DNA of 64,000 bases from Spirosoma oryzae (lineage in GTDB: Bacteria; Bacteroidota; Bacteroidia; Cytophagales; Spirosomataceae), in the NCBI RefSeq assembly GCF_003002825.1, contig NZ_PVTE01000002.1:310001-374000 (forward strand). The letters are read 5' to 3'. The translations under genes and the position numbers were made by a program. Positions 1 to 64,000 of this stretch are shown here, piece by piece. Positions within the stretch are counted from its first letter, which is position 1; the number at the start of each line of letters is the position of its first letter. The notes beneath the pieces are model-generated. The model saw nothing but the letters and a program-made list of their open reading frames with translations. It searched no databases and had not been told where the DNA came from.

Positions 1-2
1 GC

Positions 3-296
3 AACCCGAACAAAGGCAGCACGCTGTTCATTTTCGACGAACCAACGACGGGGTTACACTTCCACGACATTCGTAAACTGCTCGACGCCATCAACGCGCT
101 GGTCGATCAGGGCGACTCGGTGATCATCATCGAGCACAACATGGAAGTCATCAAAAACGCCGACCACATCATCGACCTCGGTCCCGACGGTGGCGAAACG
201 GGTGGCTACATCACCTTTACGGGTACGCCCGAGCAGATGGTGCAGCTCCCGGAAGGGCAAAACTTCACCGCTGACTTCCTACGCGGGAAAGTGTAG
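3..296 (+). CDS. uvrA: UvrA excinuclease ABC subunit A, C-terminal end (partial)
   Basis: UvrA is the damage-sensing ATPase of nucleotide excision repair and works with UvrB in the cytoplasm. Only the last 97 codons are in the window; the gene starts upstream of base 1. The fragment contains the second ABC cassette's Walker B and D-loop stretch ([15 protein letters not shown]), the switch histidine context ([24 protein letters not shown]) and the usual UvrA ending with a GTPEQ-type motif before the stop. The order and wording of these motifs are specific to UvrA rather than to transport ABC proteins. It is followed by a decayed gene and a hairpin, so it is probably the last intact gene of its transcript. 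Confidence 0.95.
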
Positions 297-378
297 CGTT
301 GCTTATTACGGAACGCCTGGTATAAATCCGTTGGTCAGTCATCGGCTAGCCGCCTGGCTACAAACATCGGATGAGTAA

Positions 379-687
379 GTGCTTGTTTACGGTGATCCTG
401 TTGATGAATTGATTGCGGAGGAAGGGTTGAAAGTTGCCCGGTTTGTTCACTTTCGCGCGTTGGATTTACTCCTGGTGATTCTCCCCAACCGTCGAATGAT
501 CAGCCGGTTGTTGTCTGCGTATTCAGCGATGGGGCAAGCCAGTGATAACTAACTATTGAATCATACGCTAACTGAAGCAGGTATTCACTGGCCAGCTATC
601 GACATAGATTTGAGCTTACGTGGCTTTTTGCGGGAAGAAGCGCTGCACTCTTTGCGCCATGGATTTTCCACAAAGAAAGCAGCGTAG
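379..687 (+). pseudogene. Decayed DUF2442-type gene with an in-frame stop
   Basis: Reading frame 1 relative to base 379 is open from a GTG to base 549, meets TAA at 550-552, and continues in the same frame to TAG at 685-687. The second half reads GIHWPAIDIDLSLRGFL, which is the C-terminal signature of DUF2442 proteins (GIHW..iDeDlS..GlL). The first half (LLLVILPNRRMISRLLSAY) lines up with the family's preceding strand-turn-strand region at nearly the right spacing, so one nonsense change separates two parts of one gene. No ATG or ribosome site is visible at the 5' end, which suggests the beginning is also lost. DUF2442 proteins often sit beside DUF4160 partners in toxin-antitoxin-like pairs; no partner is visible here. 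A programmed read-through is possible but nothing supports it. Confidence 0.5.
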
Positions 688-706
688 TTACAGCATTTGG
701 TCTGGC

Positions 707-736
707 GTAAAAGCGGGTGGCAACATCCGCTTTTAC
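707..736. terminator. Hairpin terminator after the uvrA region
   Basis: Perfect 10-bp inverted repeat (GTAAAAGCGG with CCGCTTTTAC) around a 10-nt loop, followed by ATTTTA on the + strand. It closes the uvrA/DUF2442-remnant stretch before the GH78 gene. Confidence 0.7.
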
Positions 737-832
737 ATTTTATAGCCATTTGTTAGTCTTCGGGAACACCTGTTTCCGTTCGGCACAGGAAATGTAACAA
801 GCGTATTACTATAACACGCTTTTATTCTTCTC

Positions 833-3800
833 ATGTCGCGTTTCCTACTCGCTCTCGTTTGCTGGCTCTGGCTTGGTTTATTTTCCCTGAAAGCGCAGAA
901 TGCGATCAGTGCGACAGCGCTACGCTGCGAAAACCTCACGAATCCAACTGCCCTTGAAACCACGAAGCCGCGTCTGAGCTGGCAGCTTAGCGGAGCAGAC
1001 CGGGGCTTGCTTCAACAGTCGTACCATATACTGGTTGCCAGTTCAGCCGAGAAACTGGCCCGTAACGAAGGCGATTTGTGGAATTCCGGCGTGGTATCGA
1101 CCGACCAGTCGATCTGGATACCCTACGGCGGCCAGACGCTCACCAGCCGGGCCAGCTACTTCTGGAAAGTACAGATCGTAACAACCAACGGCCTGACGTC
1201 CGACTGGAGCCAGCCAGCGACCTGGACAATGGGGCTGATGCAGGCAAGCGACCGCACGGCGCAGTGGATCGGGCTGGAACAAACGTTTCCCTGGGATCAG
1301 CCCACGGCCAACCGCACCCGGCTGTCGGCGCGCTATTTCCGGAAAGAAACGCAGCTGACCAAGCCCATCCGGCAGGCCACCGCTTATATCTGCGGATTAG
1401 GTCTTTACGAACTACATCTGAATGGGCAACGGATTGGCACGCAGGTGCTGGCCCCCGGCCCGACGGAATACAACAAGCGGGTTTTCTACAACACCTTCGA
1501 TGTAACGGCGCAACTTCATCAGGGGACCAATGCCCTGGGCATCACCCTGGGGAACGGTCACTTTTTCCGCATGCGCCTTAATCAGTGGGCACTGCCGGAA
1601 ACGACGCATTACGGCCTGCCCCGCTGCTGGATGCAACTGGAAGTAACTTACACCGACGGGACGAAACAAACGATCATTACCGATACCTCCTGGAAAGTAA
1701 CCGCCGACGGACCGATCCGGGCCAACAACGAGTACGACGGGGAAGACTACGACGCGACCCGCGAGCTTACCAACTGGCATCAGCCGGGCTTTAACGATTC
1801 GAGCTGGCTGGCCGCTGAATCGGTCTCGGCACCAGCCAGCCGGCTGGAGAGCCAAATCAACCCGCCCATTCGCATTATGGAAACGCTGCGCCCCCGCGCG
1901 ATTCGGTCCCTGCCCAACGGTACGTACGTAGTCGACATGGGCCAGAATATCACCGGCTGGCTGCGCATTCGGGTAGCGGGCGCACGCGGCACCCGCCTGA
2001 CGATGCGCTTTGGCGAATTAGTCAACGGCGACGGTTCCGTCTACCAGGAAAACCTCCGGTCGGCCCTGCAAACCGACACATACGTGTTGAAAGGCGAAGG
2101 TACGGAGGTTTGGGAGCCGCGTTTTACCTACCACGGCTTCCGCTACGTAGAAATAACCGGCCTTACAACGCCACCGACCGTTGCGCAGTTTGACGGCTGC
2201 GTGATTTACGACGAGATGGCGCACAGCGGTACGTTCAGTTCATCGAACCCGGTGCTGAACCAGATCGTGACCAATGCCGACTGGGGTATCAAAGGCAACT
2301 ACCGGGGTATGCCGACGGACTGCTCCCAACGCGACGAACGGTTGGGCTGGCTGGGCGACCGCACGACGGGTGCGCAGGGCGAAAGTTTCCTGTTCGACAA
2401 TCAGTCGCTCTACGCCAAATGGTTACAGGACATTGAAGACGCGCAAACCGACGAAGGCAGTATTCCAGACGTTGCCCCCTCCTACTGGAAACTCTACACC
2501 GATAACGCGACCTGGCCAGCGGCTTATGCGACCATTGCGGCTATGCTGTACGATCAGTATGGCGACGACCGGCCCATTCGGGCACACTATGCCTCGATGA
2601 AACGCTGGATTCAGTACATCGACCGGTATCAGCAGGATTACAACTACTGGAAAGATGAGTATGGCGACTGGGCCGTCCCCCCCGAATCACCCGAAATCAT
2701 TATTACGCAGGACCCAACCCGCAAAACGCCCTTCGACGTACTCGGCTCGACGCATTACTACCGGATTCTGACGCTACTCGAACGGTTTGCAACGATCACG
2801 GGTAACGACGCCGACCGGGTCTGGTTTGCCGAACGGGCCAGACTTGTCAGAGATGCCTTCAACCGCAACCATTGGGATACCAGCAAACAACAGTATGCCA
2901 ACAACACGACTACGGCGAACCTGTTGCCGCTGGCGTTCGGCATGGTCCCCGACGACCGGCGCGACCGCGTAACGGCCAATCTACTCAGTCGCCTGACGGG
3001 CGAATACAACACGCACGTCAGTTCAGGGGTGGTCGGTGTACAGTGGCTGATGCGTACGCTGACCACCGTTGGACGGCCCGATCTGGCGTATCAGATTGCG
3101 ACGAACACCACCTATCCGAGCCTGGGCTACATGACGCAGCAGGGGGCCACGACGATCTGGGAACTCTGGAACGGCAACACCGCCAGCGCCTTCATGAATT
3201 CCGGCAACCACGTCATGCTATTGGGCGATCTGCTGATCTGGCTATACGAAAACGTAGCCGGTATCAAGGCGACTGAACCGGGCTTTCGCCGATTAAGCAT
3301 GTCCCCTACGCCTGTCGGCAATCTGAATCAGGTCAGTGCCAGCCACGTATCACCCTACGGCCCGATTGCCAGCGGTTGGATCAAAAACGAACGGGGTTTT
3401 CGCTGGACCGTGACTATACCGGGCAACTGCCGGGCGGAAGTAGCCATCCCCGCCACCTCACCCGAGCTGGTTTGGGAAGGCAGTCGCCGGGCGCTGGAGT
3501 CTCCCGATCTGGTGTTTCTACGGCAGGAGTCCGACCGCGTCGTGTTTGCCGTCGGTAGCGGCACGTATGTGTTCACCAACATACCACCGGCCAACCTGAC
3601 GATGCAGTTGGTAACCGAAAAACGCGTTGTACGATCGGGCGATCCATTATTTATGTACATGACCGTACGGAACGAGGGCCCCGAAACAGCCACGAATGTA
3701 TCGGTCGGTAACCGGCTGTCGCCCGAACTATCTGTGCTGACAGCGTCCGGGCTGACCCTGACCGATGGGCAACTAGTCGGAAAAATCGCCCAGCTTGACC

Positions 3801-4429
3801 CCGGTAATCAGGTTACTTACTCGCTGCTGCTACGCCCAACGGTTCCCGGCACATTTGTTCAGACAGCACAGGTGACAGCCGCCGACCAGTTCGATCCTAC
3901 ATCGATACCAAACTCGGGCACGGGCGATGGTGAAGACGATATGGCCGCCGTCGATTTCCGCACAGCCCAAACAGACGGGACGGTCTATCAATCAGCTAAC
4001 CCGCACCAGACACCGTTGCCACCCGTGCAGTCGAATCAACCTCTGCCCGACTCGACCAAAGCCGATCTGAGTTTGTCGCTAGCAACGGCTCAATCCGTGT
4101 TGACGGCAACCATGCCAACAACCCTGTCGCTAATCGTCACCCATCAGGGTGGTTTGTCCGTTGGCAACGTCAGTATCCGGTTGACTGTACCGGCTGACAT
4201 CACTGCTGGCAGTCAAACGGGTGGCACACTGGTCATACCTGTCGACGGAATAATGCAGCCTGGCCAGTCTAAAATCGTCGCCGTTCCAATCCGGTCCAAC
4301 GCCAGACAGCCATTTACCGTTCAGGCTGAGCTGATCTCCGCCAGTGTTACCGATCCCGACTCAACGCCTGACAATGGGTTAACCAACGGTGAAGACGATA
4401 CGGCGCAGCTTCGACTGCGGGTTCACTAG
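833..4429 (+). CDS. Secreted alpha-L-rhamnosidase (GH78) with C-terminal DUF11 modules
   Basis: Predicted to release terminal L-rhamnose from plant or microbial glycans outside the cytoplasm. Residues 1-21 form a signal peptide ending in Ala-Gln. The GH78 layout follows: an N-terminal fibronectin-like domain to about residue 135, a lectin-like domain with the GLGLYELHLNGQRIG stretch near 190, and an (alpha/alpha)6 barrel carrying the acidic catalytic motif DCSQRDERLGWLGD at about 496-509 and ATTIWELWNG with Glu near 777. After about residue 920 there are two DUF11-type beta modules joined by a proline-rich linker (QTPLPPVQSNQP) and ending in a DPDSTPxNG...NGEDDTA repeat. The next gene has the same tail. 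I do not see a typical type IX sorting domain, so how the protein is held at the surface is open. At 1198 residues it is longer than usual for the family because of the added modules. Confidence 0.92.
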   Translation: MSRFLLALVCWLWLGLFSLKAQNAISATALRCENLTNPTALETTKPRLSWQLSGADRGLLQQSYHILVASSAEKLARNEGDLWNSGVVSTDQSIWIPYGGQTLTSRASYFWKVQIVTTNGLTSDWSQPATWTMGLMQASDRTAQWIGLEQTFPWDQPTANRTRLSARYFRKETQLTKPIRQATAYICGLGLYELHLNGQRIGTQVLAPGPTEYNKRVFYNTFDVTAQLHQGTNALGITLGNGHFFRMRLNQWALPETTHYGLPRCWMQLEVTYTDGTKQTIITDTSWKVTADGPIRANNEYDGEDYDATRELTNWHQPGFNDSSWLAAESVSAPASRLESQINPPIRIMETLRPRAIRSLPNGTYVVDMGQNITGWLRIRVAGARGTRLTMRFGELVNGDGSVYQENLRSALQTDTYVLKGEGTEVWEPRFTYHGFRYVEITGLTTPPTVAQFDGCVIYDEMAHSGTFSSSNPVLNQIVTNADWGIKGNYRGMPTDCSQRDERLGWLGDRTTGAQGESFLFDNQSLYAKWLQDIEDAQTDEGSIPDVAPSYWKLYTDNATWPAAYATIAAMLYDQYGDDRPIRAHYASMKRWIQYIDRYQQDYNYWKDEYGDWAVPPESPEIIITQDPTRKTPFDVLGSTHYYRILTLLERFATITGNDADRVWFAERARLVRDAFNRNHWDTSKQQYANNTTTANLLPLAFGMVPDDRRDRVTANLLSRLTGEYNTHVSSGVVGVQWLMRTLTTVGRPDLAYQIATNTTYPSLGYMTQQGATTIWELWNGNTASAFMNSGNHVMLLGDLLIWLYENVAGIKATEPGFRRLSMSPTPVGNLNQVSASHVSPYGPIASGWIKNERGFRWTVTIPGNCRAEVAIPATSPELVWEGSRRALESPDLVFLRQESDRVVFAVGSGTYVFTNIPPANLTMQLVTEKRVVRSGDPLFMYMTVRNEGPETATNVSVGNRLSPELSVLTASGLTLTDGQLVGKIAQLDPGNQVTYSLLLRPTVPGTFVQTAQVTAADQFDPTSIPNSGTGDGEDDMAAVDFRTAQTDGTVYQSANPHQTPLPPVQSNQPLPDSTKADLSLSLATAQSVLTATMPTTLSLIVTHQGGLSVGNVSIRLTVPADITAGSQTGGTLVIPVDGIMQPGQSKIVAVPIRSNARQPFTVQAELISASVTDPDSTPDNGLTNGEDDTAQLRLRVH

Positions 4430-4473
4430 CTAAGGCTTCGTCAACAATACGCTATAAACCAGTGCAAAGGCAT

Positions 4474-4481
4474 TACTTTTG
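4474..4481 (+). promoter_or_regulatory. TAnnTTTG -7 box upstream of the SGNH esterase
   Basis: TACTTTTG lies 27 bases before the ATG at 4509, matching the Bacteroidetes sigma-ABfr -7 consensus. I see no clear -33 TTG. It suggests the esterase can be transcribed separately from the GH78 gene 79 bases upstream. Confidence 0.5.
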
Positions 4482-4508
4482 CCTGATTTCTGGTTTTCGT
4501 ACCCAGCC

Positions 4509-6890
4509 ATGCCATTATTCGTTCGCAGTCTTTTCGCGCTGTTGCTGTTTCCACTCCTGACAACCGCGCAGGTTCAACTTGCTCACCCTATGGCCCGGCT
4601 GGTCGTGCAGCGGGGTGCCGACGGCACCGGTCGTATGTATATTGCCGGACGGTTGTCGGGTAGCGTCGACCGGGTAGAAGCGCAACTGACGCCTGTTACA
4701 ACGGGGCAAGGCACGGCTACCGACTGGCAGGTTGTGCAGACGAGCCCGACAAATAACCAGTTTATCGGTTACGTCACGGGGGCGGGCGGCTGGTACACGC
4801 TGACGGTTCGAACAATTGTCGGCGGAGCCGTAACGGCACAGACAAGCGTGCAGCCGGTGGGTATCGGTGAGGTATTCGTTACGGCCGGCCAGTCGAACTC
4901 ACGCGGTTTAGGACCGGGCGATAATGACCTCGGCACCGCTACCGATCGCGTCAGTACTATTGATTCAATCAATCACTATTACCCACCGGAAGCCGGAAAG
5001 CAGCTGTTCTCATCCGGTGATCCATCCCCCGTTCCGGTTTACAAAGCCCTTACCGCCGGTCGGCAGATTTTTCCCATGGCCGAAAGTTCGTGGGGCTGGG
5101 GTGAACTGGGCGACTACATTGTCAACCGCTACAACGTGCCGGTTGCCTTTTACAACGCAGGCTGGGATGGTTCGGCACTGTCGAACTGGTACAGTACCGC
5201 CAATGGGCAGCCAACCTGCAACCTCTATTATTGCACGGAAAACTGGCCAAACCTGCAACCGTACACTAACCTGAAAAACGTACAAAACTATTACCTCTCG
5301 ATAGCTGGTGCGCGAGCGGTTCTCTGGCATCAGGGGGAGGCCGAATACGACGTTTCGCGCAACGATATTCCGCAGTATGCCGACCGGCTTCGGGCCGTCA
5401 TTCAAAAGGCTCGGCAGGATTACGGTAACCGTAACCTGGCCTGGGTTGTGGCCCGAGCTTCATTCAACGGCAGGGTGACAACGCCAGCGGTTATCGATCA
5501 GCAGAACGCTGTTATTCTGACCCAGGGGCTGAATGTGTATCCGGGGCCTTACAATGACACGATTCAGAACCGACTGGCCGGCGCTGTCGACGTTCACTTC
5601 AAGAACAGCTATCGCCCTGACGTCCATCCCCGGTACTACCTCAACCCAAACAGTATTCCGGTCGAGATGGGGCTGTCGCGCTTTGCCCGGAACTGGAACG
5701 CCAGCTTGGACAATAACTTTTTCCAGAATGCGACGCCGATCACCCCGACGCAGTTTGCCGCGACCGGTACGATCGCCCGCTACGTCGTACCCGGCGGCAC
5801 CGTCAGTGTACCCTTCACGACACTTGGCACCTTCAACGGCGATAACCAATGGCAGGTTCAACTCCTCGACGCAGCCGGGCATTACCTGGCCGTACTCGGT
5901 AGTGGCACCACCAGTCCAATTACGGTCACGCTACCCAGTTCGTATACTAGTGGTTCGTATATGTTTCGGGTCGTATCCAGTTCACCCGCGCTGCCCGCCG
6001 TTCCGTCCAACGTGTTCGAAATAAATTCGCTGGGCAACGTTGCCGATCTGAGCCTGAGCATGGACATCAGTCAGCGCACACCGGCGGTAGGCGATCTCGT
6101 CACGGTGGCACTAACCGTCCGCAACGATGGTCCGGTAACCAGTTCCAATATTGTCGTGCGTGACCGGCTCCCGGCCAATCTGGCGTTCGTATCCGGGATG
6201 GGGGTTTCAGCCGCGAACGGAGTCGTAACCGGTACGATCGCTCAACTGAACGCGGGCAGCAGTACCAGCTTGAGTTTTACCACTCAGCCAACAGCGGATG
6301 GTTTATACCAGAACGCGGCTGAGATTGCGCAGACCGAGACGACCGACCCCGACAGTCAGCCGAATTCGGGTACCGGCGACGGGCAGGATGATACAGCTCA
6401 GGCCGATTTCCGCACACGAGGCAATGGATCTGGTATCTATGCATCGCCCAATCCCAACCAGACGCCGTTACCGCCCGTGCAGAGCAATCAGCCTACGCCC
6501 GACCCCAACACGGCCGACCTGAGTTTGGGCATTGCCGTCAGCAATCGTGTTCCGAAAGTGAACGACGTCGTCACCTATACCCTGACGATTTACAACCGGG
6601 GCGGAGCAACCACGACAAACGTATCAGCCCGTGCTTACCTGCCAACCGGACAAACGTTTGTGTCGGGTACGAACATGACCGCAACGCAGAATGGAGCCCT
6701 TGGTACGGTCAGCTCGATTGCATCGGGAAGCAGCGTCACGCTACAGTTTCAGGCGCGCGTTACGGCATCAGGCACCTGTACTGCCGAAATAATTTCCTCA
6801 ACCCCCACTGACCCCGACTCAACCCCTAACAATGGCGTTGACAATGGCGAAGATGATACCGCCCGCGTCGACTTGCGCGCGCAGTCATAA
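4509..6890 (+). CDS. Secreted SGNH-fold carbohydrate acetylesterase (sialate O-acetylesterase-like) with DUF11 modules
   Basis: Predicted to remove O-acetyl groups from carbohydrates. The ATG at 4509 gives a clean signal peptide (MPLFVRSLFALLLFPLLTTAQ); a TTG at 4479 would add ten polar residues and overlap the promoter. Catalytic blocks in order: VTAGQSNSRG with Ser near residue 128, WHQGEAEYD near 274, and DVHPRYY with the Asp/His pair near 371-373, as in the SASA/CE6 group. Residues from about 515 hold two DUF11-type modules, the same NQTPLPPVQSNQP linker and the same DPDSTPxNGxxNGEDDTA ending as the adjacent rhamnosidase. The shared tail and the 79-base spacing suggest that both enzymes are displayed together and act on one acetylated, rhamnose-containing polymer such as a pectin; the substrate is inference. 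Confidence 0.85.
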   Translation: MPLFVRSLFALLLFPLLTTAQVQLAHPMARLVVQRGADGTGRMYIAGRLSGSVDRVEAQLTPVTTGQGTATDWQVVQTSPTNNQFIGYVTGAGGWYTLTVRTIVGGAVTAQTSVQPVGIGEVFVTAGQSNSRGLGPGDNDLGTATDRVSTIDSINHYYPPEAGKQLFSSGDPSPVPVYKALTAGRQIFPMAESSWGWGELGDYIVNRYNVPVAFYNAGWDGSALSNWYSTANGQPTCNLYYCTENWPNLQPYTNLKNVQNYYLSIAGARAVLWHQGEAEYDVSRNDIPQYADRLRAVIQKARQDYGNRNLAWVVARASFNGRVTTPAVIDQQNAVILTQGLNVYPGPYNDTIQNRLAGAVDVHFKNSYRPDVHPRYYLNPNSIPVEMGLSRFARNWNASLDNNFFQNATPITPTQFAATGTIARYVVPGGTVSVPFTTLGTFNGDNQWQVQLLDAAGHYLAVLGSGTTSPITVTLPSSYTSGSYMFRVVSSSPALPAVPSNVFEINSLGNVADLSLSMDISQRTPAVGDLVTVALTVRNDGPVTSSNIVVRDRLPANLAFVSGMGVSAANGVVTGTIAQLNAGSSTSLSFTTQPTADGLYQNAAEIAQTETTDPDSQPNSGTGDGQDDTAQADFRTRGNGSGIYASPNPNQTPLPPVQSNQPTPDPNTADLSLGIAVSNRVPKVNDVVTYTLTIYNRGGATTTNVSARAYLPTGQTFVSGTNMTATQNGALGTVSSIASGSSVTLQFQARVTASGTCTAEIISSTPTDPDSTPNNGVDNGEDDTARVDLRAQS

Positions 6891-7059
6891 AGTCGAGTTG
6901 ATTACGGTTGTGCTGGTTGCGCTTGGCTTTAACGCATTGCCTTATTTCGTTTTCAGCAAGCCCTGCTAGACAACCAAATAGACTGGGTGATAGCATAAGC
7001 GCGTCTCATGTACACTCGCGTTATACTGAGAAACTATACAGAGGACTGCGTTAAAAACT

Positions 7060-7416
7060 ATGGAACATCATAGACATGCGTTACTGAGCCTGATTATGGT
7101 AGCCGTCAGTACTGAATTGATACTCGGTTGCCGGGGAAGATGCGAAGTTGCTGATGCTTATTATCGCCCTCAAAAATGTTCGATGGTTGTTACTGACATA
7201 AGCCCTGGCCGGCCTTTCAAATTGAAGGGAGTCAATATCTACAACGGGGAAAAAGAAAAATATAGCGAAGAGGGCGGCTGGTATGTTCAATATGGCAAAT
7301 ACATAGCTATCGGTGATACGGTAATAAAGCGGGAGAACGAGTTGCTAATGCGTATTCATAAGCGAGATTCAATTTTGGTCTTTTCACTAGACTGTGAAGA
7401 AAAAGGCCATCGTTAG
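7060..7416 (+). CDS. Small predicted lipoprotein of unknown function
   Basis: 118 residues. The N-terminus is a hydrophobic stretch ending in LILGC, a good lipobox with Cys near residue 24, so the mature protein is probably an envelope lipoprotein of about 95 residues. It contains three further cysteines and a lysine/glutamate-rich middle (NGEKEKYSEEGGW). I do not recognise a family. Its codon use is more AT-rich than that of its neighbours, consistent with an orphan or recently acquired gene. It stands alone, 169 bases after the esterase. Confidence 0.6.
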   Translation: MEHHRHALLSLIMVAVSTELILGCRGRCEVADAYYRPQKCSMVVTDISPGRPFKLKGVNIYNGEKEKYSEEGGWYVQYGKYIAIGDTVIKRENELLMRIHKRDSILVFSLDCEEKGHR

Positions 7417-7430
7417 TCTCTTATCGGGCA

Positions 7431-7574
7431 TTATTTCCGCTTGTTCAGAAACCACCAAAGTAATACAGCAAGCAAGACAATCAGCAGGACAGGTACAATT
7501 AAGCTGCCTTTGTATATAGTCCCGTATTGCTTATCCGAAGCCGGTTGCGTTTGCGTAGTCATGTCAGTAGTCAT
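7431..7574 (-). CDS. 47-residue single-pass membrane protein (short ORF)
   Basis: ATG at 7574-7572, stop at 7433-7431. The product has a polar N-terminus rich in Thr and Gln (MTTDMTTQTQPASDKQYGT), then one strongly hydrophobic helix (SLIVPVLLIVLLAVLLWWFL) and a basic end NKRK. The positive-inside rule would put the C-terminus in the cytoplasm. Such a clean polar-hydrophobic-basic arrangement is unlikely in a random 48-codon frame. An in-frame ATG four codons later (7562) is an alternative start. There is no strong promoter or ribosome site, and a perfect 18-bp hairpin lies upstream at 7649-7695. No family is recognised. Confidence 0.5.
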   Translation of the reverse strand: MTTDMTTQTQPASDKQYGTIYKGSLIVPVLLIVLLAVLLWWFLNKRK

Positions 7575-7648
7575 CAACGTACCGGCTATATTCAGCATAG
7601 TTCACTAATTGTCAGACAATTTGGCTTATTTTTCTAATCTGACAGCAA

Positions 7649-7695
7649 GAGGGTTCTTCTTTAGTCGCTTTTCTATTGACTAAAGAAGAACCCTC
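7649..7695. terminator. Perfect 18-bp hairpin between two minus-strand genes
   Basis: Arms 7649-7666 and 7678-7695 are perfectly complementary (GAGGGTTCTTCTTTAGTC on the left) around an 11-nt loop. It lies 118 bases beyond the gatC stop, in the direction of gatC transcription, and may end the gatC transcript. Confidence 0.45.
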
Positions 7696-7812
7696 CTGAC
7701 AAATGCATTTCGCTACTACCGTTGGCGAATCGTTACCGGCTTACAGCAACAGTCGCTGACCACAGACAGAGAGTATCGCCGACTCGGATCGACTAAAATT
7801 CTGCCGCGAGCC

Positions 7813-8097
7813 CTATTCTAATACTTTCGGTACTTCAAAGAATTGACCATCCTGCTGGGGCGCATTAACCAACGCCTGCTCGCGGGGCAGTTGATTCATG
7901 ACAACATCATCGCGCAGGACGTTGTTTTCCGGCGAGATATGCGTCAGCGGTTCGACGCCCTCCGTGTCGACTTCATTCAGTTGCTCCATCCAGGTCAGTA
8001 CGTCGTTCATACTGCCGAGCATACTGGCTTCCTCTTCGGGCCGCACGTCCAGCCGGGCGAGGTGCGCAATTTTGTGCAGAAGTTCTGTTGTAATCAT
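7813..8097 (-). CDS. gatC: Aspartyl/glutamyl-tRNA amidotransferase subunit C
   Basis: Small subunit of the GatCAB complex, which converts Glu-tRNA(Gln) and Asp-tRNA(Asn) to the amidated forms; GatC wraps around GatA and stabilises it. The ATG at 8097 gives MITTELLHKIAHLARLDVRP, the family N-terminus; the longer frame adds 14 unconserved residues that run into a repeat. The middle has the usual VDTEGVEPLTH and NVLRDD stretches. 95 residues is the normal size. gatA and gatB are not in the window, so the subunits are unlinked here. Confidence 0.93.
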   Translation of the reverse strand: MITTELLHKIAHLARLDVRPEEEASMLGSMNDVLTWMEQLNEVDTEGVEPLTHISPENNVLRDDVVMNQLPREQALVNAPQQDGQFFEVPKVLE

Positions 8098-8113
8098 AGT
8101 CAGCGCGTTTGGG

Positions 8114-8212
8114 GAAACACGGAGGAATAGAGGATTCACAGAGACAACAGAGAAATTATGACACCCGTGCTTGCTCAGTTATCTCCGTGAAAGCTCCGTT
8201 TCTCTGTGTTTA
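8114..8212. repeat. Intergenic palindromic repeat, family 1 (ACACAGAG / CACGGAG words), copy 1
   Basis: Imperfect palindrome: the left half has AAACACGGAGG...TTCACAGAG, the right half ends CTCCGTGAAAGCTCCG...CTCTGTGTTTA. The same words recur at 54863-54985 and 56899-56985. It sits between plsC and gatC, both on the minus strand. Confidence 0.75.
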
Positions 8213-8947
8213 AAAATTAACTCGTTGTCTCACTGAATCCAACTCCTCTTGAATTACCCGATAGGTTTCTTCATTGAGTCGCTCGACGTCATCCTGCGTC
8301 AGACCGGTAGTCGCGATGGGCGCGTGAATGACGGCGCGCAGCGGACACCGACGCATCCGGATTTGGGGCACGTCGGGCAGAATCTGGTAGTTCGTCAGCA
8401 ACGTAATCGGGACGATGGGTACCTGCTGTTGAATAGCCATGATAAAGGCACCGTTTTTTAGTGGATGTCGCATCTGCGGGATGTCCTTCGCCACAATGCC
8501 TCCTTCCGGAAAAATCATGATGCTCCGTCCCGACGCCAGCGTACGAATCGACTTGGCCAGCGAGTAAGCCCGGCTATTTGCCTGCTCCCGATCGACCTGC
8601 ACGTGTAGTTTGGCAAACATATAGCCCAGCAGTGGAATGTGTTTCACCTCACTCTTTCCCACGAAGGCGAAATAGTTGTCCACCACCACGCCCATAGCGG
8701 CAATATCCAGGTACGAAAAGTGGTTGGCACAGAACACATATACGCCATCCGATTCCGGTCGAAATCGGTGCTCGATCTCGACCGAGATACCGACCAGTGC
8801 AAAAAACGCCTTTCCCCACCATCGGTTAATTCGGTGTGCCATTGGCTTCCATGCCGTCCGCTGTAGACAGATGAACTGTACCGGAAACAGCAGCAGATAA
8901 AGCCCCACCAGCACCACCGCACACCAGATCGTATAGAGAAGCCGCAT
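8210..8947 (-). CDS. plsC: 1-acyl-sn-glycerol-3-phosphate acyltransferase (PlsC family)
   Basis: Transfers an acyl chain to lysophosphatidic acid to make phosphatidic acid at the inner membrane. An N-terminal hydrophobic segment (residues 4-27) anchors the protein. The acyltransferase motifs are present: NHFSYLD at 75-81 (the HxxxxD catalytic pair), the region around VQVDRE near 117, and IMIFPEGG at 143-150. 245 residues fits bacterial PlsC. A related acyltransferase acting on another lipid, such as an ornithine lipid, cannot be excluded. Its start abuts a family-2 palindrome. Confidence 0.88.
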   Translation of the reverse strand: MRLLYTIWCAVVLVGLYLLLFPVQFICLQRTAWKPMAHRINRWWGKAFFALVGISVEIEHRFRPESDGVYVFCANHFSYLDIAAMGVVVDNYFAFVGKSEVKHIPLLGYMFAKLHVQVDREQANSRAYSLAKSIRTLASGRSIMIFPEGGIVAKDIPQMRHPLKNGAFIMAIQQQVPIVPITLLTNYQILPDVPQIRMRRCPLRAVIHAPIATTGLTQDDVERLNEETYRVIQEELDSVRQRVNF

Positions 8948-8949
8948 AA

Positions 8950-9037
8950 CGGTATTCGGTTTTCAGTACACGGTTTTCGGCAACCACACCGACATGCGCT
9001 TGGCTTACACCGTAAACCGTATACTGAAAACTGTAAA
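8950..9037. repeat. Intergenic palindromic repeat, family 2 (GGTTTACGGTTT words), copy 1
   Basis: The left half reads ATTCGGTTTTCAGTACACGG, the right half CCGTATACTGAAAACTG; they are imperfect reverse complements separated by about 30 bases. Related copies lie at 16951-17022 and 32932-33024. It fills the gap between purH and plsC. Confidence 0.75.
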
Positions 9038-9041
9038 CTGA

Positions 9042-10583
9042 CTAGTGTTTGAAATGCCGGACACCGGTGGTCACCATCGCCATATCGTGCTGATTGCAGT
9101 AGTCGATCGAATCCTGATCGCGGATGGAACCGCCGGGCTGAACAACGGCCGAAATACCAGCCTGACCGGCGATTTCAACGCAGTCGGGGAAGGGGAAGAA
9201 CGCGTCCGACGCCATAACCGACCCGGTCAGGTCGAAACCAAAGGCGTGGGCTTTTTCGATGGCCTGCCGCAGCGCATCGACGCGCGACGTCTGGCCAACG
9301 CCACTTGCCAGCAGTTGTCCCTCTTTCGCCAGCACGATCGTATTTGATTTCGTGTGCTTGCAGACTTTCAGGGCAAACTCCAGCGCCCGTACTTCGCTGT
9401 CGGTCGGTGCTTTCAGCGTTACGGTTTTGAACTGATCGCCTACTTCGGCCGTGTTGTCTTTGTCCTGTTCCAGTACGCCGTTCAGGATTGTCTTGAACAT
9501 AACCGTCGGCAGGGCAACCGGCTTGCGACGCAGTAAAATCCGGTTCTTTTTCGACTTCAGCAGGTCAAGAGCTTCGGGGGCGAAATCAGGAGCGATCAGG
9601 ATTTCCATGAACAGTTTGTTCAGTTCTTCCGCCGTCGCCAGATCAACCGTACCATTTGTGATTACCACGCCACCGAAGGCCGACACGGGATCGCAGGCCA
9701 GGGCGTTGAGGTAAGCCTCTTTCGCCGTAGCCGCCGTCGCGATACCGCAGGCATTGGTATGCTTGATGATGGCAAAAGTCGGCGTATCGCCAAACTCATC
9801 GATCAGCCCCACACAGGCATCCACGTCGACAAGGTTGTTGTACGACAGTTCTTTGCCGTGCAGCTTGTCGAACATAGCATCCAGATCACCGAAGAAACGG
9901 GCTTGCTGGTGCGGGTTTTCGCCGTACCGCAGGTGATTTTCGGGCAGTTGCTGGAAGTCGTGCACGTCGGTAGTCGCCGAATCGTCACCAGCCGGACTGC
10001 TCAGAAAATACTGCTGAATGGCCGTGTCGTAACCCGACGTTACACTGAACGCCTTTCCGGCGTATTCGCGCCGGTCGCTCAGGTCGGTACCCCCGTTTTT
10101 CTCGGTCAGCAGGCTGACCACCCCGTCGTACTGACTACGCGACGACACGATCAGGACGTCGTTGTAATTTTTAGCCGCAGCCCGGATCAGCGAAATACCG
10201 CCGATGTCGATTTTTTCGATGATGTCTTCATCCGACGCACCCGAGGCTACCGTTTCTTCAAACGGATAGAGATCGACTACGACGAGATCGATCGGCGGAA
10301 TACGATGCCGATCAGCCTGTGCGAGGTCTTCGGGCATGTTTCGCCGGTAGAGAATACCACCCATTACGGCCGGGTGCAGCGTTTTTACCCGCCCCCCGAA
10401 TATCGACGGGTAGCCGGTCAGGTCTTCAACGGCCGTGACCGGAATACCCAAATTTTCGATAAATGTCTGCGTACCGCCGGTCGAATAAAGTTTCACGTTG
10501 TGCTCGTGAAGCAGGCGGACGAGAGGTTCGAGACCGTCTTTGTAATAGACGGAAATCAGCGCGGAGGATATTGGAAGGGACAT
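9042..10583 (-). CDS. purH: Bifunctional AICAR transformylase / IMP cyclohydrolase
   Basis: Catalyses the last two steps of de novo IMP synthesis in the cytoplasm. The ATG at 10583 gives MSLPISSALISVYYKDGLEP, the usual PurH beginning; the upstream extension crosses the promoter. The N-terminal MGS-like cyclohydrolase domain (about residues 1-150) has STGGT, GGRVKTLHP and GILYRR. The larger C-terminal transformylase domain has LRYGENPHQ and the catalytic KHTNACG stretch. The end reads IAVVQPGGSIRDQD-like (here SAVVQPGGSIRDQDS) and VTTGVRHFKH, as in the family. 513 residues is the normal length. A -7 box at 10605-10612 indicates its own promoter. Confidence 0.97.
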   Translation of the reverse strand: MSLPISSALISVYYKDGLEPLVRLLHEHNVKLYSTGGTQTFIENLGIPVTAVEDLTGYPSIFGGRVKTLHPAVMGGILYRRNMPEDLAQADRHRIPPIDLVVVDLYPFEETVASGASDEDIIEKIDIGGISLIRAAAKNYNDVLIVSSRSQYDGVVSLLTEKNGGTDLSDRREYAGKAFSVTSGYDTAIQQYFLSSPAGDDSATTDVHDFQQLPENHLRYGENPHQQARFFGDLDAMFDKLHGKELSYNNLVDVDACVGLIDEFGDTPTFAIIKHTNACGIATAATAKEAYLNALACDPVSAFGGVVITNGTVDLATAEELNKLFMEILIAPDFAPEALDLLKSKKNRILLRRKPVALPTVMFKTILNGVLEQDKDNTAEVGDQFKTVTLKAPTDSEVRALEFALKVCKHTKSNTIVLAKEGQLLASGVGQTSRVDALRQAIEKAHAFGFDLTGSVMASDAFFPFPDCVEIAGQAGISAVVQPGGSIRDQDSIDYCNQHDMAMVTTGVRHFKH

Positions 10584-10604
10584 ACAGTACGATGAACGTA
10601 TCTG

Positions 10605-10612
10605 CAAAGATA
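10605..10612 (-). promoter_or_regulatory. -7 box of the purH promoter
   Basis: TATCTTTG on the minus strand, 21 bases before the purH ATG; a TTG lies about 24 bases further upstream. It fits the Bacteroidetes consensus. Confidence 0.55.
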
Positions 10613-10741
10613 GCCAAAGGTCGTAAACCCCCATCCCAACTCGTTTCTAAGCGGAAAGGACTTGCACCTGGATTTCGCTAATGCATCATACACGGGGCGG
10701 AGCCGGATTGTGGCGGCACCGACTAATTTCGGATAGCGTAT

Positions 10742-10749
10742 TACCTTTG
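10742..10749 (+). promoter_or_regulatory. -7 box upstream of the flippase gene
   Basis: TACCTTTG, 29 bases before the ATG at 10779. It supports the ATG over the TTG at 10761. Confidence 0.5.
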
Positions 10750-10778
10750 TCAGCCGGGCTTTGGGCCTGCATCCGTCT

Positions 10779-12344
10779 ATGAGTACCTTCAAAAAGCTGG
10801 CTGGCGACACCGCCCTGTACGGACTAAGCACGATTGTGCCCCGCATGATCAACTTCGCGCTCGTGCCGTTACAGACGTGGGTCTTCACGGAAGCCGGCGA
10901 ACTGGCGTCGAACGTCGTGCTGTACTCTTACGTCGCCCTGATGCTGGCGGTGTACACGTTTGGGCTCGAAACAGCCTTTTTCCGGGGTGCCGCCCGCGCG
11001 AAAGGCCCCGAAAACAAATCGATACGCGACGAGACCTTCAACAATACACTCAGTATTGTGCTGGTGATCACCGGCTTCTTCACAGCGCTGATTCTACTGC
11101 TGTCCAGACCTATTACCAGTTGGCTCGACTTTAAAGGGCAGGAACTGTCGATTACATGGTGTGCGCTACTGGTGGCTATTGACGCCATCATGTCGATCCC
11201 CTTCGCACGGTTACGAGTGGAGGGCCGTGCGCGGCAGTTTGTTACAGCTAAGATTATCAATGTAGTTGTGATGGTCGGGCTGAATTTCTTTTTCCTGCTG
11301 TTCTGCCGCGACGTATACATGGGTAAGTACCTGACCGGCCTGCAGCCCCTTATCCGACTGATTTATTACCCGGCCATCGGCCCCGGCTACATCTTCCTGG
11401 CCAACCTGCTGGCAAATCTATTATACGTGTACCTGCTACGCGACACGCTGCTAAATTTCAAGTTTCAGCTACGCCCGGATGCTGTCAAGCCGCTGCTGCT
11501 GTATTCGTTCCCCTTGATGCTAACCACGTTGGCGGGCCTGCTCAATACTCTAACCGACCGAATTGTACTGTCGCACCTACTCCCGGCGGGTTTCTACCCC
11601 GGCCTGACGACCAACGCTGCCGTAGGGGTATACGGTAACTGTTACAAGCTATCGGTCTTTATGGCGCTGGCGATTCAGTCGTTCAAATTTGCCGCTGACC
11701 CGTTTTTCTTCGCCCAGGCCGACGACAAGCAGGCTCCCGATCTGCTGGGGCGCGTGACGAAGTGGTTCGTTATTATCTGCGTGGTAATATGGGTGGGGGT
11801 CAGCCTGAACATCGACGTAATCGGGCAACTGATGCTGCGGTCACCTGTATACCGAACAGGTCTGGGTATTGTGCCGATTCTGCTGCTGGCCAACCTGTTT
11901 CTGGGCGTTTATTACAACATCTCGTTCTGGTTCAAGCTGAGCGACAAAACACGCTTCGGCACGCTGATTACAGTGATCGGATTGGCCGTAACGGTCGCCG
12001 GGAATATCCTGCTGATTCCCGTAATGGGCTACATGGGCTGCGCCATTGCGTTTCTGGCGTCCTGCATCGTGATGACCGTTGTCTGTTACCTGCTGGGCGA
12101 AAAATACTACCCTGTTCCCTACAACGTCGGCTCGGCGCTTGGCTACATCGCGGGTGCAGGCGCGCTCATCTGGGCGGCCGGGCTCATCAAAATCACCAGT
12201 TTCTGGATTGCCATTCCGTATCATCTGGTTCTGTTTGCGCTGTTCCTCGGCGTCATCGCTGTCGTCGAGCGCGATACTATTCAGGATGGCATCAACCGGT
12301 TCCGCCGTCGGGGGAAGAGCAGCCCGACGGCACCGGTGGTGTAG
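10779..12344 (+). CDS. Polysaccharide/lipid-linked oligosaccharide flippase (MOP superfamily, Wzx-like)
   Basis: Integral inner-membrane protein with about 12-14 hydrophobic helices, starting MSTFKKLAGDTALYGLSTIVPRMINF. This N-terminus and the alternating hydrophobic blocks are typical of Wzx/RfbX-type exporters in the MOP superfamily, which flip lipid-linked sugars to the periplasm. 521 residues fits. The C-terminus is a basic, proline-containing cytoplasmic tail (NRFRRRGKSSPTAP). There are no glycosyltransferase neighbours, so the carried glycan cannot be inferred; in Bacteroidetes such lone flippases are common. The longest frame starts at a TTG (10761), which I rejected in favour of the ATG. 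Confidence 0.85.
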   Translation: MSTFKKLAGDTALYGLSTIVPRMINFALVPLQTWVFTEAGELASNVVLYSYVALMLAVYTFGLETAFFRGAARAKGPENKSIRDETFNNTLSIVLVITGFFTALILLLSRPITSWLDFKGQELSITWCALLVAIDAIMSIPFARLRVEGRARQFVTAKIINVVVMVGLNFFFLLFCRDVYMGKYLTGLQPLIRLIYYPAIGPGYIFLANLLANLLYVYLLRDTLLNFKFQLRPDAVKPLLLYSFPLMLTTLAGLLNTLTDRIVLSHLLPAGFYPGLTTNAAVGVYGNCYKLSVFMALAIQSFKFAADPFFFAQADDKQAPDLLGRVTKWFVIICVVIWVGVSLNIDVIGQLMLRSPVYRTGLGIVPILLLANLFLGVYYNISFWFKLSDKTRFGTLITVIGLAVTVAGNILLIPVMGYMGCAIAFLASCIVMTVVCYLLGEKYYPVPYNVGSALGYIAGAGALIWAAGLIKITSFWIAIPYHLVLFALFLGVIAVVERDTIQDGINRFRRRGKSSPTAPVV

Positions 12345-12370
12345 GTTGTAGCCTGGCCCCTCCCCCCCGG

Positions 12371-12395
12371 CCCCTCTCCCAAAACAGGAGAGGGG
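12371..12395. terminator. GC-rich hairpin after the flippase gene
   Basis: CCCCTCTCC and GGAGAGGGG around a 7-nt loop, inside a C-rich stretch starting at 12357. It is a plausible end of the flippase transcript although there is no T-run. Confidence 0.4.
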
Positions 12396-12444
12396 TGACT
12401 CATCCGGGTACTCTTACCCGTTGTATTGGCTCTAGTGTCAGTAA

Positions 12445-12549
12445 TGTAGCCTGGACGTCTACGTCCGGGTGGGCGCGACAGCGGCCAACAAAGCGACTGC
12501 CTGAAACAGTTGTCCTGACGGGCACCCGGACGTGGACGTCCAGGCTACA
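12445..12549. repeat. Intergenic palindrome, family 5 (27-bp arms)
   Basis: Left arm 12445-12471 and right arm 12523-12549 are reverse complements with one mismatch in 27; the core is TGTAGCCTGGACGTC. The 51-base centre has no ORF. It lies between the convergent flippase and DUF4249 genes. Only one copy is in this window. Confidence 0.8.
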
Positions 12550-12621
12550 CAGTAAAGCTGACGGTTACCAGACCGGGAGCCACGCGGTGACCACCGTGGC
12601 GCGGCCGCTCTGGGTTACAAC

Positions 12622-13518
12622 CTACCGCAAATTTTCTTTTTTCACGACGGCTGATCGGGTGCGTATGGCTGATGCGGTGAAGAAGCCCGTAGCAGCACGG
12701 CCACCGTTGGCCATGTTGACGATGTTGGTGGGTAAATTGGCTGGGGGCGTTGCGAATAAGCCACCGTTGGTGAGTTGCGTCCGTAGCTGGCTCAGGAAAT
12801 CGAACGCTTCAGGTGTGATCGACTGCACCTCAACGCGTACTGAATCATTCATGCGGTACAGACTGTCGGGATTGATTGACTGGCGGATGGGTTGAATGAA
12901 CTGAAGCCCGTCAGTGTCGGCACTACCCCGGAAAGCGGCATCCTGTACCGTTACAATGTTGCGGGGTTTGTTTTGTAACACGCCATTCCAGAAAAAACGG
13001 ACACGGTAGTAATCACGAGCGCCGGGAAAATCACGCGCATAAAAGCTGGCCCGATACCCCATGGTACTGGAAATCGGATTGATTCGGGCTTCCCGAAATA
13101 CCAGCGAGTCGATGGCTGGTACCCGGTTCATGGTCGAACTGGCTATGTACGTGTCGCCCTGATAGGCAATGGTTAACTTATAGGTACGGCCGATACGCCC
13201 CATTGTATCGCGTTGGGCGGGTTGCCAGACGTAGTACCCATCATTATCAGGATCGGTGAATACATAGGTTCGGCCCGTATTATCGGCGACTGTCACGGTA
13301 GCACCTTTGGCGGCCGGTGTCGTTGCGCTGTCGAAATAAGGGGCTGTCAGGCTAAGTCGTACCGTCTGCGGACCAGGCTGGTCGGTGATCGTTCCGTCGA
13401 CAGACAGTTGTGTGGGTGACGTATCAAGCTTAGCATCGATGACGGTCTCGCAGGCCGTGTTCAGCCAGACTAACGTCAACAGTGCTCCTAGTAATCGGAA
13501 GTAAGATAGAGTAGTCAT
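12622..13518 (-). CDS. DUF4249 outer-membrane-associated lipoprotein
   Basis: 298 residues with a signal peptide and lipobox (LNTAC, Cys23). The mature N-terminus ETVIDAKLDTSPTQLSVDGTITDQPGPQTVRLS is characteristic of DUF4249, a Bacteroidetes family found beside TonB-dependent receptors. It begins 6 bases after the stop of the receptor gene, so the two are co-transcribed. By analogy with SusD-like partners it may help substrate capture by the receptor at the cell surface, but the ligand and biochemical role are unknown. The length is shorter than many DUF4249 proteins (about 350-400), with no sign of a frameshift. Confidence 0.88.
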   Translation of the reverse strand: MTTLSYFRLLGALLTLVWLNTACETVIDAKLDTSPTQLSVDGTITDQPGPQTVRLSLTAPYFDSATTPAAKGATVTVADNTGRTYVFTDPDNDGYYVWQPAQRDTMGRIGRTYKLTIAYQGDTYIASSTMNRVPAIDSLVFREARINPISSTMGYRASFYARDFPGARDYYRVRFFWNGVLQNKPRNIVTVQDAAFRGSADTDGLQFIQPIRQSINPDSLYRMNDSVRVEVQSITPEAFDFLSQLRTQLTNGGLFATPPANLPTNIVNMANGGRAATGFFTASAIRTRSAVVKKENLR

Positions 13519-13524
13519 GGCTGA

Positions 13525-15924
13525 TCAGAATTTGAAGTTGTACGTAACGGACGGGATGGCTGACGCAAATACGGAGTACCGAACCGCCTGGGTAATGCGG
13601 GGGTCGGTCGAGCTGGGCTGGAAGAATACAGAAAACGGATTTTTCCGGGCGTAGACGTTGTAGACTGAAAATACCCAGTTGTCGTCCTTGCGCTTGCCGG
13701 TTCGTTTGCGCCCCTGCAACGTAGCCGCCAGATCGAGTCGGTGATAAGGCGGAATGCGGTAGTTATTCCGTCCGTTGACAGTGTATGGCACGTAACCTTC
13801 GTACTCGAAACGGCTGGTTGGGAAGGTAGCGGGCGTTCCGCTGGCAAAGGTGAAGGTAGCCGAGAAATTCCAGCGGCTGCGACCGTCCGTACGACCCGGC
13901 GGATCGATCAGCAGCACCGACGTCAGCGTATGCCGCCGGTCGAAGCGAGTCGCGTACCAGTCGCCGTTGTTGATACCCGCTACCTGCCGTTCCGTCTTCG
14001 CCAGCGTGTAGCTGATCCAGCCGTTGACGACACCGGTATTCCGCTTGACGTAGAACTCGGCCCCGTAGGCACGGCCCCGTCCGCTAAGCAAGTCGCCTTC
14101 GAGGTACTGATTCAGAATCAGGCTGGCCCCGTCGATATAGTCGATCTGATTTTGCAGCCACTTGTAGTACACTTCGACCGACGCTTCGTAGGCCCGTCCC
14201 TGTGTACTGCTCTTTCCGAAATTACGGAAATACCCCCCGGCGATCTGATCCGCCAGTTGGGGTTTGACGTTGTTGGTCGATGGGGTCCAGACGTCGAGCG
14301 GAGTAGAAGCCGTCGTGTTGGAAATCAAGTGGATATACTGCGCCAGCCGGTTGTAGCTGAGCTTGACCGAACTGTTGTCGCCGAGGTCCAGCTTGGCCGC
14401 AAAACGCGGCTCCCAGTTACCGTAGGTCTGAATAGACTTCCCCCGGTCGTAGGTCTGCGTCGACACCAGCGCTTTTCGTTTACCAACCTCGCCGTCGTTG
14501 CTGAATGTGTACGCTTCGCCGGGCCCGATATAGGTAAACAGGGAATAACGCAGTCCATATTGCAGCTGTAACTGACGGGTTAACTGCTGTTCGTTGCCGA
14601 TGTATACGGCATTTTCCAGGGCGTAGCGACTGTTCAGGCCAAACGTCCGTTCAACGCCAGCGCTCGTCGCGGTAGCCAGACCAGGCTGGAAATCATGCAG
14701 AATCGATTGCCCGCCAAACGTAAGGGTACTGCGTCCCAGAAACAGCGAGAAGTCAGGCTTCAGGCTGTAATCAACAATGCGCGAGTTGGTACGGAAATAG
14801 TCCTGCGGATTCTTCCCGTTCAGGTCGGAGTTGAGTGCATAGTCGTAGTTGCTGTAGTAGGCCGTCGTGTTAAGAAACAGCTTGTCGCTGAAGACGTGGT
14901 TCCACCGGGCCGACAGCGTCGTGCTGCCCCAGTTGAAGCCGAAATCAGCCCCGAATACATCGCGCCCCAGGTAGCCCGACAAAAACACGGTGTTCTTGTC
15001 GTTGATGCGGTAATTGGCTTTCGCCGTCAGGTCGTAGAAATAAAATTTAGAACCGCGCAGGTCGCCCCGTAGAAAGGGTTGCGCCAGAATATCGGCATAC
15101 GATCGCCGGGCCGCGACGATAAACGATCCCTTATTTTTCAGAAACGGCCGTTCGTACGACAACCGACTAAAGATCAGACCGATACCGCCGTTCAACTCTC
15201 CTTTTTTCGCATTCCCTTCTTTCAGACGTACATCCAGAATCGACGCGATTCGTCCGCCATAGTTAGCCGGAATACCGCCTTTGATAAGCTTGACATCCTT
15301 CACCGCATCGGGATTGAACACGGAGAAAAAGCCAAACAGGTGCGACGAGTTATACACCGGTGCTTCGTCGAGCAAAACCAGGTTCTGATCGATACTACCA
15401 CCCCGGACGTTGAAACCCGTAGCGCCCTCCCCTACCGTACTGACCCCCGGCAGCAGTTGGATACTCCGAACCACGTCGACCTCACCAAGTAGGGCCGGAA
15501 TGCGCTTGATTGTCTGAACACCAATCCGGTTGACGCTCATCTCAACGCTTTTCACGTTGTCGTCTTCACGCTGCGTCGATACAGTCACTTCCTGAAGCTG
15601 ACGACCTTCCTGCGTTAGCTCCAGATCGAGTTTTACGTTCCGGTCGGTCAGTGTAACGGTTTGTGTCTGCCTGGTGTAGCCGACGTAGCTAACGACGAGA
15701 TTGTACGTGCCGGGCGGCATCGTTACGGCGTAGAATCCGTAATTGTTCGTCACGGCACCCGTACCCGTTTCTTTCACGTAAACCGATACGCCGATCAGGC
15801 CTTCGGCATTGGCCGCATCTTTTACGTAGCCACTGACGGTTAGTTTGTCCTGCGCAAAACCAGTATCAACGCTAACCAGCCAGCTCAGCAACACCAGCCA
15901 ATAAAGCAGTATATCTTTCTTCAT
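13525..15924 (-). CDS. TonB-dependent receptor with CarboxypepD_reg-like N-terminal domain
   Basis: Outer-membrane transporter driven by TonB. The ATG at 15924 gives a signal peptide (MKKDILLYWLVLLSWLVSVDTGFAQ); the longer frame adds 42 residues crossing the promoter. Residues about 27-110 form a carboxypeptidase-regulatory-like beta domain (VSGYVKDAANAEGLIGVSVYV). The plug follows, with VGEGATGFNVRGGSIDQNLVLLD and VFNPDAVKDVKLIKGG. The rest is a beta-barrel ending in an aromatic residue (VTYNFKF). 799 residues. It is the first gene of a two-gene operon with DUF4249. The cargo is unknown. Confidence 0.93.
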   Translation of the reverse strand: MKKDILLYWLVLLSWLVSVDTGFAQDKLTVSGYVKDAANAEGLIGVSVYVKETGTGAVTNNYGFYAVTMPPGTYNLVVSYVGYTRQTQTVTLTDRNVKLDLELTQEGRQLQEVTVSTQREDDNVKSVEMSVNRIGVQTIKRIPALLGEVDVVRSIQLLPGVSTVGEGATGFNVRGGSIDQNLVLLDEAPVYNSSHLFGFFSVFNPDAVKDVKLIKGGIPANYGGRIASILDVRLKEGNAKKGELNGGIGLIFSRLSYERPFLKNKGSFIVAARRSYADILAQPFLRGDLRGSKFYFYDLTAKANYRINDKNTVFLSGYLGRDVFGADFGFNWGSTTLSARWNHVFSDKLFLNTTAYYSNYDYALNSDLNGKNPQDYFRTNSRIVDYSLKPDFSLFLGRSTLTFGGQSILHDFQPGLATATSAGVERTFGLNSRYALENAVYIGNEQQLTRQLQLQYGLRYSLFTYIGPGEAYTFSNDGEVGKRKALVSTQTYDRGKSIQTYGNWEPRFAAKLDLGDNSSVKLSYNRLAQYIHLISNTTASTPLDVWTPSTNNVKPQLADQIAGGYFRNFGKSSTQGRAYEASVEVYYKWLQNQIDYIDGASLILNQYLEGDLLSGRGRAYGAEFYVKRNTGVVNGWISYTLAKTERQVAGINNGDWYATRFDRRHTLTSVLLIDPPGRTDGRSRWNFSATFTFASGTPATFPTSRFEYEGYVPYTVNGRNNYRIPPYHRLDLAATLQGRKRTGKRKDDNWVFSVYNVYARKNPFSVFFQPSSTDPRITQAVRYSVFASAIPSVTYNFKF

Positions 15925-15967
15925 AGTGAATTTGTCGTAGTGGGAGACCAGACGCCTTGTTTTCCCG

Positions 15968-15975
15968 CAAAAGTA
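15968..15975 (-). promoter_or_regulatory. -7 box of the TonB receptor operon
   Basis: TACTTTTG on the minus strand, 43 bases before the receptor ATG. No clear -33 element. Confidence 0.5.
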
Positions 15976-16092
15976 CGATCTGTAAAAAGGTGGGTCGTTT
16001 AAATTTGTTGAAACTCCGTTTTGCCGGGTTGAACGGTAAGCGAAAGCCAATGCGAAAGCCGTTTCTTTACACTAGCTTAACAACCATCGCCT

Positions 16093-16950
16093 ATGCGCCT
16101 TATTCTGCTCTTATTGGTTCTGTTTGCTGGCCGGGTCAACGCTCAGTCGATGCTGTGGGAAGTGTCGGGCAACGAGTTGAAACAGCCGTCTTACCTGTTC
16201 GGCACGTACCATATTTTGAAGGACAGCTACATCAGTAAAGCGCCAACCGTCCGGCAGGCATTCGATAAGTCAGCGGGCGTTGTCGTCGAAACGACAGTCG
16301 ATTCGGCCGCGATGCTGAGTATGGCCATGAAGGCCATGATGCCCGGTAAGAACCTGAAACAGTTGATCTCCCCCGCCGACTACGAACTGGTAGCGAACGA
16401 GTTCAAAAAAATGACGGGCTACGATCTGGCCATGTTTAGTATGATGAAGCCGATCATGACGGCAACGACGCTGAGCATGGCGTACACCGAGAAGGAATCC
16501 GACACGCTGAACCGCTTTACGGGTCAGCCGATCGATCTGTTTTTTGCCAGCGAAGGGCGTAAACTCAACAAGACCGTAACACCCCTGGAGACCATGGAAC
16601 AGCAGATGGGCTTCCTGTTCGACCACGACCCGGTCGAGAAACAGGCAACGGATCTGGTAACGATGGTTAAAGAGAAAGCGGGGATGCAGAAAGCTGCCGG
16701 TGACCTGACCAAACTCTACCTCAAAGGCGATCTGGATGGTTTGTACAAGCTGAGTCGGTCGTTCGAAGACAAATACGGCGATCTGTCCTTTCTGGTCACG
16801 GAGCGCAACCAGACCTGGATGAAACGGCTACCCGGCCTGATGGCCACCCGCCCAACGTTCATCGCCGTGGGCGCTCTTCACCTGGCCGGCCCCGACGGAC
16901 TTATAGCCCTCCTCCGCAAGCAAGGGTACCAGCTGAAGGCGGTGAAATGA
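16093..16950 (+). CDS. TraB/GumN family protein
   Basis: 285 residues with a signal peptide (MRLILLLLVLFAGRVNAQ). The mature protein starts SMLWEVSGNELKQPSYLFGTYHILKD, carrying the family GTxH motif, and ends with FIAVGALHLAGPDGLIALLRKQGY, the GxxHL motif. These conserved histidines suggest a metal-dependent hydrolase; the TraB/GumN superfamily includes Tiki-type metalloproteases, and the bacterial members are mostly uncharacterised. Location is probably periplasm or outer-membrane-attached. It is transcribed alone, divergently from the TonB receptor. Confidence 0.9.
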   Translation: MRLILLLLVLFAGRVNAQSMLWEVSGNELKQPSYLFGTYHILKDSYISKAPTVRQAFDKSAGVVVETTVDSAAMLSMAMKAMMPGKNLKQLISPADYELVANEFKKMTGYDLAMFSMMKPIMTATTLSMAYTEKESDTLNRFTGQPIDLFFASEGRKLNKTVTPLETMEQQMGFLFDHDPVEKQATDLVTMVKEKAGMQKAAGDLTKLYLKGDLDGLYKLSRSFEDKYGDLSFLVTERNQTWMKRLPGLMATRPTFIAVGALHLAGPDGLIALLRKQGYQLKAVK

Positions 16951-17022
16951 AGCGTTTACGGTATTTGGTTTACGGTTTCCAGCACATGACCGAAAACCGT
17001 AAACCAAATACTGAATACTATA
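16951..17022. repeat. Intergenic palindromic repeat, family 2, copy 2
   Basis: GTATTTGGTTTACGGTTT on the left, complementary to AAAACCGTAAACCAAATACT on the right, around a short centre. It separates the convergent TraB and PPK2 genes and could act as a bidirectional terminator. Confidence 0.8.
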
Positions 17023-17027
17023 AACAG

Positions 17028-17903
17028 CTATTCGTCCTGCTCCTTGATCAGCTTACGCTGTTCGCGGATGGTTTTCTCGTCTGTTTCGGGGAACGACGTT
17101 GGTAGTTCTTCGAGCAGTTCGGTCAGAATATTGGCGATGATGAGTTGCTGATTTTTGCGGTCGTCGCTGGGAATTACGTACCACGGATTTTCCTTCGTCG
17201 CCGTTGCATTGATCGTGTCCTCATAGGCCTTCATGTAGTCGTCCCAGAACTCACGCTCTTTCAGATCGCTGGGGCTTAGCTTCCACTGCTTTTCTACGTC
17301 GTCGAGTCGGGCCAGCAGTCGATTCCCCTGCTCCTGCCTGTCGACATGCAGATATAGTTTCACAATCGGAAATCCATTGCGAAACAGGTAATTTTCAAAG
17401 TGTACGATATCGCCAAAGCGCTGTTTCCAGAGCGTCTCGATGTCTTTCGGCATCAGGTTCTCCGGTATCGACTGCTTTGCCAGTCGGTCGGGGTGAACGC
17501 GCAGCGCCAGCACTTCTTCGTAATACGAGCGGTTGAAAACACCGATGTTGCCCCGCTCCGGCATTTCCTGCCAGAAGCGCCACAGAAAATCATGCTTTAG
17601 ATCGGTAGTTTCCGGTTTCTTAAAGGCAGCCATCCGAAACCGGGACGGATTTACCCCCTTGAACACCCGCCGGATACTGCTGTCTTTTCCCGCAGCGTCC
17701 ATCGCCTGAAATACAACCAGAAAGCCGTATTTTTCCTCGGCATGCATTCGGTTCTGCGCCTGATCCATACGAGCCGCCAGCGCATCGAGTTGTCGGTTCA
17801 GATCGTCGTCATCTGCATACAACGGGTCAATCAGCGTTGGTGTCTTGGCATACTTAAACGGGGTCGTATTGTCGAAACGAAACGACTTACTGGAAAAGGC
17901 CAT
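17028..17903 (-). CDS. Polyphosphate kinase 2 family protein (second of two tandem copies)
   Basis: PPK2 enzymes move phosphate between polyphosphate and nucleotides in the cytoplasm. 291 residues. Walker A lies in VFQAMDAAGKDSSIRRVFKGVNP (residues about 68-90), followed by HDFLWRFWQEMPERGNIGVFNRSYYEEVL with the Walker B region and lid, and a second basic stretch. Tyr-Tyr in FNRSYYEEV and DDRKNQQLIIANILTELL near the end are family features. It follows the neighbouring PPK2 gene by 20 bases and is clearly paralogous, with the same architecture but many substitutions. The subclass (ADP- or AMP-preferring) cannot be fixed by eye. Confidence 0.9.
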   Translation of the reverse strand: MAFSSKSFRFDNTTPFKYAKTPTLIDPLYADDDDLNRQLDALAARMDQAQNRMHAEEKYGFLVVFQAMDAAGKDSSIRRVFKGVNPSRFRMAAFKKPETTDLKHDFLWRFWQEMPERGNIGVFNRSYYEEVLALRVHPDRLAKQSIPENLMPKDIETLWKQRFGDIVHFENYLFRNGFPIVKLYLHVDRQEQGNRLLARLDDVEKQWKLSPSDLKEREFWDDYMKAYEDTINATATKENPWYVIPSDDRKNQQLIIANILTELLEELPTSFPETDEKTIREQRKLIKEQDE

Positions 17904-17923
17904 ACTTCTTTATGTTGAGGGAG

Positions 17924-18805
17924 TTATTGCGCCTGAATGATCGGAATCAGCTTTTGCAGTTCCTTAAACCGGTCGGCGTCGGTTTCCGGCTTCTTGATGG
18001 GTAATTTCTTCAGCTCTTCAATGATAATCCGACCGACGATCAGCCGCATGTTCTTTTTGTCGTCGGCGGGTACGACGTACCAGGGGGCTTTGTCCGTCGC
18101 GGTTTCGTTGATGCATTCTTCGTACGCGTCGTGATAGTCGTCCCAGAACTCCCGCTCTTTCACATCGCTCTCGGCGAACTTCCAGTTTTTCTCCAGCTTT
18201 TCGATCCGGTCGATCAGCCGTTTGGCTTGCTCGTCCTTCGATACATTCAGGAAAAATTTGATAACTGGAAACCCGTTGTAATGCAGGAATTTCTCCATAT
18301 CACGTAACGCTTCGTAGCGGTGTTCGAACAGCTTTTTCAGATCTTTCGTCGACTTCTCGGGTATCCGCTGACTATCGGTCAGAATCTCGGGATGCACTTT
18401 CGTTACCAGGACTTCTTCGTAATACGAGCGGTTGAAAATACCGATCGTACCCCGTTCGGGCAGTTCGCGCCAGCTTCGCCACAGAAAGTCATGGTCAAGC
18501 TCCTGATCGGTAGGCTGCTTGAATGAATATACTTTCACCCCCGTCGGGTTAGTACCCGTAAATACGTGCTTGATCGTACCATCTTTCCCCGCAGCATCGA
18601 GCGCCTGAAAGACGATGAGAAAACCGTAGCGCTTGTTGGCGTATAACTGATCCTGATACTTGTCGATTTCGTCGGCCTGTTGCCGAAGCATCGTCTCGTA
18701 GTGACTTTTGTCGTCGTACAGATTGTCCAGCTTTGTCGGCAACTTTTTGATTTTCAGCTTTTTTTCACCGTCGTAGCGAAACTGGTCGATAGCGAGATCT
18801 TTCAT
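17924..18805 (-). CDS. Polyphosphate kinase 2 family protein (first of two tandem copies)
   Basis: 293 residues; the first gene of a two-gene operon with the other PPK2. Walker A region IVFQALDAAGKDGTIKHVFTGTNP, lid and Walker B region LPERGTIGIFNRSYYEEVLVTKVHPE, and the C-terminal PWYVVPADDKKNMRLIVGRII. The N-terminus (MKDLAIDQFRYDGEKKLKIKKL) is more basic than its paralogue's. The pair may divide labour, for example one acting on nucleoside diphosphates and the other on monophosphates, or one synthesising and one consuming polyphosphate; that is inference. Confidence 0.9.
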   Translation of the reverse strand: MKDLAIDQFRYDGEKKLKIKKLPTKLDNLYDDKSHYETMLRQQADEIDKYQDQLYANKRYGFLIVFQALDAAGKDGTIKHVFTGTNPTGVKVYSFKQPTDQELDHDFLWRSWRELPERGTIGIFNRSYYEEVLVTKVHPEILTDSQRIPEKSTKDLKKLFEHRYEALRDMEKFLHYNGFPVIKFFLNVSKDEQAKRLIDRIEKLEKNWKFAESDVKEREFWDDYHDAYEECINETATDKAPWYVVPADDKKNMRLIVGRIIIEELKKLPIKKPETDADRFKELQKLIPIIQAQ

Positions 18806-18933
18806 AGGTGGGGGTATAAACTTTACGGAAATGAAGACTGTTATACCTGTAGCAACAAGGAACGGTACTAATAGTTATTGACCGTCCCTGCCCTCATCAT
18901 CAACTTCATTTCCGGGTTGCTTACCGAATACAG

Positions 18934-19491
18934 ATGAATACGAACTCCAATACTGAGAAGGCTACCTTTGGCACCGGCTGTTTCTGGTGTACGGAAGCCA
19001 TGTTCAACGCACTCGACGGTGTTATTTCAGCCGTTTCGGGCTACGAAGGTGGTCAGAAAGAGAACCCGACCTACAAGGAAGTGTGCACCGGCGACACCGG
19101 GCATGCAGAATGCGTCGAGATTACCTACGACCCCACCGCCATATCGTACCAGGACTTACTACAGGCGTTCTTCCGTAGCCACGACCCAACAACATTGAAC
19201 CGGCAGGGTGCCGATGTCGGTACGCAATATCGCTCGGTTATCTTCTACCACAATGATGAGCAGAAGCAACTGGCTGAAACGGCCAAAGCTGAACTCGATA
19301 AATCGGGGGCGTACGACGACCGGATCGTGACCGAAATCAGCCCAGCCACGACGTTCTACCCCGCCGAAGATTACCACAAGGATTACTTCCAGAAAAACCC
19401 GAATCAGGGATACTGCGCCTTCGTCGTCGCGCCGAAACTCGACAAGTTTCGCAAGGTGTTTAAAGACAAACTGAAGCCTGTCAACGCATAA
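18934..19491 (+). CDS. msrA: Peptide methionine (S)-S-oxide reductase
   Basis: Reduces the S-epimer of methionine sulfoxide in proteins. The catalytic motif GCFWC (Cys16) is preceded by the usual KATFGTG; later HTEC-like (here GHAECVEITYDP), RSHDPTTLNRQGADVGTQYRS and FYPAEDYHKDYFQKNPNQGYC carry the family's conserved Asp, Tyr and resolving-cysteine region. 185 residues with no signal peptide, so cytoplasmic. A very strong terminator follows at 19505. Confidence 0.96.
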   Translation: MNTNSNTEKATFGTGCFWCTEAMFNALDGVISAVSGYEGGQKENPTYKEVCTGDTGHAECVEITYDPTAISYQDLLQAFFRSHDPTTLNRQGADVGTQYRSVIFYHNDEQKQLAETAKAELDKSGAYDDRIVTEISPATTFYPAEDYHKDYFQKNPNQGYCAFVVAPKLDKFRKVFKDKLKPVNA

Positions 19492-19504
19492 GTGAATTCC
19501 TTAC

Positions 19505-19545
19505 AAACAGACAAGGCCCTCCAATCTGGAGGGCCTTGTCTGTTT
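19505..19545. terminator. Perfect 19-bp terminator after msrA
   Basis: Arms 19505-19523 and 19527-19545 are perfectly complementary (AAACAGACAAGGCCCTCCA) with a 3-nt loop; A/T-rich ends allow action in both directions. Confidence 0.85.
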
Positions 19546-19561
19546 ATAAACGCCAGTAGTC

Positions 19562-19583
19562 AACCGACTACCCATAGTCGGTT
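19562..19583. terminator. 9-bp hairpin downstream of a possible minus-strand small gene
   Basis: AACCGACTA and TAGTCGGTT around CCCA. It lies just beyond the stop at 19594-19596 of the minus-strand CxxC ORF, which is weak support for that ORF. Confidence 0.4.
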
Positions 19584-19593
19584 ACGTACCGTA

Positions 19594-19749
19594 CTATACG
19601 CTGGCTTTGTCAGCATTGATTAGCTTCGGCATAGCTCGCTTGGCACCGGTTTTGCGCTTTCTATACGAACGCTTTGTTTCGCACCGTTGACACACAAAAT
19701 ACAGACACTCCGCACACAAATACGTCCATCGCCTGCCAGTTACCGTACT
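19594..19749 (-). CDS. Possible small cysteine-pair protein (start uncertain)
   Basis: The frame ending at 19594 encodes TYLCAECLYFVCQRCETKRSYRKRKTG and then about 15 more residues. Two CxxC pairs four residues apart followed by a basic tail look like a small zinc-binding module. There is no ATG at the 5' side; I mark an arbitrary point near GTA/ACG codons, and a TTG at 19719-19717 would give a 41-residue protein. The downstream hairpin fits a minus-strand gene, but without a clear start the call stays weak. It could equally be chance, and the longer 136-residue frame antisense to the next gene is not credible. Confidence 0.3.
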   Translation of the reverse strand, partial: STVTGRRWTYLCAECLYFVCQRCETKRSYRKRKTGAKRAMPKLINADKASV

Positions 19750-19788
19750 TTTAATAGGAATTGTGTTGCTAGTATACTCGACCTGATT

Positions 19789-20052
19789 ATGACTTTGACA
19801 TCCCGCGATGCCGTCAATTGGCAGACGCTCTTGCAGATCGTTCGCCTTATTCCTCCCGGCAGTCAGACTCCCCTCGTCTCCTTCACCAATCCCACTGATG
19901 CGGCTCAGTTTATGCACCAGCAGGACCCACCCGGCAAGCGCCTGTGCGTGCTGACAAAAGATGCTTCGCTGTTCTGGATTGTACCGATTAGCGTAGCCGA
20001 CCAACTGATTAAGCTTGGCTTTTATCCGATACTTGATACTATTTGCCTGTAA
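19789..20052 (+). CDS. Hypothetical 87-residue protein
   Basis: Starts MTLTSRDAVNWQTLLQIVRLIPPGSQTPLVSF and is 87 residues, with no signal peptide or membrane helix. Alternating hydrophobic and polar residues (LCVLTKDASLFWIVPISVADQLIKLGF) suggest a small folded cytoplasmic domain. I do not recognise the family. The longer frame from 19687 begins in an unrelated region, so I prefer the ATG at 19789. The next gene is convergent. Confidence 0.5.
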   Translation: MTLTSRDAVNWQTLLQIVRLIPPGSQTPLVSFTNPTDAAQFMHQQDPPGKRLCVLTKDASLFWIVPISVADQLIKLGFYPILDTICL

Positions 20053-20073
20053 CCCCTTTACGACCTGACTTCA

Positions 20074-20475
20074 CTAGTTCGTGTTCGTCAGCATCCGGGC
20101 TGCGTTCACCAGGTTAGCGTAGTTACTGGCTTTTTGAATCAACCCATTACACCCGAGTTCGAAACATCGTTTCATCACCGTTTCACGCGTCGTATCCGCC
20201 AGCATGATTACGGGTATCGCCCGGAATGAAGCATCTTTTTTCAGGACCTGTAGCGTTTCGAAGCCGTTCATAATCGGCGTGTTGGTAGCTAACAGAATCA
20301 GATCGGGAAGCCGGCCGTCCAGGCAGTGCGTAAGGCGAATGAGCAGGTCTGCGCCGTTTTCAATGTGGCAGAACATGGGCTTTTTATGACCGTCAATCAA
20401 GTTATTTTGATTGTACTCAAGAACAGAATCGCCCTGATCGACAACGTACACCAAGGGCGCATTAATAGTAATCAT
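20074..20475 (-). CDS. Receiver-domain protein lacking the phosphoacceptor aspartate
   Basis: 133 residues, a single CheY-like domain with no output domain. The fold is recognisable from PLVYVVDQGDS at strand 1, PDLILLATNTPIMNGFE at strand 3, IPVIMLADTT at strand 4 and GCNGLIQKASN at strand 5. In a normal receiver strand 3 reads LLD.nMP; here the Asp is Ala (LLATNTP), while the strand-5 Lys is kept. The strand-1 acidic pair is reduced to VD. It therefore should not accept phosphate at the usual site and is better read as a pseudo-receiver, perhaps acting by protein contact. ATG at 20475 is chosen because the frame upstream is unconserved. Confidence 0.75.
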   Translation of the reverse strand: MITINAPLVYVVDQGDSVLEYNQNNLIDGHKKPMFCHIENGADLLIRLTHCLDGRLPDLILLATNTPIMNGFETLQVLKKDASFRAIPVIMLADTTRETVMKRCFELGCNGLIQKASNYANLVNAARMLTNTN

Positions 20476-20805
20476 ACAAGTCAAATAAAGCATCGGATAT
20501 TGCACCCGTCCCGTATCAAGAATTGATCCAATCCACTCCCTCGTAGCCCATACGTCCCCCTTTCTTATTTCCCGACCCCTATCGCGAATCAGCCCGGGTC
20601 AGGTGGGTGTTTTTTCGCGTTCAACTACCGATACATAAGGCAGGCCAACTTTGCAAAAGGTCATATAATGGTATGATTGGTGCTGACTGAACGACCAAAT
20701 TTCCGTTATTTTGCCCCGAACACACAACGTAATGGATAGATCACGTTTGGCCTGTTCGACAGTCTTACGTGCTTTATTCGGCTCAACCAATTATTTTTTA
20801 CTACC
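20476..20805. other. 330-base gap with no recognisable gene
   Basis: Lies between the divergent receiver and beta-barrel genes. I see only short antisense-like frames, a G-rich stretch with six T near 20612, and a partial -7 box (TATTTTTT, 20792-20799) before the barrel gene. Confidence 0.5.
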
Positions 20806-21336
20806 ATGAAAAAACTTCACTACGTCTTCCTGCTGATGATCCTGTCACTTGTCAGCACACGCTCGTTCGCTCAGATGCCCATCGACAAGGGCACTACGTT
20901 TGTCAATGCCGGTATCGGCGTTGGTGGTTCTGCTGGTGTTGGTGGTATAGCCTTGGGCGCTGGTGCTGATTTTGGCGTCGCACCTAATATCACGGTCGGT
21001 GGTCAGGCAGCTTATCGTAGCTTCAACTATGGGTATCTTGGCATCAACGACAAAATCAACTATCTGTATTTTGCAGCCCGGGGTTCGTACCATTTTAACG
21101 AGCTACTTAAGCTGAATATGAACCAACTGGATTTGTACGCCGGACTTGGTCTCGGCTACGAAAGCGTTTCGTATTCAAGCAGCTACGGTAGTAATTTTAA
21201 CACCTTTGCCAGTGGCGTATACGTTCCCGTTCACATTGGCGCACGTTACATGTTCTCAGACAAAATTGGCGGTGTTGCCGAATTGGGCAGTGGCGTTGCA
21301 CCCCTGTTTCTAGGCGTAACGTTCAAACTCAAATAA
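20806..21336 (+). CDS. Small outer-membrane beta-barrel protein
   Basis: 176 residues with a signal peptide (MKKLHYVFLLMILSLVSTRSFAQ). The mature part is glycine-rich with alternating hydrophobic residues (FVNAGIGVGGSAGVGG, VGGQAAYRSFNYGY, LYFAARGSYHF, LYAGLGLGYESVSYSSSYG) and ends LFLGVTFKLK, as expected for an 8-strand barrel of the OmpA/OprF-like 'porin family' group. Function unknown; such proteins are often structural. It is monocistronic, ending in a 28-bp terminator. Confidence 0.85.
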   Translation: MKKLHYVFLLMILSLVSTRSFAQMPIDKGTTFVNAGIGVGGSAGVGGIALGAGADFGVAPNITVGGQAAYRSFNYGYLGINDKINYLYFAARGSYHFNELLKLNMNQLDLYAGLGLGYESVSYSSSYGSNFNTFASGVYVPVHIGARYMFSDKIGGVAELGSGVAPLFLGVTFKLK

Positions 21337-21340
21337 AAAC

Positions 21341-21402
21341 GCGTCATAAAACAGAAAAGGGCTACCAGCGTGATCTGGTAGCCCTTTTCTGTTTTATGAC
21401 GC
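21341..21402. terminator. Perfect 28-bp bidirectional terminator
   Basis: Arms 21341-21368 and 21375-21402 are perfectly complementary around CGTGAT, with A/T-rich outer parts suitable for both strands. It separates the convergent barrel and prolyl oligopeptidase genes and touches the last base of the latter's stop codon. Confidence 0.9.
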
Positions 21403-23543
21403 TATCGTAACGCCTTGACGCCTACGTTCCAGAGAATGAACGAATAGGTTTCGGCTGCGTCTTCGATGTTCTTTTTCGTGTTACTGGCTCCGTGGCCGGA
21501 GTTCGTCTCGACCCGAATCAGCACGGGATTATTTCCTTTGTAGACCTCCTGTAGGGTAGCCGCATACTTGAACGAGTGCGCCGGAACGACACGGTCGTCG
21601 TGGTCGGCCGTAGAAATTAGCGTGGCCGGGTAATTTTGGCCAGGCTTCAGATTATGAATGGGCGAGTATGCATAGAGCGCCTTGAACTCCTCGGGATTGT
21701 CACTACTGCCGTAATCAGCAATCCAGTTCCAGCCGATGGTAAACTTGTGAAAGCGCAGCATATCCATCACCCCTACCTGTGGAATAGCCACCCGGAATAA
21801 ATCAGGCCGTTGGTTCATCACAGCCCCGACGAGCAGGCCACCGTTGGAGCCGCCCATGATCGCCAGTTTAGCTGAGCTGGTGTATTTCTCCTTGATCAGA
21901 TATTCGGCCGCTGCGATGAAATCGTCGAACACGTTCTGCTTTTTCAGCTTCATGCCCTGTTCGTGCCACGCTTCGCCGTATTCGCTACCGCCACGCAGGT
22001 TGGCCTGCACATAAATGCCTCCCTGCTCCAGAAACGGAATGCGCAACGGATTGAAACCCGGCGGCAGACTCACGTTGAAACCGCCGTAGCCGTAGAGCAG
22101 CGTCGGGTTCGTTCCGTCGAGTTTCAGGCCTTTGCGGTGGGTCAGGAACATCGGCACTTTCGTTCCGTCTTTGCTGGTGAAGAACACCTGCTTTGTTTCG
22201 TAATCGCCCGGCTTGAAGTCGACTTCGGGGGCGCGGAACACGGTACTTTTCCGACTGGCAATGTCGTACCGGTAAATGGTCGACGGGGTGGTAAACGAGG
22301 TGAACGAATAGAAGACGAACGTATCTTCCGGCTGACCGCCAAACCCACCGACCGATCCCAGTCCGGGCAGCTCGACGGTACTTTCGCGCTTGCCCATGTA
22401 GTCGAACACCTGAATCTCTGACACGACGTCTTTCGTGTATTCGACAAACAGCTTGCGCCCGCCCGTGCTTACACCACCATCGGCCATGGGATATTTCGTT
22501 TCGTCAATCAGCGTCGTCAGGGCTTTTTTCTTCGTATCGAACGCAACGATTTTGCCATTGGGCGCTTTATCGTTCGTCTGCATCAGCAGGACGTCACCCC
22601 GGTTGTCGATCAGGCTGTAGCGCGAATCGGTTACGTCGGCGATGATAGGCGCGAATGTTTTTTCGGCGGCTTGACTGTCGATAAAGAACAGCGCATTCCC
22701 ATCTTTACCCTGTCCCCGATCGCTTACCGACAGCACGGCAAACCGTTCGTCGTCGGTGGTAGCGAGCGTGTGGAAGCGCTGTAGATTTTTGGTATCCTCA
22801 TACACCAACCGGTCGGCCGATTGCGCGGTGTTTATCCGGTGGAAGAAAACCTGGTGATTGTCGTTTTTAGCCGCTAATGCGCTGCCTTCCGGTTTTGGGT
22901 ACCGGCTGTAATAAAAACCGTCGCCCTGCCAGGCCGCTCCCGACACCTTGACCCAGTCGAGTGTTTCGGGCAGGTACTGCTTCGTCGTCAGGTCCATGAC
23001 GCGGTAGCTGAACCAGTCAGAGCCCCCTTTCGACGTACCTACTACCGCATACTTCCCGTTTTTCGACAGCGAAAATACCGTCAGTTTCGTCGTACCATCG
23101 GCCGACCACTGGTTCGGATCGAGCACGACTTCGGGCTTCCCGTCGAGACCAACCTGCCGATACAATACCGATTGGTTTTGCAGCCCGTCGTTTTTGTAGA
23201 AGTAGTACCACTTGTTCATGTCGCCCGTTCCCTGATGGAACGGAGCTGAATACTTGGGGTAATTGTAGATCTTCTCCATCCGCTGCTGTAACTGCTTGCG
23301 GTAGGGAATCTGCGCCATGTAGGCATCGGTGACCTTATTTTCGGCCTTTACCCATTCCGCCGTTTCCGCCGACCGGTCGTCTTCCAGCCACCGATACGGA
23401 TCGGCAACAACGGTACCATGGTAGGTGTCGGTATGGTCGACCTTGCGGGCTTTGGGGTATTGAATCGGATCGCCCGACTGGGCATCCGCTGTGGTCATAT
23501 CAAGCATAAGGAATGCACAGAAAAGTAGACTGGTGCGCAGCAT
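21402..23543 (-). CDS. Prolyl oligopeptidase (peptidase S9A)
   Basis: Serine peptidase cleaving after proline in short peptides. 713 residues including a signal peptide (MLRTSLLFCAFLMLDMTTADAQ), so exported to the periplasm or surface. The N-terminal part (PYRWLEDDRSAETAEWV) and seven-bladed propeller precede the alpha/beta-hydrolase domain, where MGGSNGGLLVG holds the nucleophile (about residue 564), STADHDDRVVP the Asp (about 647) and ETNSGHGA the His (about 683). All three catalytic residues are in place. Monocistronic. Confidence 0.95.
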   Translation of the reverse strand: MLRTSLLFCAFLMLDMTTADAQSGDPIQYPKARKVDHTDTYHGTVVADPYRWLEDDRSAETAEWVKAENKVTDAYMAQIPYRKQLQQRMEKIYNYPKYSAPFHQGTGDMNKWYYFYKNDGLQNQSVLYRQVGLDGKPEVVLDPNQWSADGTTKLTVFSLSKNGKYAVVGTSKGGSDWFSYRVMDLTTKQYLPETLDWVKVSGAAWQGDGFYYSRYPKPEGSALAAKNDNHQVFFHRINTAQSADRLVYEDTKNLQRFHTLATTDDERFAVLSVSDRGQGKDGNALFFIDSQAAEKTFAPIIADVTDSRYSLIDNRGDVLLMQTNDKAPNGKIVAFDTKKKALTTLIDETKYPMADGGVSTGGRKLFVEYTKDVVSEIQVFDYMGKRESTVELPGLGSVGGFGGQPEDTFVFYSFTSFTTPSTIYRYDIASRKSTVFRAPEVDFKPGDYETKQVFFTSKDGTKVPMFLTHRKGLKLDGTNPTLLYGYGGFNVSLPPGFNPLRIPFLEQGGIYVQANLRGGSEYGEAWHEQGMKLKKQNVFDDFIAAAEYLIKEKYTSSAKLAIMGGSNGGLLVGAVMNQRPDLFRVAIPQVGVMDMLRFHKFTIGWNWIADYGSSDNPEEFKALYAYSPIHNLKPGQNYPATLISTADHDDRVVPAHSFKYAATLQEVYKGNNPVLIRVETNSGHGASNTKKNIEDAAETYSFILWNVGVKALR

Positions 23544-23616
23544 AGGGTTGACGAAGTGATTGGTTTAACACGGTTGTCCCAACCGGCAGTCGAGACAAGA
23601 GACACAGCCGCAGCGA

Positions 23617-24159
23617 CTATGTCAGCTGCGTATACGATTGGTCGGGCCGGGGGATATGGCCATGCTTATCGTTGCGGAGCAGCATCTCGAACAGTTTCAC
23701 TGTCGCGGCTGCATCGCCGGCGGCCCGGTGCCGGCCGTTGAGCGGAATTTCCAGCGAACGGCACAGTTTACCAAGGCTGTACGACGGATAGCCGGGCAAA
23801 ATTTTTCGGCTGGTACGCACCGTGCAGATCGTTCGGCGCAGAAAATCGTACCCCAGCCAGTTCAGTTCTTTCTGGATAAAGCCGAAGTCGAAGCTAACGT
23901 TATGAGCAACGAAAATAGCCCCTTCCGTGATGCGCAGCACCTCATGGGCGACGTCGGCGAAGAGCGGTGCCTCCGCTACCATCGCTTCGGAAATACCCGT
24001 CAGTTGCTGAATAAAAGGCGGAATTGGGCATTCGGGATTAAGCAGCGTACTGAACGAATCTACGACGCGCTGCCCATCATGGCGAAAAATAGCAATTTCC
24101 GTAAGTCGGGTTGGGCCTTTGATGCCGCCCGTTGTTTCAACGTCGACGATGCAATACAC
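23617..24159 (-). CDS. DEDDh 3'-5' exonuclease (DNA polymerase III epsilon-like)
   Basis: 180 residues from a GTG at 24159 giving (M)YCIVDVETTGG; a TTG at 24198 would add 13 residues without family character. Exo I motif VDVETTG holds Asp and Glu, Exo II AHNVSFDFGF the next Asp, and Exo III HRAAGDAAAT the His and final Asp, so the DEDDh set is complete. The domain is a single exonuclease without the GIY-YIG extension found in the longer relatives of this group. It may proofread or process DNA ends; a dedicated polymerase partner cannot be named. It is downstream of the S41 protease on the same strand, 68 bases away. Confidence 0.85.
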   Translation of the reverse strand: MYCIVDVETTGGIKGPTRLTEIAIFRHDGQRVVDSFSTLLNPECPIPPFIQQLTGISEAMVAEAPLFADVAHEVLRITEGAIFVAHNVSFDFGFIQKELNWLGYDFLRRTICTVRTSRKILPGYPSYSLGKLCRSLEIPLNGRHRAAGDAAATVKLFEMLLRNDKHGHIPRPDQSYTQLT

Positions 24160-24227
24160 AGATAACCGGTTTTCGGTACATGCTCCAGCCACCGGCAAAC
24201 GGGCTGTCGCGCAACCAAGTTACAACC

Positions 24228-25733
24228 TTAGCGCGACGCCTGCAATGGACGGGTCCGAATCGGCTGGCGGGCGACGACCCCTTCGCGAATCAGCCGGAGG
24301 GTGTAATCCAGCACGTAATCGCGGTTGGTCAGGAGGTCTTCATAGGAACGTGTGACGGTGAAATCCGGTTCAACCGTGAATCCGTTGGCCCGGTCGGGCG
24401 TAACGGCGTGGATCAGCTTCTTGAGCGGAATGCGTACCTGAATGCGCGAGTTGGGCAGCGTCACCGTTTTGAAGTGACCGGCAAAGTCGCCCCAGTACGC
24501 GCTACCGCTGGCTTCGCCGATGTAGGTGCCCATACCCGCATCGAGCGTTTTGGCCAGCACCGTTGTCGTAGCCGAAAACGACGCGCCATTCATCAGGAAG
24601 TACAGGTTACCACGAAACGCCAGGTGTCGCCGGGGCCGGTAGCGCCACCGCACCGATCGACTGGCAAAGCCCCCCGATTGGTTACGCTTGTACTGCCAGC
24701 TAAAGTGCAGCGCCGAAATCGGATTCCAGCGGGTAACGAGTTCGGTACGGGCCGCTGGCGTCATCTCTTCGCGCTCCATCATCGTAAACGGCTTCGGCAT
24801 CCAGTAGCGCAGCAGGTTAGCCGAGTTGGTCACCACGCCCCCACCATTGCCCTGCATGTCGATAACGAGATTCTGTACGTCCTGGTCGCGCAGTTGCCGG
24901 AAGGCCCGCTTGAGCCGCCGGTTGAATGCCCACTGGAACGGCCCCCTTTTTCCCGTATTCATAAACGACGATACGCGTAGCACAGCCGTCCGGGTCAGCG
25001 AATCGACGATCCGCACCGACAGATTCGGGCGACGGTCGATCTCATTCGGGTAGCGCCGTTGCATCATGCCCCGAAACCGCTGTAGCGATATACAACCGAT
25101 TTTGGCCTGCCGCGTCGCCGAGTCACCTTTGGCGTGGTAAGTAATCGCAATCGAATCAGCAGAGCCATACCAGGCAGCGTAGTAGTCAGCAAACTGCACC
25201 AGACTCCACTGCCGACGGCCCGTCAGATTATCCCCGTCAGAGCCCGAGCGGTCGGCTTCCATCAGTTCACGATGCAGCTCTCCTACCGGTCGACCATTGA
25301 TCGTCAGCAGTTCGAATCCACGGTGCAGACTGGTATCGGGCGATACGTTATGGCTGATGTAATACTGATCGCCAACCGCCCGGATGAAAAATGGAATATA
25401 GCGTGTCTGCTTACCGATGAAATTCCGGCGGTGACTCATGTTGGTATGCCCATCTTTTACGGCCGCCACCAGCGGGCTAACGGTATGATAAAACGCCAGG
25501 TAGGGCGTGGGGGCCGTTAGTCGATTGTAGAGCGAATCATACAGTTGCTCCATCCGGGGCCGGGGCGTGTAGTAGCCCATGCCGGGATGAAGCAGATCGA
25601 GTTTTCGTTTGAGAAAGGCGATATCGGCGCGGGCCTGCTCCGGCGTCAGCGTATCCGTCTGGGCAAAAGCAGGGGTTAAATCAGCAATAAAGCAAAGAAA
25701 GAGGAAGGCAACCAGACGCGTCGTTATGTTCAT
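24228..25733 (-). CDS. S41 family peptidase (tail-specific-protease-like), secreted
   Basis: 501 residues with a signal peptide (MNITTRLVAFLFLCFIADLTPAFAQ). An N-terminal helical region (LLHPGMGYY...VKDGHTNM) precedes a PDZ-like region (HRGFELLTINGRPVGEL) and the peptidase core, with NLVIDMQGNGGGVV and the Ser-containing FLMNGASFSATT (near residue 384), then GEASGSAYWGD. This organisation is seen in many Bacteroidetes S41 proteins of unknown substrate. The Lys of the classical Ser-Lys dyad is not obvious to me, so activity is likely but not certain. Confidence 0.85.
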   Translation of the reverse strand: MNITTRLVAFLFLCFIADLTPAFAQTDTLTPEQARADIAFLKRKLDLLHPGMGYYTPRPRMEQLYDSLYNRLTAPTPYLAFYHTVSPLVAAVKDGHTNMSHRRNFIGKQTRYIPFFIRAVGDQYYISHNVSPDTSLHRGFELLTINGRPVGELHRELMEADRSGSDGDNLTGRRQWSLVQFADYYAAWYGSADSIAITYHAKGDSATRQAKIGCISLQRFRGMMQRRYPNEIDRRPNLSVRIVDSLTRTAVLRVSSFMNTGKRGPFQWAFNRRLKRAFRQLRDQDVQNLVIDMQGNGGGVVTNSANLLRYWMPKPFTMMEREEMTPAARTELVTRWNPISALHFSWQYKRNQSGGFASRSVRWRYRPRRHLAFRGNLYFLMNGASFSATTTVLAKTLDAGMGTYIGEASGSAYWGDFAGHFKTVTLPNSRIQVRIPLKKLIHAVTPDRANGFTVEPDFTVTRSYEDLLTNRDYVLDYTLRLIREGVVARQPIRTRPLQASR

Positions 25734-26044
25734 CAGGCAGGAAAGTAGACCAACCGTTTACGGCACCGGAGGTCTGCCTGTGAAATTAAAAAGTACGCAA
25801 ACTAAAAGCAACAAACTTTGTTTGCAAATCGCATTAAAATTTTGACAATTTGCCATTACGCCAAATTTTATAGAGTAATTATACTTATACGATAGAGAAG
25901 GCTTAGGATATGTAGAGACGCGACCGTCCGGCGGCCCGGCCTTCGCGTCTTACCGCCGGACGGTATGGCTGACGCAGGTCATAGGCTGCCGCAGATGAGA
26001 CGCGATCCTTCGCGTCTCTACAAGGCTTTTCGTTACTTTGAGGT
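25734..26044. other. 311-base gap: AT-rich leader plus palindrome family 6
   Basis: The left part (25780-25880) is AT-rich and includes TACTTTTT on the minus strand, a near match to a -7 box for the S41 gene. The right part is the 25912-26021 palindrome. The extreme right has TTACTTTG (26033-26040), four bases before the prmA ATG. No ORF seen. Confidence 0.6.
25912..26021. repeat. Nested palindromic element, family 6
   Basis: Outer 12-bp inverted repeats GTAGAGACGCGA (25912-25923) and TCGCGTCTCTAC (26010-26021) enclose a perfect 11-bp inverted repeat CCGTCCGGCGG (25924-25934) / CCGCCGGACGG (25953-25963). The word GCCGTCCGGCGG also occurs inside the repeat at 31806-31999. Size and ends resemble a non-coding miniature element, but no target duplication is clear. 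Confidence 0.75.
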
Positions 26045-26878
26045 ATGAACTATACCGAAGTACAACTAACGGTTTCGCCGGACTTTACCGACATCCTGAC
26101 TGCCGAACTGGCCGAGCTGAATTTTGAATCATTCGTCGAGACCGATGAGGGGTTGAACGCCTACGTGCAGGAGGCCGATTTCGACCCGGGAGCCCTGCGC
26201 GAACTGGTCGCCAAATACAGTTCGATGACCGCAATAGCCTATCAGATCAATTCGTTAGAAAAACGGAACTGGAACGCCGAATGGGAGCGTGATTACGAGC
26301 CGATTGAGGTCGCCAATACGGTGCGGGTACGGGCGTCGTTTCATGAGCCAAACCCGGCGTTTCGCTACGACCTCGTTATCAATCCGAAAATGTCGTTCGG
26401 GACGGGTCATCACGAAACAACGGCGATGATGATGGAACAGCAACTGGCGCTCGACTTCACCGGCACCACGGTACTCGACGTTGGTAGCGGCACGGGGATT
26501 CTGGCGGTCCTGGCGGCTCGCATGGGCGCAGCATCGGTACTGGCGTTCGACGTTGAAGAGTGGGCCGTAGAAAACGCGCGTGAAAATGCAGACCTGAACG
26601 ACTGTCCACAGATCACGGTGTTTCAGGGCACGATTGCTGATGTTGATCCAACGAGCCGGTATGAAGTAGTGCTGGCGAATATCAACCGAAACGTATTACT
26701 GGCTGAAATTCCGACATACACAACCTTGCTGAAGCCGGGTGGCTCCCTGCTGGTCAGCGGCTTCTACCAGCACGATGCGGTCGATATCCGGCAGTGCGCA
26801 GTCGATGCGGGTTTGACACCGGGAACCGCCCTGACCCTGCGCGACTGGTCGTCGCTCCTGTTCACCAAACCAGCCTGA
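26045..26878 (+). CDS. prmA: Ribosomal protein L11 methyltransferase
   Basis: S-adenosylmethionine-dependent enzyme that trimethylates ribosomal protein L11. 277 residues. The N-terminal L11-recognition domain (MNYTEVQLTVSPDFTDILTAEL) leads to NPKMSFGTGHHETTAMM, SAM motif I VLDVGSGTGILAVLAARMGA and the post-I acidic FDVEEWAVENARENA, then the NPPY-like element as VVLANINRNVL, all typical of PrmA. The TTACTTTG box is only 4 bases before the ATG, so the message may be leaderless. Confidence 0.95.
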   Translation: MNYTEVQLTVSPDFTDILTAELAELNFESFVETDEGLNAYVQEADFDPGALRELVAKYSSMTAIAYQINSLEKRNWNAEWERDYEPIEVANTVRVRASFHEPNPAFRYDLVINPKMSFGTGHHETTAMMMEQQLALDFTGTTVLDVGSGTGILAVLAARMGAASVLAFDVEEWAVENARENADLNDCPQITVFQGTIADVDPTSRYEVVLANINRNVLLAEIPTYTTLLKPGGSLLVSGFYQHDAVDIRQCAVDAGLTPGTALTLRDWSSLLFTKPA

Positions 26879-26953
26879 TAAGCTTTAGCCCTGAACGGTT
26901 TTCAAAAGCTTTTAGGGCTCGATACAACAAACAAATTGCTTTTGAACCTGCTC

Positions 26954-29900
26954 ATGAGACGCGTTTTATACCTGCTGCTTTGTCTGTGGTATCCCCTGTT
27001 CAGTATGGGACAGGCGGTCCGTATTTCCGACAAGCCCGATCAGTTTATGACCGACGTACAGAAACTGATGGCCACGGGTGGTCCGGCGGCTGTTCGGGCG
27101 GGTACGGATTTGCAATCACTGTTTTTGGAAAATCGACTGTCGGCCCAGCAGCAGGAGCGCGTCATGGTCCTGAGCCGGAAAATGAACCAGAAGCGACTAC
27201 CGGCAGCAACGCATTTCGCGCCGTTCTACGAAGCGCTGTATCACGCGATCGCGACGCAGTCGGCGGGTACAACCGGGGTAGATGGGTTGCTGACGGTGGC
27301 CGAGAAACTGTTTGAAACGACGGACACAAAAACCTTCGGGCAGAGTCTGCAAACGGCGCGTCAGTTTCTGGAACGGCGGGAGCTGTATACCGGTCGGTAC
27401 AACAAGCTGTACGCGCAGGGTGGCTCGTTTCAGTTCCGCTTTGTCGACGCAGTACCCACCTCACCAGCCTCAATGACGGGCACCATTACCCCCGCCGATT
27501 CAGCGGCCATTGCTAAAGCCGCAGCCGAACGTTCGCGCTTCGACGGCTGGGACACCCCGGCTGCCGGTGACTCGACGATGCCTAAACAACTCGGCATTCA
27601 ATACACACCACAACGCCGACCCATCCCCACCGTGTCGGGGGCGGTGCTGACGCTAACGGGCGTGACGCTGGCCATCGTGGCCAACGGTGATTCGGCACTG
27701 GTCAGCAACACATCGGGCGATCTGATGCTGACCAACGGCCAACTGGTGGGCAAAGGCGGAACCGTCAGCTGGGCCACCGCTGACCGGCCTGACATCTCGG
27801 TGACACTGACGGAGTACGCCATGAACGTAGCCAATCCGCGCCTGCAAGCCGACGACGTGACGCTGACTTACGAAGGGTCGAAGCCGGTGAAGGGTGTATT
27901 CGAATACGTTAGCCGGAAGAAGAGTGGACCGGCCCAGTACCCGCGTTTCATGTCGTGGCAAAGCGATGCCCGCATTCCCAACCTCGGCACCGACGTCGAC
28001 TACCGGGGTGGGCTGGCCCTGGCCGGTGCGCAGTTGGTCGGCTCGTCGGCGAGTGGACAGCCCGCCTTGTTGATTATCAAATCGGGGGGCAAGCCACTGA
28101 TGAAAGTTAGCAGCCGCCGGTTCGACTTCCGCGACTCGACCATCTCCGCGCAGTCAGCGGCTTTTGTCGGCTACGTCGACACCGATTCGATCACGCACCC
28201 CGCTACCCAGTTCAAGTTCGACAAGGCGCAACGGGTAGCCTGGTTCAACCGCGAAGACCGTACGGGTAACGGCCGGATTCCGTTCGCTGATTCGTACCAC
28301 AAATTTTACATTCAGCCCGAAGTAATGCGCTGGGACATTCCGCGCAAAAAAATCGACTTCTACCAGGTCGGGGCCAAGCAGGAAGTACCGGTTTATCTCG
28401 AATCATTCGATTACTTTCTACCCCAGCGGTACGCCGACCTGACCGTTGACTACGGCTTTCACCCGCTGCAAATTGCCGCGAACTATGTTGCCACCAAGAA
28501 AACGCAACAGTTCACGCCCGAAGACCTGATCGCGTCGGTGAAGGTGAATCCGACAGCCTTACGCGGCTCGCTGAACCGCATGGTACAGGAAGGCTACCTC
28601 GACCGCGACGCCAATACGGGTATGCTGCGGCTCAGCCGGAAGGGCGTGCTGTATGTGCTGGCCTACGCACACAAGAAAGATTACGACAACTTCCAGGTCC
28701 GCTCCTATTTCCCATCGAACGACAGCCTGAAAAACGCGACGATCAACCTCGACGACAAGATCCTGACTGTACGGGGCGTCACCCGATTTACCCTGTCCGA
28801 CTCGCTGAAAGTCTTCGGCACCCCATCGGACAAAACGTTGCGCATCGGTAAAAACCGAGCATTCACGCTGAATGGGCAGATCAAAGCGGGAACGCTCCGC
28901 TACGCCGGGCGCGACATCAGGTTCGACTACGACAAGTTTTCGATGAATCTGAATAAAGTCGACTCGATCACTTTTTCGTCGCAGAAGCTGGCAGCGCAGG
29001 GCAAGACGGGCGAAGTCGGGGGCGATATCAAATACGAGAACGCGGGTACGGTTTATCTGGCGGCCGCCGATAACAAATCGGGGCAAATCAAGGGTAAAAA
29101 AACGTCGCAGCGGCTGGTTATGCCGGAGGGGATGACCGTGTATTTCAATCAGCCGGTACGGGGTAATCTGACCTACAACCAGAAGGTGTATTTCAAGGTA
29201 CCACCAATCGATAAGGACAGCATGGGTAGCGACGATATCTCGTTTATGGGTACGTTCTACTCCGACGGTATTTTCCCGCCGTTCAAAGCCGAGTTGAAGA
29301 CCATGCCCGACAATACGCTGGGGTTCGTGCACAAGGCCCCCGCCACCGGCTACCCGATCTACGGCAGCAAAACAGCGAACGTGAAGTTTACTAGCGAGAT
29401 CACTATGGATAAAAACGGGCTGCGGGCAGAAGGCGTCCTGAATCACCTGACCGCCAGCCTGAACACGCAGGGTATACTGTTCGCAACCGACTCGCTGGTT
29501 ACGTCGGGCGAAAAAGGAACGGTTAAAGAAGGGCTGATCGGACAGACGTACTTCCCGCAGGTACAGCTCAACGACTACTCGATGAAGTGGTGGCCCAAAG
29601 CCGACAGCATGGTAATTACCACCCGGAAAAACAACTTCGTGCTGTACAACGCCACAACCAATCTGGAAGGCGGACTGGTCTTGCGGTCGAAAGGCTTATT
29701 TGGGCAGGGCACCCTCCGCCGGAAGGATTCGGAAGCCACCTCGAAAAGCATCAAATTCAACAAAGATGGCTTCCTGGCCGATAACGCCCAGTTCAAAGTT
29801 CTGTCGGATAAGGAAGGCAGCAAACCTATCCTGCTGGGCAGCGATGTCGATGTTGATTTCAATCAGGTAAAGGGCGTCGTTGGACTAGCTATCAATAACC

Positions 29901-31789
29901 GGCAGACTATAACCGACACGCTGAGCTCAAGCCTGGACTTTCCCTTCGCGGCTTACAAGACGAACATCAATAAGGCTCAGTGGAATATCAATGCCAAGAC
30001 GATCGCCATGAAGGGCGACGTAAAAACGTCGACGTTTACGGCCACGGCGGAGGAGCAGGAAAGTCTGACGTTCAACGGCTCAGCTGCCCTATACGACGTT
30101 GATAAGATGATGCTGAACATCAGTGGCGTTCCGTATGTCACGTCGGCCGATGCGCGCATCCAACCCGACAAGGGTCTGGTGACGATCAAACGGAACGGCG
30201 AAATGACACCCTTCAAAAACGCCCGGCTCGAACTCGACACAACGAGCCGGTTTCACCACCTGAAAAACGGCAATATTCAGGTCCTGTCGCGGACCCGTTT
30301 CTCCGGCGATGCCACGTATCTGTACCCACTGGCCAAGGGTGATACGGCGAGTGTGAAGATGGGTAATTTCGACTTGCAGGAAACCGCAGCCCCCACCCTG
30401 ACCGCCGATGCGCGCAAAGGTAGCCGGAGTAGCCGCCGGTCGGGAGCAGGGGCAGCCGTGAAAACGTACACCACTGTGGCCAAAGCCGAAGTCGACGAAG
30501 ACGATAACCTACAGCTAGCGCCACAGATGCTCTACAAAGGTGCCATCCTGATGCAGGCGTCGGCTCCCGACCTCGCCCTGGACGGGTTTATCAAACCGGC
30601 GCTGAAAAAACGGGCGGATCTGATCAGCGGCTGGATTCCGTTCAAGGAAAAAGTAGCCGAACGACTGGAGATCAAGGTCGACAAGAATCTGAAGAACGAA
30701 GGCGGTCAGGAACTGGTAGCCGGTTTCCATTTCCGGGGCGGTGGTGCCGGTCTGTACCCGACGTTCCTGTCGCCAAAGGAGGACGGCCGCGATGAAGACC
30801 TGTTTACGGCAACCGGCATCATGCGGTACGACGAAAAGGACAAGCTCTACCGCATCACGTCGGGGGCTGCGGCTACCGAAGCCGTTGCCGCCGATAGCGC
30901 ATCAGACGATGTCGAAAACGCGTTTACCTTCAACGATAAGCGCGGTCTGATCACGTTCAAGGGTGCCATGAATCTGCTCAACTCGACTCCGACAAAGTAC
31001 CTGCTCGCATCCGGGTCAGCCCGCATCAACATCGACAGTAGTCAGTATCGGTTCAATACGTTACTGGCCTTTACCTTCCCCGTGCCGGAGGGTATCAGCA
31101 CGGCGATTGCAACAAAGCTGGTCAGCACGAATCAGGAGGAGCAAAATACAGAAGCCGCCGACGATGACCTGAACCGGCTGTCGGACAAGCTATTGCCGCT
31201 GATTGGTGCTAAAGAGGTCGAAGCCTACCGAACCAAGGCGCAGAATCAGCACGTACCGCTCAATCAGGCATCGCCCAAACTAGTAGCCGCCCTGGTACTG
31301 GCGAACGCTAACCTACGCTGGAACGACAAATTCAATGCGTTTTACAGCACGGGACAGCTCGGCGTATCGAACATGCTGGCGACGGACATTAACGCGCAGA
31401 TGGACGGTTTTGTCGAAATCCGCAAGTCGGCCAATGGTGATGAAGCAAGTATCTATCTGGAAGCGTCGCCGGACGTGTGGGTGTTCTACGATTTCAAACC
31501 CGGCAATGGTCCCGGTTCGATGAGTCAGCTGGCCATTATTTCGTCGGATCAGGAAATCAACGACAAACTATTGGCCGGTTCGAAAAATAGCGCCAAAGCG
31601 GCTATCGAAGTCGTTCCGGCTACGGTTGATGAGAAAACGCTCTTCGTTGACCGGTATCTCGATCAGTACAAGACGAAGGCTAAACCCGCCCCAAAGCCGA
31701 AAGCCAAGCCGGGCGAGAAGGTGACGAAAGAGATCGCCAAGGAAAAAGAAAAGAAGAAAGACAAAGAAGCCGAAAAGGAAGGCTTCTAG
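26954..31789 (+). CDS. Very large secreted protein of unknown function (1611 residues)
   Basis: The ATG at 26954 gives a signal peptide (MRRVLYLLLCLWYPLFSMGQ); the TTG at 26936 adds six residues. After a helical N-terminal part (about 20-200) the protein is dominated by short repeating beta strands with the rhythm of a beta-solenoid or OstA/LptD-like scaffold, for example DSTISAQSAAFVGYVDTDS and GQIKAGTLRYAGRDIRFDYD. Around residues 519-565 a stretch (LRGSLNRMVQEGYLDR...LRLSRKGVLYVLAY) resembles a winged helix, which is odd in an exported protein. The last 40 residues are almost all Lys, Ala, Pro and Glu. No catalytic motif seen and I cannot name a family. It follows prmA by 75 bases. Confidence 0.85.
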   Translation: MRRVLYLLLCLWYPLFSMGQAVRISDKPDQFMTDVQKLMATGGPAAVRAGTDLQSLFLENRLSAQQQERVMVLSRKMNQKRLPAATHFAPFYEALYHAIATQSAGTTGVDGLLTVAEKLFETTDTKTFGQSLQTARQFLERRELYTGRYNKLYAQGGSFQFRFVDAVPTSPASMTGTITPADSAAIAKAAAERSRFDGWDTPAAGDSTMPKQLGIQYTPQRRPIPTVSGAVLTLTGVTLAIVANGDSALVSNTSGDLMLTNGQLVGKGGTVSWATADRPDISVTLTEYAMNVANPRLQADDVTLTYEGSKPVKGVFEYVSRKKSGPAQYPRFMSWQSDARIPNLGTDVDYRGGLALAGAQLVGSSASGQPALLIIKSGGKPLMKVSSRRFDFRDSTISAQSAAFVGYVDTDSITHPATQFKFDKAQRVAWFNREDRTGNGRIPFADSYHKFYIQPEVMRWDIPRKKIDFYQVGAKQEVPVYLESFDYFLPQRYADLTVDYGFHPLQIAANYVATKKTQQFTPEDLIASVKVNPTALRGSLNRMVQEGYLDRDANTGMLRLSRKGVLYVLAYAHKKDYDNFQVRSYFPSNDSLKNATINLDDKILTVRGVTRFTLSDSLKVFGTPSDKTLRIGKNRAFTLNGQIKAGTLRYAGRDIRFDYDKFSMNLNKVDSITFSSQKLAAQGKTGEVGGDIKYENAGTVYLAAADNKSGQIKGKKTSQRLVMPEGMTVYFNQPVRGNLTYNQKVYFKVPPIDKDSMGSDDISFMGTFYSDGIFPPFKAELKTMPDNTLGFVHKAPATGYPIYGSKTANVKFTSEITMDKNGLRAEGVLNHLTASLNTQGILFATDSLVTSGEKGTVKEGLIGQTYFPQVQLNDYSMKWWPKADSMVITTRKNNFVLYNATTNLEGGLVLRSKGLFGQGTLRRKDSEATSKSIKFNKDGFLADNAQFKVLSDKEGSKPILLGSDVDVDFNQVKGVVGLAINNRQTITDTLSSSLDFPFAAYKTNINKAQWNINAKTIAMKGDVKTSTFTATAEEQESLTFNGSAALYDVDKMMLNISGVPYVTSADARIQPDKGLVTIKRNGEMTPFKNARLELDTTSRFHHLKNGNIQVLSRTRFSGDATYLYPLAKGDTASVKMGNFDLQETAAPTLTADARKGSRSSRRSGAGAAVKTYTTVAKAEVDEDDNLQLAPQMLYKGAILMQASAPDLALDGFIKPALKKRADLISGWIPFKEKVAERLEIKVDKNLKNEGGQELVAGFHFRGGGAGLYPTFLSPKEDGRDEDLFTATGIMRYDEKDKLYRITSGAAATEAVAADSASDDVENAFTFNDKRGLITFKGAMNLLNSTPTKYLLASGSARINIDSSQYRFNTLLAFTFPVPEGISTAIATKLVSTNQEEQNTEAADDDLNRLSDKLLPLIGAKEVEAYRTKAQNQHVPLNQASPKLVAALVLANANLRWNDKFNAFYSTGQLGVSNMLATDINAQMDGFVEIRKSANGDEASIYLEASPDVWVFYDFKPGNGPGSMSQLAIISSDQEINDKLLAGSKNSAKAAIEVVPATVDEKTLFVDRYLDQYKTKAKPAPKPKAKPGEKVTKEIAKEKEKKKDKEAEKEGF

Positions 31790-31805
31790 TCTTGAACTGT
31801 GATTG

Positions 31806-31999
31806 TCTTGAACTGTGATTTATTTGATTACGCTGATGGGCTATGATTCTTGATGAATCAGCAAAATCCTGTCAATCAAACGAATCACACGGGGCCGTCC
31901 GGCGGTTCAAGTTTGTCTGAACTGTGATTCGTTTGATTACGCTGATGGGCTACGATTCTTGATGAATCAGCGAAATCCTGTCAATCAGACGAATCACAG
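31806..31999. repeat. Tandem pair of palindromic units, family 4
   Basis: Two direct copies of an approximately 85-base unit (31806-31890 and 31915-31999), about 95% identical by eye. Each unit begins AACTGTGATT and ends with its reverse complement region AATCACA; in the second copy 19-base arms differ at one position. The spacer contains GGGGCCGTCCGGCGG, shared with family 6. It lies between convergent genes. Confidence 0.85.
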
Positions 32000-32006
32000 T
32001 TCACGA

Positions 32007-32921
32007 CTACAGCCCGAACGCCGATAGCTTTACAAACTCATCGACGCGGGTTTTGATCTCCTCGTCGGTCAGGTTCAGAATGCGCTCGGCACCAAACTTC
32101 TCGACGCAGAAAGACGCCATTGCCGATCCGTAGATGATGGCCCGCTTCATATTGTCGAACGAGATGTCGTCGGTTTTGGCGAGGTGTCCGATGAAGCCAC
32201 CGGCGAAAGTGTCACCAGCACCCGTAGGGTCGAATACTTCGGCCAGGGGAAGTGCCGGAGCGAAGAAGATCTGATCGTTCTGGAACAGCAGCGCGCCGTG
32301 CTCACCTTTCTTGATAATGACCGTCTGCGGACCCATCTCCTTGATCTTGGCAGCGGCTTTTACCAGCGATGGCTGACGAGTCAGCTGACGGGCTTCTTCA
32401 TCGTTCACAACCAGCACGTCGACCAGTTTGAGCAGATTCATCAGATCGTCGTTGGCGATGTCGATCCACAGGTTCATCGTATCCAGCACGATAAGCTTGG
32501 GGCGGTTGTTGAGCCGCTCAATGACTTTCTGCTGAATGGCCGGTGCCGTATTGCCGAGCATCAGGTACTGACAATCCTGGTAAGCATCGGGAATGATCGG
32601 ATCGAAGTGCTCCATCACGTTGAGCTGTACCTCGACCGTATCGCGGGTGTTCATATCGTCATGATACTTCCCCGACCAGAAGAAGGTCTTTTCGCCCTGC
32701 CGAATTTCCAGCCCTTCCGTATTGATACCGTGTTGATTCAGGTCATCGATCATGCTCTGCGGAAAATCGTCACCCACGACGGCCACCAGATTGTTGTCCT
32801 TCGTGAAGTACGAAGCCGACAAGGTGATGTAGGTAGCGGCTCCGCCGATGATTTTATCGGTTTTGCCGAATGGTGTTTCCAGTGCGTCGAATGCAACCGA
32901 CCCAACAGTAAGTAGACTCAT
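32007..32921 (-). CDS. PfkB family carbohydrate kinase
   Basis: Phosphorylates a sugar or nucleoside using ATP. 304 residues. The first PfkB region (GGAATYITLSASYF near 26-40) and the second signature DPTGAGDTFAGGFIGHLA (near 232-249, with the catalytic Asp) are present. The N-terminus MSLLTVGSVAFDALETPFGKTDKIIGG places it with the adenosine/ribokinase-like group widespread in Bacteroidetes. The sugar cannot be specified. It is monocistronic; a family-2 palindrome lies upstream. Confidence 0.88.
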   Translation of the reverse strand: MSLLTVGSVAFDALETPFGKTDKIIGGAATYITLSASYFTKDNNLVAVVGDDFPQSMIDDLNQHGINTEGLEIRQGEKTFFWSGKYHDDMNTRDTVEVQLNVMEHFDPIIPDAYQDCQYLMLGNTAPAIQQKVIERLNNRPKLIVLDTMNLWIDIANDDLMNLLKLVDVLVVNDEEARQLTRQPSLVKAAAKIKEMGPQTVIIKKGEHGALLFQNDQIFFAPALPLAEVFDPTGAGDTFAGGFIGHLAKTDDISFDNMKRAIIYGSAMASFCVEKFGAERILNLTDEEIKTRVDEFVKLSAFGL

Positions 32922-32931
32922 AATTGGTTTA

Positions 32932-33024
32932 CAGTTTTTGGTTTACAGTTTTCAGTGACTGAGTATGCAGGTACTTAACCGGCGCACGGATTACCGAAAC
33001 CTGTAAACCGTATACCGTATACCG
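32932..33024. repeat. Intergenic palindromic repeat, family 2, copy 3
   Basis: GGTTTACAGTTTTTGGTTTACAGTTTTCAG on the left is loosely complementary to CGAAACCTGTAAACCGTATACCGTATACC on the right. The words GTTTACAGTTTTCAGT and GTAAACCGTATACC match copy 1. Confidence 0.7.
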
Positions 33025-33025
33025 A

Positions 33026-34225
33026 TCACTGTTTTTTTCGCCCGATTACGGGACAGCGTTTGAATGGTTTGGTTCGATCGAACAGATACCGGTACGTAAC
33101 GTGGGTTTTGACGATTGTTGACCCCAGCTGACTGACGAAGCGTACCATGATCGGGTTGAAATCGCCCACCCAGTTCATCTCCAGCTCCGTGTATTGAAAA
33201 TTCGGATTATGATCGGCTTCGTGCGGCATCCGCAGCGCAATGGCGGCTTCCAAGCCTTTTCCCTGGTGCGCCGGCGCTACGCCGAACACGACGCCAAATG
33301 CCTTACGGTTTGTCTTACGGATGGTATGCCATAGGAATTTCAGCTTACCGATCAGGTCGAGTTTGCCGTTGACGTGCTTGAAAATCTGATTCAGTTCAGG
33401 CAGACAGACGAAAAAAGCGACTGGCTCTCCCTGGTAATACGCGAAGTAGATAATCTTCTCATCGATAACCGGTTTCAGCTTCTGCATCAGCAACTGCGCC
33501 TGCTCGGCGGTCATCTCATGTACGCCCGCGTGTGCCCCCCAGGCAGCGTTGTAGATGTGCCGGAACTGCTCGGCAGCGGCTGGTAAATCCCGCTTATCGA
33601 GCGTGCGAAAATCGTAATCAGGATTATCGTAGATGCGTTTGGCCCGGTCTTTCACCGCCTGCGACATTTCTGTCAGCCGCGCCCAGGTTGTCGGGATACC
33701 GAAGGTAAACTGCTTGAAGTAGTCCTGAAAGCCGTAGTTTTCGAAAAACGAGATGTAATACGGCTTGGTGTAGGGCATGCAATAGTTGGGTTCGCGCTCG
33801 AAGCCATCGACCAGCAAACCCCACCACCGGTCACGATCGCCGAAGTTGATCGGTCCGTCCATGGCCTCCATGCCCTTCGTCTGCAACCACGCTTTGGCGG
33901 CATCGAATAAGGTAAAGGCGGCTTTCTCGTCGGCAACGCATTCGAAAAACCCGACGCCCCCCGTCGGCTGATCGTTGTCCAGATTGGCGATGTCGTAATC
34001 GACGAAAGCCGCGATCCGACCAATGGTATCACCTTTATCGCTCAGGAGCAGATAGCGAATGCAGTCGCCGTGGTCGAATCGCTTGTTTCGGCTGGGGTCG
34101 AACACCTCTTCGACATCGGTATCGAGGGGGCGAATCCAGCAGGCGTCGGCGCGGTAAAGCCGAACAGGGAACTGGATAAATTCGTTCTGATACCGGGCAT
34201 TGGTGCCCACCTCAACAACCTGCAT
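33026..34225 (-). CDS. GNAT-fold acyltransferase-like protein
   Basis: 399 residues from ATG 34225 (MQVVEVGTNARYQNEFIQFPVRLY); the longer frame starts at TTG. The C-terminal half reads FGVVFGVAPAHQGKGLEAAIALRMPHEADH, which has the acyl-CoA-binding RxxGxG/A-like turn (HQGKGLE) of GNAT enzymes. The N-terminal half (GRIAAFVDYDIAN...GGVGFFECVADEKAAFTLFDAAKAWLQ) looks like a second, degenerate GNAT unit. Bacteroidetes hypothetical proteins of this type are common. The acceptor is unknown. Confidence 0.7.
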   Translation of the reverse strand: MQVVEVGTNARYQNEFIQFPVRLYRADACWIRPLDTDVEEVFDPSRNKRFDHGDCIRYLLLSDKGDTIGRIAAFVDYDIANLDNDQPTGGVGFFECVADEKAAFTLFDAAKAWLQTKGMEAMDGPINFGDRDRWWGLLVDGFEREPNYCMPYTKPYYISFFENYGFQDYFKQFTFGIPTTWARLTEMSQAVKDRAKRIYDNPDYDFRTLDKRDLPAAAEQFRHIYNAAWGAHAGVHEMTAEQAQLLMQKLKPVIDEKIIYFAYYQGEPVAFFVCLPELNQIFKHVNGKLDLIGKLKFLWHTIRKTNRKAFGVVFGVAPAHQGKGLEAAIALRMPHEADHNPNFQYTELEMNWVGDFNPIMVRFVSQLGSTIVKTHVTYRYLFDRTKPFKRCPVIGRKKQ

Positions 34226-34388
34226 AACGGACTGCCCAGCGGGCTCTTCTAAAAACAAAACGCGAATATAGCCAAAACCACCGGGTAGGCTGACCTGCCT
34301 GCCGTTTTCCAGCCGACAATGCGTAGTTTTGCTACGTTTCGCCAGTCAAAAATTGGCTGAAAATCAGTTTTGACTGAGCCACGAATAT

Positions 34389-34450
34389 CCCCAACCCCCT
34401 GAATGGGGCTCATACAACGAGCAGGAAAAGTCTCCTTCAGGAGGTTGGGG
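34389..34450. repeat. Palindrome, family 7, overlapping the cysS promoter
   Basis: CCCCAACCCCCTGAA (34389-34403) and TTCAGGAGGTTGGGG (34436-34450) are reverse complements with one mismatch. The right arm contains the TTG that serves as the -33 element of cysS. Confidence 0.75.
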
Positions 34451-34476
34451 GTCTGACCGTCAGTTTTTTAGTTTTG
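34445..34476 (+). promoter_or_regulatory. cysS promoter, TTG-N21-TAGTTTTG
   Basis: TTG at 34445-34447 and TAGTTTTG at 34469-34476 give a full Bacteroidetes promoter. The ATG begins only 4 bases after the -7 box, so transcription should start at or next to the start codon and the mRNA is predicted to be leaderless. Confidence 0.6.
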
Positions 34477-34480
34477 CCGT

Positions 34481-35983
34481 ATGACCGAACCAGCCGCGCA
34501 ACCGCTTCACTTATACAACACGCTTTCCCGCCGGAAAGAACGCTTTGAACCGATTAACGCCCCCTACGTGGGCATGTACGTCTGCGGACCAACGGTATAC
34601 AACTACGTACACCTCGGTAACGTCCGCACGTTTCTGACCTTCGACACGCTCTTCCGTTACCTGACTTTTATCGGATACAAAGTGCGCTATGTCCGCAACC
34701 TGACCGACGTGGGTCACCTGGTTGGCGACGGCGATGAGGGCGAAGACAAGATCGGGCGGATGGCCAAGCTTGAGAAAGTGGAGCCGATGGAAATCGTGCA
34801 GCGATTTACCAACGATTTCCACACGGTCACGGCGCAGTTCAACATGCGACCGCCTAGTATCGAACCTACCGCGACGGGCCACATGCTGGAGCAGATCGAA
34901 GCCGTCCAGGAACTGCTCGCTAAAGGACTGGCCTACGAATCGAACGGGTCGGTCTACTTCGATATCGACGAATACAACAAACGCGGGGGCGAGTACGGTA
35001 AACTGTCGGGTCGGATTCTGGACGACTTGCTCAACGAAACCCGCGCCCTCGACGGGCAGTCGGAGAAACGCAGTCCACTTGATTTTGCCGTCTGGAAACG
35101 GGCCGCACCCGAACACATCATGCGCTGGAATTCGCCCTGGGGTGAAGGTTTTCCCGGCTGGCACCTCGAATGCTCCTGCATGAGCACAAAGTACCTCGGT
35201 AAGCAGTTCGATATTCACGGGGGCGGCATGGACCTGAAGTTCCCGCACCACGAATGCGAAATCGCGCAGGACCGGGGCCTTAACGACCGTGAGCCGGTTC
35301 GCTATTGGATGCATTCGAACATGCTGACGGTCAACGGTCAGAAAATGTCGAAGTCGCTGGGCAACTCGTTTCTGCCTGCCGAGTTGTTTGCCGGTAGTCA
35401 CGCGTTGCTCGATCAGCCGTACAGTCCGATGACGGTCCGGTTCTTCATGCTACAGTCGCACTACCGCAGTACACTCGACTTCTCGAACGATGCGTTGAAA
35501 GCCGCGCAGAAAGGCTACCGCCGACTCGCCAACGGACTACGCATCGCCAAACTGCTGACGTATCAGGCCGACGACAGCGTGACTCCCGATCTGGCGAAAC
35601 AGGAAGACATTCAGAAAGCGGTCAAGCAATTCTACGACGCGCTCAACGACGATCTGAACACGGCCGTTGGCATTGCGCAGCTGTTTACCCTGCTCAAGTA
35701 CATCAACATGCTGTACATGGGTCAGCTACAGGTAGCAACGCTGGGTGAGGAAACGTTTACCCTGCTGCGCGACTCTTACCTGTCGTTCATTCACGACGTA
35801 CTGGGGCTGTATGAAGAGACAACCACCAACCAACCGGTGCTGAACGGCCTGCTGACACTGTACAAGGAATACAAAGAGCAGAAGCAATACGACAAGGTCG
35901 ATCAGATCCGTTCGTACTTCAAAGCGCAGGGTCTGGCCATCAAAGACATGAAGCATCAGATCGACTGGGCGTACGAAGAATAA
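34481..35983 (+). CDS. cysS: Cysteinyl-tRNA synthetase
   Basis: Class I synthetase charging tRNA-Cys. 500 residues. The zinc Cys and HIGH motif are in [17 protein letters not shown] (the family's HxGN form), [10 protein letters not shown] and [10 protein letters not shown] provide the other zinc ligands, and [10 protein letters not shown] is the KMSKS loop. The C-terminal DALR-type helical domain follows. Length and motif order are normal. Confidence 0.97.
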
Positions 35984-36055
35984 ACGCAGACCCATCGAAC
36001 TGTCGACGCATCGAACTGTCGACCTATACCTACACGAATTCTCGAACTTAGTATC

Positions 36056-37084
36056 ATGTCCAAACCCATCTTACTACTCGTCGCCATCGTATTGACGTTA
36101 GGTAGTTGTAAGGAAAAGCCGAAACAGCAAAGCGACACGACCAGCACCCAGCCCGCCATGGCAGCCGCGCCGGCTTTCAACGCCGATTCGGCTTATCAGT
36201 ACATCGATCGGCAGGTAGCGTTTGGTCCCCGCGTGGTCAACTCGGCGGCCCACCAGAAAACGGGACAGTATCTGATCGCTAAACTCAAGCAGTTTGGCTG
36301 CGACGTAACGGAGCAACCATTTACGGCAACAGCCTGGGACGGCACGAAGCTGAACTGCCTGAACATCATCGGTAGCATCAACCCGAAGGCAACCAAGCGC
36401 GTCGTGCTGGCTTCCCACTGGGATTCGCGGCCCGTCGCCGATCAGGACCCGGACAAAGCAGATCAGAGCAAAGCGGTGCCAGCGGCTAACGACGGAGCCA
36501 GTGGTGTCGGCGTATTACTCGAACTGGCGCGCACGATTCAGCAGGCGCAGAAAAAGCCCGACGTAGGTGTCGACATCATTTTCTTCGATGCCGAAGACTG
36601 GGGCAACGGCGAAAAAGCCCAGAATGACACGAAAGACAACCTGAGTGTCAACGGGCAACCAATTGACTTTGTCGGCTTCTGTCTGGGGTCGCGGTATTGG
36701 GCCAAGAATCTGCATAAGCCAGGTTACTCAGCTTACTACGGCATTCTACTCGACATGGTCGGGGCGAAAGGTGCTACGTTCCCCCGCGAAGGCTATTCGC
36801 AGCAACTGGCGTCCAGCGTAGTCGACAACGTATGGCAAACCGCCAACCGCCTGGGGTATAGCCCGCTCTTCATCGATCAGTCGGGTGGAGCCATTACGGA
36901 CGATCACCTGGCCCCTAATCTGATGGCCAAGATTCCGATGATCGATATCATTCATACGAGTCCCACAATGGGTGGTTTCTTCCCGGCCTGGCATACGGCT
37001 GACGACACAATGGATACCATCGACAAAGCCACATTGAAAGCTGTCGGGCAAACACTAACGCAGGTCCTTTACAATGAACAGTAA
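36056..37084 (+). CDS. M28 family zinc peptidase / glutaminyl-peptide cyclotransferase-like lipoprotein
   Basis: 342 residues with a lipobox (LTLGSC, Cys18). The M28 metal ligands are visible: ASHWDSRP (His), ANDGASG (bridging Asp), FFDAEDWG (catalytic Glu and ligand), LLDMVGA (Asp) and DIIHTSP (His). Members of this subgroup in Bacteroidetes are often glutaminyl cyclases that convert N-terminal Gln to pyroglutamate, which is abundant on exported proteins in this phylum; aminopeptidase activity is the alternative. Its last 11 bases overlap the next gene. Two direct copies of CATCGAACTGTCGAC (35993-36007, 36009-36023) lie in its leader. Confidence 0.85.
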   Translation: MSKPILLLVAIVLTLGSCKEKPKQQSDTTSTQPAMAAAPAFNADSAYQYIDRQVAFGPRVVNSAAHQKTGQYLIAKLKQFGCDVTEQPFTATAWDGTKLNCLNIIGSINPKATKRVVLASHWDSRPVADQDPDKADQSKAVPAANDGASGVGVLLELARTIQQAQKKPDVGVDIIFFDAEDWGNGEKAQNDTKDNLSVNGQPIDFVGFCLGSRYWAKNLHKPGYSAYYGILLDMVGAKGATFPREGYSQQLASSVVDNVWQTANRLGYSPLFIDQSGGAITDDHLAPNLMAKIPMIDIIHTSPTMGGFFPAWHTADDTMDTIDKATLKAVGQTLTQVLYNEQ

Positions 37085-37457
37085 GTTTTTTTGCCTGCTG
37101 CTGTTGATCGGTTTCGCGAGCTGCTCTCCCCCACCCGATCAGTTCGGACGGCTCGATTTGCGGAAATGGCGGGGCGACCGGGGCGGCTGCAACGGCGTTC
37201 GGATGTCGATTCTGCCGGATTTTCGGGCGGAGATTCAGAACCTGAAAGGCAAGCGCGTCGACGTCATCGGCGAGCTGCTTGGCCGACCGGATATCAATGA
37301 AATTGCTGACCGGAATCAGAAGTTCTACATCTACTTTCTGGAGAAGGGACCGCAGTGTGACAAGCCAGGTGCGAAGTCGACAAGCCGATCGGTAGCCATT
37401 CGCATGAGTGCCATCGGTTTAGCTACCGAAATTACGTTTCAAAACGGGCTACCATGA
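37074..37457 (+). CDS. Small lipoprotein of unknown function, translationally coupled to the M28 gene
   Basis: 127 residues with signal peptide and lipobox (LIGFASC, Cys17). The start codon lies inside the end of the M28 gene (11-base overlap), so the two are co-expressed. The middle (IQNLKGKRVDVIGELLGRPD...NQKFYIYFLEKGPQC) resembles the BamE/SmpA-like fold of small lipoproteins by its GLLGxPD-type turn, but the similarity is weak. A role helping the M28 enzyme or the envelope is inference. Confidence 0.7.
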   Translation: MNSKFFCLLLLIGFASCSPPPDQFGRLDLRKWRGDRGGCNGVRMSILPDFRAEIQNLKGKRVDVIGELLGRPDINEIADRNQKFYIYFLEKGPQCDKPGAKSTSRSVAIRMSAIGLATEITFQNGLP

Positions 37458-37618
37458 TCTGTTAAACATGCACAATCCGTTATTTTAAATTTTTTAACTA
37501 ATTAACGCGTGTTTCAATCTTTTCTTAACGAATAGCCGTATATTTACTGACACGATACGATAATCCGACAGGATAGTGTCTGAGAACATACAGTCTTATC
37601 ATAGGTTAAGGTAGTTTT

Positions 37619-37657
37619 AAAGAGGATGGGAGTTTGCACTCATCCTCTTTATTGTTT
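37619..37657 (+). terminator. Terminator (plus strand)
   Basis: AAAGAGGATG (37619-37628) pairs with CATCCTCTTT (37641-37650); inner GAGT/ACTC extends the stem. Followed by ATTGTTTTT. Confidence 0.75.
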
Positions 37658-37730
37658 TTAAGCCCTCCAGTCTACTACCAGTTCTCACTGATCGTTTTGG
37701 CCCGTCGTTGTTGACCGGCAGCTTGGTACC

Positions 37731-37769
37731 TAAAAAAATAGCGCCTACCGATAGTCGGCAGGCGCTATT
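37731..37769 (-). terminator. Terminator of the DUF4270 operon
   Basis: AATAGCGCCTaCCGA (37737-37751) pairs with TCGGcAGGCGCTATT (37755-37769); on the minus strand it is followed by a run of T. Confidence 0.85.
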
Positions 37770-37795
37770 CACGCGGATATGGATCGCTCGCTTGC

Positions 37796-39160
37796 TTACA
37801 AACCCGAAGTCAAGAATAACCGGAGTTGAATCCGATCGCTAATGGGTTGCTGTTGATCACCAACCGTGACCCGTTGCGCCATTGTCCGTAGATCCGTACC
37901 GAGCGTCGTCAGGATCAGTGGCCGGTTGGGAACACGGCCCAGAATAAGGTTGCTGGCGTACTGCGTCACATCAAAGGTGTAGTTGTCGATCAAGTCGGGC
38001 TGCGTCGCATCGTAGGCATAACCGGCCGCGTTATAACCACTCTGTGGCAATGCACCGCTAGCGCCAAACGGCACAGGGCTCAACAACTCGTTTTGCGCGT
38101 TTCCAAGGAAGATAGCCAAATTCGGTGGGGTCAGGTTGTCTCGCAGCGTCTGTCGCACGGGCTGCATGACCAGTTGTGCACTGTTCAGGCCCGCATAACC
38201 GGCTGGTATTTCAAACTGACTGATATACGGGAAGTCGATGCGGGTACGCAGGCCCATGGCAATAAAGCTAGTTCGATTCGTCAGACTGCTACTGACCGCA
38301 TCTGTTTTGCTTTGCAACGCGGCAAGGGGCGTTCCCGTACGGTCGTTTATAAACTGGGTAAAGTTCGTACCTCTAAACGGAAACCGTATTGATGCCGCAT
38401 TCACTGTGATATCCGTACCGATGTCAGTCGTGTGGTAATACAACCGCAAACCGGAGAAACCCCGGGTAGAAAAACCAATTAGTGTATTCCCCGACGTAGG
38501 TGTCACGAAAGCGAAGCCCTTCCAGAAATCGTCCATCGTGATATTGTCGATGATCGTTCCATCGGCCAAAGCAGCATAGAACGATTGAGCCATGGCACTC
38601 GACATACGAAAACGAATTTGCCGGGGTACGCGGGGCGGCACACCGGGTGCTGGTATCACAGTCCGGCTAAACAACGGCTTTGAATCGTAGGCGGCTGAAC
38701 TGGTGTTATAGTAAGCGCGGCTACGGCTAAGTGGATTCTGAAGTTGATGAACCTCGATACCAAAAGCCGTTGTCGTATCGCCATACGCGTAGGCATAGCC
38801 TAGTTCGAGGACAAGTGAATCTACGGTAATGTTTGTCGTCGATATAAACGGATTGCCAGCGTAGTCGACGTTTGTGTAGCCCCGGGTTATCAGCGTACCG
38901 GTTCGCGAATCAGTCCACCGGCCGACCAGCATACTCGTATCCTGGTAAGTATCGGTGGAGGCATTGAGCAGAATAGGCGATGTAACAAACGAATCCGGCG
39001 CGAGTACGGTCGATACACGCACACTAATCGTATCGAGCGATTGAATGGAAAACTCCTGCGGGTTGATTATCGCCTGGCCAATGTCAAGCGTTCCCGATTG
39101 ACAGGCACACAGGCAGAGCGCAGCGATGAACAACCCGGCAACTCGGTGAAAAAAATGCAT
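37796..39160 (-). CDS. DUF4270 lipoprotein
   Basis: 454 residues, lipobox LCLCAC with Cys20. The mature start (QSGTLDIGQAIINPQEFSIQSLDTISVRVSTVL) and the following threonine-rich beta sequence with TSMLVGRWTDSRTG are characteristic of DUF4270, a Bacteroidetes surface-lipoprotein family of unknown function. It is the last gene of a three-gene minus-strand operon with DUF4907 and a Kelch lipoprotein. Confidence 0.88.
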   Translation of the reverse strand: MHFFHRVAGLFIAALCLCACQSGTLDIGQAIINPQEFSIQSLDTISVRVSTVLAPDSFVTSPILLNASTDTYQDTSMLVGRWTDSRTGTLITRGYTNVDYAGNPFISTTNITVDSLVLELGYAYAYGDTTTAFGIEVHQLQNPLSRSRAYYNTSSAAYDSKPLFSRTVIPAPGVPPRVPRQIRFRMSSAMAQSFYAALADGTIIDNITMDDFWKGFAFVTPTSGNTLIGFSTRGFSGLRLYYHTTDIGTDITVNAASIRFPFRGTNFTQFINDRTGTPLAALQSKTDAVSSSLTNRTSFIAMGLRTRIDFPYISQFEIPAGYAGLNSAQLVMQPVRQTLRDNLTPPNLAIFLGNAQNELLSPVPFGASGALPQSGYNAAGYAYDATQPDLIDNYTFDVTQYASNLILGRVPNRPLILTTLGTDLRTMAQRVTVGDQQQPISDRIQLRLFLTSGL

Positions 39161-39182
39161 CTGTAACGTATGTGATGTATGA

Positions 39183-39533
39183 TTAGGGGATTGAAATATT
39201 CATGTCCCGCAGTTCATCCGGCGTGATGGTCGGTAGCCCCTTCCCTTCTTTGAGCTTGCTAATAACGCGTTCACCCACCTGACGGGCCTGGATTTCGTTC
39301 GCGAATCCCCGGTCACCAGCCGCTCCGGGTATGGTCGGCTGGTGGAGTATCAAACGCCCCTGATTGAGCACATCATACCCCCAACCCGTCGACGTTCTGA
39401 TTACCTGTAATTGGTAGCCCGAACGGGATTTGTATACCTGATAGACGGTCAGTAACGCCAGTACAGCAAGGGCGATAAACAGAATACGCCGGACAACTGA
39501 TGGTTGTCCGGCGTGCTCAGTATCAATAGGCAT
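39183..39533 (-). CDS. DUF4907 membrane-anchored protein
   Basis: 116 residues from ATG 39533 (the longer frame starts inside the Kelch gene). An N-terminal membrane segment (RRILFIALAVLALLTVYQVY) precedes a small soluble domain with GWGYDVLNQGRLILHQPTIPGAAGDRGF and a C-terminal QVGERVISKLKEGKGLPTI, which is DUF4907. Its ATG overlaps the end of the Kelch gene by 11 bases, so expression is coupled. Function unknown; the orientation places the domain in the periplasm. Confidence 0.85.
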   Translation of the reverse strand: MPIDTEHAGQPSVVRRILFIALAVLALLTVYQVYKSRSGYQLQVIRTSTGWGYDVLNQGRLILHQPTIPGAAGDRGFANEIQARQVGERVISKLKEGKGLPTITPDELRDMNISIP

Positions 39534-40530
39534 CGGTATTCTGCGTAACTGTCGGATCGAAAATCCACAGATCGTCAGTACGGCTCGATACGCCACCCGT
39601 TGTTACATAACCTTTGTTACCAATGGCAAACCCTTGTGCGTACTGCCGGTCAGCCCCCTCGAAGACACCTAACGTAGTCCAGGTATCCGTAGCAGGATCA
39701 TACTGCCAAACGGGGGTATTACTCGACGATGCGCCAGTACCTGCAACGACATAGCCTTTACCGTTGATGGCAAAGCCAACGCCGTAGTTACGGGCAATAG
39801 CTGACTGATCGGTCGTGAACTGGAGTTTCTGCGTCCACAGGTTCTGGGTTGGGTCATACACCCACCAGTCACGTTGTAGTGTACCGTTATTGTTGCCGGT
39901 ACCCATGTACGCCTTACCATCAATAACGAACGCTAACGCACCAGTCCGTTTGTCACCACCGTAGCTGGCGGACTGACTCCAGGTGGCCGTAGTCGGGTTG
40001 TACGACCACATATCTTTGACGAAGTTGCCGTCGAAACCGGTACCGACATACCCAATGTTGTTGATTGAGAAAGCCGTCGCATTCCGGCGGGCACTACCGC
40101 CGAAATCAGCGATTTTCTTCCAGGTATTGGCTGATGGATCGTACTCGTAGAAATCTTTGAGCCGGTCACCGTTCGCATTCGTACCCGTGCCAATGTATCC
40201 TTTGTTGGCAGCCGCGAAACCTACACCGTAGATACGGCCGACACCAGCGTAGTTTGCTTTTTGCGTCCAGGCATTTCTAGATGGGTCATACGACCAGAAA
40301 TCAGTCAGCCGATTGTTGTCCGAGTCAACACCTGTACCAAGGTAAGCGATGTTTCCGATCACAAAGCTAGATGCACCCGTCCGGGCGACGCCATCAAGGG
40401 CAGACCCCCGTGTCCAGTCGCCCAGCGTACCGGTCGTACTCGAACTATTACAACTTGCCAGCCCACCGGCCCAGCCCACACAACCTACGAACAGCAGGGC
40501 ATTTACCCACTGACCACGAAAACGAGACAT
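39523..40530 (-). CDS. Kelch-repeat lipoprotein
   Basis: 335 residues. ATG 40530 gives MSRFRGQWVNALLFVGCVGWAGGLASC, a lipoprotein signal; an ATG at 40593 would add 21 residues. Six Kelch repeats follow, each with a TG...D-[WFY]xYDPxxxxW core, for example DFWSYDPSRNAWTQKANYAG, DFYEYDPSANTWKKIADFGG and DMWSYNPTTATWSQSASYGG, so a six-bladed beta-propeller exposed on the surface. It leads the operon with DUF4907 and DUF4270 behind a -7 box at 40618; the propeller is a likely protein- or glycan-binding platform. Confidence 0.9.
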   Translation of the reverse strand: MSRFRGQWVNALLFVGCVGWAGGLASCNSSSTTGTLGDWTRGSALDGVARTGASSFVIGNIAYLGTGVDSDNNRLTDFWSYDPSRNAWTQKANYAGVGRIYGVGFAAANKGYIGTGTNANGDRLKDFYEYDPSANTWKKIADFGGSARRNATAFSINNIGYVGTGFDGNFVKDMWSYNPTTATWSQSASYGGDKRTGALAFVIDGKAYMGTGNNNGTLQRDWWVYDPTQNLWTQKLQFTTDQSAIARNYGVGFAINGKGYVVAGTGASSSNTPVWQYDPATDTWTTLGVFEGADRQYAQGFAIGNKGYVTTGGVSSRTDDLWIFDPTVTQNTDAY

Positions 40531-40617
40531 AAAAGAGTTATTAGTAGTAGTACCAGCCGACGGCTTCTGACAATTGATTGAATTCAAATCCATGAGAAAC
40601 GTAACGGAAAAACAAGG

Positions 40618-40625
40618 CAAAATTA
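40618..40625 (-). promoter_or_regulatory. -7 box of the Kelch operon
   Basis: TAATTTTG on the minus strand, 88 bases before the ATG at 40530 (or 25 before the ATG at 40593). The distance to the second ATG fits the other promoters better, so the longer protein is possible. Confidence 0.5.
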
Positions 40626-40644
40626 AACGAAACTATCTATATAA

Positions 40645-40680
40645 CAGACCCGCAATGCACCATCGTACATTGCGGGTCTG
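40645..40680 (-). terminator. Terminator of the S41 lipoprotein gene
   Basis: Perfect 13-bp stem CAGACCCGCAATG (40645-40657) with CATTGCGGGTCTG (40668-40680). Confidence 0.75.
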
Positions 40681-40714
40681 ATAATTTCTACCGCTATGGA
40701 ACGCTGGAACTCGT

Positions 40715-42175
40715 TTACAGGTGACTTATTTTCATGTCTTTGACCATCAACCCGCCTTTCGCTTTCTGCTGAATCGACGAGCCCAGCACCGGTAACGGGT
40801 TGCGCACAGTCGTGGCCGCATGTCGGCCGGAAGCCGCCGTACCGGCAATCTGGTACAACGCTTCGTTCAGCAACGCATCCCGCACGTCACCCAGCGGGTA
40901 AAGGGTAATGGGTTCTTCAACCTCAGTAGTCGGCGTAAATCCAGTCGAATAATCCGACTGCCCCAGGCTGTTGTACGACCGAAACACGATGGGCTGCATA
41001 CCCCAGTTTATTTTTCCCGTGTCGTCGGTTATCGTAATAGACCCCACATTCTTCCCATAGGTTGTAGTGCCAATCGTATTTACTGTCATATAGGGCCGAA
41101 GTCCGTTGATAATCAGCTCACTGGCCGACGCCGTCCGGTCTGTCGTCAGCACGTACAGGCGGCTCAGGTTGCTACCGATGTTCTGCGCCTTCGTGCTGAA
41201 TTTTTGTAGGAAGAAGTCGCTACCGTACTGCTTTTGCAGCACCGGCGTCAGCGTACTGTTCCAGCTTTCCCGGAAGTACAGCTTCGAGTCATCAACGCCT
41301 TTACCGATTAGACTGGCCAGGTTAGCCGACGACGAGGTATATCCCCCCGGATTGTAGCGCAGGTCGAGTACCAGTTCGTTGATACCCGCCGACTTGAACT
41401 GGGCAAAGATCGCATCGACCTGATCGTCGTATTCACTGCCTTTGCTACCGTTGGGAGCTGGCACAAACTGGTTGTAAACGAGGTAGCCAATTTTTTTCGT
41501 ACCGACCGTGTAAATCGAATCCAGATAAACCGGATTGGCCTGAAAAACAGTCGTCGTCACGCTCTTCGTTACCCCGGAATCGACAATTGATTGATTGCTG
41601 ACGGTACCCAGCCCGAACGTGTAGTTCGTCACCGAATCGTCGAATAACAAGGATTGATAATTCGTCGTCGTGATTCCCTGCCCGTTTACTTTGGTAATAA
41701 TGTCGCCCCGCTTCAGACCAGCATTGGCGGCCGGTGAATTAGGTAGCACATACAGAACCTGCGCAATCACGTCGGTCGATCCGCTGGCCCGGAGATAGAG
41801 TGCAAACTCCATTCCCGTCGTTTTCGTCTCTCCGCTCAGGCTGGATGTCAGGTCGCTGGCATTTTCTTCGATCCACGAAAAGCGATCACCTTCCGGATTG
41901 GTCGTGGCGTTGTATGTATTCAGCAGCGAATCGAAAAAATCCGACGGAGCCAACGTTTTGTCGGGGTTTGCCGGAATCTTGTCGTTCCAGTAGTAGTACG
42001 TCTGCATGTTGTCGAGAATCCACGAATCGACGGTTTGATTCTCGGTTGTCGACGTCGACGATTGTGGGGTTACGGTATCGGCCTCCTGATGCTTACAACT
42101 GGTTAGGCTCATTGCTAAACCAGCGATCAGCAGACTACCTGCCCGCGCCCATGTGCTTGTGATCCTGTTTCTCAT
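40715..42175 (-). CDS. S41 family lipoprotein protease (carboxyl-terminal-processing type)
   Basis: 486 residues from ATG 42175 (an ATG at 42193 gives six more). Lipobox LAMSLTSC. An N-terminal helical domain with WILDNMQTYYYWNDKIPAN precedes a PDZ domain (VLPNSPAANAGLKRGDIITKVNGQGI), then the peptidase core with VLDLRYNPGGYTSSSANL and the catalytic YVLTTDRTASASELIINGL plus TYGKNVG, which supply the Ser and Lys of the dyad. These are the hallmarks of a surface S41 peptidase. Monocistronic. Confidence 0.93.
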   Translation of the reverse strand: MRNRITSTWARAGSLLIAGLAMSLTSCKHQEADTVTPQSSTSTTENQTVDSWILDNMQTYYYWNDKIPANPDKTLAPSDFFDSLLNTYNATTNPEGDRFSWIEENASDLTSSLSGETKTTGMEFALYLRASGSTDVIAQVLYVLPNSPAANAGLKRGDIITKVNGQGITTTNYQSLLFDDSVTNYTFGLGTVSNQSIVDSGVTKSVTTTVFQANPVYLDSIYTVGTKKIGYLVYNQFVPAPNGSKGSEYDDQVDAIFAQFKSAGINELVLDLRYNPGGYTSSSANLASLIGKGVDDSKLYFRESWNSTLTPVLQKQYGSDFFLQKFSTKAQNIGSNLSRLYVLTTDRTASASELIINGLRPYMTVNTIGTTTYGKNVGSITITDDTGKINWGMQPIVFRSYNSLGQSDYSTGFTPTTEVEEPITLYPLGDVRDALLNEALYQIAGTAASGRHAATTVRNPLPVLGSSIQQKAKGGLMVKDMKISHL

Positions 42176-42314
42176 AATCGTATTGCTAGTCATGCGTTTC
42201 CGTATGATTAGCAGTACGCTAAGTACTGTTCGGCTGTTGCCCACTACCGGTTAATAAACGATTAATCAGGCAGATTACGCTACGAATCGACCAATCTAAT
42301 CGACAGACAGCAAC

Positions 42315-42896
42315 CTAGATGTAGAATTTTTTCCGTCGAATAATCTCATCCACTACATCCGGGACCATGTACCGGATCGAGCGATTAGCCCGGATAGCGT
42401 CGCGAATAAACGTCGCCGAAATGTCCAGCAACGGAGCGTCAACTAATTGTACGTTGTCGTGGTGCCGCAAGTTGGCGCCGGCTTCGGCAGCGACGCCGGG
42501 CCGTGGATACACGTACAAGCCGTACTGATCGAGAAGCTGCTGGTAGTTTTTCCAGTTGACAAACTGCGTCAGGTTGTCTTCCCCCATAATCAGCCGAAAC
42601 GTGTGCTGCGGAAATTTCTCGCCCAGCCGTACCAGCGTATCGATCGTGTAGCTGGGTTTGGGCATCGAGAACTCGATATCCGTTGCGCGCAACAGGCTGT
42701 TATCAGCAATGGCCTGTTGTACCATGTCGAAGCGGTCGAAGGCATGGAGCAGACTAGTGGCCTTCTTAAACGGGTTCTGTGGTGATACCACAAACCAGAC
42801 CTGATTCAAATCGGTCGTCGTGGCCATCGTGTTGGCGATAATTAGATGACCGACATGGATGGGGTTGAACGAGCCAAAAAACAGACCAATATTCAT
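42315..42896 (-). CDS. nadD: Nicotinate-nucleotide adenylyltransferase
   Basis: Adenylates NaMN to form deamido-NAD. 193 residues from ATG 42896. GLFFGSFNPIHVGHLIIAN carries the (H/T)IGH-type nucleotidyltransferase motif; FRLIMGEDNLTQF and DISATFIRDAIRANRSIRYMV are the family's substrate and ISSTxIR motifs. It lies 111 bases downstream of gmk on the same strand, with a palindrome between them. Confidence 0.95.
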   Translation of the reverse strand: MNIGLFFGSFNPIHVGHLIIANTMATTTDLNQVWFVVSPQNPFKKATSLLHAFDRFDMVQQAIADNSLLRATDIEFSMPKPSYTIDTLVRLGEKFPQHTFRLIMGEDNLTQFVNWKNYQQLLDQYGLYVYPRPGVAAEAGANLRHHDNVQLVDAPLLDISATFIRDAIRANRSIRYMVPDVVDEIIRRKKFYI

Positions 42897-42917
42897 AAAT
42901 GGAGTTTTAGCGTTATA

Positions 42918-42990
42918 AAGTCGTAGGGTTGTCAAGTTGGCTGACGCCGGAGATACTGGACGCGTCAGCTAACTTGACAACCCTACGACT
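42918..42990. repeat. Palindrome, family 3 (AAGTTAGCTGACGC word), copy 1
   Basis: Arms of 29 bases (42919-42947 and 42962-42990) with a single mismatch, around a 14-base centre. The word GCTGACGC and its neighbours recur at 46319-46437. Confidence 0.85.
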
Positions 42991-43007
42991 CTGTAACTTT
43001 ACAACCG

Positions 43008-43607
43008 CTAGATTATCATTCCCTTCTCCGGTACCTCGTTTCGTTGCACGAAGTTATCGACCAGCTTTTGCGCCTTCTGTAGTGAAGTTTCGAGTTCGTC
43101 ATTGACCAGAATTACATCGAACTGATCCTGAAAACTCATCTCGAAGTGGACTTTAAACAACCGCTTCGACAGACTTTCCTCCGTTTCCGATCCGCGTCCG
43201 ATCAACCGTTGCCGGAGCGTTTCTTCATCAGGCACTTTTACGAATACGGCTAAGGCTTTGTCGCCGTAGTACTGCTTGAGCTTCAGACCGCCCTGCACGT
43301 CGACATCGAACAGGACATGCTTACCGCTATCCCATACACGCTGTATCTCGGCTTTCAGAGTGCCATAGAACGCTCCTGTATATACTTCTTCCCATTCGAC
43401 AAATTCACCCGCGTCAATCTTGTGCTTGAAATCGTCGGGCGTCAGGAAATAATAGTCTTTACCGTTCTCTTCGCTACGGCCCCGGCGGTCACGCGTACAG
43501 GCCGAGATCGAAAAACCAAGGTTACTGTTTTCGCTCAGCAGATGTTTGACAATGGTGGTTTTACCAGAACCGGAGGGAGCCGAGAAGATGATCAGTTTAC
43601 CGTCCAA
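43008..43607 (-). CDS. gmk: Guanylate kinase
   Basis: Phosphorylates GMP to GDP. 199 residues. N-terminal [20 protein letters not shown] is the P-loop; [21 protein letters not shown] is the GMP-binding region and [15 protein letters not shown] the lid region. The start at 43607 is TTG, and no ATG lies between it and the upstream stop, yet the conserved (M)[13 protein letters not shown]-terminus fixes it. Confidence 0.95.
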
Positions 43608-43698
43608 AATAATAGTGATGAATAGGGTTAAAAAATTAATTGGGGTAAACGGAGCCTTGGTTGGTTCTCCGTTTACCCCAATCTATGTGTTCTATACG

Positions 43699-43989
43699 TT
43701 AGCTGAATGTCAGTATCTTGGACTTGATCGTCTCAATCAATTGATCCGGGCAGCATCGCTTCTCCATTCGCTTGGTGAGGAGCTCTTTCACTTCTCGCTC
43801 GAGGTGATACATCTCGATACAGGGGCGGCAGGTTTCCAGGTTATCTTTCAACCGGGCGAGCTGCTGTTCGGTGGCTTCACCATCCACTATCAACTGAATC
43901 ATCTTCAGACAGTCGGCCCGGTGACCGCACTCATGTTTCATCCCAGGCTTGTCGGGCGATGAAGATGACGATGGCAACGACGTTTGCAT
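43699..43989 (-). CDS. Anti-sigma factor (ZAS-like), Cys pair kept, His replaced
   Basis: 96 residues with a Ser/Pro-rich N-terminus, then MKHECGHRADCLKMIQLIVDGEATEQQLARLKDNLETCRPCIEMY. The overall pattern matches zinc-associated anti-sigma proteins of the RsrA type, in which a Cys, a His and a CxxC bind zinc. Here Cys27 and the CxxC (54, 57) are present but the position of the His, four before the first Cys of the pair, is Asn50. A second CC is at 79-80. It probably binds the sigma factor encoded directly upstream (80 bases). It has its own -7 box. Confidence 0.85.
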   Translation of the reverse strand: MQTSLPSSSSSPDKPGMKHECGHRADCLKMIQLIVDGEATEQQLARLKDNLETCRPCIEMYHLEREVKELLTKRMEKRCCPDQLIETIKSKILTFS

Positions 43990-44009
43990 TGGAAATATTT
44001 TATTTATTC

Positions 44010-44017
44010 CAAAAATA
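44010..44017 (-). promoter_or_regulatory. -7 box of the anti-sigma gene
   Basis: TATTTTTG on the minus strand, 20 bases before the anti-sigma ATG. It lies in the gap after the sigma gene. Confidence 0.5.
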
Positions 44018-44068
44018 ATAATACGTTAAGTTATCAGCACAACCTATTTATCGATAGAAAAGGTTCGT

Positions 44069-44746
44069 TTATTCGTCGCTTTCTTCGTCATATCCCATCG
44101 ACGATGCATAGTCGCGTAATTTCTCCTTTAGCAGATTACGGGCGCGGTGCAAACGAGACCGAACCGTACCGATCGGAATGTCCAGAATTTTGGCCATCTC
44201 CTCGTACGTAAACCCTTCAATATCACAAAGTATAATTACCGTTCTAAAGTCGACGGGCAACGAGTTTAGCGCTGTTGCGACTTCGTCTCCGATCAGATCA
44301 GAAACCGTTTCGGCCCGTAGGTCGACGGTGTGTTCGGCTTCAGCGTCTTCCGAGTTATAGGTCGTTTCAACGTCCTGATAATCGACTTTTGCCGGCTCCT
44401 TACTTTTCTTCCGGTAATCGTTTATGAAGCTGTTCTTCAGAATTCGAAACAGCCATGCTTTTGCGTTAGTTCCTTGCTCAAATGACGAAATAAACCGGAA
44501 GGCTTTGAGGTAAGTATCCTGCACCAGATCATTCGCGTCGTCTTCATCCATCGTCAGCCGAAACGCAAAATTGTACATGGAATCTATGTGCGGCATAAAT
44601 TCCTTGTTGAAGACCTGGTATTTCTGCTGATCGGTATAGCTACTACGAGCAGGCGTTTCAGCAGCCGGTTGCTGACTATCGGGCTGTTGCGTTTGGTCGT
44701 CGTCGCGAGTCGGCGTATCTGACATAACTTCGGGTATGTTCGCCAT
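44069..44746 (-). CDS. ECF-type RNA polymerase sigma factor
   Basis: 225 residues from ATG 44746 (MANIPEVMSDTPTRDDD); an ATG at 44725 is also possible. An acidic/Gln-rich N-terminal tail precedes region 2 (YNFAFRLTMDEDDANDLVQDTYLKAFRFISSF and AKAWLFRILKNSFINDYRK) and region 4 (LPVDFRTVIILCDIEGFTYEEMAKILDIPIGTVRSRLHRARNLL). This is the group of RsrA-partner sigma factors. It sits directly upstream of the anti-sigma, a conserved arrangement for a stress-responsive regulator; the stress is unknown but the thiol-rich anti-sigma hints at redox. Confidence 0.9.
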   Translation of the reverse strand: MANIPEVMSDTPTRDDDQTQQPDSQQPAAETPARSSYTDQQKYQVFNKEFMPHIDSMYNFAFRLTMDEDDANDLVQDTYLKAFRFISSFEQGTNAKAWLFRILKNSFINDYRKKSKEPAKVDYQDVETTYNSEDAEAEHTVDLRAETVSDLIGDEVATALNSLPVDFRTVIILCDIEGFTYEEMAKILDIPIGTVRSRLHRARNLLKEKLRDYASSMGYDEESDE

Positions 44747-44918
44747 AAAAGTAATTGTTAATTGCCGTTTACCATCGGCCTGCGAAACCAATCAGAACGG
44801 CAATTTCTCCGTAAAACGCTGACCAGTATCAGGTTGAGACTGCAAAAATTAATCCTTTGTTCGAAAAAAAAGTTTTCACTGCCTATTTGTCAGTGAACGT
44901 TTCGTAGAGACCCAATGT

Positions 44919-44963
44919 TAAAGCCGCCTTTGCCACTCACACTGAGCAACAAAGTCGGCTTTA
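44919..44963. terminator. Hairpin downstream of the 170-residue gene
   Basis: TAAAGCCG-c-CTTTG (44919-44932) pairs with CAAAG-t-CGGCTTTA (44950-44963), one mismatch. Confidence 0.5.
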
Positions 44964-44979
44964 TTGGTAGACAAATCGG

Positions 44980-45492
44980 TTACGCAGCCACTGCCGTGAA
45001 ATAGCGTTTCAGCCACGTATCGGCCGCCCGGACCTGCCAGCCTGTCCGAAAAGCACCGGCTGTTTGGACCAGGGTGTCATAGATCAGCGTATCGGGTGTC
45101 AGGCGACCGGCCGTGACGGCGGCTTTCACGGATGGCAACAGAATGGTATCGACCACACCGTTATCGGCAGGCAGCGCCACCGCCCGATCTGTGAAATTAA
45201 TTGACGCACCCTGCTCACCCAGTTGTTGCGCCAGCGTGGCTAGCATCCGCACCGACGCATCGATCGAGCAACCGCTGGGCATGTGAAACCCCTCGTCGAC
45301 GCCAAGCACCACGAAGCGATTGTTGACAACCTGTACCGACGCCCGCAAGGCCTGGCCATGCGCGGCCCAGTCCGTCAGCGACTGTTGCATGCCTGTATTG
45401 ACCTGCGCACTTTCCTGATCCGTCAGGGGCCGATTGGCCTGATAGACCCACACACGGGCCGTATCAGGTAATTGATCAAAATCAACGTACAT
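44980..45492 (-). CDS. Conserved hypothetical protein (often mis-annotated 'ABC transporter ATPase')
   Basis: 170 residues beginning MYVDFDQLPDTARVWVYQANRPLTDQES, a sequence typical of a Bacteroidetes family that lies after Fe-S oxidoreductase genes and whose database label as an ABC ATPase is unjustified: no Walker motif is present. Conserved features are FVVLGVDEGFHMPSGCSIDASV and a terminal LKRYF. Its position, 26 bases after the CCG protein and in the same direction, suggests a link with that redox pair. Confidence 0.8.
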   Translation of the reverse strand: MYVDFDQLPDTARVWVYQANRPLTDQESAQVNTGMQQSLTDWAAHGQALRASVQVVNNRFVVLGVDEGFHMPSGCSIDASVRMLATLAQQLGEQGASINFTDRAVALPADNGVVDTILLPSVKAAVTAGRLTPDTLIYDTLVQTAGAFRTGWQVRAADTWLKRYFTAVAA

Positions 45493-45518
45493 ACCGTCGA
45501 AGCTGTTGGTTAAAGAAA

Positions 45519-46316
45519 TTACAACCCTTGCCCTTGCGCAATGAGTTCCGACACATCATAGACCCGTACACTGTCTTCCCGGTTCTTGTTTTTCACACCG
45601 TCCGACATCATTGTCATACAAAACGGACAAGCAACGGCAATCGTGTCTGCCCCCGTCGCCAGGGCCTCTTCTACCCGCTCGACGTTCACGTCTTTCGTCC
45701 CCGGTTCGGGTTCTTTGAAGTATTGTCCGCCACCCGCGCCACAGCAAAGTCCATTGGCCCGAACGCGTTTCATCTCGACCAGATCAGCATCTAAAGCGGC
45801 CAGAACCTCACGGGGTGCTTCGTACACTTTATTAGCGCGGCCCAGGTAGCAGGAGTCATGAAACGTAATTTTTCGTCCCTTGAACGATTGTCCACCCTCA
45901 ACTTTAACCCGCCCTTCGTCGATCAACCCCTGCAAAAATTGCGAGTGATGGATGACCTCGTACGTCCCGCCTAACTCGGGGTACTCATTTTTCAACGTGT
46001 TGAAGCAGTGCGGACAGGCCGTCACGATTTTCTTGACGTTGTACCCATTCAGTACCTGAATGTTAGCCATTGCCTGCATCTGAAACAGAAACTCGTTCCC
46101 CGCCCGACGCGCCGGGTCGCCCGTGCAGGCTTCTTCCGGCCCCAGGACGGCAAACTTTATTCCGACATGATTCAGAATGCGGACAAAAGCGATGGTCACT
46201 CGCTTATACCGATCGTCAAACGAGCCAGCACAGCCCACCCAGAACAGAATTTCCGGCTCTTCGCCCGACGCAGCCATGTCGGCCATCGTCGGTACAGTGT
46301 ATGTTTTCTCAAGCAT
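45519..46316 (-). CDS. Heterodisulfide-reductase-like Fe-S protein with CCG domains
   Basis: 265 residues. Two cysteine-rich CCG-type domains: the first with VGCAGSFDD...EACTGDPARRAGNE...TACPHCFNTL, the second with DSCYLGRANKVYEAPREVL...GLCCGAGGGQYF...ACPFCMTMM. These bind non-cubane or [4Fe-4S] clusters in HdrB/HdrD, LutA and GlpC-type proteins. It pairs with the adjacent membrane Fe-S protein as a split HdrD or LutAB-like system that may pass electrons between quinones and a thiol or organic acid; the substrate is not evident. Confidence 0.9.
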   Translation of the reverse strand: MLEKTYTVPTMADMAASGEEPEILFWVGCAGSFDDRYKRVTIAFVRILNHVGIKFAVLGPEEACTGDPARRAGNEFLFQMQAMANIQVLNGYNVKKIVTACPHCFNTLKNEYPELGGTYEVIHHSQFLQGLIDEGRVKVEGGQSFKGRKITFHDSCYLGRANKVYEAPREVLAALDADLVEMKRVRANGLCCGAGGGQYFKEPEPGTKDVNVERVEEALATGADTIAVACPFCMTMMSDGVKNKNREDSVRVYDVSELIAQGQGL

Positions 46317-46318
46317 GA

Positions 46319-46437
46319 TTTTACATTACAAAGTTGGATAGTCGTAAAGTTGTATAGTCATAAAGTTAGCTGACGCGCCCAGTGATAGTGACCAAGTATG
46401 CGCAGGCAACTTTACAACTATCCAACTCTAAAACTCC
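46319..46437. repeat. Palindrome, family 3, copy 2
   Basis: AGTTGGATAGTCGTAAAGTTG on the left pairs with CAACTTTACAACTATCCAACT on the right (one mismatch in 21), around a centre containing AAAGTTAGCTGACGCG, the family-3 word. It separates the two oxidoreductase genes. Confidence 0.8.
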
Positions 46438-46441
46438 ACGA

Positions 46442-47812
46442 TTATGAGTTAACCTGATCGGCCCAGTTGAAGCGGTCGCTGGGCGAGAACTTCCAGGGGG
46501 CCATGTTGTTCTCGATGTTGCTGAACATTGCATTCCACGAAGCCGGTGCCTGCGACTCTTCCATTACCCGGTACCGTCGTAGCTGCAGAATAATATCGAG
46601 CGGGTTGATATTAATCGGGCAGGCGTTGACGCAAGCCTGACAGGTCGTACAGGCATTGAGTTCTTCCGCCGTGATGTAGTCGCCCAGCAACGATTTATCG
46701 TCTTTGTAATCGGGACCGTTGGCTTTCCAGCCTTTTTGAATGTCTTCCAGCCGGTCGCGGGTATCCATCATGATCTTCCGGGGCGACAGTTTCTTACCGG
46801 TAATGTTAGCTGGACAGGCAGCCGTACAGCGCCCGCACTCCGTGCAGCTATACGCATTCATCAGGTTGATCCATTTCAGGTCTTCGACGTCCTTTGCGCC
46901 AAAGCGACCAATTTCTGCTGGTTGTTCGCCATTGTCGTTGACCTGTCCCCCATCTGGGTCTGTGGTGACGGGCAGACCCAGCGCCAGCTGAACTTCTTTC
47001 GTAATCTCCGGCATGTTCTGCATTTCGCCTTTTGGCTGCAAATCGGAGAAATACACGTTGGGAAATCCTAACGCGATGTGCAGGTGTTTCGAGTAAGTTA
47101 CATAGACGGCGAAAGCCAGAATGCCCAGAATATGCAGCCACCAGGCCGCCCGCTCATAGGCAACAAGCGCGGTATCGCTGAAACCCGTGAACAGCGGCTT
47201 CAGGTACTGACTCACCAGAAAATCCGGTACGATGCCCTGTAGTTCACCGTAGTGTCCCACGCCCCGATCGCGCAGCACGCTATCTGACGCATTCCAGGTT
47301 AGGAACGCGATCATCAGCAGGATTTCGGCAGTCAGGATGATTGTTGCGTCGGAGACAGGCCAGCCCTGCAATTCCCGGTGCCGACTCGCCTGCAAACGGC
47401 TAACCCGTGCGATAAACCGGCGACACAGAAACACAACACAGACCGCCAGCACGCCAAACGCCAATACTTCAAATACATCGATCAGCACCGGGTAGACGGC
47501 CGTAATCAAGGGCGCAAACAGCCGGTGCGTACCCAACAAACCATCCAGAATGATCTCCAGAATCTCGATGTTGATGATGATAAAACCTGCGTAGATGACG
47601 AAGTGCATCGTGCCCACCAGCAAGTTCGTGAACATCTTCTTCTGCCCGAACGCCACCAGCAGCATTGTCTTTAGCCGCTCGTCGGCATGATCGAAGCGAT
47701 TCTCGGCCCGGCCCAGCCGAATTGCCTTTGCAATAAGCCTGACTCGACCCGTAATGAACCAGGCCGTCGCTACCAGAGCCGCTGTGAACAAAATTTGCTG
47801 TACGATTTCCAT
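46442..47812 (-). CDS. Membrane-bound Fe-S oxidoreductase subunit (dicluster, NarI-like N-terminus)
   Basis: 456 residues. The N-terminal half has about five membrane helices resembling the NarI/DsrM gamma-subunit arrangement (including LLVGTMHFVIYAGFIIINIEILEII), where haem-binding His residues are possible. The C-terminal half is cytoplasmic with two [4Fe-4S] motifs, CTECGRCTAACPANITGKKL and CTTCQACVNACPININPL. It would take electrons from, or give them to, the quinone pool and exchange them with the CCG protein next to it. Start ATG at 47812. Confidence 0.9.
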   Translation of the reverse strand: MEIVQQILFTAALVATAWFITGRVRLIAKAIRLGRAENRFDHADERLKTMLLVAFGQKKMFTNLLVGTMHFVIYAGFIIINIEILEIILDGLLGTHRLFAPLITAVYPVLIDVFEVLAFGVLAVCVVFLCRRFIARVSRLQASRHRELQGWPVSDATIILTAEILLMIAFLTWNASDSVLRDRGVGHYGELQGIVPDFLVSQYLKPLFTGFSDTALVAYERAAWWLHILGILAFAVYVTYSKHLHIALGFPNVYFSDLQPKGEMQNMPEITKEVQLALGLPVTTDPDGGQVNDNGEQPAEIGRFGAKDVEDLKWINLMNAYSCTECGRCTAACPANITGKKLSPRKIMMDTRDRLEDIQKGWKANGPDYKDDKSLLGDYITAEELNACTTCQACVNACPININPLDIILQLRRYRVMEESQAPASWNAMFSNIENNMAPWKFSPSDRFNWADQVNS

Positions 47813-47895
47813 TTATTTTCATCGATTACAGTACTGAAAATCAGTACTGTTTATAGAACAGGCACTATTATTTTTACTTTTTTTAGCCTAACCTA

Positions 47896-47926
47896 TTGCG
47901 TATTGTCGGTTACGCTCTTAGTTTTG
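47896..47926 (+). promoter_or_regulatory. tRNA-Phe promoter, TTG-N20-TAGTTTTG
   Basis: TTG at 47896-47898 and TAGTTTTG at 47919-47926, 12 bases before the tRNA. A textbook example of the consensus in this genome. Confidence 0.7.
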
Positions 47927-47938
47927 CACCCACGTTAA

Positions 47939-48014
47939 GGTGATGTAGCTCAGTTGGTAGAGCAAAGGACTGAAAATCCTTGTGTCGGCGGTTCGATTCC
48001 GTCCATCACCACCA
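47939..48014 (+). tRNA. tRNA-Phe (anticodon GAA), with encoded CCA
   Basis: 76 nt. Acceptor arms GGTGATG and CATCACC pair fully; D-arm GCTC...GAGC, anticodon stem AGGA/TCCT with loop CTGAAAA (GAA), T-arm GGCGGTTCGATTCCGTC, and A-CCA encoded at 48011-48014. Confidence 0.97.
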
Positions 48015-48023
48015 CCTCAACGC

Positions 48024-48051
48024 AAGCCTTCCCTGTGGGAAGGCTTTTTTT
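48024..48051 (+). terminator. Terminator of tRNA-Phe
   Basis: AAGCCTTCCC (48024-48033) pairs perfectly with GGGAAGGCTT (48037-48046) around TGT, followed by a T-run. Confidence 0.9.
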
Positions 48052-48100
48052 ATGCTTGTACTGTCCGGTCAATGCAGTCTTTCGTCTCATATAAACCCAA

Positions 48101-48140
48101 TTAGTATGCAAGCATACTAATTTTTGCGTGAGCAAAGATA
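48101..48140 (-). promoter_or_regulatory. Operator-like dyad beside a minus-strand -7 box
   Basis: TTAGTATGCAAGCATACTAA (48101-48120) is a perfect 9-9 dyad with only 2 bases between arms, too tight for an RNA hairpin and so more like a protein-binding site. TATCTTTG (minus, 48133-48140) is a -7 box placing the dyad just inside the transcript. No credible gene follows on this strand. Confidence 0.35.
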
Positions 48141-48229
48141 CGGGCTTCCCCGAAGAGAACAAGCGATAGCCAGCCTTGGTTAGGACGAATTAGAGCGGAA
48201 AAAGCATAAACCAACGACTCCTTGTTGGT

Positions 48230-50044
48230 CTACTGGGTCAGTTCATTGATTTGGATGCCTATGGCCTGCATAAGCTGACTGGCGTTGAACGCCGTGCAGA
48301 CCCCCGAACGGAGCTGGTAATCGAACACAAGTTCGCCGGCGCGCAAGTCCGACTGAAAATGGTAGTTGCGAATGAAATCAGACGCGTTGGTCAGCTGGCC
48401 AAGTTCGAGGTCGTGCGTAGAGACGAAACCGGATGCCGTCGTTTTGTGCAGTTGCCGGATCAACGCTTCCGCCCCCCGGTGCCGGTCGACAGAGTTAGTC
48501 CCTTTTAAGATTTCATCCAGAAAATACAGCACGGGCAGCGTCGATGGCGTATTCGTGAGCGTAATCAACGCCTGTAAGCGCTTTAATTCTGCGTAGAACG
48601 ACGATGTACTTTCTTCCAGCGAATCCTGCGTTCGCATACTGGTAAAGACCTGTACGACCGAACAACTGAACTGCTCGGCACTGACGACCGCCCCCGCCAG
48701 CGCCAGCACTACGTTAGCCCCAACCGTCCGTAGAAAGGTACTCTTGCCCGACATATTCGAGCCTGTAATCAGTATCGTTTGCCCCGAACCGATCATACTC
48801 AGCGAATTAGCCACGCTCCGGCCGGGTACCAGCAGGGGGTGTGATGCAGCTGTCATCGTAAGCGCTAGTTCACCATCGGTGATTATCGGGGTAGCATAGG
48901 CCGGGTGTGCGTAGGCAAAGCCAGCCAGGCTGTTTAGGGCTTCCAGTTCACCCAGTGCGTCGAACCAGCGACGAAGAGCTGGCCCGTGTCGTACGCGCCA
49001 GTTTGTGAGTCGGACGAGGTAGTGCCAGTCCCAAAGCGTGGCGATACCGAAGAGGAAATAGAAATACGGGTTACGCCGATAATTGAGCCCTTCTGTCAGA
49101 CTAGCCAGTTCGCGAACGGCCTCCGACGCTTTCTGCGACTGACTCGACAGCGCTTCCCGGATCGCCACCAGCCGGGTCGCCTTACCCGATACCTGTTCGG
49201 CCTGCACAAACAGCGTATTGACCGTTTGCAAGGCTGTCGACAGTTCAACCGTCTGATCGCTCAGGCGCATAATCCGCTCAGCCGTTTGCCGCAATACAAG
49301 CCAGGATATGCCTACGGACGCGATTACGGCTACACCCGGCACATAACCGATCAACCAGGCGACGAACAGCGCCAGCGTCACCACAGGCAGTACAAAGCGC
49401 CCAATGTTGATATAACCGGGTAACGGTTCGTTTGGCGCTTCGGCCCAATTGATGAGCGCGTCCGGCGACCGACCCACTGTTTCCTCTACCCGTGCCAGCG
49501 CTTCGAATTGCTGACGCCAGTCGAGTTGCGAGACGAGCTGTTGTACCGCTTCCTGCCGTAGCCGGATTGCGTCAGCGGGCGACGGATTTTGCAGCCAGGT
49601 AGCCAGTCGAATCTGTCCTTCGCGTGTATGGGTCCGGTTGAGCAGCCGGAACAGCGAATGAACGCCGAAAACGTCCAGGTCCCCAGCATACGGATGCACG
49701 GCAGACGTAAACAGTTGACCCGTTTCGGGTCGGCGATACTGCCGTTGAAGCCGGGCCGCTTCGTCTTCGTTGACGAACACCAACTGACGCGCCAGATCAC
49801 GCTCACGCCGGATGGCCTGATGCTTTCGCAGCAGAATCAAAAAGCCAACAATGCCAACGGCCAACACGCCCACAGCCGCCCACGACTGCCCCGCCTGACC
49901 AAGCAACCACACGGCAATGACAGCCACCGCAAACCAGACCAGCCGAATCATGGCCAGTTGGTTGTGCCGCTGCTGGGCGTTCTGCTCCTGTTGTAAAAAC
50001 GTTTGCTGCCGCTGTTGAAACACAGCGTTTGGATCACTTTGCAT
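48230..50044 (-). CDS. Membrane-anchored MutS-family ATPase
   Basis: 604 residues from ATG 50044 (MQSDPNAVFQQRQQTFLQQ), overlapping the preceding gene by 11 bases. It has two hydrophobic segments near residues 28-70 and a pair near 190-230, unlike cytosolic MutS. The helical core and the ATPase domain follow: Walker A TGSNMSGKSTFLRTVGANV, signature region SSFYAELKRLQALI, Walker B PVLYFLDEILKGTNSVDR and the switch STHDLELG. The mismatch-reading N-terminal domains of MutS1 are absent. Such proteins form a Bacteroidetes-typical MutS-like group of unknown role, possibly DNA-linked at the membrane. Confidence 0.9.
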   Translation of the reverse strand: MQSDPNAVFQQRQQTFLQQEQNAQQRHNQLAMIRLVWFAVAVIAVWLLGQAGQSWAAVGVLAVGIVGFLILLRKHQAIRRERDLARQLVFVNEDEAARLQRQYRRPETGQLFTSAVHPYAGDLDVFGVHSLFRLLNRTHTREGQIRLATWLQNPSPADAIRLRQEAVQQLVSQLDWRQQFEALARVEETVGRSPDALINWAEAPNEPLPGYINIGRFVLPVVTLALFVAWLIGYVPGVAVIASVGISWLVLRQTAERIMRLSDQTVELSTALQTVNTLFVQAEQVSGKATRLVAIREALSSQSQKASEAVRELASLTEGLNYRRNPYFYFLFGIATLWDWHYLVRLTNWRVRHGPALRRWFDALGELEALNSLAGFAYAHPAYATPIITDGELALTMTAASHPLLVPGRSVANSLSMIGSGQTILITGSNMSGKSTFLRTVGANVVLALAGAVVSAEQFSCSVVQVFTSMRTQDSLEESTSSFYAELKRLQALITLTNTPSTLPVLYFLDEILKGTNSVDRHRGAEALIRQLHKTTASGFVSTHDLELGQLTNASDFIRNYHFQSDLRAGELVFDYQLRSGVCTAFNASQLMQAIGIQINELTQ

Positions 50045-50576
50045 AGTTATTCTTTGCTTCGTCGAACGCCTTGACGGCGTCTTCTTTTTTGAAAGCCCGT
50101 GCGGAGGGGTGCGTCCAGTAACAAAATTTGGCGGGGCCAGTGTATTTCTTTTCAAACGTGCCTACATGGTAGCCAAGCTCCTTACCCGTGACAATTACAA
50201 TATCAGGCGTCAGTTGTGCTATGACATAGTCGAGAGCCTCCTCAGCTTCCGCCCACATTTCAGGAGTCGGCCGCATACGTGGCCCATCCCCGACGAACTG
50301 CTGCACGTAATTATAAAACGCTACTCGATTCCACAGCTTATGTTCCTCTTCCAGGCTGATCCATTCATACGGCTTTCCGAGTAAAATCTTGGCGATTTTT
50401 GTAAAGAAAGGGCTACTACCTTTTTGACAAAGCGCCCAATCTTTGACGACATACTGCGTAAATGCAGGAGTATACCACTCGGGCTTACCGTAGTGCGACT
50501 CACCGAGTACCAGAATCTTCGGTGCTTGACTAGGGTAGTTCTCTCCTACCCAAGGTTCAAAAAAAGGCTCCTGCAT
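50034..50576 (-). CDS. UDG-superfamily-like protein, coupled to the MutS-family gene
   Basis: 180 residues from ATG 50576 (MQEPFFEPWVGENYPSQAPKILVLGESHYGKPEWY). PKILVLGESHYG matches the first strand-loop of uracil-DNA-glycosylase-fold proteins and PDIVIVTGKELGYHV with a later THPSARAF resembles their C-terminal strands and HPS loop. The canonical catalytic Asp/His set is not clear, so glycosylase activity is uncertain. It is probably not a typical UDG but a member of the hypothetical 'UDG-like' group. Translationally coupled to the MutS homologue by an 11-base overlap. Confidence 0.65.
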   Translation of the reverse strand: MQEPFFEPWVGENYPSQAPKILVLGESHYGKPEWYTPAFTQYVVKDWALCQKGSSPFFTKIAKILLGKPYEWISLEEEHKLWNRVAFYNYVQQFVGDGPRMRPTPEMWAEAEEALDYVIAQLTPDIVIVTGKELGYHVGTFEKKYTGPAKFCYWTHPSARAFKKEDAVKAFDEAKNNYAK

Positions 50577-50602
50577 GGCTGCTGTGAATTTAGATTTTGC
50601 AC

Positions 50603-50633
50603 ATAAAAATAATGTCGGGTTGCGAACCCGACA
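50603..50633 (-). terminator. fur terminator
   Basis: TGTCGGGTT/AACCCGACA stem of 9 bp around GCG, followed on the minus strand by a T-rich stretch. Confidence 0.75.
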
Positions 50634-50665
50634 CCACAGCAATCAAACACCTACACTGAGAAATA

Positions 50666-51079
50666 CTACTGCTTGCAGTCGCGGCAGGTGCCCTGAATAA
50701 GCAGGTTTGTTTCCCGGCGCTCGTAGCCTTCGGGAAGCACTAATGCCGGTATACGAACGCTATCCAGGCAAACGGTCTGACCGCAGTTTTCGCACTTAAA
50801 ATGGACATGGTCGTGATGGTGGTGCCCCTGCGAACAGGTATCTCGGCAAAGGGCATATTTCGTTCCCCCTTCATCGTCCAGCACTTTATGAAGCAGTCCT
50901 TTATCCAGAAACGTCCGCAGCGTTCGGTAGATCGTTACCCGGTCGTGGTCGGGGCCGAGACCACTCTCGACGTCGTTGTGGGCCAATGCATAACCCGCCT
51001 TCAAAAACAGGTCGAGCACTTCCTCCCGGCCAGCCGTGTGGCGGAGGTTAAAGCTTTTAAGTGTCTGGGCAGCGTTCAT
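50666..51079 (-). CDS. Fur-family metalloregulator
   Basis: 137 residues. The winged helix contains GLGPDHDRVTIYRTLRTFLDKGLLHKV, and the metal-binding part has HHHHDHVHFKCENC plus a C-terminal CRDC that completes the structural zinc site. The His-rich loop is longer than in iron-type Fur, so a zinc or peroxide sensor (Zur/PerR type) is possible. Monocistronic with a terminator. Confidence 0.9.
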   Translation of the reverse strand: MNAAQTLKSFNLRHTAGREEVLDLFLKAGYALAHNDVESGLGPDHDRVTIYRTLRTFLDKGLLHKVLDDEGGTKYALCRDTCSQGHHHHDHVHFKCENCGQTVCLDSVRIPALVLPEGYERRETNLLIQGTCRDCKQ

Positions 51080-51112
51080 ACAAATTGACGGTATAGGGTA
51101 AGGAATTTCCGA

Positions 51113-52915
51113 CTAGCTGATCGGCTCAAACTGAAGTTTAACCAGATTCGCGTAGACGCCATCTTCCAACGTCGCCAGTTCATCGTGCGTACCTGCTTCA
51201 GCAATTTGTCCTTCGCGCAGTACGTAGATTTTATCGACCTTGCGAATAGTGGCCAACCGGTGCGCGATGATAATCGTCGTGCGGTTCTGCATCAGCTCGT
51301 CCAGCGCCGACTGTACCAGTTGTTCCGACTCGGCATCGAGCGAACTCGTTGCTTCGTCGAGTACCAGAATCGCCGGATCTTTCAGGATGGCGCGGGCAAT
51401 AGCGATACGTTGCCGCTGACCGCCCGATAGTTTAACGCCCCGCTCGCCCACGATAGTTTTGAAGCCCTCGGGGAACGACTCGATGAAGTTCAGTGCATTG
51501 GCTTTGCGGGCGGCTTCGCGCACGTCGGCTTCCGTGGCCCCCAGTCGACCATATTGAATGTTCTCCATGATCGTCCCGCCGAACAGAATCACTTCCTGCG
51601 GCACAACGGCGATGTTCTTGCGAAGCTCAGTTAGGTTAAAGCTGGTCAGGTCGCGACCGTCGATGGTGATACGACCGCTGCTCAGGTTGTAGTAGCGCAT
51701 CAGCAGCTGCACCAGCGTCGACTTACCGGCTCCGCTCTGCCCTACCAACGCAATCTTACGGCCGGCGGCAACGTCGAGCGACACACCTTTCAGGACAGGA
51801 ATATCGGGCCGGGCCGGATACGAGAATTTGAGGTTCTCGAACTGTACATTACCCTGCACGGGTACAAACAAGGGCAACTCGTCCGAAGCGTTTACTTCCG
51901 ATGCTTCACCCAGAATTTCCAGAATACGCTCCGACGATCCAACTGTTTTCTGCAACTGGGCGTACAGATCGCCCATACCGGCCACCGAACCACCGATAAA
52001 TGTGGTGTATACGATAAACGTCAGCAGGTCAGAAAAGGGCATTTCGTTGTTCAGCACCAGCGAACCGCCGTACCAGACCACGCCGATAATGCCACCAAAC
52101 AGGGCGAAAATGATGAACGATACGAATATGCCCCGGTATTTAGCTGCGTGCAGGGCTGTGCTGACAACCCGCTGCAAGGCTGAGCCATACCGGTTGATTT
52201 CCAGCCGTTCGTTGGTAAACGCTTTGACGATATTGACCGATTGCAGCGTTTCCTCGACAACGACGTTTGCTTCCGCCAGGTGGTCCTGCGCCCGCTTCGA
52301 CAGCTTGCGGATAAATTTGCCGAAGAAGATAGCCGCAACAATGATAACCGGGAACGTTGCCAGCATGAACAGCGTCAGCTTCCAGGACACGTAGAAGATG
52401 ATGGCCGTACCGATCAGCAGCGTTGCTACCTGCCGGAACAGTTCAGCTACGGTCAGCGTCAGTACGTCCTGCAACTGCGATACGTCGGCCGAAATCCGGC
52501 TCGTGAGTTCACCAACCCGGCGCTGTTCGAAAAAGGGGATCGGCAGCGTAATGATTTTGCTGTACGTGGCCCGACGTACATCGGCCATCGCCCGCTCGCT
52601 GACCTGCGAGAAAAAGTAAATGCGGAAGAACGAAAAAATGGCCTGCGCGACCAGTACGCCCACAAAAAACAGCGTGACCTGGTTGAGCGTGTAGGCTGAT
52701 TTACCCTGAATAACGCTGGTGATCTGCCCGATAAGCAAACCAAAGCTCATCGTCGTTCCCGCCGACAGGATCAGGAACACAAACCCAATGATGTATTGCA
52801 AGCGATAGGGCCGCACGAACTGAAAGATGCTCAGTGCCTTGCGGAACCCTTCTTTTGTTACGCGTTTTTTGTCGGCCTCGTCCGATTCGCTATCGGTACC
52901 TCTTCGTTTAGCCAT
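51113..52915 (-). CDS. ABC exporter, fused membrane and ATPase domains (MsbA-like)
   Basis: 600 residues from ATG 52915 (MAKRRGTDSESDEADKKRV); the longer frame begins with TTG. Six membrane helices in the first 330 residues, then the nucleotide-binding domain with Walker A LVGQSGAGKSTLVQLL, signature LSGGQRQRIAIARAIL and Walker B ILVLDEATSSLD, and the switch IAHRLATIRKVD. Half-transporter working as a homodimer. Substrate unknown: lipid or peptide. gldB lies just upstream on the same strand (40 bases). Confidence 0.93.
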   Translation of the reverse strand: MAKRRGTDSESDEADKKRVTKEGFRKALSIFQFVRPYRLQYIIGFVFLILSAGTTMSFGLLIGQITSVIQGKSAYTLNQVTLFFVGVLVAQAIFSFFRIYFFSQVSERAMADVRRATYSKIITLPIPFFEQRRVGELTSRISADVSQLQDVLTLTVAELFRQVATLLIGTAIIFYVSWKLTLFMLATFPVIIVAAIFFGKFIRKLSKRAQDHLAEANVVVEETLQSVNIVKAFTNERLEINRYGSALQRVVSTALHAAKYRGIFVSFIIFALFGGIIGVVWYGGSLVLNNEMPFSDLLTFIVYTTFIGGSVAGMGDLYAQLQKTVGSSERILEILGEASEVNASDELPLFVPVQGNVQFENLKFSYPARPDIPVLKGVSLDVAAGRKIALVGQSGAGKSTLVQLLMRYYNLSSGRITIDGRDLTSFNLTELRKNIAVVPQEVILFGGTIMENIQYGRLGATEADVREAARKANALNFIESFPEGFKTIVGERGVKLSGGQRQRIAIARAILKDPAILVLDEATSSLDAESEQLVQSALDELMQNRTTIIIAHRLATIRKVDKIYVLREGQIAEAGTHDELATLEDGVYANLVKLQFEPIS

Positions 52916-52955
52916 TGCTTTGCTCGTCAACCGGCAGCTAACCGGTATGCGTTAA

Positions 52956-53936
52956 TTAATCTAGTTGTCCTTTATAGCCTGACTGCTCAAAAATTTGCCG
53001 GGCATCGGCGTTCTGCATCAGTTCCCGGATGCCTACGCTTCGTTTGTCGTAATAGGCACTGACGATACGCCAGCCTACCCAACGACCAATAGCCCCCGGT
53101 GCAGACCGTCCGATCTCGGCCGTGAAGGGCCGTTCGTTCATGTACCGCTGCTTGATTGCCGGGCTCGTCTGATACAGCAGCCGCTCGTCAATGAAATGAC
53201 CCCAGACAATGTCCTGCGCGTTAAACGTTTCGGTCAGTTGCTTGTCTGTATAGCCGATGATCAGACTATCAGGAACGGCTTCTTTGCTGGGCAACATGGT
53301 CCGCGTGAAGACATAGCCTTTACCGTAGTAGATCATGTCGGCCAGCAGCGTCTGATCGGTACGGTTAGTCGCATTATACCGGTCCGATATAGCGAAGATA
53401 ACAGCTGGCACTATGTATTCCGGCTGATACCGGCGTAGAATGTATTGAGGAAACGTTGGACCTACCGGACGATACTTCGATTTGGGACCGGCGAAATAGT
53501 CGATTCCGATAATAACCAGGCTGTCGTTGACAATCAGGTCAGGCCCCATAAAGCCTGTCGCAATCGTTTCGACGTGGGGGGCCTTGAAGTCCGGGAAGTC
53601 TTTTTTGATATTGGCGAAGGCGTCGGCGAGCTGGGTGCGCAATTCACTAAAGTCACCGTACTCATCCTGTAGTTGCTTGTTGAAATCCTGCAAAGCCGGA
53701 TTGTTGACCCGGTCAGTCAATTCCCGGACGAGGGCCGTATCATTACCGGCCTGGTTCGCGTTAAAATACAATTGAGCGACGGCGGGATGCTGATTCAGGA
53801 AGGCGCGGACGTCGTCGGCCGATTTGGCGGCAAACAGTTGCTGATCGAGCCGAACAACCGACACGTCATCGGGTTTTGAGCATGAACACAGCCATAACCC
53901 GCAAAATAGCCCGAGCAGGGCAACGCGTATTTGCAT
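52956..53936 (-). CDS. gldB: Gliding motility lipoprotein GldB
   Basis: 326 residues from ATG 53936 (MQIRVALLGLFCGLWLCSC, lipobox with Cys19). Mature protein has the GldB markers IIGIDYFAGPKSKYRPVGPTFPQYILRRYQPE, the DIVWGHFIDERLLYQTSPAIKQRYM motif and WVGWRIVSAYYDKRS. GldB is an outer-membrane or periplasmic lipoprotein required for gliding in Flavobacterium johnsoniae and conserved in non-gliding Bacteroidetes too. A -7 box overlapping the start of the divergent barrel gene drives it. Confidence 0.9.
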   Translation of the reverse strand: MQIRVALLGLFCGLWLCSCSKPDDVSVVRLDQQLFAAKSADDVRAFLNQHPAVAQLYFNANQAGNDTALVRELTDRVNNPALQDFNKQLQDEYGDFSELRTQLADAFANIKKDFPDFKAPHVETIATGFMGPDLIVNDSLVIIGIDYFAGPKSKYRPVGPTFPQYILRRYQPEYIVPAVIFAISDRYNATNRTDQTLLADMIYYGKGYVFTRTMLPSKEAVPDSLIIGYTDKQLTETFNAQDIVWGHFIDERLLYQTSPAIKQRYMNERPFTAEIGRSAPGAIGRWVGWRIVSAYYDKRSVGIRELMQNADARQIFEQSGYKGQLD

Positions 53937-53968
53937 GAAAATCACCGGTTTTCTATATTGAAAACGTA

Positions 53969-53976
53969 CAAAATTA
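53969..53976 (-). promoter_or_regulatory. -7 box of gldB, overlapping the divergent start codon
   Basis: TAATTTTG on the minus strand covers the A of the ATG (53976) of the plus-strand barrel gene, 32 bases before the gldB ATG. The two genes therefore compete for this site. Confidence 0.55.
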
Positions 53977-54857
53977 TGAAAAAAGTTGCAGGGTTCGGGC
54001 TCATTTCATTGCTTCTGCTGAGTGCGCTCAGTCAGGCGCAGACTAAGTCACCGGCCCTCTACCGGTTGAAAACGAAAGAATCCAGCGTTACTGAGCGACG
54101 ATTTCGAAAAATTCTCGGCGATAATTATGACGGGCAGGATCAGAACCGGCGCGACTACGAGGATGACCGCAAACGGCGCCGTCGGCGGCAAACTACCGGC
54201 CTGAACGACGAAACAGGCCCAGACTACGCCCGCCCGACTCACCTCATCGAAATGGGACTTCGCTTCGCCCCGCACCTCGACCTAAACACGGCCGATGGCT
54301 CGGGGTCGTACTTAGGTTTTCGGAACAATGGCGCGGGCATGCGGTTCAGCGTCGGCCCAACGCTCGACTACTATTTTTTCAAGGATCGCTACGCCTTCAG
54401 CACCGGCTTGTGGTATACGGTGAAACGATCAGGTTTTCAGATGCCGGGGACGTTCGGGCAGTCGCGGTTCAATCCAAATTTACCCGAGCAGGAATCGACT
54501 TATAATCTTCAGTATCTCCAATTGCCGGTTACGGTGAAACTGTTTGCCAATGACATTGCGCCGGGCGTACGACTCTACGTACAAACAGGGGGGCTGCTGA
54601 GTTTGAAGCTAGCCGAGAAAGCGCAGGACAAAGCCCGGAACGGTCTTTACCTGGCCGAAAGCGGTGGCGACCGGCGACAATACGGGTTCGGCGATATTGA
54701 GTTGCTGCTCGGTACGGGTGTGCAGTACAAGCTCAACCGCAACAACGCGCTCAACCTGGGTATCAGCTATCAACGCGGTCTGCTGAACGTTGCCCGTGGG
54801 CGGGAATTAGTATCCAAGAACCGGGTGGTATCGATTGACTTAGGATTCCAGTTTTGA
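53976..54857 (+). CDS. Outer-membrane beta-barrel protein (PorT-like)
   Basis: 293 residues from ATG 53976 (MKKVAGFGLISLLLLSALSQAQ). A charged linker (RRDYEDDRKRRRRRQ) follows, then a barrel with GLRFAPHLDLNTADG, FSVGPTLDYYFFKDRYAFSTGLWYTVKRSGF, TYNLQYLQLPVTVKLFAN and a terminal VVSIDLGFQF, a pattern seen in PorT/SprT-type and 'outer membrane beta-barrel' proteins. The GldB neighbour makes a link to gliding or type IX secretion possible, but the assignment to PorT itself is not established. Confidence 0.75.
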   Translation: MKKVAGFGLISLLLLSALSQAQTKSPALYRLKTKESSVTERRFRKILGDNYDGQDQNRRDYEDDRKRRRRRQTTGLNDETGPDYARPTHLIEMGLRFAPHLDLNTADGSGSYLGFRNNGAGMRFSVGPTLDYYFFKDRYAFSTGLWYTVKRSGFQMPGTFGQSRFNPNLPEQESTYNLQYLQLPVTVKLFANDIAPGVRLYVQTGGLLSLKLAEKAQDKARNGLYLAESGGDRRQYGFGDIELLLGTGVQYKLNRNNALNLGISYQRGLLNVARGRELVSKNRVVSIDLGFQF

Positions 54858-54862
54858 TGGTT

Positions 54863-54985
54863 TTAAACACGGAGGTTTTAGAGGTTTCACAGAGTACACG
54901 GAGGAACAGAAATGTCGGGTTGAAATCCGGTGCTTCTATTTATTCTCTGTTATCTCCGTGAAACCTCCGTGTTCTCTGTGTTTAA
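54863..54985. repeat. Intergenic palindromic repeat, family 1, copy 2
   Basis: AAACACGGAGGTTTTAGAGG...TTCACAGAG on the left, CTCCGTGAAACCTCCGTG...CTCTGTGTTTAAA on the right, around a centre with TGTCGGGTTG (a word also seen in the fur terminator). It separates the convergent barrel and hisF genes. Confidence 0.8.
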
Positions 54986-54989
54986 ATCA

Positions 54990-55745
54990 TCAGATCCGCA
55001 TCTCGACACCTTTACCGCTCAGATAGCCTTTCAGATCTGGAATATCGATTTCGCGGAAGTGGAAGATACTGGCAGCTAGTCCCGCGTCGGCTTTACCCGT
55101 TGTGAAGACATCAACGAAATGGTCCATTGTACCGGCCCCGCCTGACGCGATGACGGGAATGTTGGCCGCACCGGAAATTTGCGCCGTCAACTCGATGGCA
55201 AAACCGGCTTTCGTACCGTCGGCATCCATCGACGTCAGCAGCAGCTCGCCCGCCCCACGCTCCTCAACCTCCTTCGCCCAAGCGATCGTACGTAGTTCGG
55301 TTGGTTTACGACCGCCGTGCGTATGAACGATATGCTCCCCGTCGACGTAGCGTGTGTCGATGGCGACGACCACACACTGACTGCCAAATTCCAGCGCCAG
55401 TTCATTGACCAGGTCGGGATTCCGCACTGCCGATGAATTGATCGAAATTTTATCGGCTCCCGCGTTCAGCAGCGCCGACACATCGGCCACCGACGAAATA
55501 CCGCCCCCGACGGTGAACGGAATATTGATCGTATGTGCGACATTCCTAACCAGTTCGATCAACGTTTTGCGCTCGTCGACGGTGGCCGTGATGTCCAGAA
55601 ACACCAGTTCGTCAGCGCCCTGTTCGGCGTACATAGCAGCCAACGCCACGGGGTCGCCAGCATCGCGCAGATTCACAAAGTTGGTCCCTTTTACGGTGCG
55701 ACCATCTTTTATATCAAGGCAGGGTATGATTCGTTTTGTCAGCAT
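54990..55745 (-). CDS. hisF: Imidazole glycerol phosphate synthase, cyclase subunit
   Basis: 251 residues, (beta/alpha)8 barrel. [32 protein letters not shown] has the catalytic Asp in PCLDIKDG, and [15 protein letters not shown] plus GGAGTMDHF (phosphate-binding) complete the usual set. With HisH it makes IGP and AICAR from PRFAR and ammonia. The start codon overlaps the stop of the preceding GNAT gene by one base (TGATG). Confidence 0.97.
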
Positions 55746-56167
55746 CAGTAGCTGTCGATTAGTTTTCGTTGCATATACAGGTTTGGATCGTCAGGCAAAA
55801 CGAAGCCAAACTGCTCATAGAGGGTGTGTGCATCTTTCGTGACCAGCGTCCAGCGCCGAAGTCCCTGCAAATCGGGGTAGTCGATGATGTATTGCACCAG
55901 CCGTTTCGACAACCCTTGCCCGCGCTGTTCTTTCGCCACGAATACGTCTGACAGGTACGCAAAGGTGGTATAGTCGGTAATGACGCGGGCAAAGCCAACC
56001 TGCCGATCATTGTTGTAAATACCAAAGCAGAGCGAGTTATCGATGGCTTTTTGTACCAGTTCCAACGGCATATTTTTCGCCCAGTACGACTCCTGACTTA
56101 GGAACTGATGAATAACCGTCAGATCAAGCCGCGATTTGTCGGTGCTGATTATGTAGTCGTTATCCAT
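55745..56167 (-). CDS. GNAT acetyltransferase inside the his operon
   Basis: 140 residues. [25 protein letters not shown] is the acetyl-CoA-binding motif (RGxGLxxxL) and [18 protein letters not shown] the C-terminal strand. It sits between hisA (2 bases) and hisF (1-base overlap), so it is co-translated with histidine genes. A substrate within the pathway is not known; a role in protein or small-molecule acetylation unrelated to histidine is equally likely. Confidence 0.88.
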
Positions 56168-56169
56168 CG

Positions 56170-56892
56170 CTATGTAGTGGCAAACCGGCTCAGTTCTTTC
56201 AGCGTAACACGGCCTTCGTAAATCGCCTTACCGACGATGACGCCAAACAGGTTCATATCGGCCAGCGTTTCGATATCCGCCATATTGCTGACTCCCCCAC
56301 TGGCAATGATGTTTAATTTGGGCAATTGATCCTGCATGGTACGGTACAGGTCAAACGACGGGCCTTGCAGCAATCCGTCTTTTGCCACGTCGGTACTGAT
56401 GACATACTGAATGCCTTTGTCGACCCAGTTCTGTACGAAATCGTAGACCCAGACATCGGTACCTTCTTCCCAGCCACTGACGGCGATTTTTTCGTTTTTC
56501 GCATCGGCCCCCAGAATAATCTTGTCGGAACCGTGCTGCGACAGCCACCGCTCCATCACGTCGGGCTGTTTCACGGCGATACTGCCACCGGTTATTTGTC
56601 TGGCTCCGCATTCGAAGGCGATCTGCAAATCTTCGTCGGACTGAACGCCACCGCCAAAGTCGACGTGCAGGCTGGTTTTTCCGGCAATCAGTTCCAGCAC
56701 TTTCCAGTTGATAACGCGCTTCGCCTTGGCCCCATCGAGATCGACCAGGTGCAGCCGTGTCAGACCAGCGTCTTCGAACTGCTGGGCGACTTCCAGCGGT
56801 CGGGCGTTGTATTCTTTTTTCTGACTGTAATCGCCCTGCGTCAGCCGGACAGCTTTACCGTCGATGAGATCAATAGCGGGGATGATATGCAT
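56170..56892 (-). CDS. hisA: Phosphoribosylformimino-5-aminoimidazole carboxamide ribotide isomerase
   Basis: 240 residues. IIPAIDLIDGKAVRLTQGDYSQ begins with the catalytic Asp; ISTDVAKDGLLQGPSFDLY holds the second Asp and IIASGGVSNMADIE the phosphate site. It is the third enzyme of the cluster, giving the substrate of HisF-HisH. Confidence 0.97.
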   Translation of the reverse strand: MHIIPAIDLIDGKAVRLTQGDYSQKKEYNARPLEVAQQFEDAGLTRLHLVDLDGAKAKRVINWKVLELIAGKTSLHVDFGGGVQSDEDLQIAFECGARQITGGSIAVKQPDVMERWLSQHGSDKIILGADAKNEKIAVSGWEEGTDVWVYDFVQNWVDKGIQYVISTDVAKDGLLQGPSFDLYRTMQDQLPKLNIIASGGVSNMADIETLADMNLFGVIVGKAIYEGRVTLKELSRFATT

Positions 56893-56898
56893 GGCTTT

Positions 56899-56985
56899 CT
56901 AAACACAGAGAAACAGAGGTTTTCACGGAGAAAACAGAGTCTCTTACTTCCTCTGTGAAAACCTCCGTGACCTCTGTGTTAAATT
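56899..56985. repeat. Intergenic palindromic repeat, family 1, copy 3
   Basis: AACACAGAGAAACAGAGGTTTTCACGGAG pairs with CTCTGTGAAAACCTCCGTGACCTCTGTGTT. It lies inside the his operon between hisH and hisA, so it must be transcribed and could form a stable mRNA hairpin. Confidence 0.85.
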
Positions 56986-57572
56986 TATAACCGTAAGAAG
57001 TTCTCAAGTATTCGCTGGCCGACGTTGCCGCTGATTTCGGCGTGGAACTGGGCCGCGTAGAAGTTGTCGCGGTGCAGCATCGCGCTGAAGGGCCGGCCGT
57101 ATTCGCAGACAGCCGTAGTGTGTTCGCAAACGTCGGCGGCATAGCTATGGACGAAGTAAACGTAGTCGTTTTCCGTCAGACCAGCCGTCAGTGGGCTTTT
57201 CAGCGAATGGATGCTGTTCCAGCCCGTATGCGGCACTTTCAGGCCAACGTCGCCCGGTAGCCGACGAACGTCGATGTCGAAGATGCCCATGCAGGTAGCG
57301 TCGTTTTCTTCCGAGTGACGGCACATCAGCTGCATACCCACGCAGGTACCCAACACCGGCTGTTTAAGCGACGGAATTAGCTTGTCGAGGCCGCGTTGCC
57401 GCAGGTACGCCATGGCCGTACTGGCTTCGCCCACGCCGGGGAAGATCACCTTGTCGGCCGAGCGGATTTCGGCTTCGTCGTCCGTAAGCAGGTAATTGGC
57501 ACCCAGTCGGTCGAGGGCGTACATGACCGACTGTACATTCCCCGCGTTGTATTTGATAATAACCGTTTTCAT
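56985..57572 (-). CDS. hisH: Imidazole glycerol phosphate synthase, glutaminase subunit
   Basis: 195 residues from ATG 57572 (MKTVIIKYNAGNVQSVMYALDRLG). The class I amidotransferase triad is VLGTCVGMQLM (Cys) and AQFHAEISGN (His, Glu); the residues around the His (normally FHPE) read FHAE, a conservative departure. It supplies ammonia to HisF. It is the first gene of this his cluster, behind an attenuator-like leader. Confidence 0.95.
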   Translation of the reverse strand: MKTVIIKYNAGNVQSVMYALDRLGANYLLTDDEAEIRSADKVIFPGVGEASTAMAYLRQRGLDKLIPSLKQPVLGTCVGMQLMCRHSEENDATCMGIFDIDVRRLPGDVGLKVPHTGWNSIHSLKSPLTAGLTENDYVYFVHSYAADVCEHTTAVCEYGRPFSAMLHRDNFYAAQFHAEISGNVGQRILENFLRL

Positions 57573-57660
57573 AAAGCAAAAGCCCGGCTGATAAACCGGG
57601 CTTGGGTATGGCTGTGAGGAAAAATCCAGAAACAATCGTACCGCCCGTCGCTAACGGCGG
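57570..57660 (-). promoter_or_regulatory. Attenuator-like leader of the his operon
   Basis: Downstream of the leader peptide the minus-strand RNA has hairpin 1, CCGCCGT pairing with ACGGGCGG (57660-57641, one bulge), which covers the last codons and stop of the peptide. About 37 bases later hairpin 2, AAGCCCGG / CCGGGCTT (57603-57596 and 57587-57580), is followed by TTTGCTTT, as in an intrinsic terminator, immediately before the hisH ATG. The 3' arm of hairpin 1 (CGGGC) can pair with the 5' arm of hairpin 2 (GCCCG), so the two structures are partly exclusive. Confidence 0.5.
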
Positions 57661-57695
57661 TGATGAACATAGGCAACTGTCTGGTAGTAACTCAT
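57651..57695 (-). CDS. Putative histidine leader peptide (14 residues)
   Basis: ATG-AGT-TAC-TAC-...-CAT-CAC-CGC-CGT-TAG encodes MSYYQTVAYVHHRR. The ATG begins 4 bases after the -7 box. The two adjacent His codons come just before the first hairpin, where a ribosome stalled for charged tRNA-His would block it. Only two His codons is fewer than the proteobacterial his leaders, so the peptide could also sense Tyr or be chance. Confidence 0.45.
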   Translation of the reverse strand: MSYYQTVAYVHHRR

Positions 57696-57699
57696 GTAG

Positions 57700-57730
57700 C
57701 AAAAGTACCGGACGCAGGGCGCAAAATCAA
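57700..57730 (-). promoter_or_regulatory. his operon promoter, TTG-N20-TACTTTTG
   Basis: TACTTTTG (57707-57700) and TTG (57730-57728) on the minus strand, 20 bases apart, the same spacing as the tRNA-Phe promoter. Confidence 0.65.
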
Positions 57731-57748
57731 CCGCTAGCCCGAAACTGG

Positions 57749-58102
57749 CTACGGTTCTATAGGTCGGATTCGTATCTTCTGAGGGGTAACCGTTGTAAAG
57801 TTACCGGTCAGATCATCGACACGCTCCGTCAGTAGTTTGATCAGGAGCTGCTTCATCGTCTCCGTTTCCTTAAACTGGTAACGAAGAAACACAACACTGA
57901 TTCCCCGAACGTTATGTGCGAAGACCCACTCGCCGAAGTCTTTATCTTCAGTCAGGATAATCCGAGCTGGTACGCGCGAGAGAAAAATTACCTCTTCATC
58001 CCGTATACCACTATTTGATTCGTTAATTGAATAAACATCGATACCTCGTTCACGAATCGCTCGAATCAAGGCATGATCAATATTCTCGTCGGCGATAATC
58101 AT
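57749..58102 (-). CDS. DUF5615 PIN-like protein, likely toxin
   Basis: 117 residues. MIIADENIDHALIRAIRERGIDVYSI has the first PIN-type acidic residues, and LTEDKDFGEWVF the next pair, as in DUF5615 (Mut7-C-like RNases). It overlaps the DUF433 gene by 4 bases (ATGA) and is downstream of it, the standard toxin-antitoxin arrangement for this pair. Nuclease activity is likely from family but not shown. Confidence 0.85.
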   Translation of the reverse strand: MIIADENIDHALIRAIRERGIDVYSINESNSGIRDEEVIFLSRVPARIILTEDKDFGEWVFAHNVRGISVVFLRYQFKETETMKQLLIKLLTERVDDLTGNFTTVTPQKIRIRPIEP

Positions 58103-58332
58103 GCTGCGTTGAGCATAATAACTTCTTCACTCGCTAGCACATTCGACGCATATTGGAACACGGCTAATAGATCATCGAGTGTAAGCGTCGGATACATTGC
58201 CAGCAAATCGGTAGTAGTAGCCCCTTCCGAAAGTTTGCGTAGCAGCAACTCAACCGTAATGCGAGTACCTCGTATAACTGGTTTACCCAGCATAACCCGG
58301 TAATCGGCGTGAATGCGATCGGTATAATTCAT
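58099..58332 (-). CDS. DUF433 antitoxin-like protein
   Basis: 77 residues. GKPVIRGTRITVELLLRKLSEGATTTDLLAMYPTLTLDDLLAVFQYA is the DUF433 helix-turn-helix signature. Precedes and overlaps the DUF5615 gene; probably binds its own promoter and neutralises the toxin. Confidence 0.9.
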   Translation of the reverse strand: MNYTDRIHADYRVMLGKPVIRGTRITVELLLRKLSEGATTTDLLAMYPTLTLDDLLAVFQYASNVLASEEVIMLNAA

Positions 58333-58365
58333 AGCTATGCAATGTAATCAGTAATCGAACTGTCT

Positions 58366-58416
58366 CAAAAAGCGGGATGCTATTTGTAGGGTCGTTTAAA
58401 CAAATAGCATCCCGCT
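58366..58416 (-). terminator. Terminator of the LLM oxidoreductase gene
   Basis: Perfect 16-bp stem (58371-58386 with 58401-58416), 14-base loop, then TTTTTGAGA on the minus strand. Confidence 0.9.
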
Positions 58417-58428
58417 GTTCGAGCCACC

Positions 58429-59487
58429 TTATACAGTAACCGTTTCGACTGATGTCGACTGCAGGGCTTTGCGAACCGCCGGGGCGACTTTCGTCCCGAA
58501 CAGTTCGATAGACCGTAGGTTTTGCTTATGCGAAATCAGATGACCACCAATCATCTGGCCCAGATAACGCGTGTTCTGAAACAGCTCGTGGAAATGCAGA
58601 ATCTTGTCGATTACCTGCTGCGGACTACCAACCATGAGCGGTCCGTATTTCCGCGTCTGCTCGTACTGCTCACGGCTGATGGGGGGCCAGCCCCGCTCCC
58701 GCCCAACCCGGTTCATCAACAGCTCATAGGGTGGCCAGAACTCGTTCGATGCCTGCTGCGAATCGTCGGCGATGTAGAACTGCGAGTTGGCTGCCAGTTG
58801 TAGCTTAGTCACATCGTGGCCCGCCTGCGCAGCCGATTCCCGGTACAGATTTATGAATGGTACGAACCGTTCGGGTGTACCGCCTAACATGGCTACTGTC
58901 ATCGGTAGATTAAGCCGACCCGCCCGAACCGCCGATGCGGGCGTACCACCCACGGCAATCCAGATCGGTAGTTTTTCCTGCAAGGGACGCGGGTAGATGC
59001 CAGCCTGTTTCAGCGGTGCCCGGAGCTTACCAGACCACGTAACTTTTTCACTTTCGTTGATAGCCAATAGCAGGTTTAGCTTCTCCGTAAACAACTCATT
59101 GTAGTCGCTCAGGTCGTAGCCAAACAGCGGAAACGACTCGGTAAAGGAGCCTCGCCCAGCCAGAATCTCCGCCCGACCGTTCGAGATCAGATCCAGCGTA
59201 GCGAAATTCTGAAACGTGCGTACCGGATCGGCGGAACTCAGCACCGTTACCGCGCTCGATAGTCGGATGGTTTTGGTTTGAGCCGCAGCCGCAGCCAGTA
59301 TCACTTCGGGAGCCGAGATAATAAAGTCGGGGCGGTGGTGCTCGCCCAGCGCAAACACGTCGAGCCCAACCTCGTCGGCCAGTTTTATTTCTTCCAGCAG
59401 GTCCTGCATCCGCTGATGCGCATTGACGGCCTGCCCTGCTTTATTATCGGGATTTACCTCTCCGAAACTACTAATACCGAGTTCCAT
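58429..59487 (-). CDS. LLM-class flavin-dependent oxidoreductase
   Basis: 352 residues, luciferase-like barrel: MELGISSFGE, EVGLDVFALGEHHRPDFIISAPEVILAAAAAQTKTIRLSSAV and GRAEILAGRGSFTESFPLFGYDL are family features. Uses reduced FMN or F420-like flavin for a monooxygenase or reductase reaction; substrate unknown. Monocistronic. Confidence 0.88.
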   Translation of the reverse strand: MELGISSFGEVNPDNKAGQAVNAHQRMQDLLEEIKLADEVGLDVFALGEHHRPDFIISAPEVILAAAAAQTKTIRLSSAVTVLSSADPVRTFQNFATLDLISNGRAEILAGRGSFTESFPLFGYDLSDYNELFTEKLNLLLAINESEKVTWSGKLRAPLKQAGIYPRPLQEKLPIWIAVGGTPASAVRAGRLNLPMTVAMLGGTPERFVPFINLYRESAAQAGHDVTKLQLAANSQFYIADDSQQASNEFWPPYELLMNRVGRERGWPPISREQYEQTRKYGPLMVGSPQQVIDKILHFHELFQNTRYLGQMIGGHLISHKQNLRSIELFGTKVAPAVRKALQSTSVETVTV

Positions 59488-59565
59488 ATATTTCCAGAAG
59501 TATTAGATGTAGATACATCATTTTAATTACTAACACAGTCGCTTTACAAAACGTGCCCGTATCCA

Positions 59566-60477
59566 TCAGAAGAGGCTTCCTTGTATGACTTTCGGTTGCA
59601 GAACAGGTTCACGCAGGTTAAGCCCGCAATGTTTGTTCAGTTCACGAACCCAATACAGAATCAACTCGGGCGCAGTGTCGTTGTCGGCCCCGCCGTGGAT
59701 AAACAGGTAAGCCGTCTGTAGCCCTTTTTCAAACCACGTTTTCAGCCGCTGTATCCAGGCGTCCGTGCGGCTGTAATCGGTCGGGTGGCCTTCGTTGGCG
59801 ATGAAGCGCAGGGTCAGGACTGGGCTGCTTAGTCCCATATGTAGTACGTCGCGCCGGCCCGCTACGTCGGTAATGACGACGTGCCGACGTAGCGCATGTA
59901 ATCGTTCGAGCGTTTGCGACCAAAGCGCGGCTTTACTAAACCAGTCGGGATGTCGGAATTCAACGGCTACGTTCAGCTCGTCGGGCAAGTGTTTCAGGTA
60001 ACTTTCCAGTAACGGCCACTTATCGGGGCCAAAATGGGGCGGCAGTTGCAGGAAACTCATACCCAGAAATTCTTCCAGTTGCAGCACCGCGTTGACAAAC
60101 TCTTCGGTTTGTAATTCGGTCGCAATCAGTTGCCGGTCGTGGCTAATCAGTTGTGGGAATTTGGGGCAGTAGGTAAAGCCGGGCGTCGCTTCAGTTTTCC
60201 ACTTCTCGATCATCCCCGGCGTCGGAATCTGGTAGTGCGTCAGGTTCAGCTCGATGGTGTTGAATTGCCGGGTGTAGTGGTGCAGAAAGTCTTTCTCTTT
60301 TGCGTTTGTCGGATAGACTTTGCCGACGTAATCTTTGTTGGCCCAGATCGGCCCACCGATGTGTACCTGCGGCCGAGCGGTAGGTTCAACGTCCGTCCAG
60401 ACGCGCGCATTAAACGCATTTCCGGGCGGCAGCGCGAAGTTAACTGTGTCAAGATTAGGGGCTTTTCCAAATTCCAT
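59566..60477 (-). CDS. DUF72 protein
   Basis: 303 residues from ATG 60477. VHIGGPIWANKDYVGKVYPTNAKEKDFLHHYTRQFNTIELNLTHYQIP and the FTYCPKFPQLISHDR, VAVEFRHPDWF, GGADNDTAPELI segments match DUF72, a TIM-barrel family of unknown function related to YecE. The longer frame starts inside the promoter region. Confidence 0.9.
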   Translation of the reverse strand: MEFGKAPNLDTVNFALPPGNAFNARVWTDVEPTARPQVHIGGPIWANKDYVGKVYPTNAKEKDFLHHYTRQFNTIELNLTHYQIPTPGMIEKWKTEATPGFTYCPKFPQLISHDRQLIATELQTEEFVNAVLQLEEFLGMSFLQLPPHFGPDKWPLLESYLKHLPDELNVAVEFRHPDWFSKAALWSQTLERLHALRRHVVITDVAGRRDVLHMGLSSPVLTLRFIANEGHPTDYSRTDAWIQRLKTWFEKGLQTAYLFIHGGADNDTAPELILYWVRELNKHCGLNLREPVLQPKVIQGSLF

Positions 60478-60701
60478 AGCCGTTGAGATGAAGTAACCTA
60501 GCAAGTAAAAATACGGCTCGTTTGTTTGAAAACCCATCGCTGACGGCACGCTATCCAGTCTTTAGGTGCAGGTTTACGTACTGTCTCCCAAACGAATGTT
60601 ACACATTAGGAATGATTCCACTCGCGGTACCCGATAGCTCATTATACAGCCAGCAGCTACACGCAAATCGTCAGCCCGTCCGGTATTTCCCGCGACGGGC
60701 T

Positions 60702-60709
60702 TATTTTTG
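60702..60709 (+). promoter_or_regulatory. -7 box of valS
   Basis: TATTTTTG, 32 bases before the valS ATG. No -33 TTG at the usual distance. Confidence 0.55.
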
Positions 60710-60741
60710 TCGTCTAATCGGGCACAGCCCCGCCACAACGA

Positions 60742-63405
60742 ATGATCGCCAAGACATATTCACCCCAGGACATTGAAGCCAAATGGTATCAGTACTGGCT
60801 CGACAATAAGCTGTTCAAATCGACGCCCGACGAGCGGGAGCCCTACACCATCGTGATTCCGCCACCCAACGTCACGGGTGTGCTGCACATGGGTCACATG
60901 CTCAACAACACCATTCAGGACGTGCTGATTCGTAAGGCGCGGATGGAAGGCAAAAATGCCTGCTGGGTGCCGGGTACCGACCATGCGAGTATCGCGACTG
61001 AAGCGAAAGTCGTGGCGATGCTGGCGGAGCGGGGCATCAAAAAGCAGGACCTCACCCGCGACGAGTTTCTGGCGTACGCCTGGGAATGGAAAGAAAAATA
61101 CGGCGGCATCATCCTGAGTCAGCTGGCTAAACTCGGTGCGTCCTGCGACTGGGATCGAACCCGCTTTACGATGGAGCCGGACCTGTATCAGTCAGTGATC
61201 GACGTGTTCGTTGACCTGTACGAAAAAGGCCTGATCTATCGCGGCATTCGCATGGTTAACTGGGACCCGCAGGGGCGCACGGCGGTGTCGGATGAAGAGG
61301 TCATCACCAAAGAAGTACAACAGAAGCTGGTCTACATCCGCTACGCCATTAAAGGCAGCACGACCGATACCGGCGAACCCGAGTACATCACGATCGCGAC
61401 CGTTCGGCCGGAAACGATTATGGCCGATGCAGCCATCGCCGTCAATCCGAACGACGAACGATACACGCATTTGCACGGTAAAACGGCGATCATTCCGCTG
61501 ATCAACCGGGAAGTACCGATCATCACCGACGAGTACGTTGCGATGGATTTCGGCACGGGCGGTCTGAAAGTGACGCCTGCCCACGACCCCAATGACTATA
61601 GCTTAGGAATCAAGCACAACCTACCGGTTCTCGACATTCTGAACGACGACGGCACGCTAAACGAGAAAGCGCAGATTCTGGTCGGGCAGGATCGGTTTGC
61701 TGCCCGGAAAGCGATCATCAAACTGCTGGATGAAGCGGGGCATCTGGTCAAGACCGAAGATAACAAGTCGAACGTCGGCACATCGGAGCGGACGGGCGCG
61801 GTTATCGAGCCGAAGCTATCGTTGCAGTGGTTCCTGAAGATGGAGCAACTGGCTAAACCCGCCCTCGACGGTGTCATGGACGATACGATTCAGCTGGTTC
61901 CGCCGAAGTTCAAGAACATGTACCGGGCCTGGATGGAGAACGTTCACGACTGGTGTATCAGCCGACAATTGTGGTGGGGACAGCGCATTCCGGCTTACTA
62001 TCTACAGGACGGTACCGTAATCGTAGCCCGCAGTAAGCACGAAGCGCTGGAGAAGGTGCAGCACGAGAAGCTGCTGTTCGCCATGACCGAAGCCGATCTG
62101 ACGCAGGACGACGACGTACTCGATACGTGGTTCTCATCGTGGCTGTGGCCGATCTCGGTATTCAACGGTATCGAAGAACCCAACAACCCCGACATCAACT
62201 ATTACTATCCGACCAACGACCTTGTTACGGCACCGGAGATTCTGTTCTTCTGGGTGGCCCGGATGATCATTGCCGGCTACGAGTACAAAGGCGAAGCGCC
62301 GTTTAAAAACGTCTACCTGACCGGTATCGTCCGCGACAAGCTGGGCCGGAAAATGTCGAAGTCGCTGGGTAACTCACCCGATCCGCTCGACCTGATCGAT
62401 CAGTACGGGGCCGACGGCGTTCGGACGGGCATGCTGTTCAGTTCTCCCGCCGGTAATGATTTGCCGTTCGACGAGAAGTTGGTTGAGCAGGGCCGTAATT
62501 TCAGCAACAAGATCTGGAACGCCTTCCGGCTGGTCAAAAGCTGGACGGTATCGGAAACAGCCGATGCTGGTGCCAACGCGCTATCGGTTCAGTGGTTCGA
62601 CGCAAAGCTAAACGCGACGCTGGCTGAAATCGAAGACCTGTTCAGCAAGTTCCGCATTTCCGATGCACTACAGGCCATCTACAAACTGATCTGGGACGAC
62701 TTCTGTGCGCAATATCTCGAACTGATCAAACCGGCTTACGACACCGAAGCCGGGGCGGCACAACCCATCGACCAGGCAACGTTCGACGCGACGATTAACT
62801 TCTTCGAGCGGTTGATGTGCCTGGCGCATCCGTTCATGCCGTTTATCACCGAAGAAATCTGGCAGGACATCCGCGACCGGAAGGAAGGCGACAGCATCTG
62901 CGTAGCCCCGTTCCCAAAGGCCGGCACCGTCGATCAGCAGATTCTGGTCGACTTCGATACGCTGTTCGGGATCGTATCGAACATTCGGAATATCCGAAAC
63001 ACCAAGCAGCTTTCGCCCAAAACCGAGCTGCCCCTGGCCATTCGCACGGCCGATAAGCAGCGGTTCAGCACGCTGGAGCCACTGATTCAGAAAATGGCGA
63101 ATGTGTCCGCGATTACGTACACGAGCGAGAAAGCCGAGGGAACTGCGTTCCTGATCAAGGCCGACGAGTTCTTCGTTAACCTGGCCGGTGAAGTGGACGC
63201 AGAGCAGGAAATTGCCAACGCGCAGAAAGAGCTTGACTACCTGACCGGCTTCCGCGAGTCGACGCTAAAAAAGCTGTCGAACGAAAAGTTTGTCGCCAAT
63301 GCCAAGCCCGAACTGGTTGAGCGCGAACGACAGAAACTAGCCGACGCCGACGCCAAGATTCAGGCGCTGAACGAACGACTGCAAAGCCTGACAGCCAATA
63401 GCTAA
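60742..63405 (+). CDS. valS: Valyl-tRNA synthetase
   Basis: 887 residues. HIGH motif as PPPNVTGVLHMGHMLNNT, the editing domain in the middle (ATVRPETIMADAAIAVNP; GTGGLKVTPAHDPNDY), KMSKS as [14 protein letters not shown], and a C-terminal coiled-coil tail (AEQEIANAQKELDYL... SLTANS) typical of ValRS. Length and motif order are normal. Confidence 0.98.
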   Translation: MIAKTYSPQDIEAKWYQYWLDNKLFKSTPDEREPYTIVIPPPNVTGVLHMGHMLNNTIQDVLIRKARMEGKNACWVPGTDHASIATEAKVVAMLAERGIKKQDLTRDEFLAYAWEWKEKYGGIILSQLAKLGASCDWDRTRFTMEPDLYQSVIDVFVDLYEKGLIYRGIRMVNWDPQGRTAVSDEEVITKEVQQKLVYIRYAIKGSTTDTGEPEYITIATVRPETIMADAAIAVNPNDERYTHLHGKTAIIPLINREVPIITDEYVAMDFGTGGLKVTPAHDPNDYSLGIKHNLPVLDILNDDGTLNEKAQILVGQDRFAARKAIIKLLDEAGHLVKTEDNKSNVGTSERTGAVIEPKLSLQWFLKMEQLAKPALDGVMDDTIQLVPPKFKNMYRAWMENVHDWCISRQLWWGQRIPAYYLQDGTVIVARSKHEALEKVQHEKLLFAMTEADLTQDDDVLDTWFSSWLWPISVFNGIEEPNNPDINYYYPTNDLVTAPEILFFWVARMIIAGYEYKGEAPFKNVYLTGIVRDKLGRKMSKSLGNSPDPLDLIDQYGADGVRTGMLFSSPAGNDLPFDEKLVEQGRNFSNKIWNAFRLVKSWTVSETADAGANALSVQWFDAKLNATLAEIEDLFSKFRISDALQAIYKLIWDDFCAQYLELIKPAYDTEAGAAQPIDQATFDATINFFERLMCLAHPFMPFITEEIWQDIRDRKEGDSICVAPFPKAGTVDQQILVDFDTLFGIVSNIRNIRNTKQLSPKTELPLAIRTADKQRFSTLEPLIQKMANVSAITYTSEKAEGTAFLIKADEFFVNLAGEVDAEQEIANAQKELDYLTGFRESTLKKLSNEKFVANAKPELVERERQKLADADAKIQALNERLQSLTANS

Positions 63406-63431
63406 GCATTTACGTTTGTTGACTAAGTGTA

Positions 63432-63471
63432 CTGTGGTTCGGTGATTTCGGTTGCCGAACCACAGCATTTT
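63432..63471 (+). terminator. valS terminator
   Basis: CTGTGGTTCGG (63432-63442) with CCGAACCACAG (63455-63465), 11 bp, then CATTTTA. Confidence 0.75.
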
Positions 63472-63596
63472 ACAGCCAGTCATCATAGCACCACTGCATT
63501 GACATTCTTCCTTTTTCTAATTTTCAGTCATAAAATAGTGCGAATCGTTCTATTTTTACCCGAATTACCACGTCTACGTCACCAATTACTGCCGTT

Positions 63597-64000
63597 ATGA
63601 ACAAGTGCATTTTTCTCGATCGCGACGGTGTTTTGAATGTAGATCGGCCCGACTACGTGTATCGGATCGACGACTTTATCATTCCCGACGGCGTTCCCCA
63701 GGCGTTACAATTGCTCAAAGACGCGGGGTATCTGCTGATTATCATCACCAATCAGGCTGGTATCGCCCGTGGCCTGTATACCCGCGACGATGTCATGAAG
63801 TGCTACGATTATCTACAGCAGCAGTGTGGTAATCTGATCGATGCTATTTATTACTGCCCGCATCACCCCAAGTTCGATTCCGAGTCGCTGATGCGGAAGC
63901 CTGGTTCGCTGATGATCGAGAAGGCGATGGCGAAGTACAACATCCAGCCAGACACGTCGTGGATGATCGGCGACGCGCTGCGGGACATGCAGGCAGGCCG
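63597..64000 (+). CDS. gmhB: D-glycero-D-manno-heptose 1,7-bisphosphate phosphatase-like HAD enzyme (partial)
   Basis: Runs off the window after 134 codons. HAD motif I FLDRDGVLNVDR, motif II IITNQAGIARGLYT, the zinc loop beginning CPHHPKF, motif III RKPGSL and motif IV in WMIGDALRDM are all visible. The Cys/His-rich zinc loop points to GmhB, which dephosphorylates heptose bisphosphate in LPS-core heptose synthesis; histidinol-phosphatase-type HAD relatives are the alternative. Confidence 0.85.
   Translation, partial: MNKCIFLDRDGVLNVDRPDYVYRIDDFIIPDGVPQALQLLKDAGYLLIIITNQAGIARGLYTRDDVMKCYDYLQQQCGNLIDAIYYCPHHPKFDSESLMRKPGSLMIEKAMAKYNIQPDTSWMIGDALRDMQAG

Follow-up and report, generated by a model that had tools for sequence, protein, structure and literature searches.

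In the window, the whole 64,000-nt stretch of Spirosoma oryzae DNA analysed here, four genes follow one another on the minus strand in the order hisH-hisA-GNAT-hisF. hisH (57572–56985, ATG at 57572), hisA (56892–56170) and hisF (55745–54990) were identified by matches above cut-off to TIGR01855, TIGR00007 and TIGR00735, respectively, and a GNAT acetyltransferase gene (56167–55745, PF00583) sits between hisA and hisF. According to these domain and family profiles, the products HisH, HisA and HisF act in histidine synthesis. hisH would be the first gene of the regulated operon, and its profile match begins at residue 1 in nearly all relatives. The his pathway is split, and the hisG gene lies on a different contig of the same assembly. 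An imperfect long palindrome occupies 56906–56978, between hisA and hisH, and similar ones are found at the same spot in several relatives. On the other side of hisH, a gene on the same strand (57749–58102) stops 18 nt upstream of the hisH promoter. The region directly upstream of the attenuator described below is taken up by a DUF5615 gene and, ahead of it, a small ORF that overlaps it (58099–58332), together spanning 57749–58332; we take this layout to resemble that of a toxin-antitoxin pair, and the small ORF had no NCBIfam match.

The signals ahead of hisH are all read on the minus strand. A Bacteroidota-type promoter (57730–57700) consists of a TTG box (57730–57728) and, 20 nt after it, the −7 element TACTTTTG (57707–57700). 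Four nucleotides, CTAC, separate this element from the ATG (57695) of a 14-codon leader ORF (57695–57651), which encodes MSYYQTVAYVHHRR followed by a stop and carries two His codons at 57665–57660. In the minimum free energy fold, segments 1 and 2 pair to form a leader hairpin (57684–57626) containing an inner stem over the ORF end (57661–57640). An intrinsic terminator (57603–57573), identified by fold, scan and compensatory changes, comprises a stem of 10 pairs (57603–57580) and the tail TTGCTTT (57579–57573). Segment 2 includes the putative antiterminator arm CGGGC (57647–57643), which is complementary to GCCCG (57601–57597), a part of the terminator's 5′ arm (segment 3). The first-pass annotation of this DNA had described the TTG-N20 promoter, the ATG 4 nt on, the 14-codon ORF, the hairpin at its end, the terminator before hisH and the 5-base complement between the 3′ arm of the first hairpin and the 5′ arm of the second, and each of these parts was recovered when we re-read the strand.

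Leader and terminator folded together to −37.4 kcal/mol (z = −3.09), a value matched by 2 of 200 shuffles, and the leader part without the terminator was unexceptional in the S. oryzae genome (z = −0.83). A consensus scan of 57400–58200 found two sites, the terminator stem and the hairpin over the ORF, a count that does not exceed that of shuffles (mean 1.0, sd 1.0). What speaks against chance is the conservation of the element in relatives.

Among 36 Spirosoma genomes, 34 gave a hisH match, and the upstream region was read in all 34. Promoter and short ORF stand at hisH in 32 of them, with TAnnTTTG 4 or 5 nt before the ATG and with leader peptides such as MILATTNHRHHHSER, MTTTKTTIHHHHVRP and MITTETHFFHHHARH; the leader of one of these 32 genomes (G033) has a single His codon. 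A 33rd case (G012) has its leader and terminator on a separate contig, followed by a palindromic insertion. In another genome (G017) the leader is absent upstream of hisH, which begins 7 nt past TACCTTTG. A search across the family gave a hisH match in 147 of 150 genomes. Of the 33 other genera with a match, mostly read from one genome per genus, the element is present in 18, absent from 12 and doubtful in 1, and the contigs of 2 were too short. The element is also present in seven Dyadobacter and two Siphonobacter records, and is absent before hisH in the Runella aurantiaca record. Upstream of the promoter, the sequence differs between clades. Additionally, a covariance model of the main clade (R1) matched strongly (E < 1e-9) once in each of 18 genomes out of 35. 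Seventeen of these matches lie at hisH and the other on the separate contig of G012; many of them are sequences used in building the model. The model does not recover the leader of the S. oryzae window, and no third leader copy is claimed from it (next best match, E = 5e-6). Judged by conservation, the element upstream of hisH is not due to chance.

Several loci depart from the common layout. In L206, the terminator comes almost immediately after the promoter TATCTTTG; apparently, the leader was deleted and the terminator kept. In L205, L211, L008 and L412, palindromic repeats, which we assume to be of the REP type, lie between attenuator and hisH or in the expected place of the leader, and in some of these loci a transposase-like ORF apparently adjoins them.

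Leaders in the Spirosoma and other-genera presence sets had been chosen partly by a spacing of 3–5 (L016 by its own motif). Since these sets used spacing as a criterion, spacing was counted solely from a separate set chosen on His content, in which an ATG-initiated ORF had to contain HH and at least 3 His and to lie within 350 nt of hisH. This filter was passed by 50 of 77 loci, of which 29 came from the 34 in Spirosoma and 21 from the 43 elsewhere. In the 50, the TAnnTTTG nearest to an in-frame ATG of the ORF was 4 nt away in 49 and 5 nt away in 1. From a partly overlapping set of 18 named records, 13 passed the His filter, with a spacing of 4 in 11, 5 in 1 and 3 in 1. The window ORF, with two His, fails the filter, and its spacing is 4. 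As a rough background for this window, TAnnTTTG occurs within 80 nt before the first ATG in 7 of 57 long ORFs and at 4 nt in 1. The near-leaderless start of the leader peptide had been called unusual in the first-pass annotation; by these counts it is a fixed property and no accident.

The −7 element of F. johnsoniae is described as running from T-12 to G-5, and promoters with 4 or 5 nt to the start are deemed probable (PMC6847099). Because this spacing matches that of the leader, the ATG is predicted by analogy to lie at +1, such that transcription would start at the A of the leader ATG (57695) and the ORF would be leaderless. An alternative transcript is possible, as read-through from the gene at 57749–58102 would make the ORF non-leaderless. 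Leaderless mRNAs are put at 5.5% in F. psychrophilum and 5′ UTRs shorter than 10 nt at about 3.7% in B. thetaiotaomicron, and in F. johnsoniae 13% of 5′ UTRs are given as not over 10 nt (PMC6847099). In contrast to these low published shares, the spacing predicted to be leaderless was found in 50 of 50 passing loci.

Between the leader ORF and hisH, a hairpin with a T-rich tail was found in 36 of 36 leader-bearing loci among the 53 read, a count made with no shuffled control. The terminators were located by folding, which favours the pairing percentage, and were drawn from 11 of 33 loci of the Spirosoma set and 33 of 36 others (L207, L220 and L233 left out), yielding 41 distinct terminators, the window's included. 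In the resulting alignment 99.3% of cells pair, and slid versions of the alignment pair far less. Cells changed on both sides numbered 29 compared with 7.4 in shuffles (0 of 500 shuffles as high), and the covariation score was 0.311 compared with 0.205 (again 0 of 500). Pairs changed on both sides numbered 4 compared with 2.1, a value reached by 21 of 500 shuffles. The terminator covaries across genera.

A hairpin placed close to hisH might instead exert histidine control at hisH translation by masking the start region, with no role in termination. Starts in Bacteroidota favour unstructured RNA, and 7 nt separate the end of the window's stem from the hisH ATG. Among relatives, however, the distance from hairpin to hisH ranges from 6 to 176 nt (the doubtful L233 left out), and the T-rich tail is kept. 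Because the distance varies while the tail stays, start masking is not the general role of the hairpin, and we regard control at hisH translation as very unlikely.

The coding content of the leader was examined in 20 distinct main-clade leaders. The two central His sites use CAT and CAC only (11 to 9 at one site and 19 to 1 at the other), and nonsynonymous variation affects most of the first seven residues. An argument from ORF length was dropped, being true by definition. In the comparison with relatives, promoter, ORF, His codons and terminator are conserved, the central His sites show synonymous changes only, and the terminator shows compensatory changes; the corresponding features of the first-pass annotation were thereby borne out. 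Terminated transcripts would be small leaderless mRNAs, and one could imagine that the His-rich micropeptide is itself functional, for example in metal binding, with the terminator making the peptide the main product. A precedent for a leader peptide acting in trans has been described for the trp leader of S. meliloti (PMC7298713). Strong variation outside the His region and a His count ranging from 1 to 5 in the Spirosoma set speak against such a function, which we consider highly improbable.

The hairpin could also be the terminator of the gene at 57749–58102, with the small ORF being a chance frame. That gene ends just before the promoter on the same strand, and the scan shows no other terminator-like site between it and 57658. 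Yet 32 of the 34 Spirosoma genomes and 18 of the 33 other genera keep the element at hisH, while the sequence above the promoter differs between clades, and the element has a fixed-spacing promoter and His codons. A chance ORF combined with a terminator of the upstream gene was therefore rejected on conservation, and its remaining probability is slight indeed.

The leader hairpin is predicted from single-sequence folds, and no covariation is claimed for it. In 65 distinct leaders, such folds had a mean z of −1.66, with 25 below −2 and 6 above 0. In free folds of most relatives, the ORF pairs with the RNA behind its stop, in a similar topology and a shifted register. The main-clade fold shows no two-sided changes in this hairpin, which is missing from the cross-clade consensus fold; the latter contains the terminator only. 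Of the two hairpins proposed earlier, the terminator is thus present in relatives with covariation, whereas the ORF hairpin is predicted in most of them with no covariation support.

The pairing logic was simulated by calculating the pairing of the terminator 5′ arm with upstream RNA before the 3′ arm is made, for a ribosome stalled at His, no ribosome, and a ribosome at the stop codon. In the Spirosoma set, the His-stalled ribosome gave the most upstream pairing in 33 of 33 leaders (31 distinct), compared with the same order in 388 of 1320 shuffled spacers (29%). In the second set, which came from other genera and named records (leaving out L207, from the genome of L076, the doubtful L233, and the near-identical L259, L263 and L296), the predicted order was obtained in 25 of 31 leaders, with 6 of 31 failing, compared with 334 of 775 shuffles (43%). 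For single leaders, no more than 2 of 40 shuffles reached the contrast between states in 23 of the 33 Spirosoma-set leaders; in the second set, no more than 1 of 25 shuffles did so for only 12 of the 31 leaders. In the window copy, the stalled state gave 5.23 nt of pairing, whereas its shuffles averaged 6.12 nt and 29 of 40 were as high, though its contrast between ribosome states was reached by only 2 of 40 shuffles. With two His codons and a 5-bp antiterminator, the window's own copy is a weak case, and the argument rests on its relatives.

As in ribosome-mediated attenuators, the operon is preceded by a short ORF containing codons for the amino acid that it produces, the downstream genes make the sensed amino acid (HisH, HisA and HisF), an intrinsic terminator stands between the ORF and the first gene, and a position-dependent antiterminator is found in silico for the set and marginally for the window copy. 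Collectively, sequence comparison and modelling make it very probable that hisH-hisA-GNAT-hisF is controlled by His-tRNA supply through ribosome-mediated transcription attenuation with a leader peptide that is predicted to be leaderless. Support comes from the parts themselves, their conservation, the His codons, the spacing, the terminator covariation and the in silico pairing logic. The reading as amino-acid attenuation offered in the first-pass annotation gains support from the conservation of the parts and of the His codons in relatives and from covariation of the terminator across genera.

In the mechanism that we propose, RNA polymerase would begin at the A of the leader ATG or at a neighbouring base, which would allow a ribosome to enter the nascent RNA at its 5′ end and translate the ORF. 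When charged His-tRNA is scarce, the ribosome would stall on the His codons and cover segment 1; segment 2, just past the stop codon, would then pair with the 5′ arm of the terminator, and with the terminator blocked the four genes would be transcribed together. When His-tRNA is plentiful, the ribosome would reach the stop codon and cover segment 2, and the terminator would form before hisH. In the absence of a ribosome, segments 1 and 2 would pair with each other, and the terminator would again form before hisH.

Attenuation by leader peptides is classical. The enteric hisL attenuator likewise combines a short ORF with His codons, alternative hairpins and a terminator before his genes; the Spirosoma leader differs in being predicted leaderless, in having 14–16 codons with 1–5 His, and in standing before hisH of a split pathway. 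Rfam searches of window positions 50000–64000 (E up to 1) and of 20 related loci (E up to 0.5) gave no match to His_leader, which we take to be RF00514. The four matches in the window have microRNA names, and none lies on the attenuator element. Ten matches were obtained in the related loci. Two of them are Thr_leader (RF00506) matches of 28.8 and 28.1 bits (cut-off 55; E = 0.27 and 0.4) on the his leaders L080 and L105, and the rest lie elsewhere or are unrelated. Such sub-threshold matches are as expected of another attenuator; they are far below the gathering score, and the L080 and L105 leaders code for His runs, not Thr/Ile. A leader that senses histidine by binding tRNA or protein, with the ORF secondary, is almost certainly not the explanation, as no T-box match was found in the same searches of the window and the 20 loci and the conserved core is a reading frame, although T-boxes are reported to control his genes elsewhere (PMC9413887).

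A structured 5′ element before hisG is described as common to Flavobacteriaceae genera, together with signs of leader peptides ahead of amino-acid operons and without an Rfam match (PMC9723704). It shares phylum and pathway with the Spirosoma hisH leader, and differs from it in standing before hisG, in another family. Leaderless attenuation is reported for S. meliloti trpL, in which the ATG of a 14-aa leader peptide forms the 5′ end of the RNA (PMC7298713). Both leaders are leaderless, the Spirosoma one by prediction; trpL senses Trp, not His, and belongs to another phylum, and we liken the two without claiming a sequence relation. As of 2010, leader-peptide systems were stated to have been shown previously only in Proteobacteria and Actinobacteria, with bacilli then added (PMC2965389). 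The first-pass annotation knew of no his version in Cytophagales. Among the open-access entries listed in our literature searches, none was a his leader of Cytophagales either; the Flavobacteriaceae hisG element has been published (PMC9723704), so the statement holds only in part. New here are the placement of a copy at hisH, within a split his pathway, and the fixed, predicted leaderless start of that copy, leader-peptide attenuation itself being already known.

We also examined hisG and other amino-acid genes. In 165 Bacteroidota hisG loci (genome G040 counted twice), a short ORF with at least 3 His including HH was found in 110 on the sense strand compared with 12 on the antisense strand, and an ORF with at least 4 His in 97 compared with 4. 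Leaving out the 35 Spirosoma loci, a His-rich leader ORF precedes hisG in 85 of 130, and a terminator-like hairpin follows 58 of these 85 leaders, compared with 59 of 425 simple shuffles. Of thirty hisG loci chosen mostly from newly sampled families, 4 had such a leader, two of which resemble chance. Where TAnnTTTG was found outside Spirosoma, its spacing was 3–10 nt in some families and at least 19 in others. The leaders of one family (f42; L086, L093, L100, L102–L104, L109, L110, L155 and L158) are very His-rich; four begin with GTG 3–4 nt past TAnnTTTG, and 9 of 10 have no terminator-like hairpin by the criteria used. They are perhaps under another mode of control.

In Spirosoma, an RHR-type leader ORF was found before hisG in 34 of 35 loci (one probably spurious), with a spacing of 4 or 5 in 28. 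These leaders showed no clear excess of terminators (12 of 25 compared with 42 of 125 shuffles), and for this reason an attenuation mechanism is not claimed for them. Leaders of the leaderless type at hisG of the genus read FRHRRHH, and the S. oryzae genome itself (L061) has FRHRR, with one His. Several Spirosoma hisG loci have a second TAnnTTTG site between leader and hisG.

Before trpE, thrA, ilvD and pheA (14 genomes each, narrow filter), a search for leaderless leaders gave two isolated non-ATG matches and none that recurred. A trpE leader of the MIWWWHSS type was found at one locus in each of 10 Spirosoma genomes, with no TAnnTTTG within 40 nt before the ATG; L344 has one site 33 nt before a longer in-frame start. 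In 9 of the 10 loci (L346, from the S. oryzae genome, L335, L336, L338–L341, L343 and L345; not L344), this leader lies just downstream of a same-strand tRNA-Pro(CGG) gene. Because of this upstream tRNA gene and the lack of a promoter at the ATG of the WWW leader, the trp attenuator may be co-transcribed with the tRNA. The Bacteroid-trp motif works by a leader peptide. The three Spirosoma WWW loci examined gave no gathering-score match to this motif (RF01692), which is described as a Bacteroidota motif named for trp (PMC2864571). The Spirosoma WWW leader is set apart by its position after tRNA-Pro in 9 of 10 loci and by the absence of TAnnTTTG within 40 nt.

We give even chances to the broader proposal that these leaders form a family-wide class of leaderless attenuators. 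In such a class, the sensing ribosome would load on the 5′-terminal AUG as it emerges, fusing promoter, start codon and sensor, with the 4-nt spacing held. Two such leaders, at hisG and hisH, would serve the split pathway of Spirosoma, and the terminated hisH RNAs would be leaderless mini-mRNAs of about 120 nt. Amino-acid control in Bacteroidota is, to our knowledge, little described, and the present work adds to the phylum a his attenuator with firm comparative support. Bacteroidota lack Shine-Dalgarno initiation. The hisH leader presents a case in which selection appears to favour leaderless initiation and not just to permit it, and with it the coupling of transcription and translation without Shine-Dalgarno sequences becomes testable.
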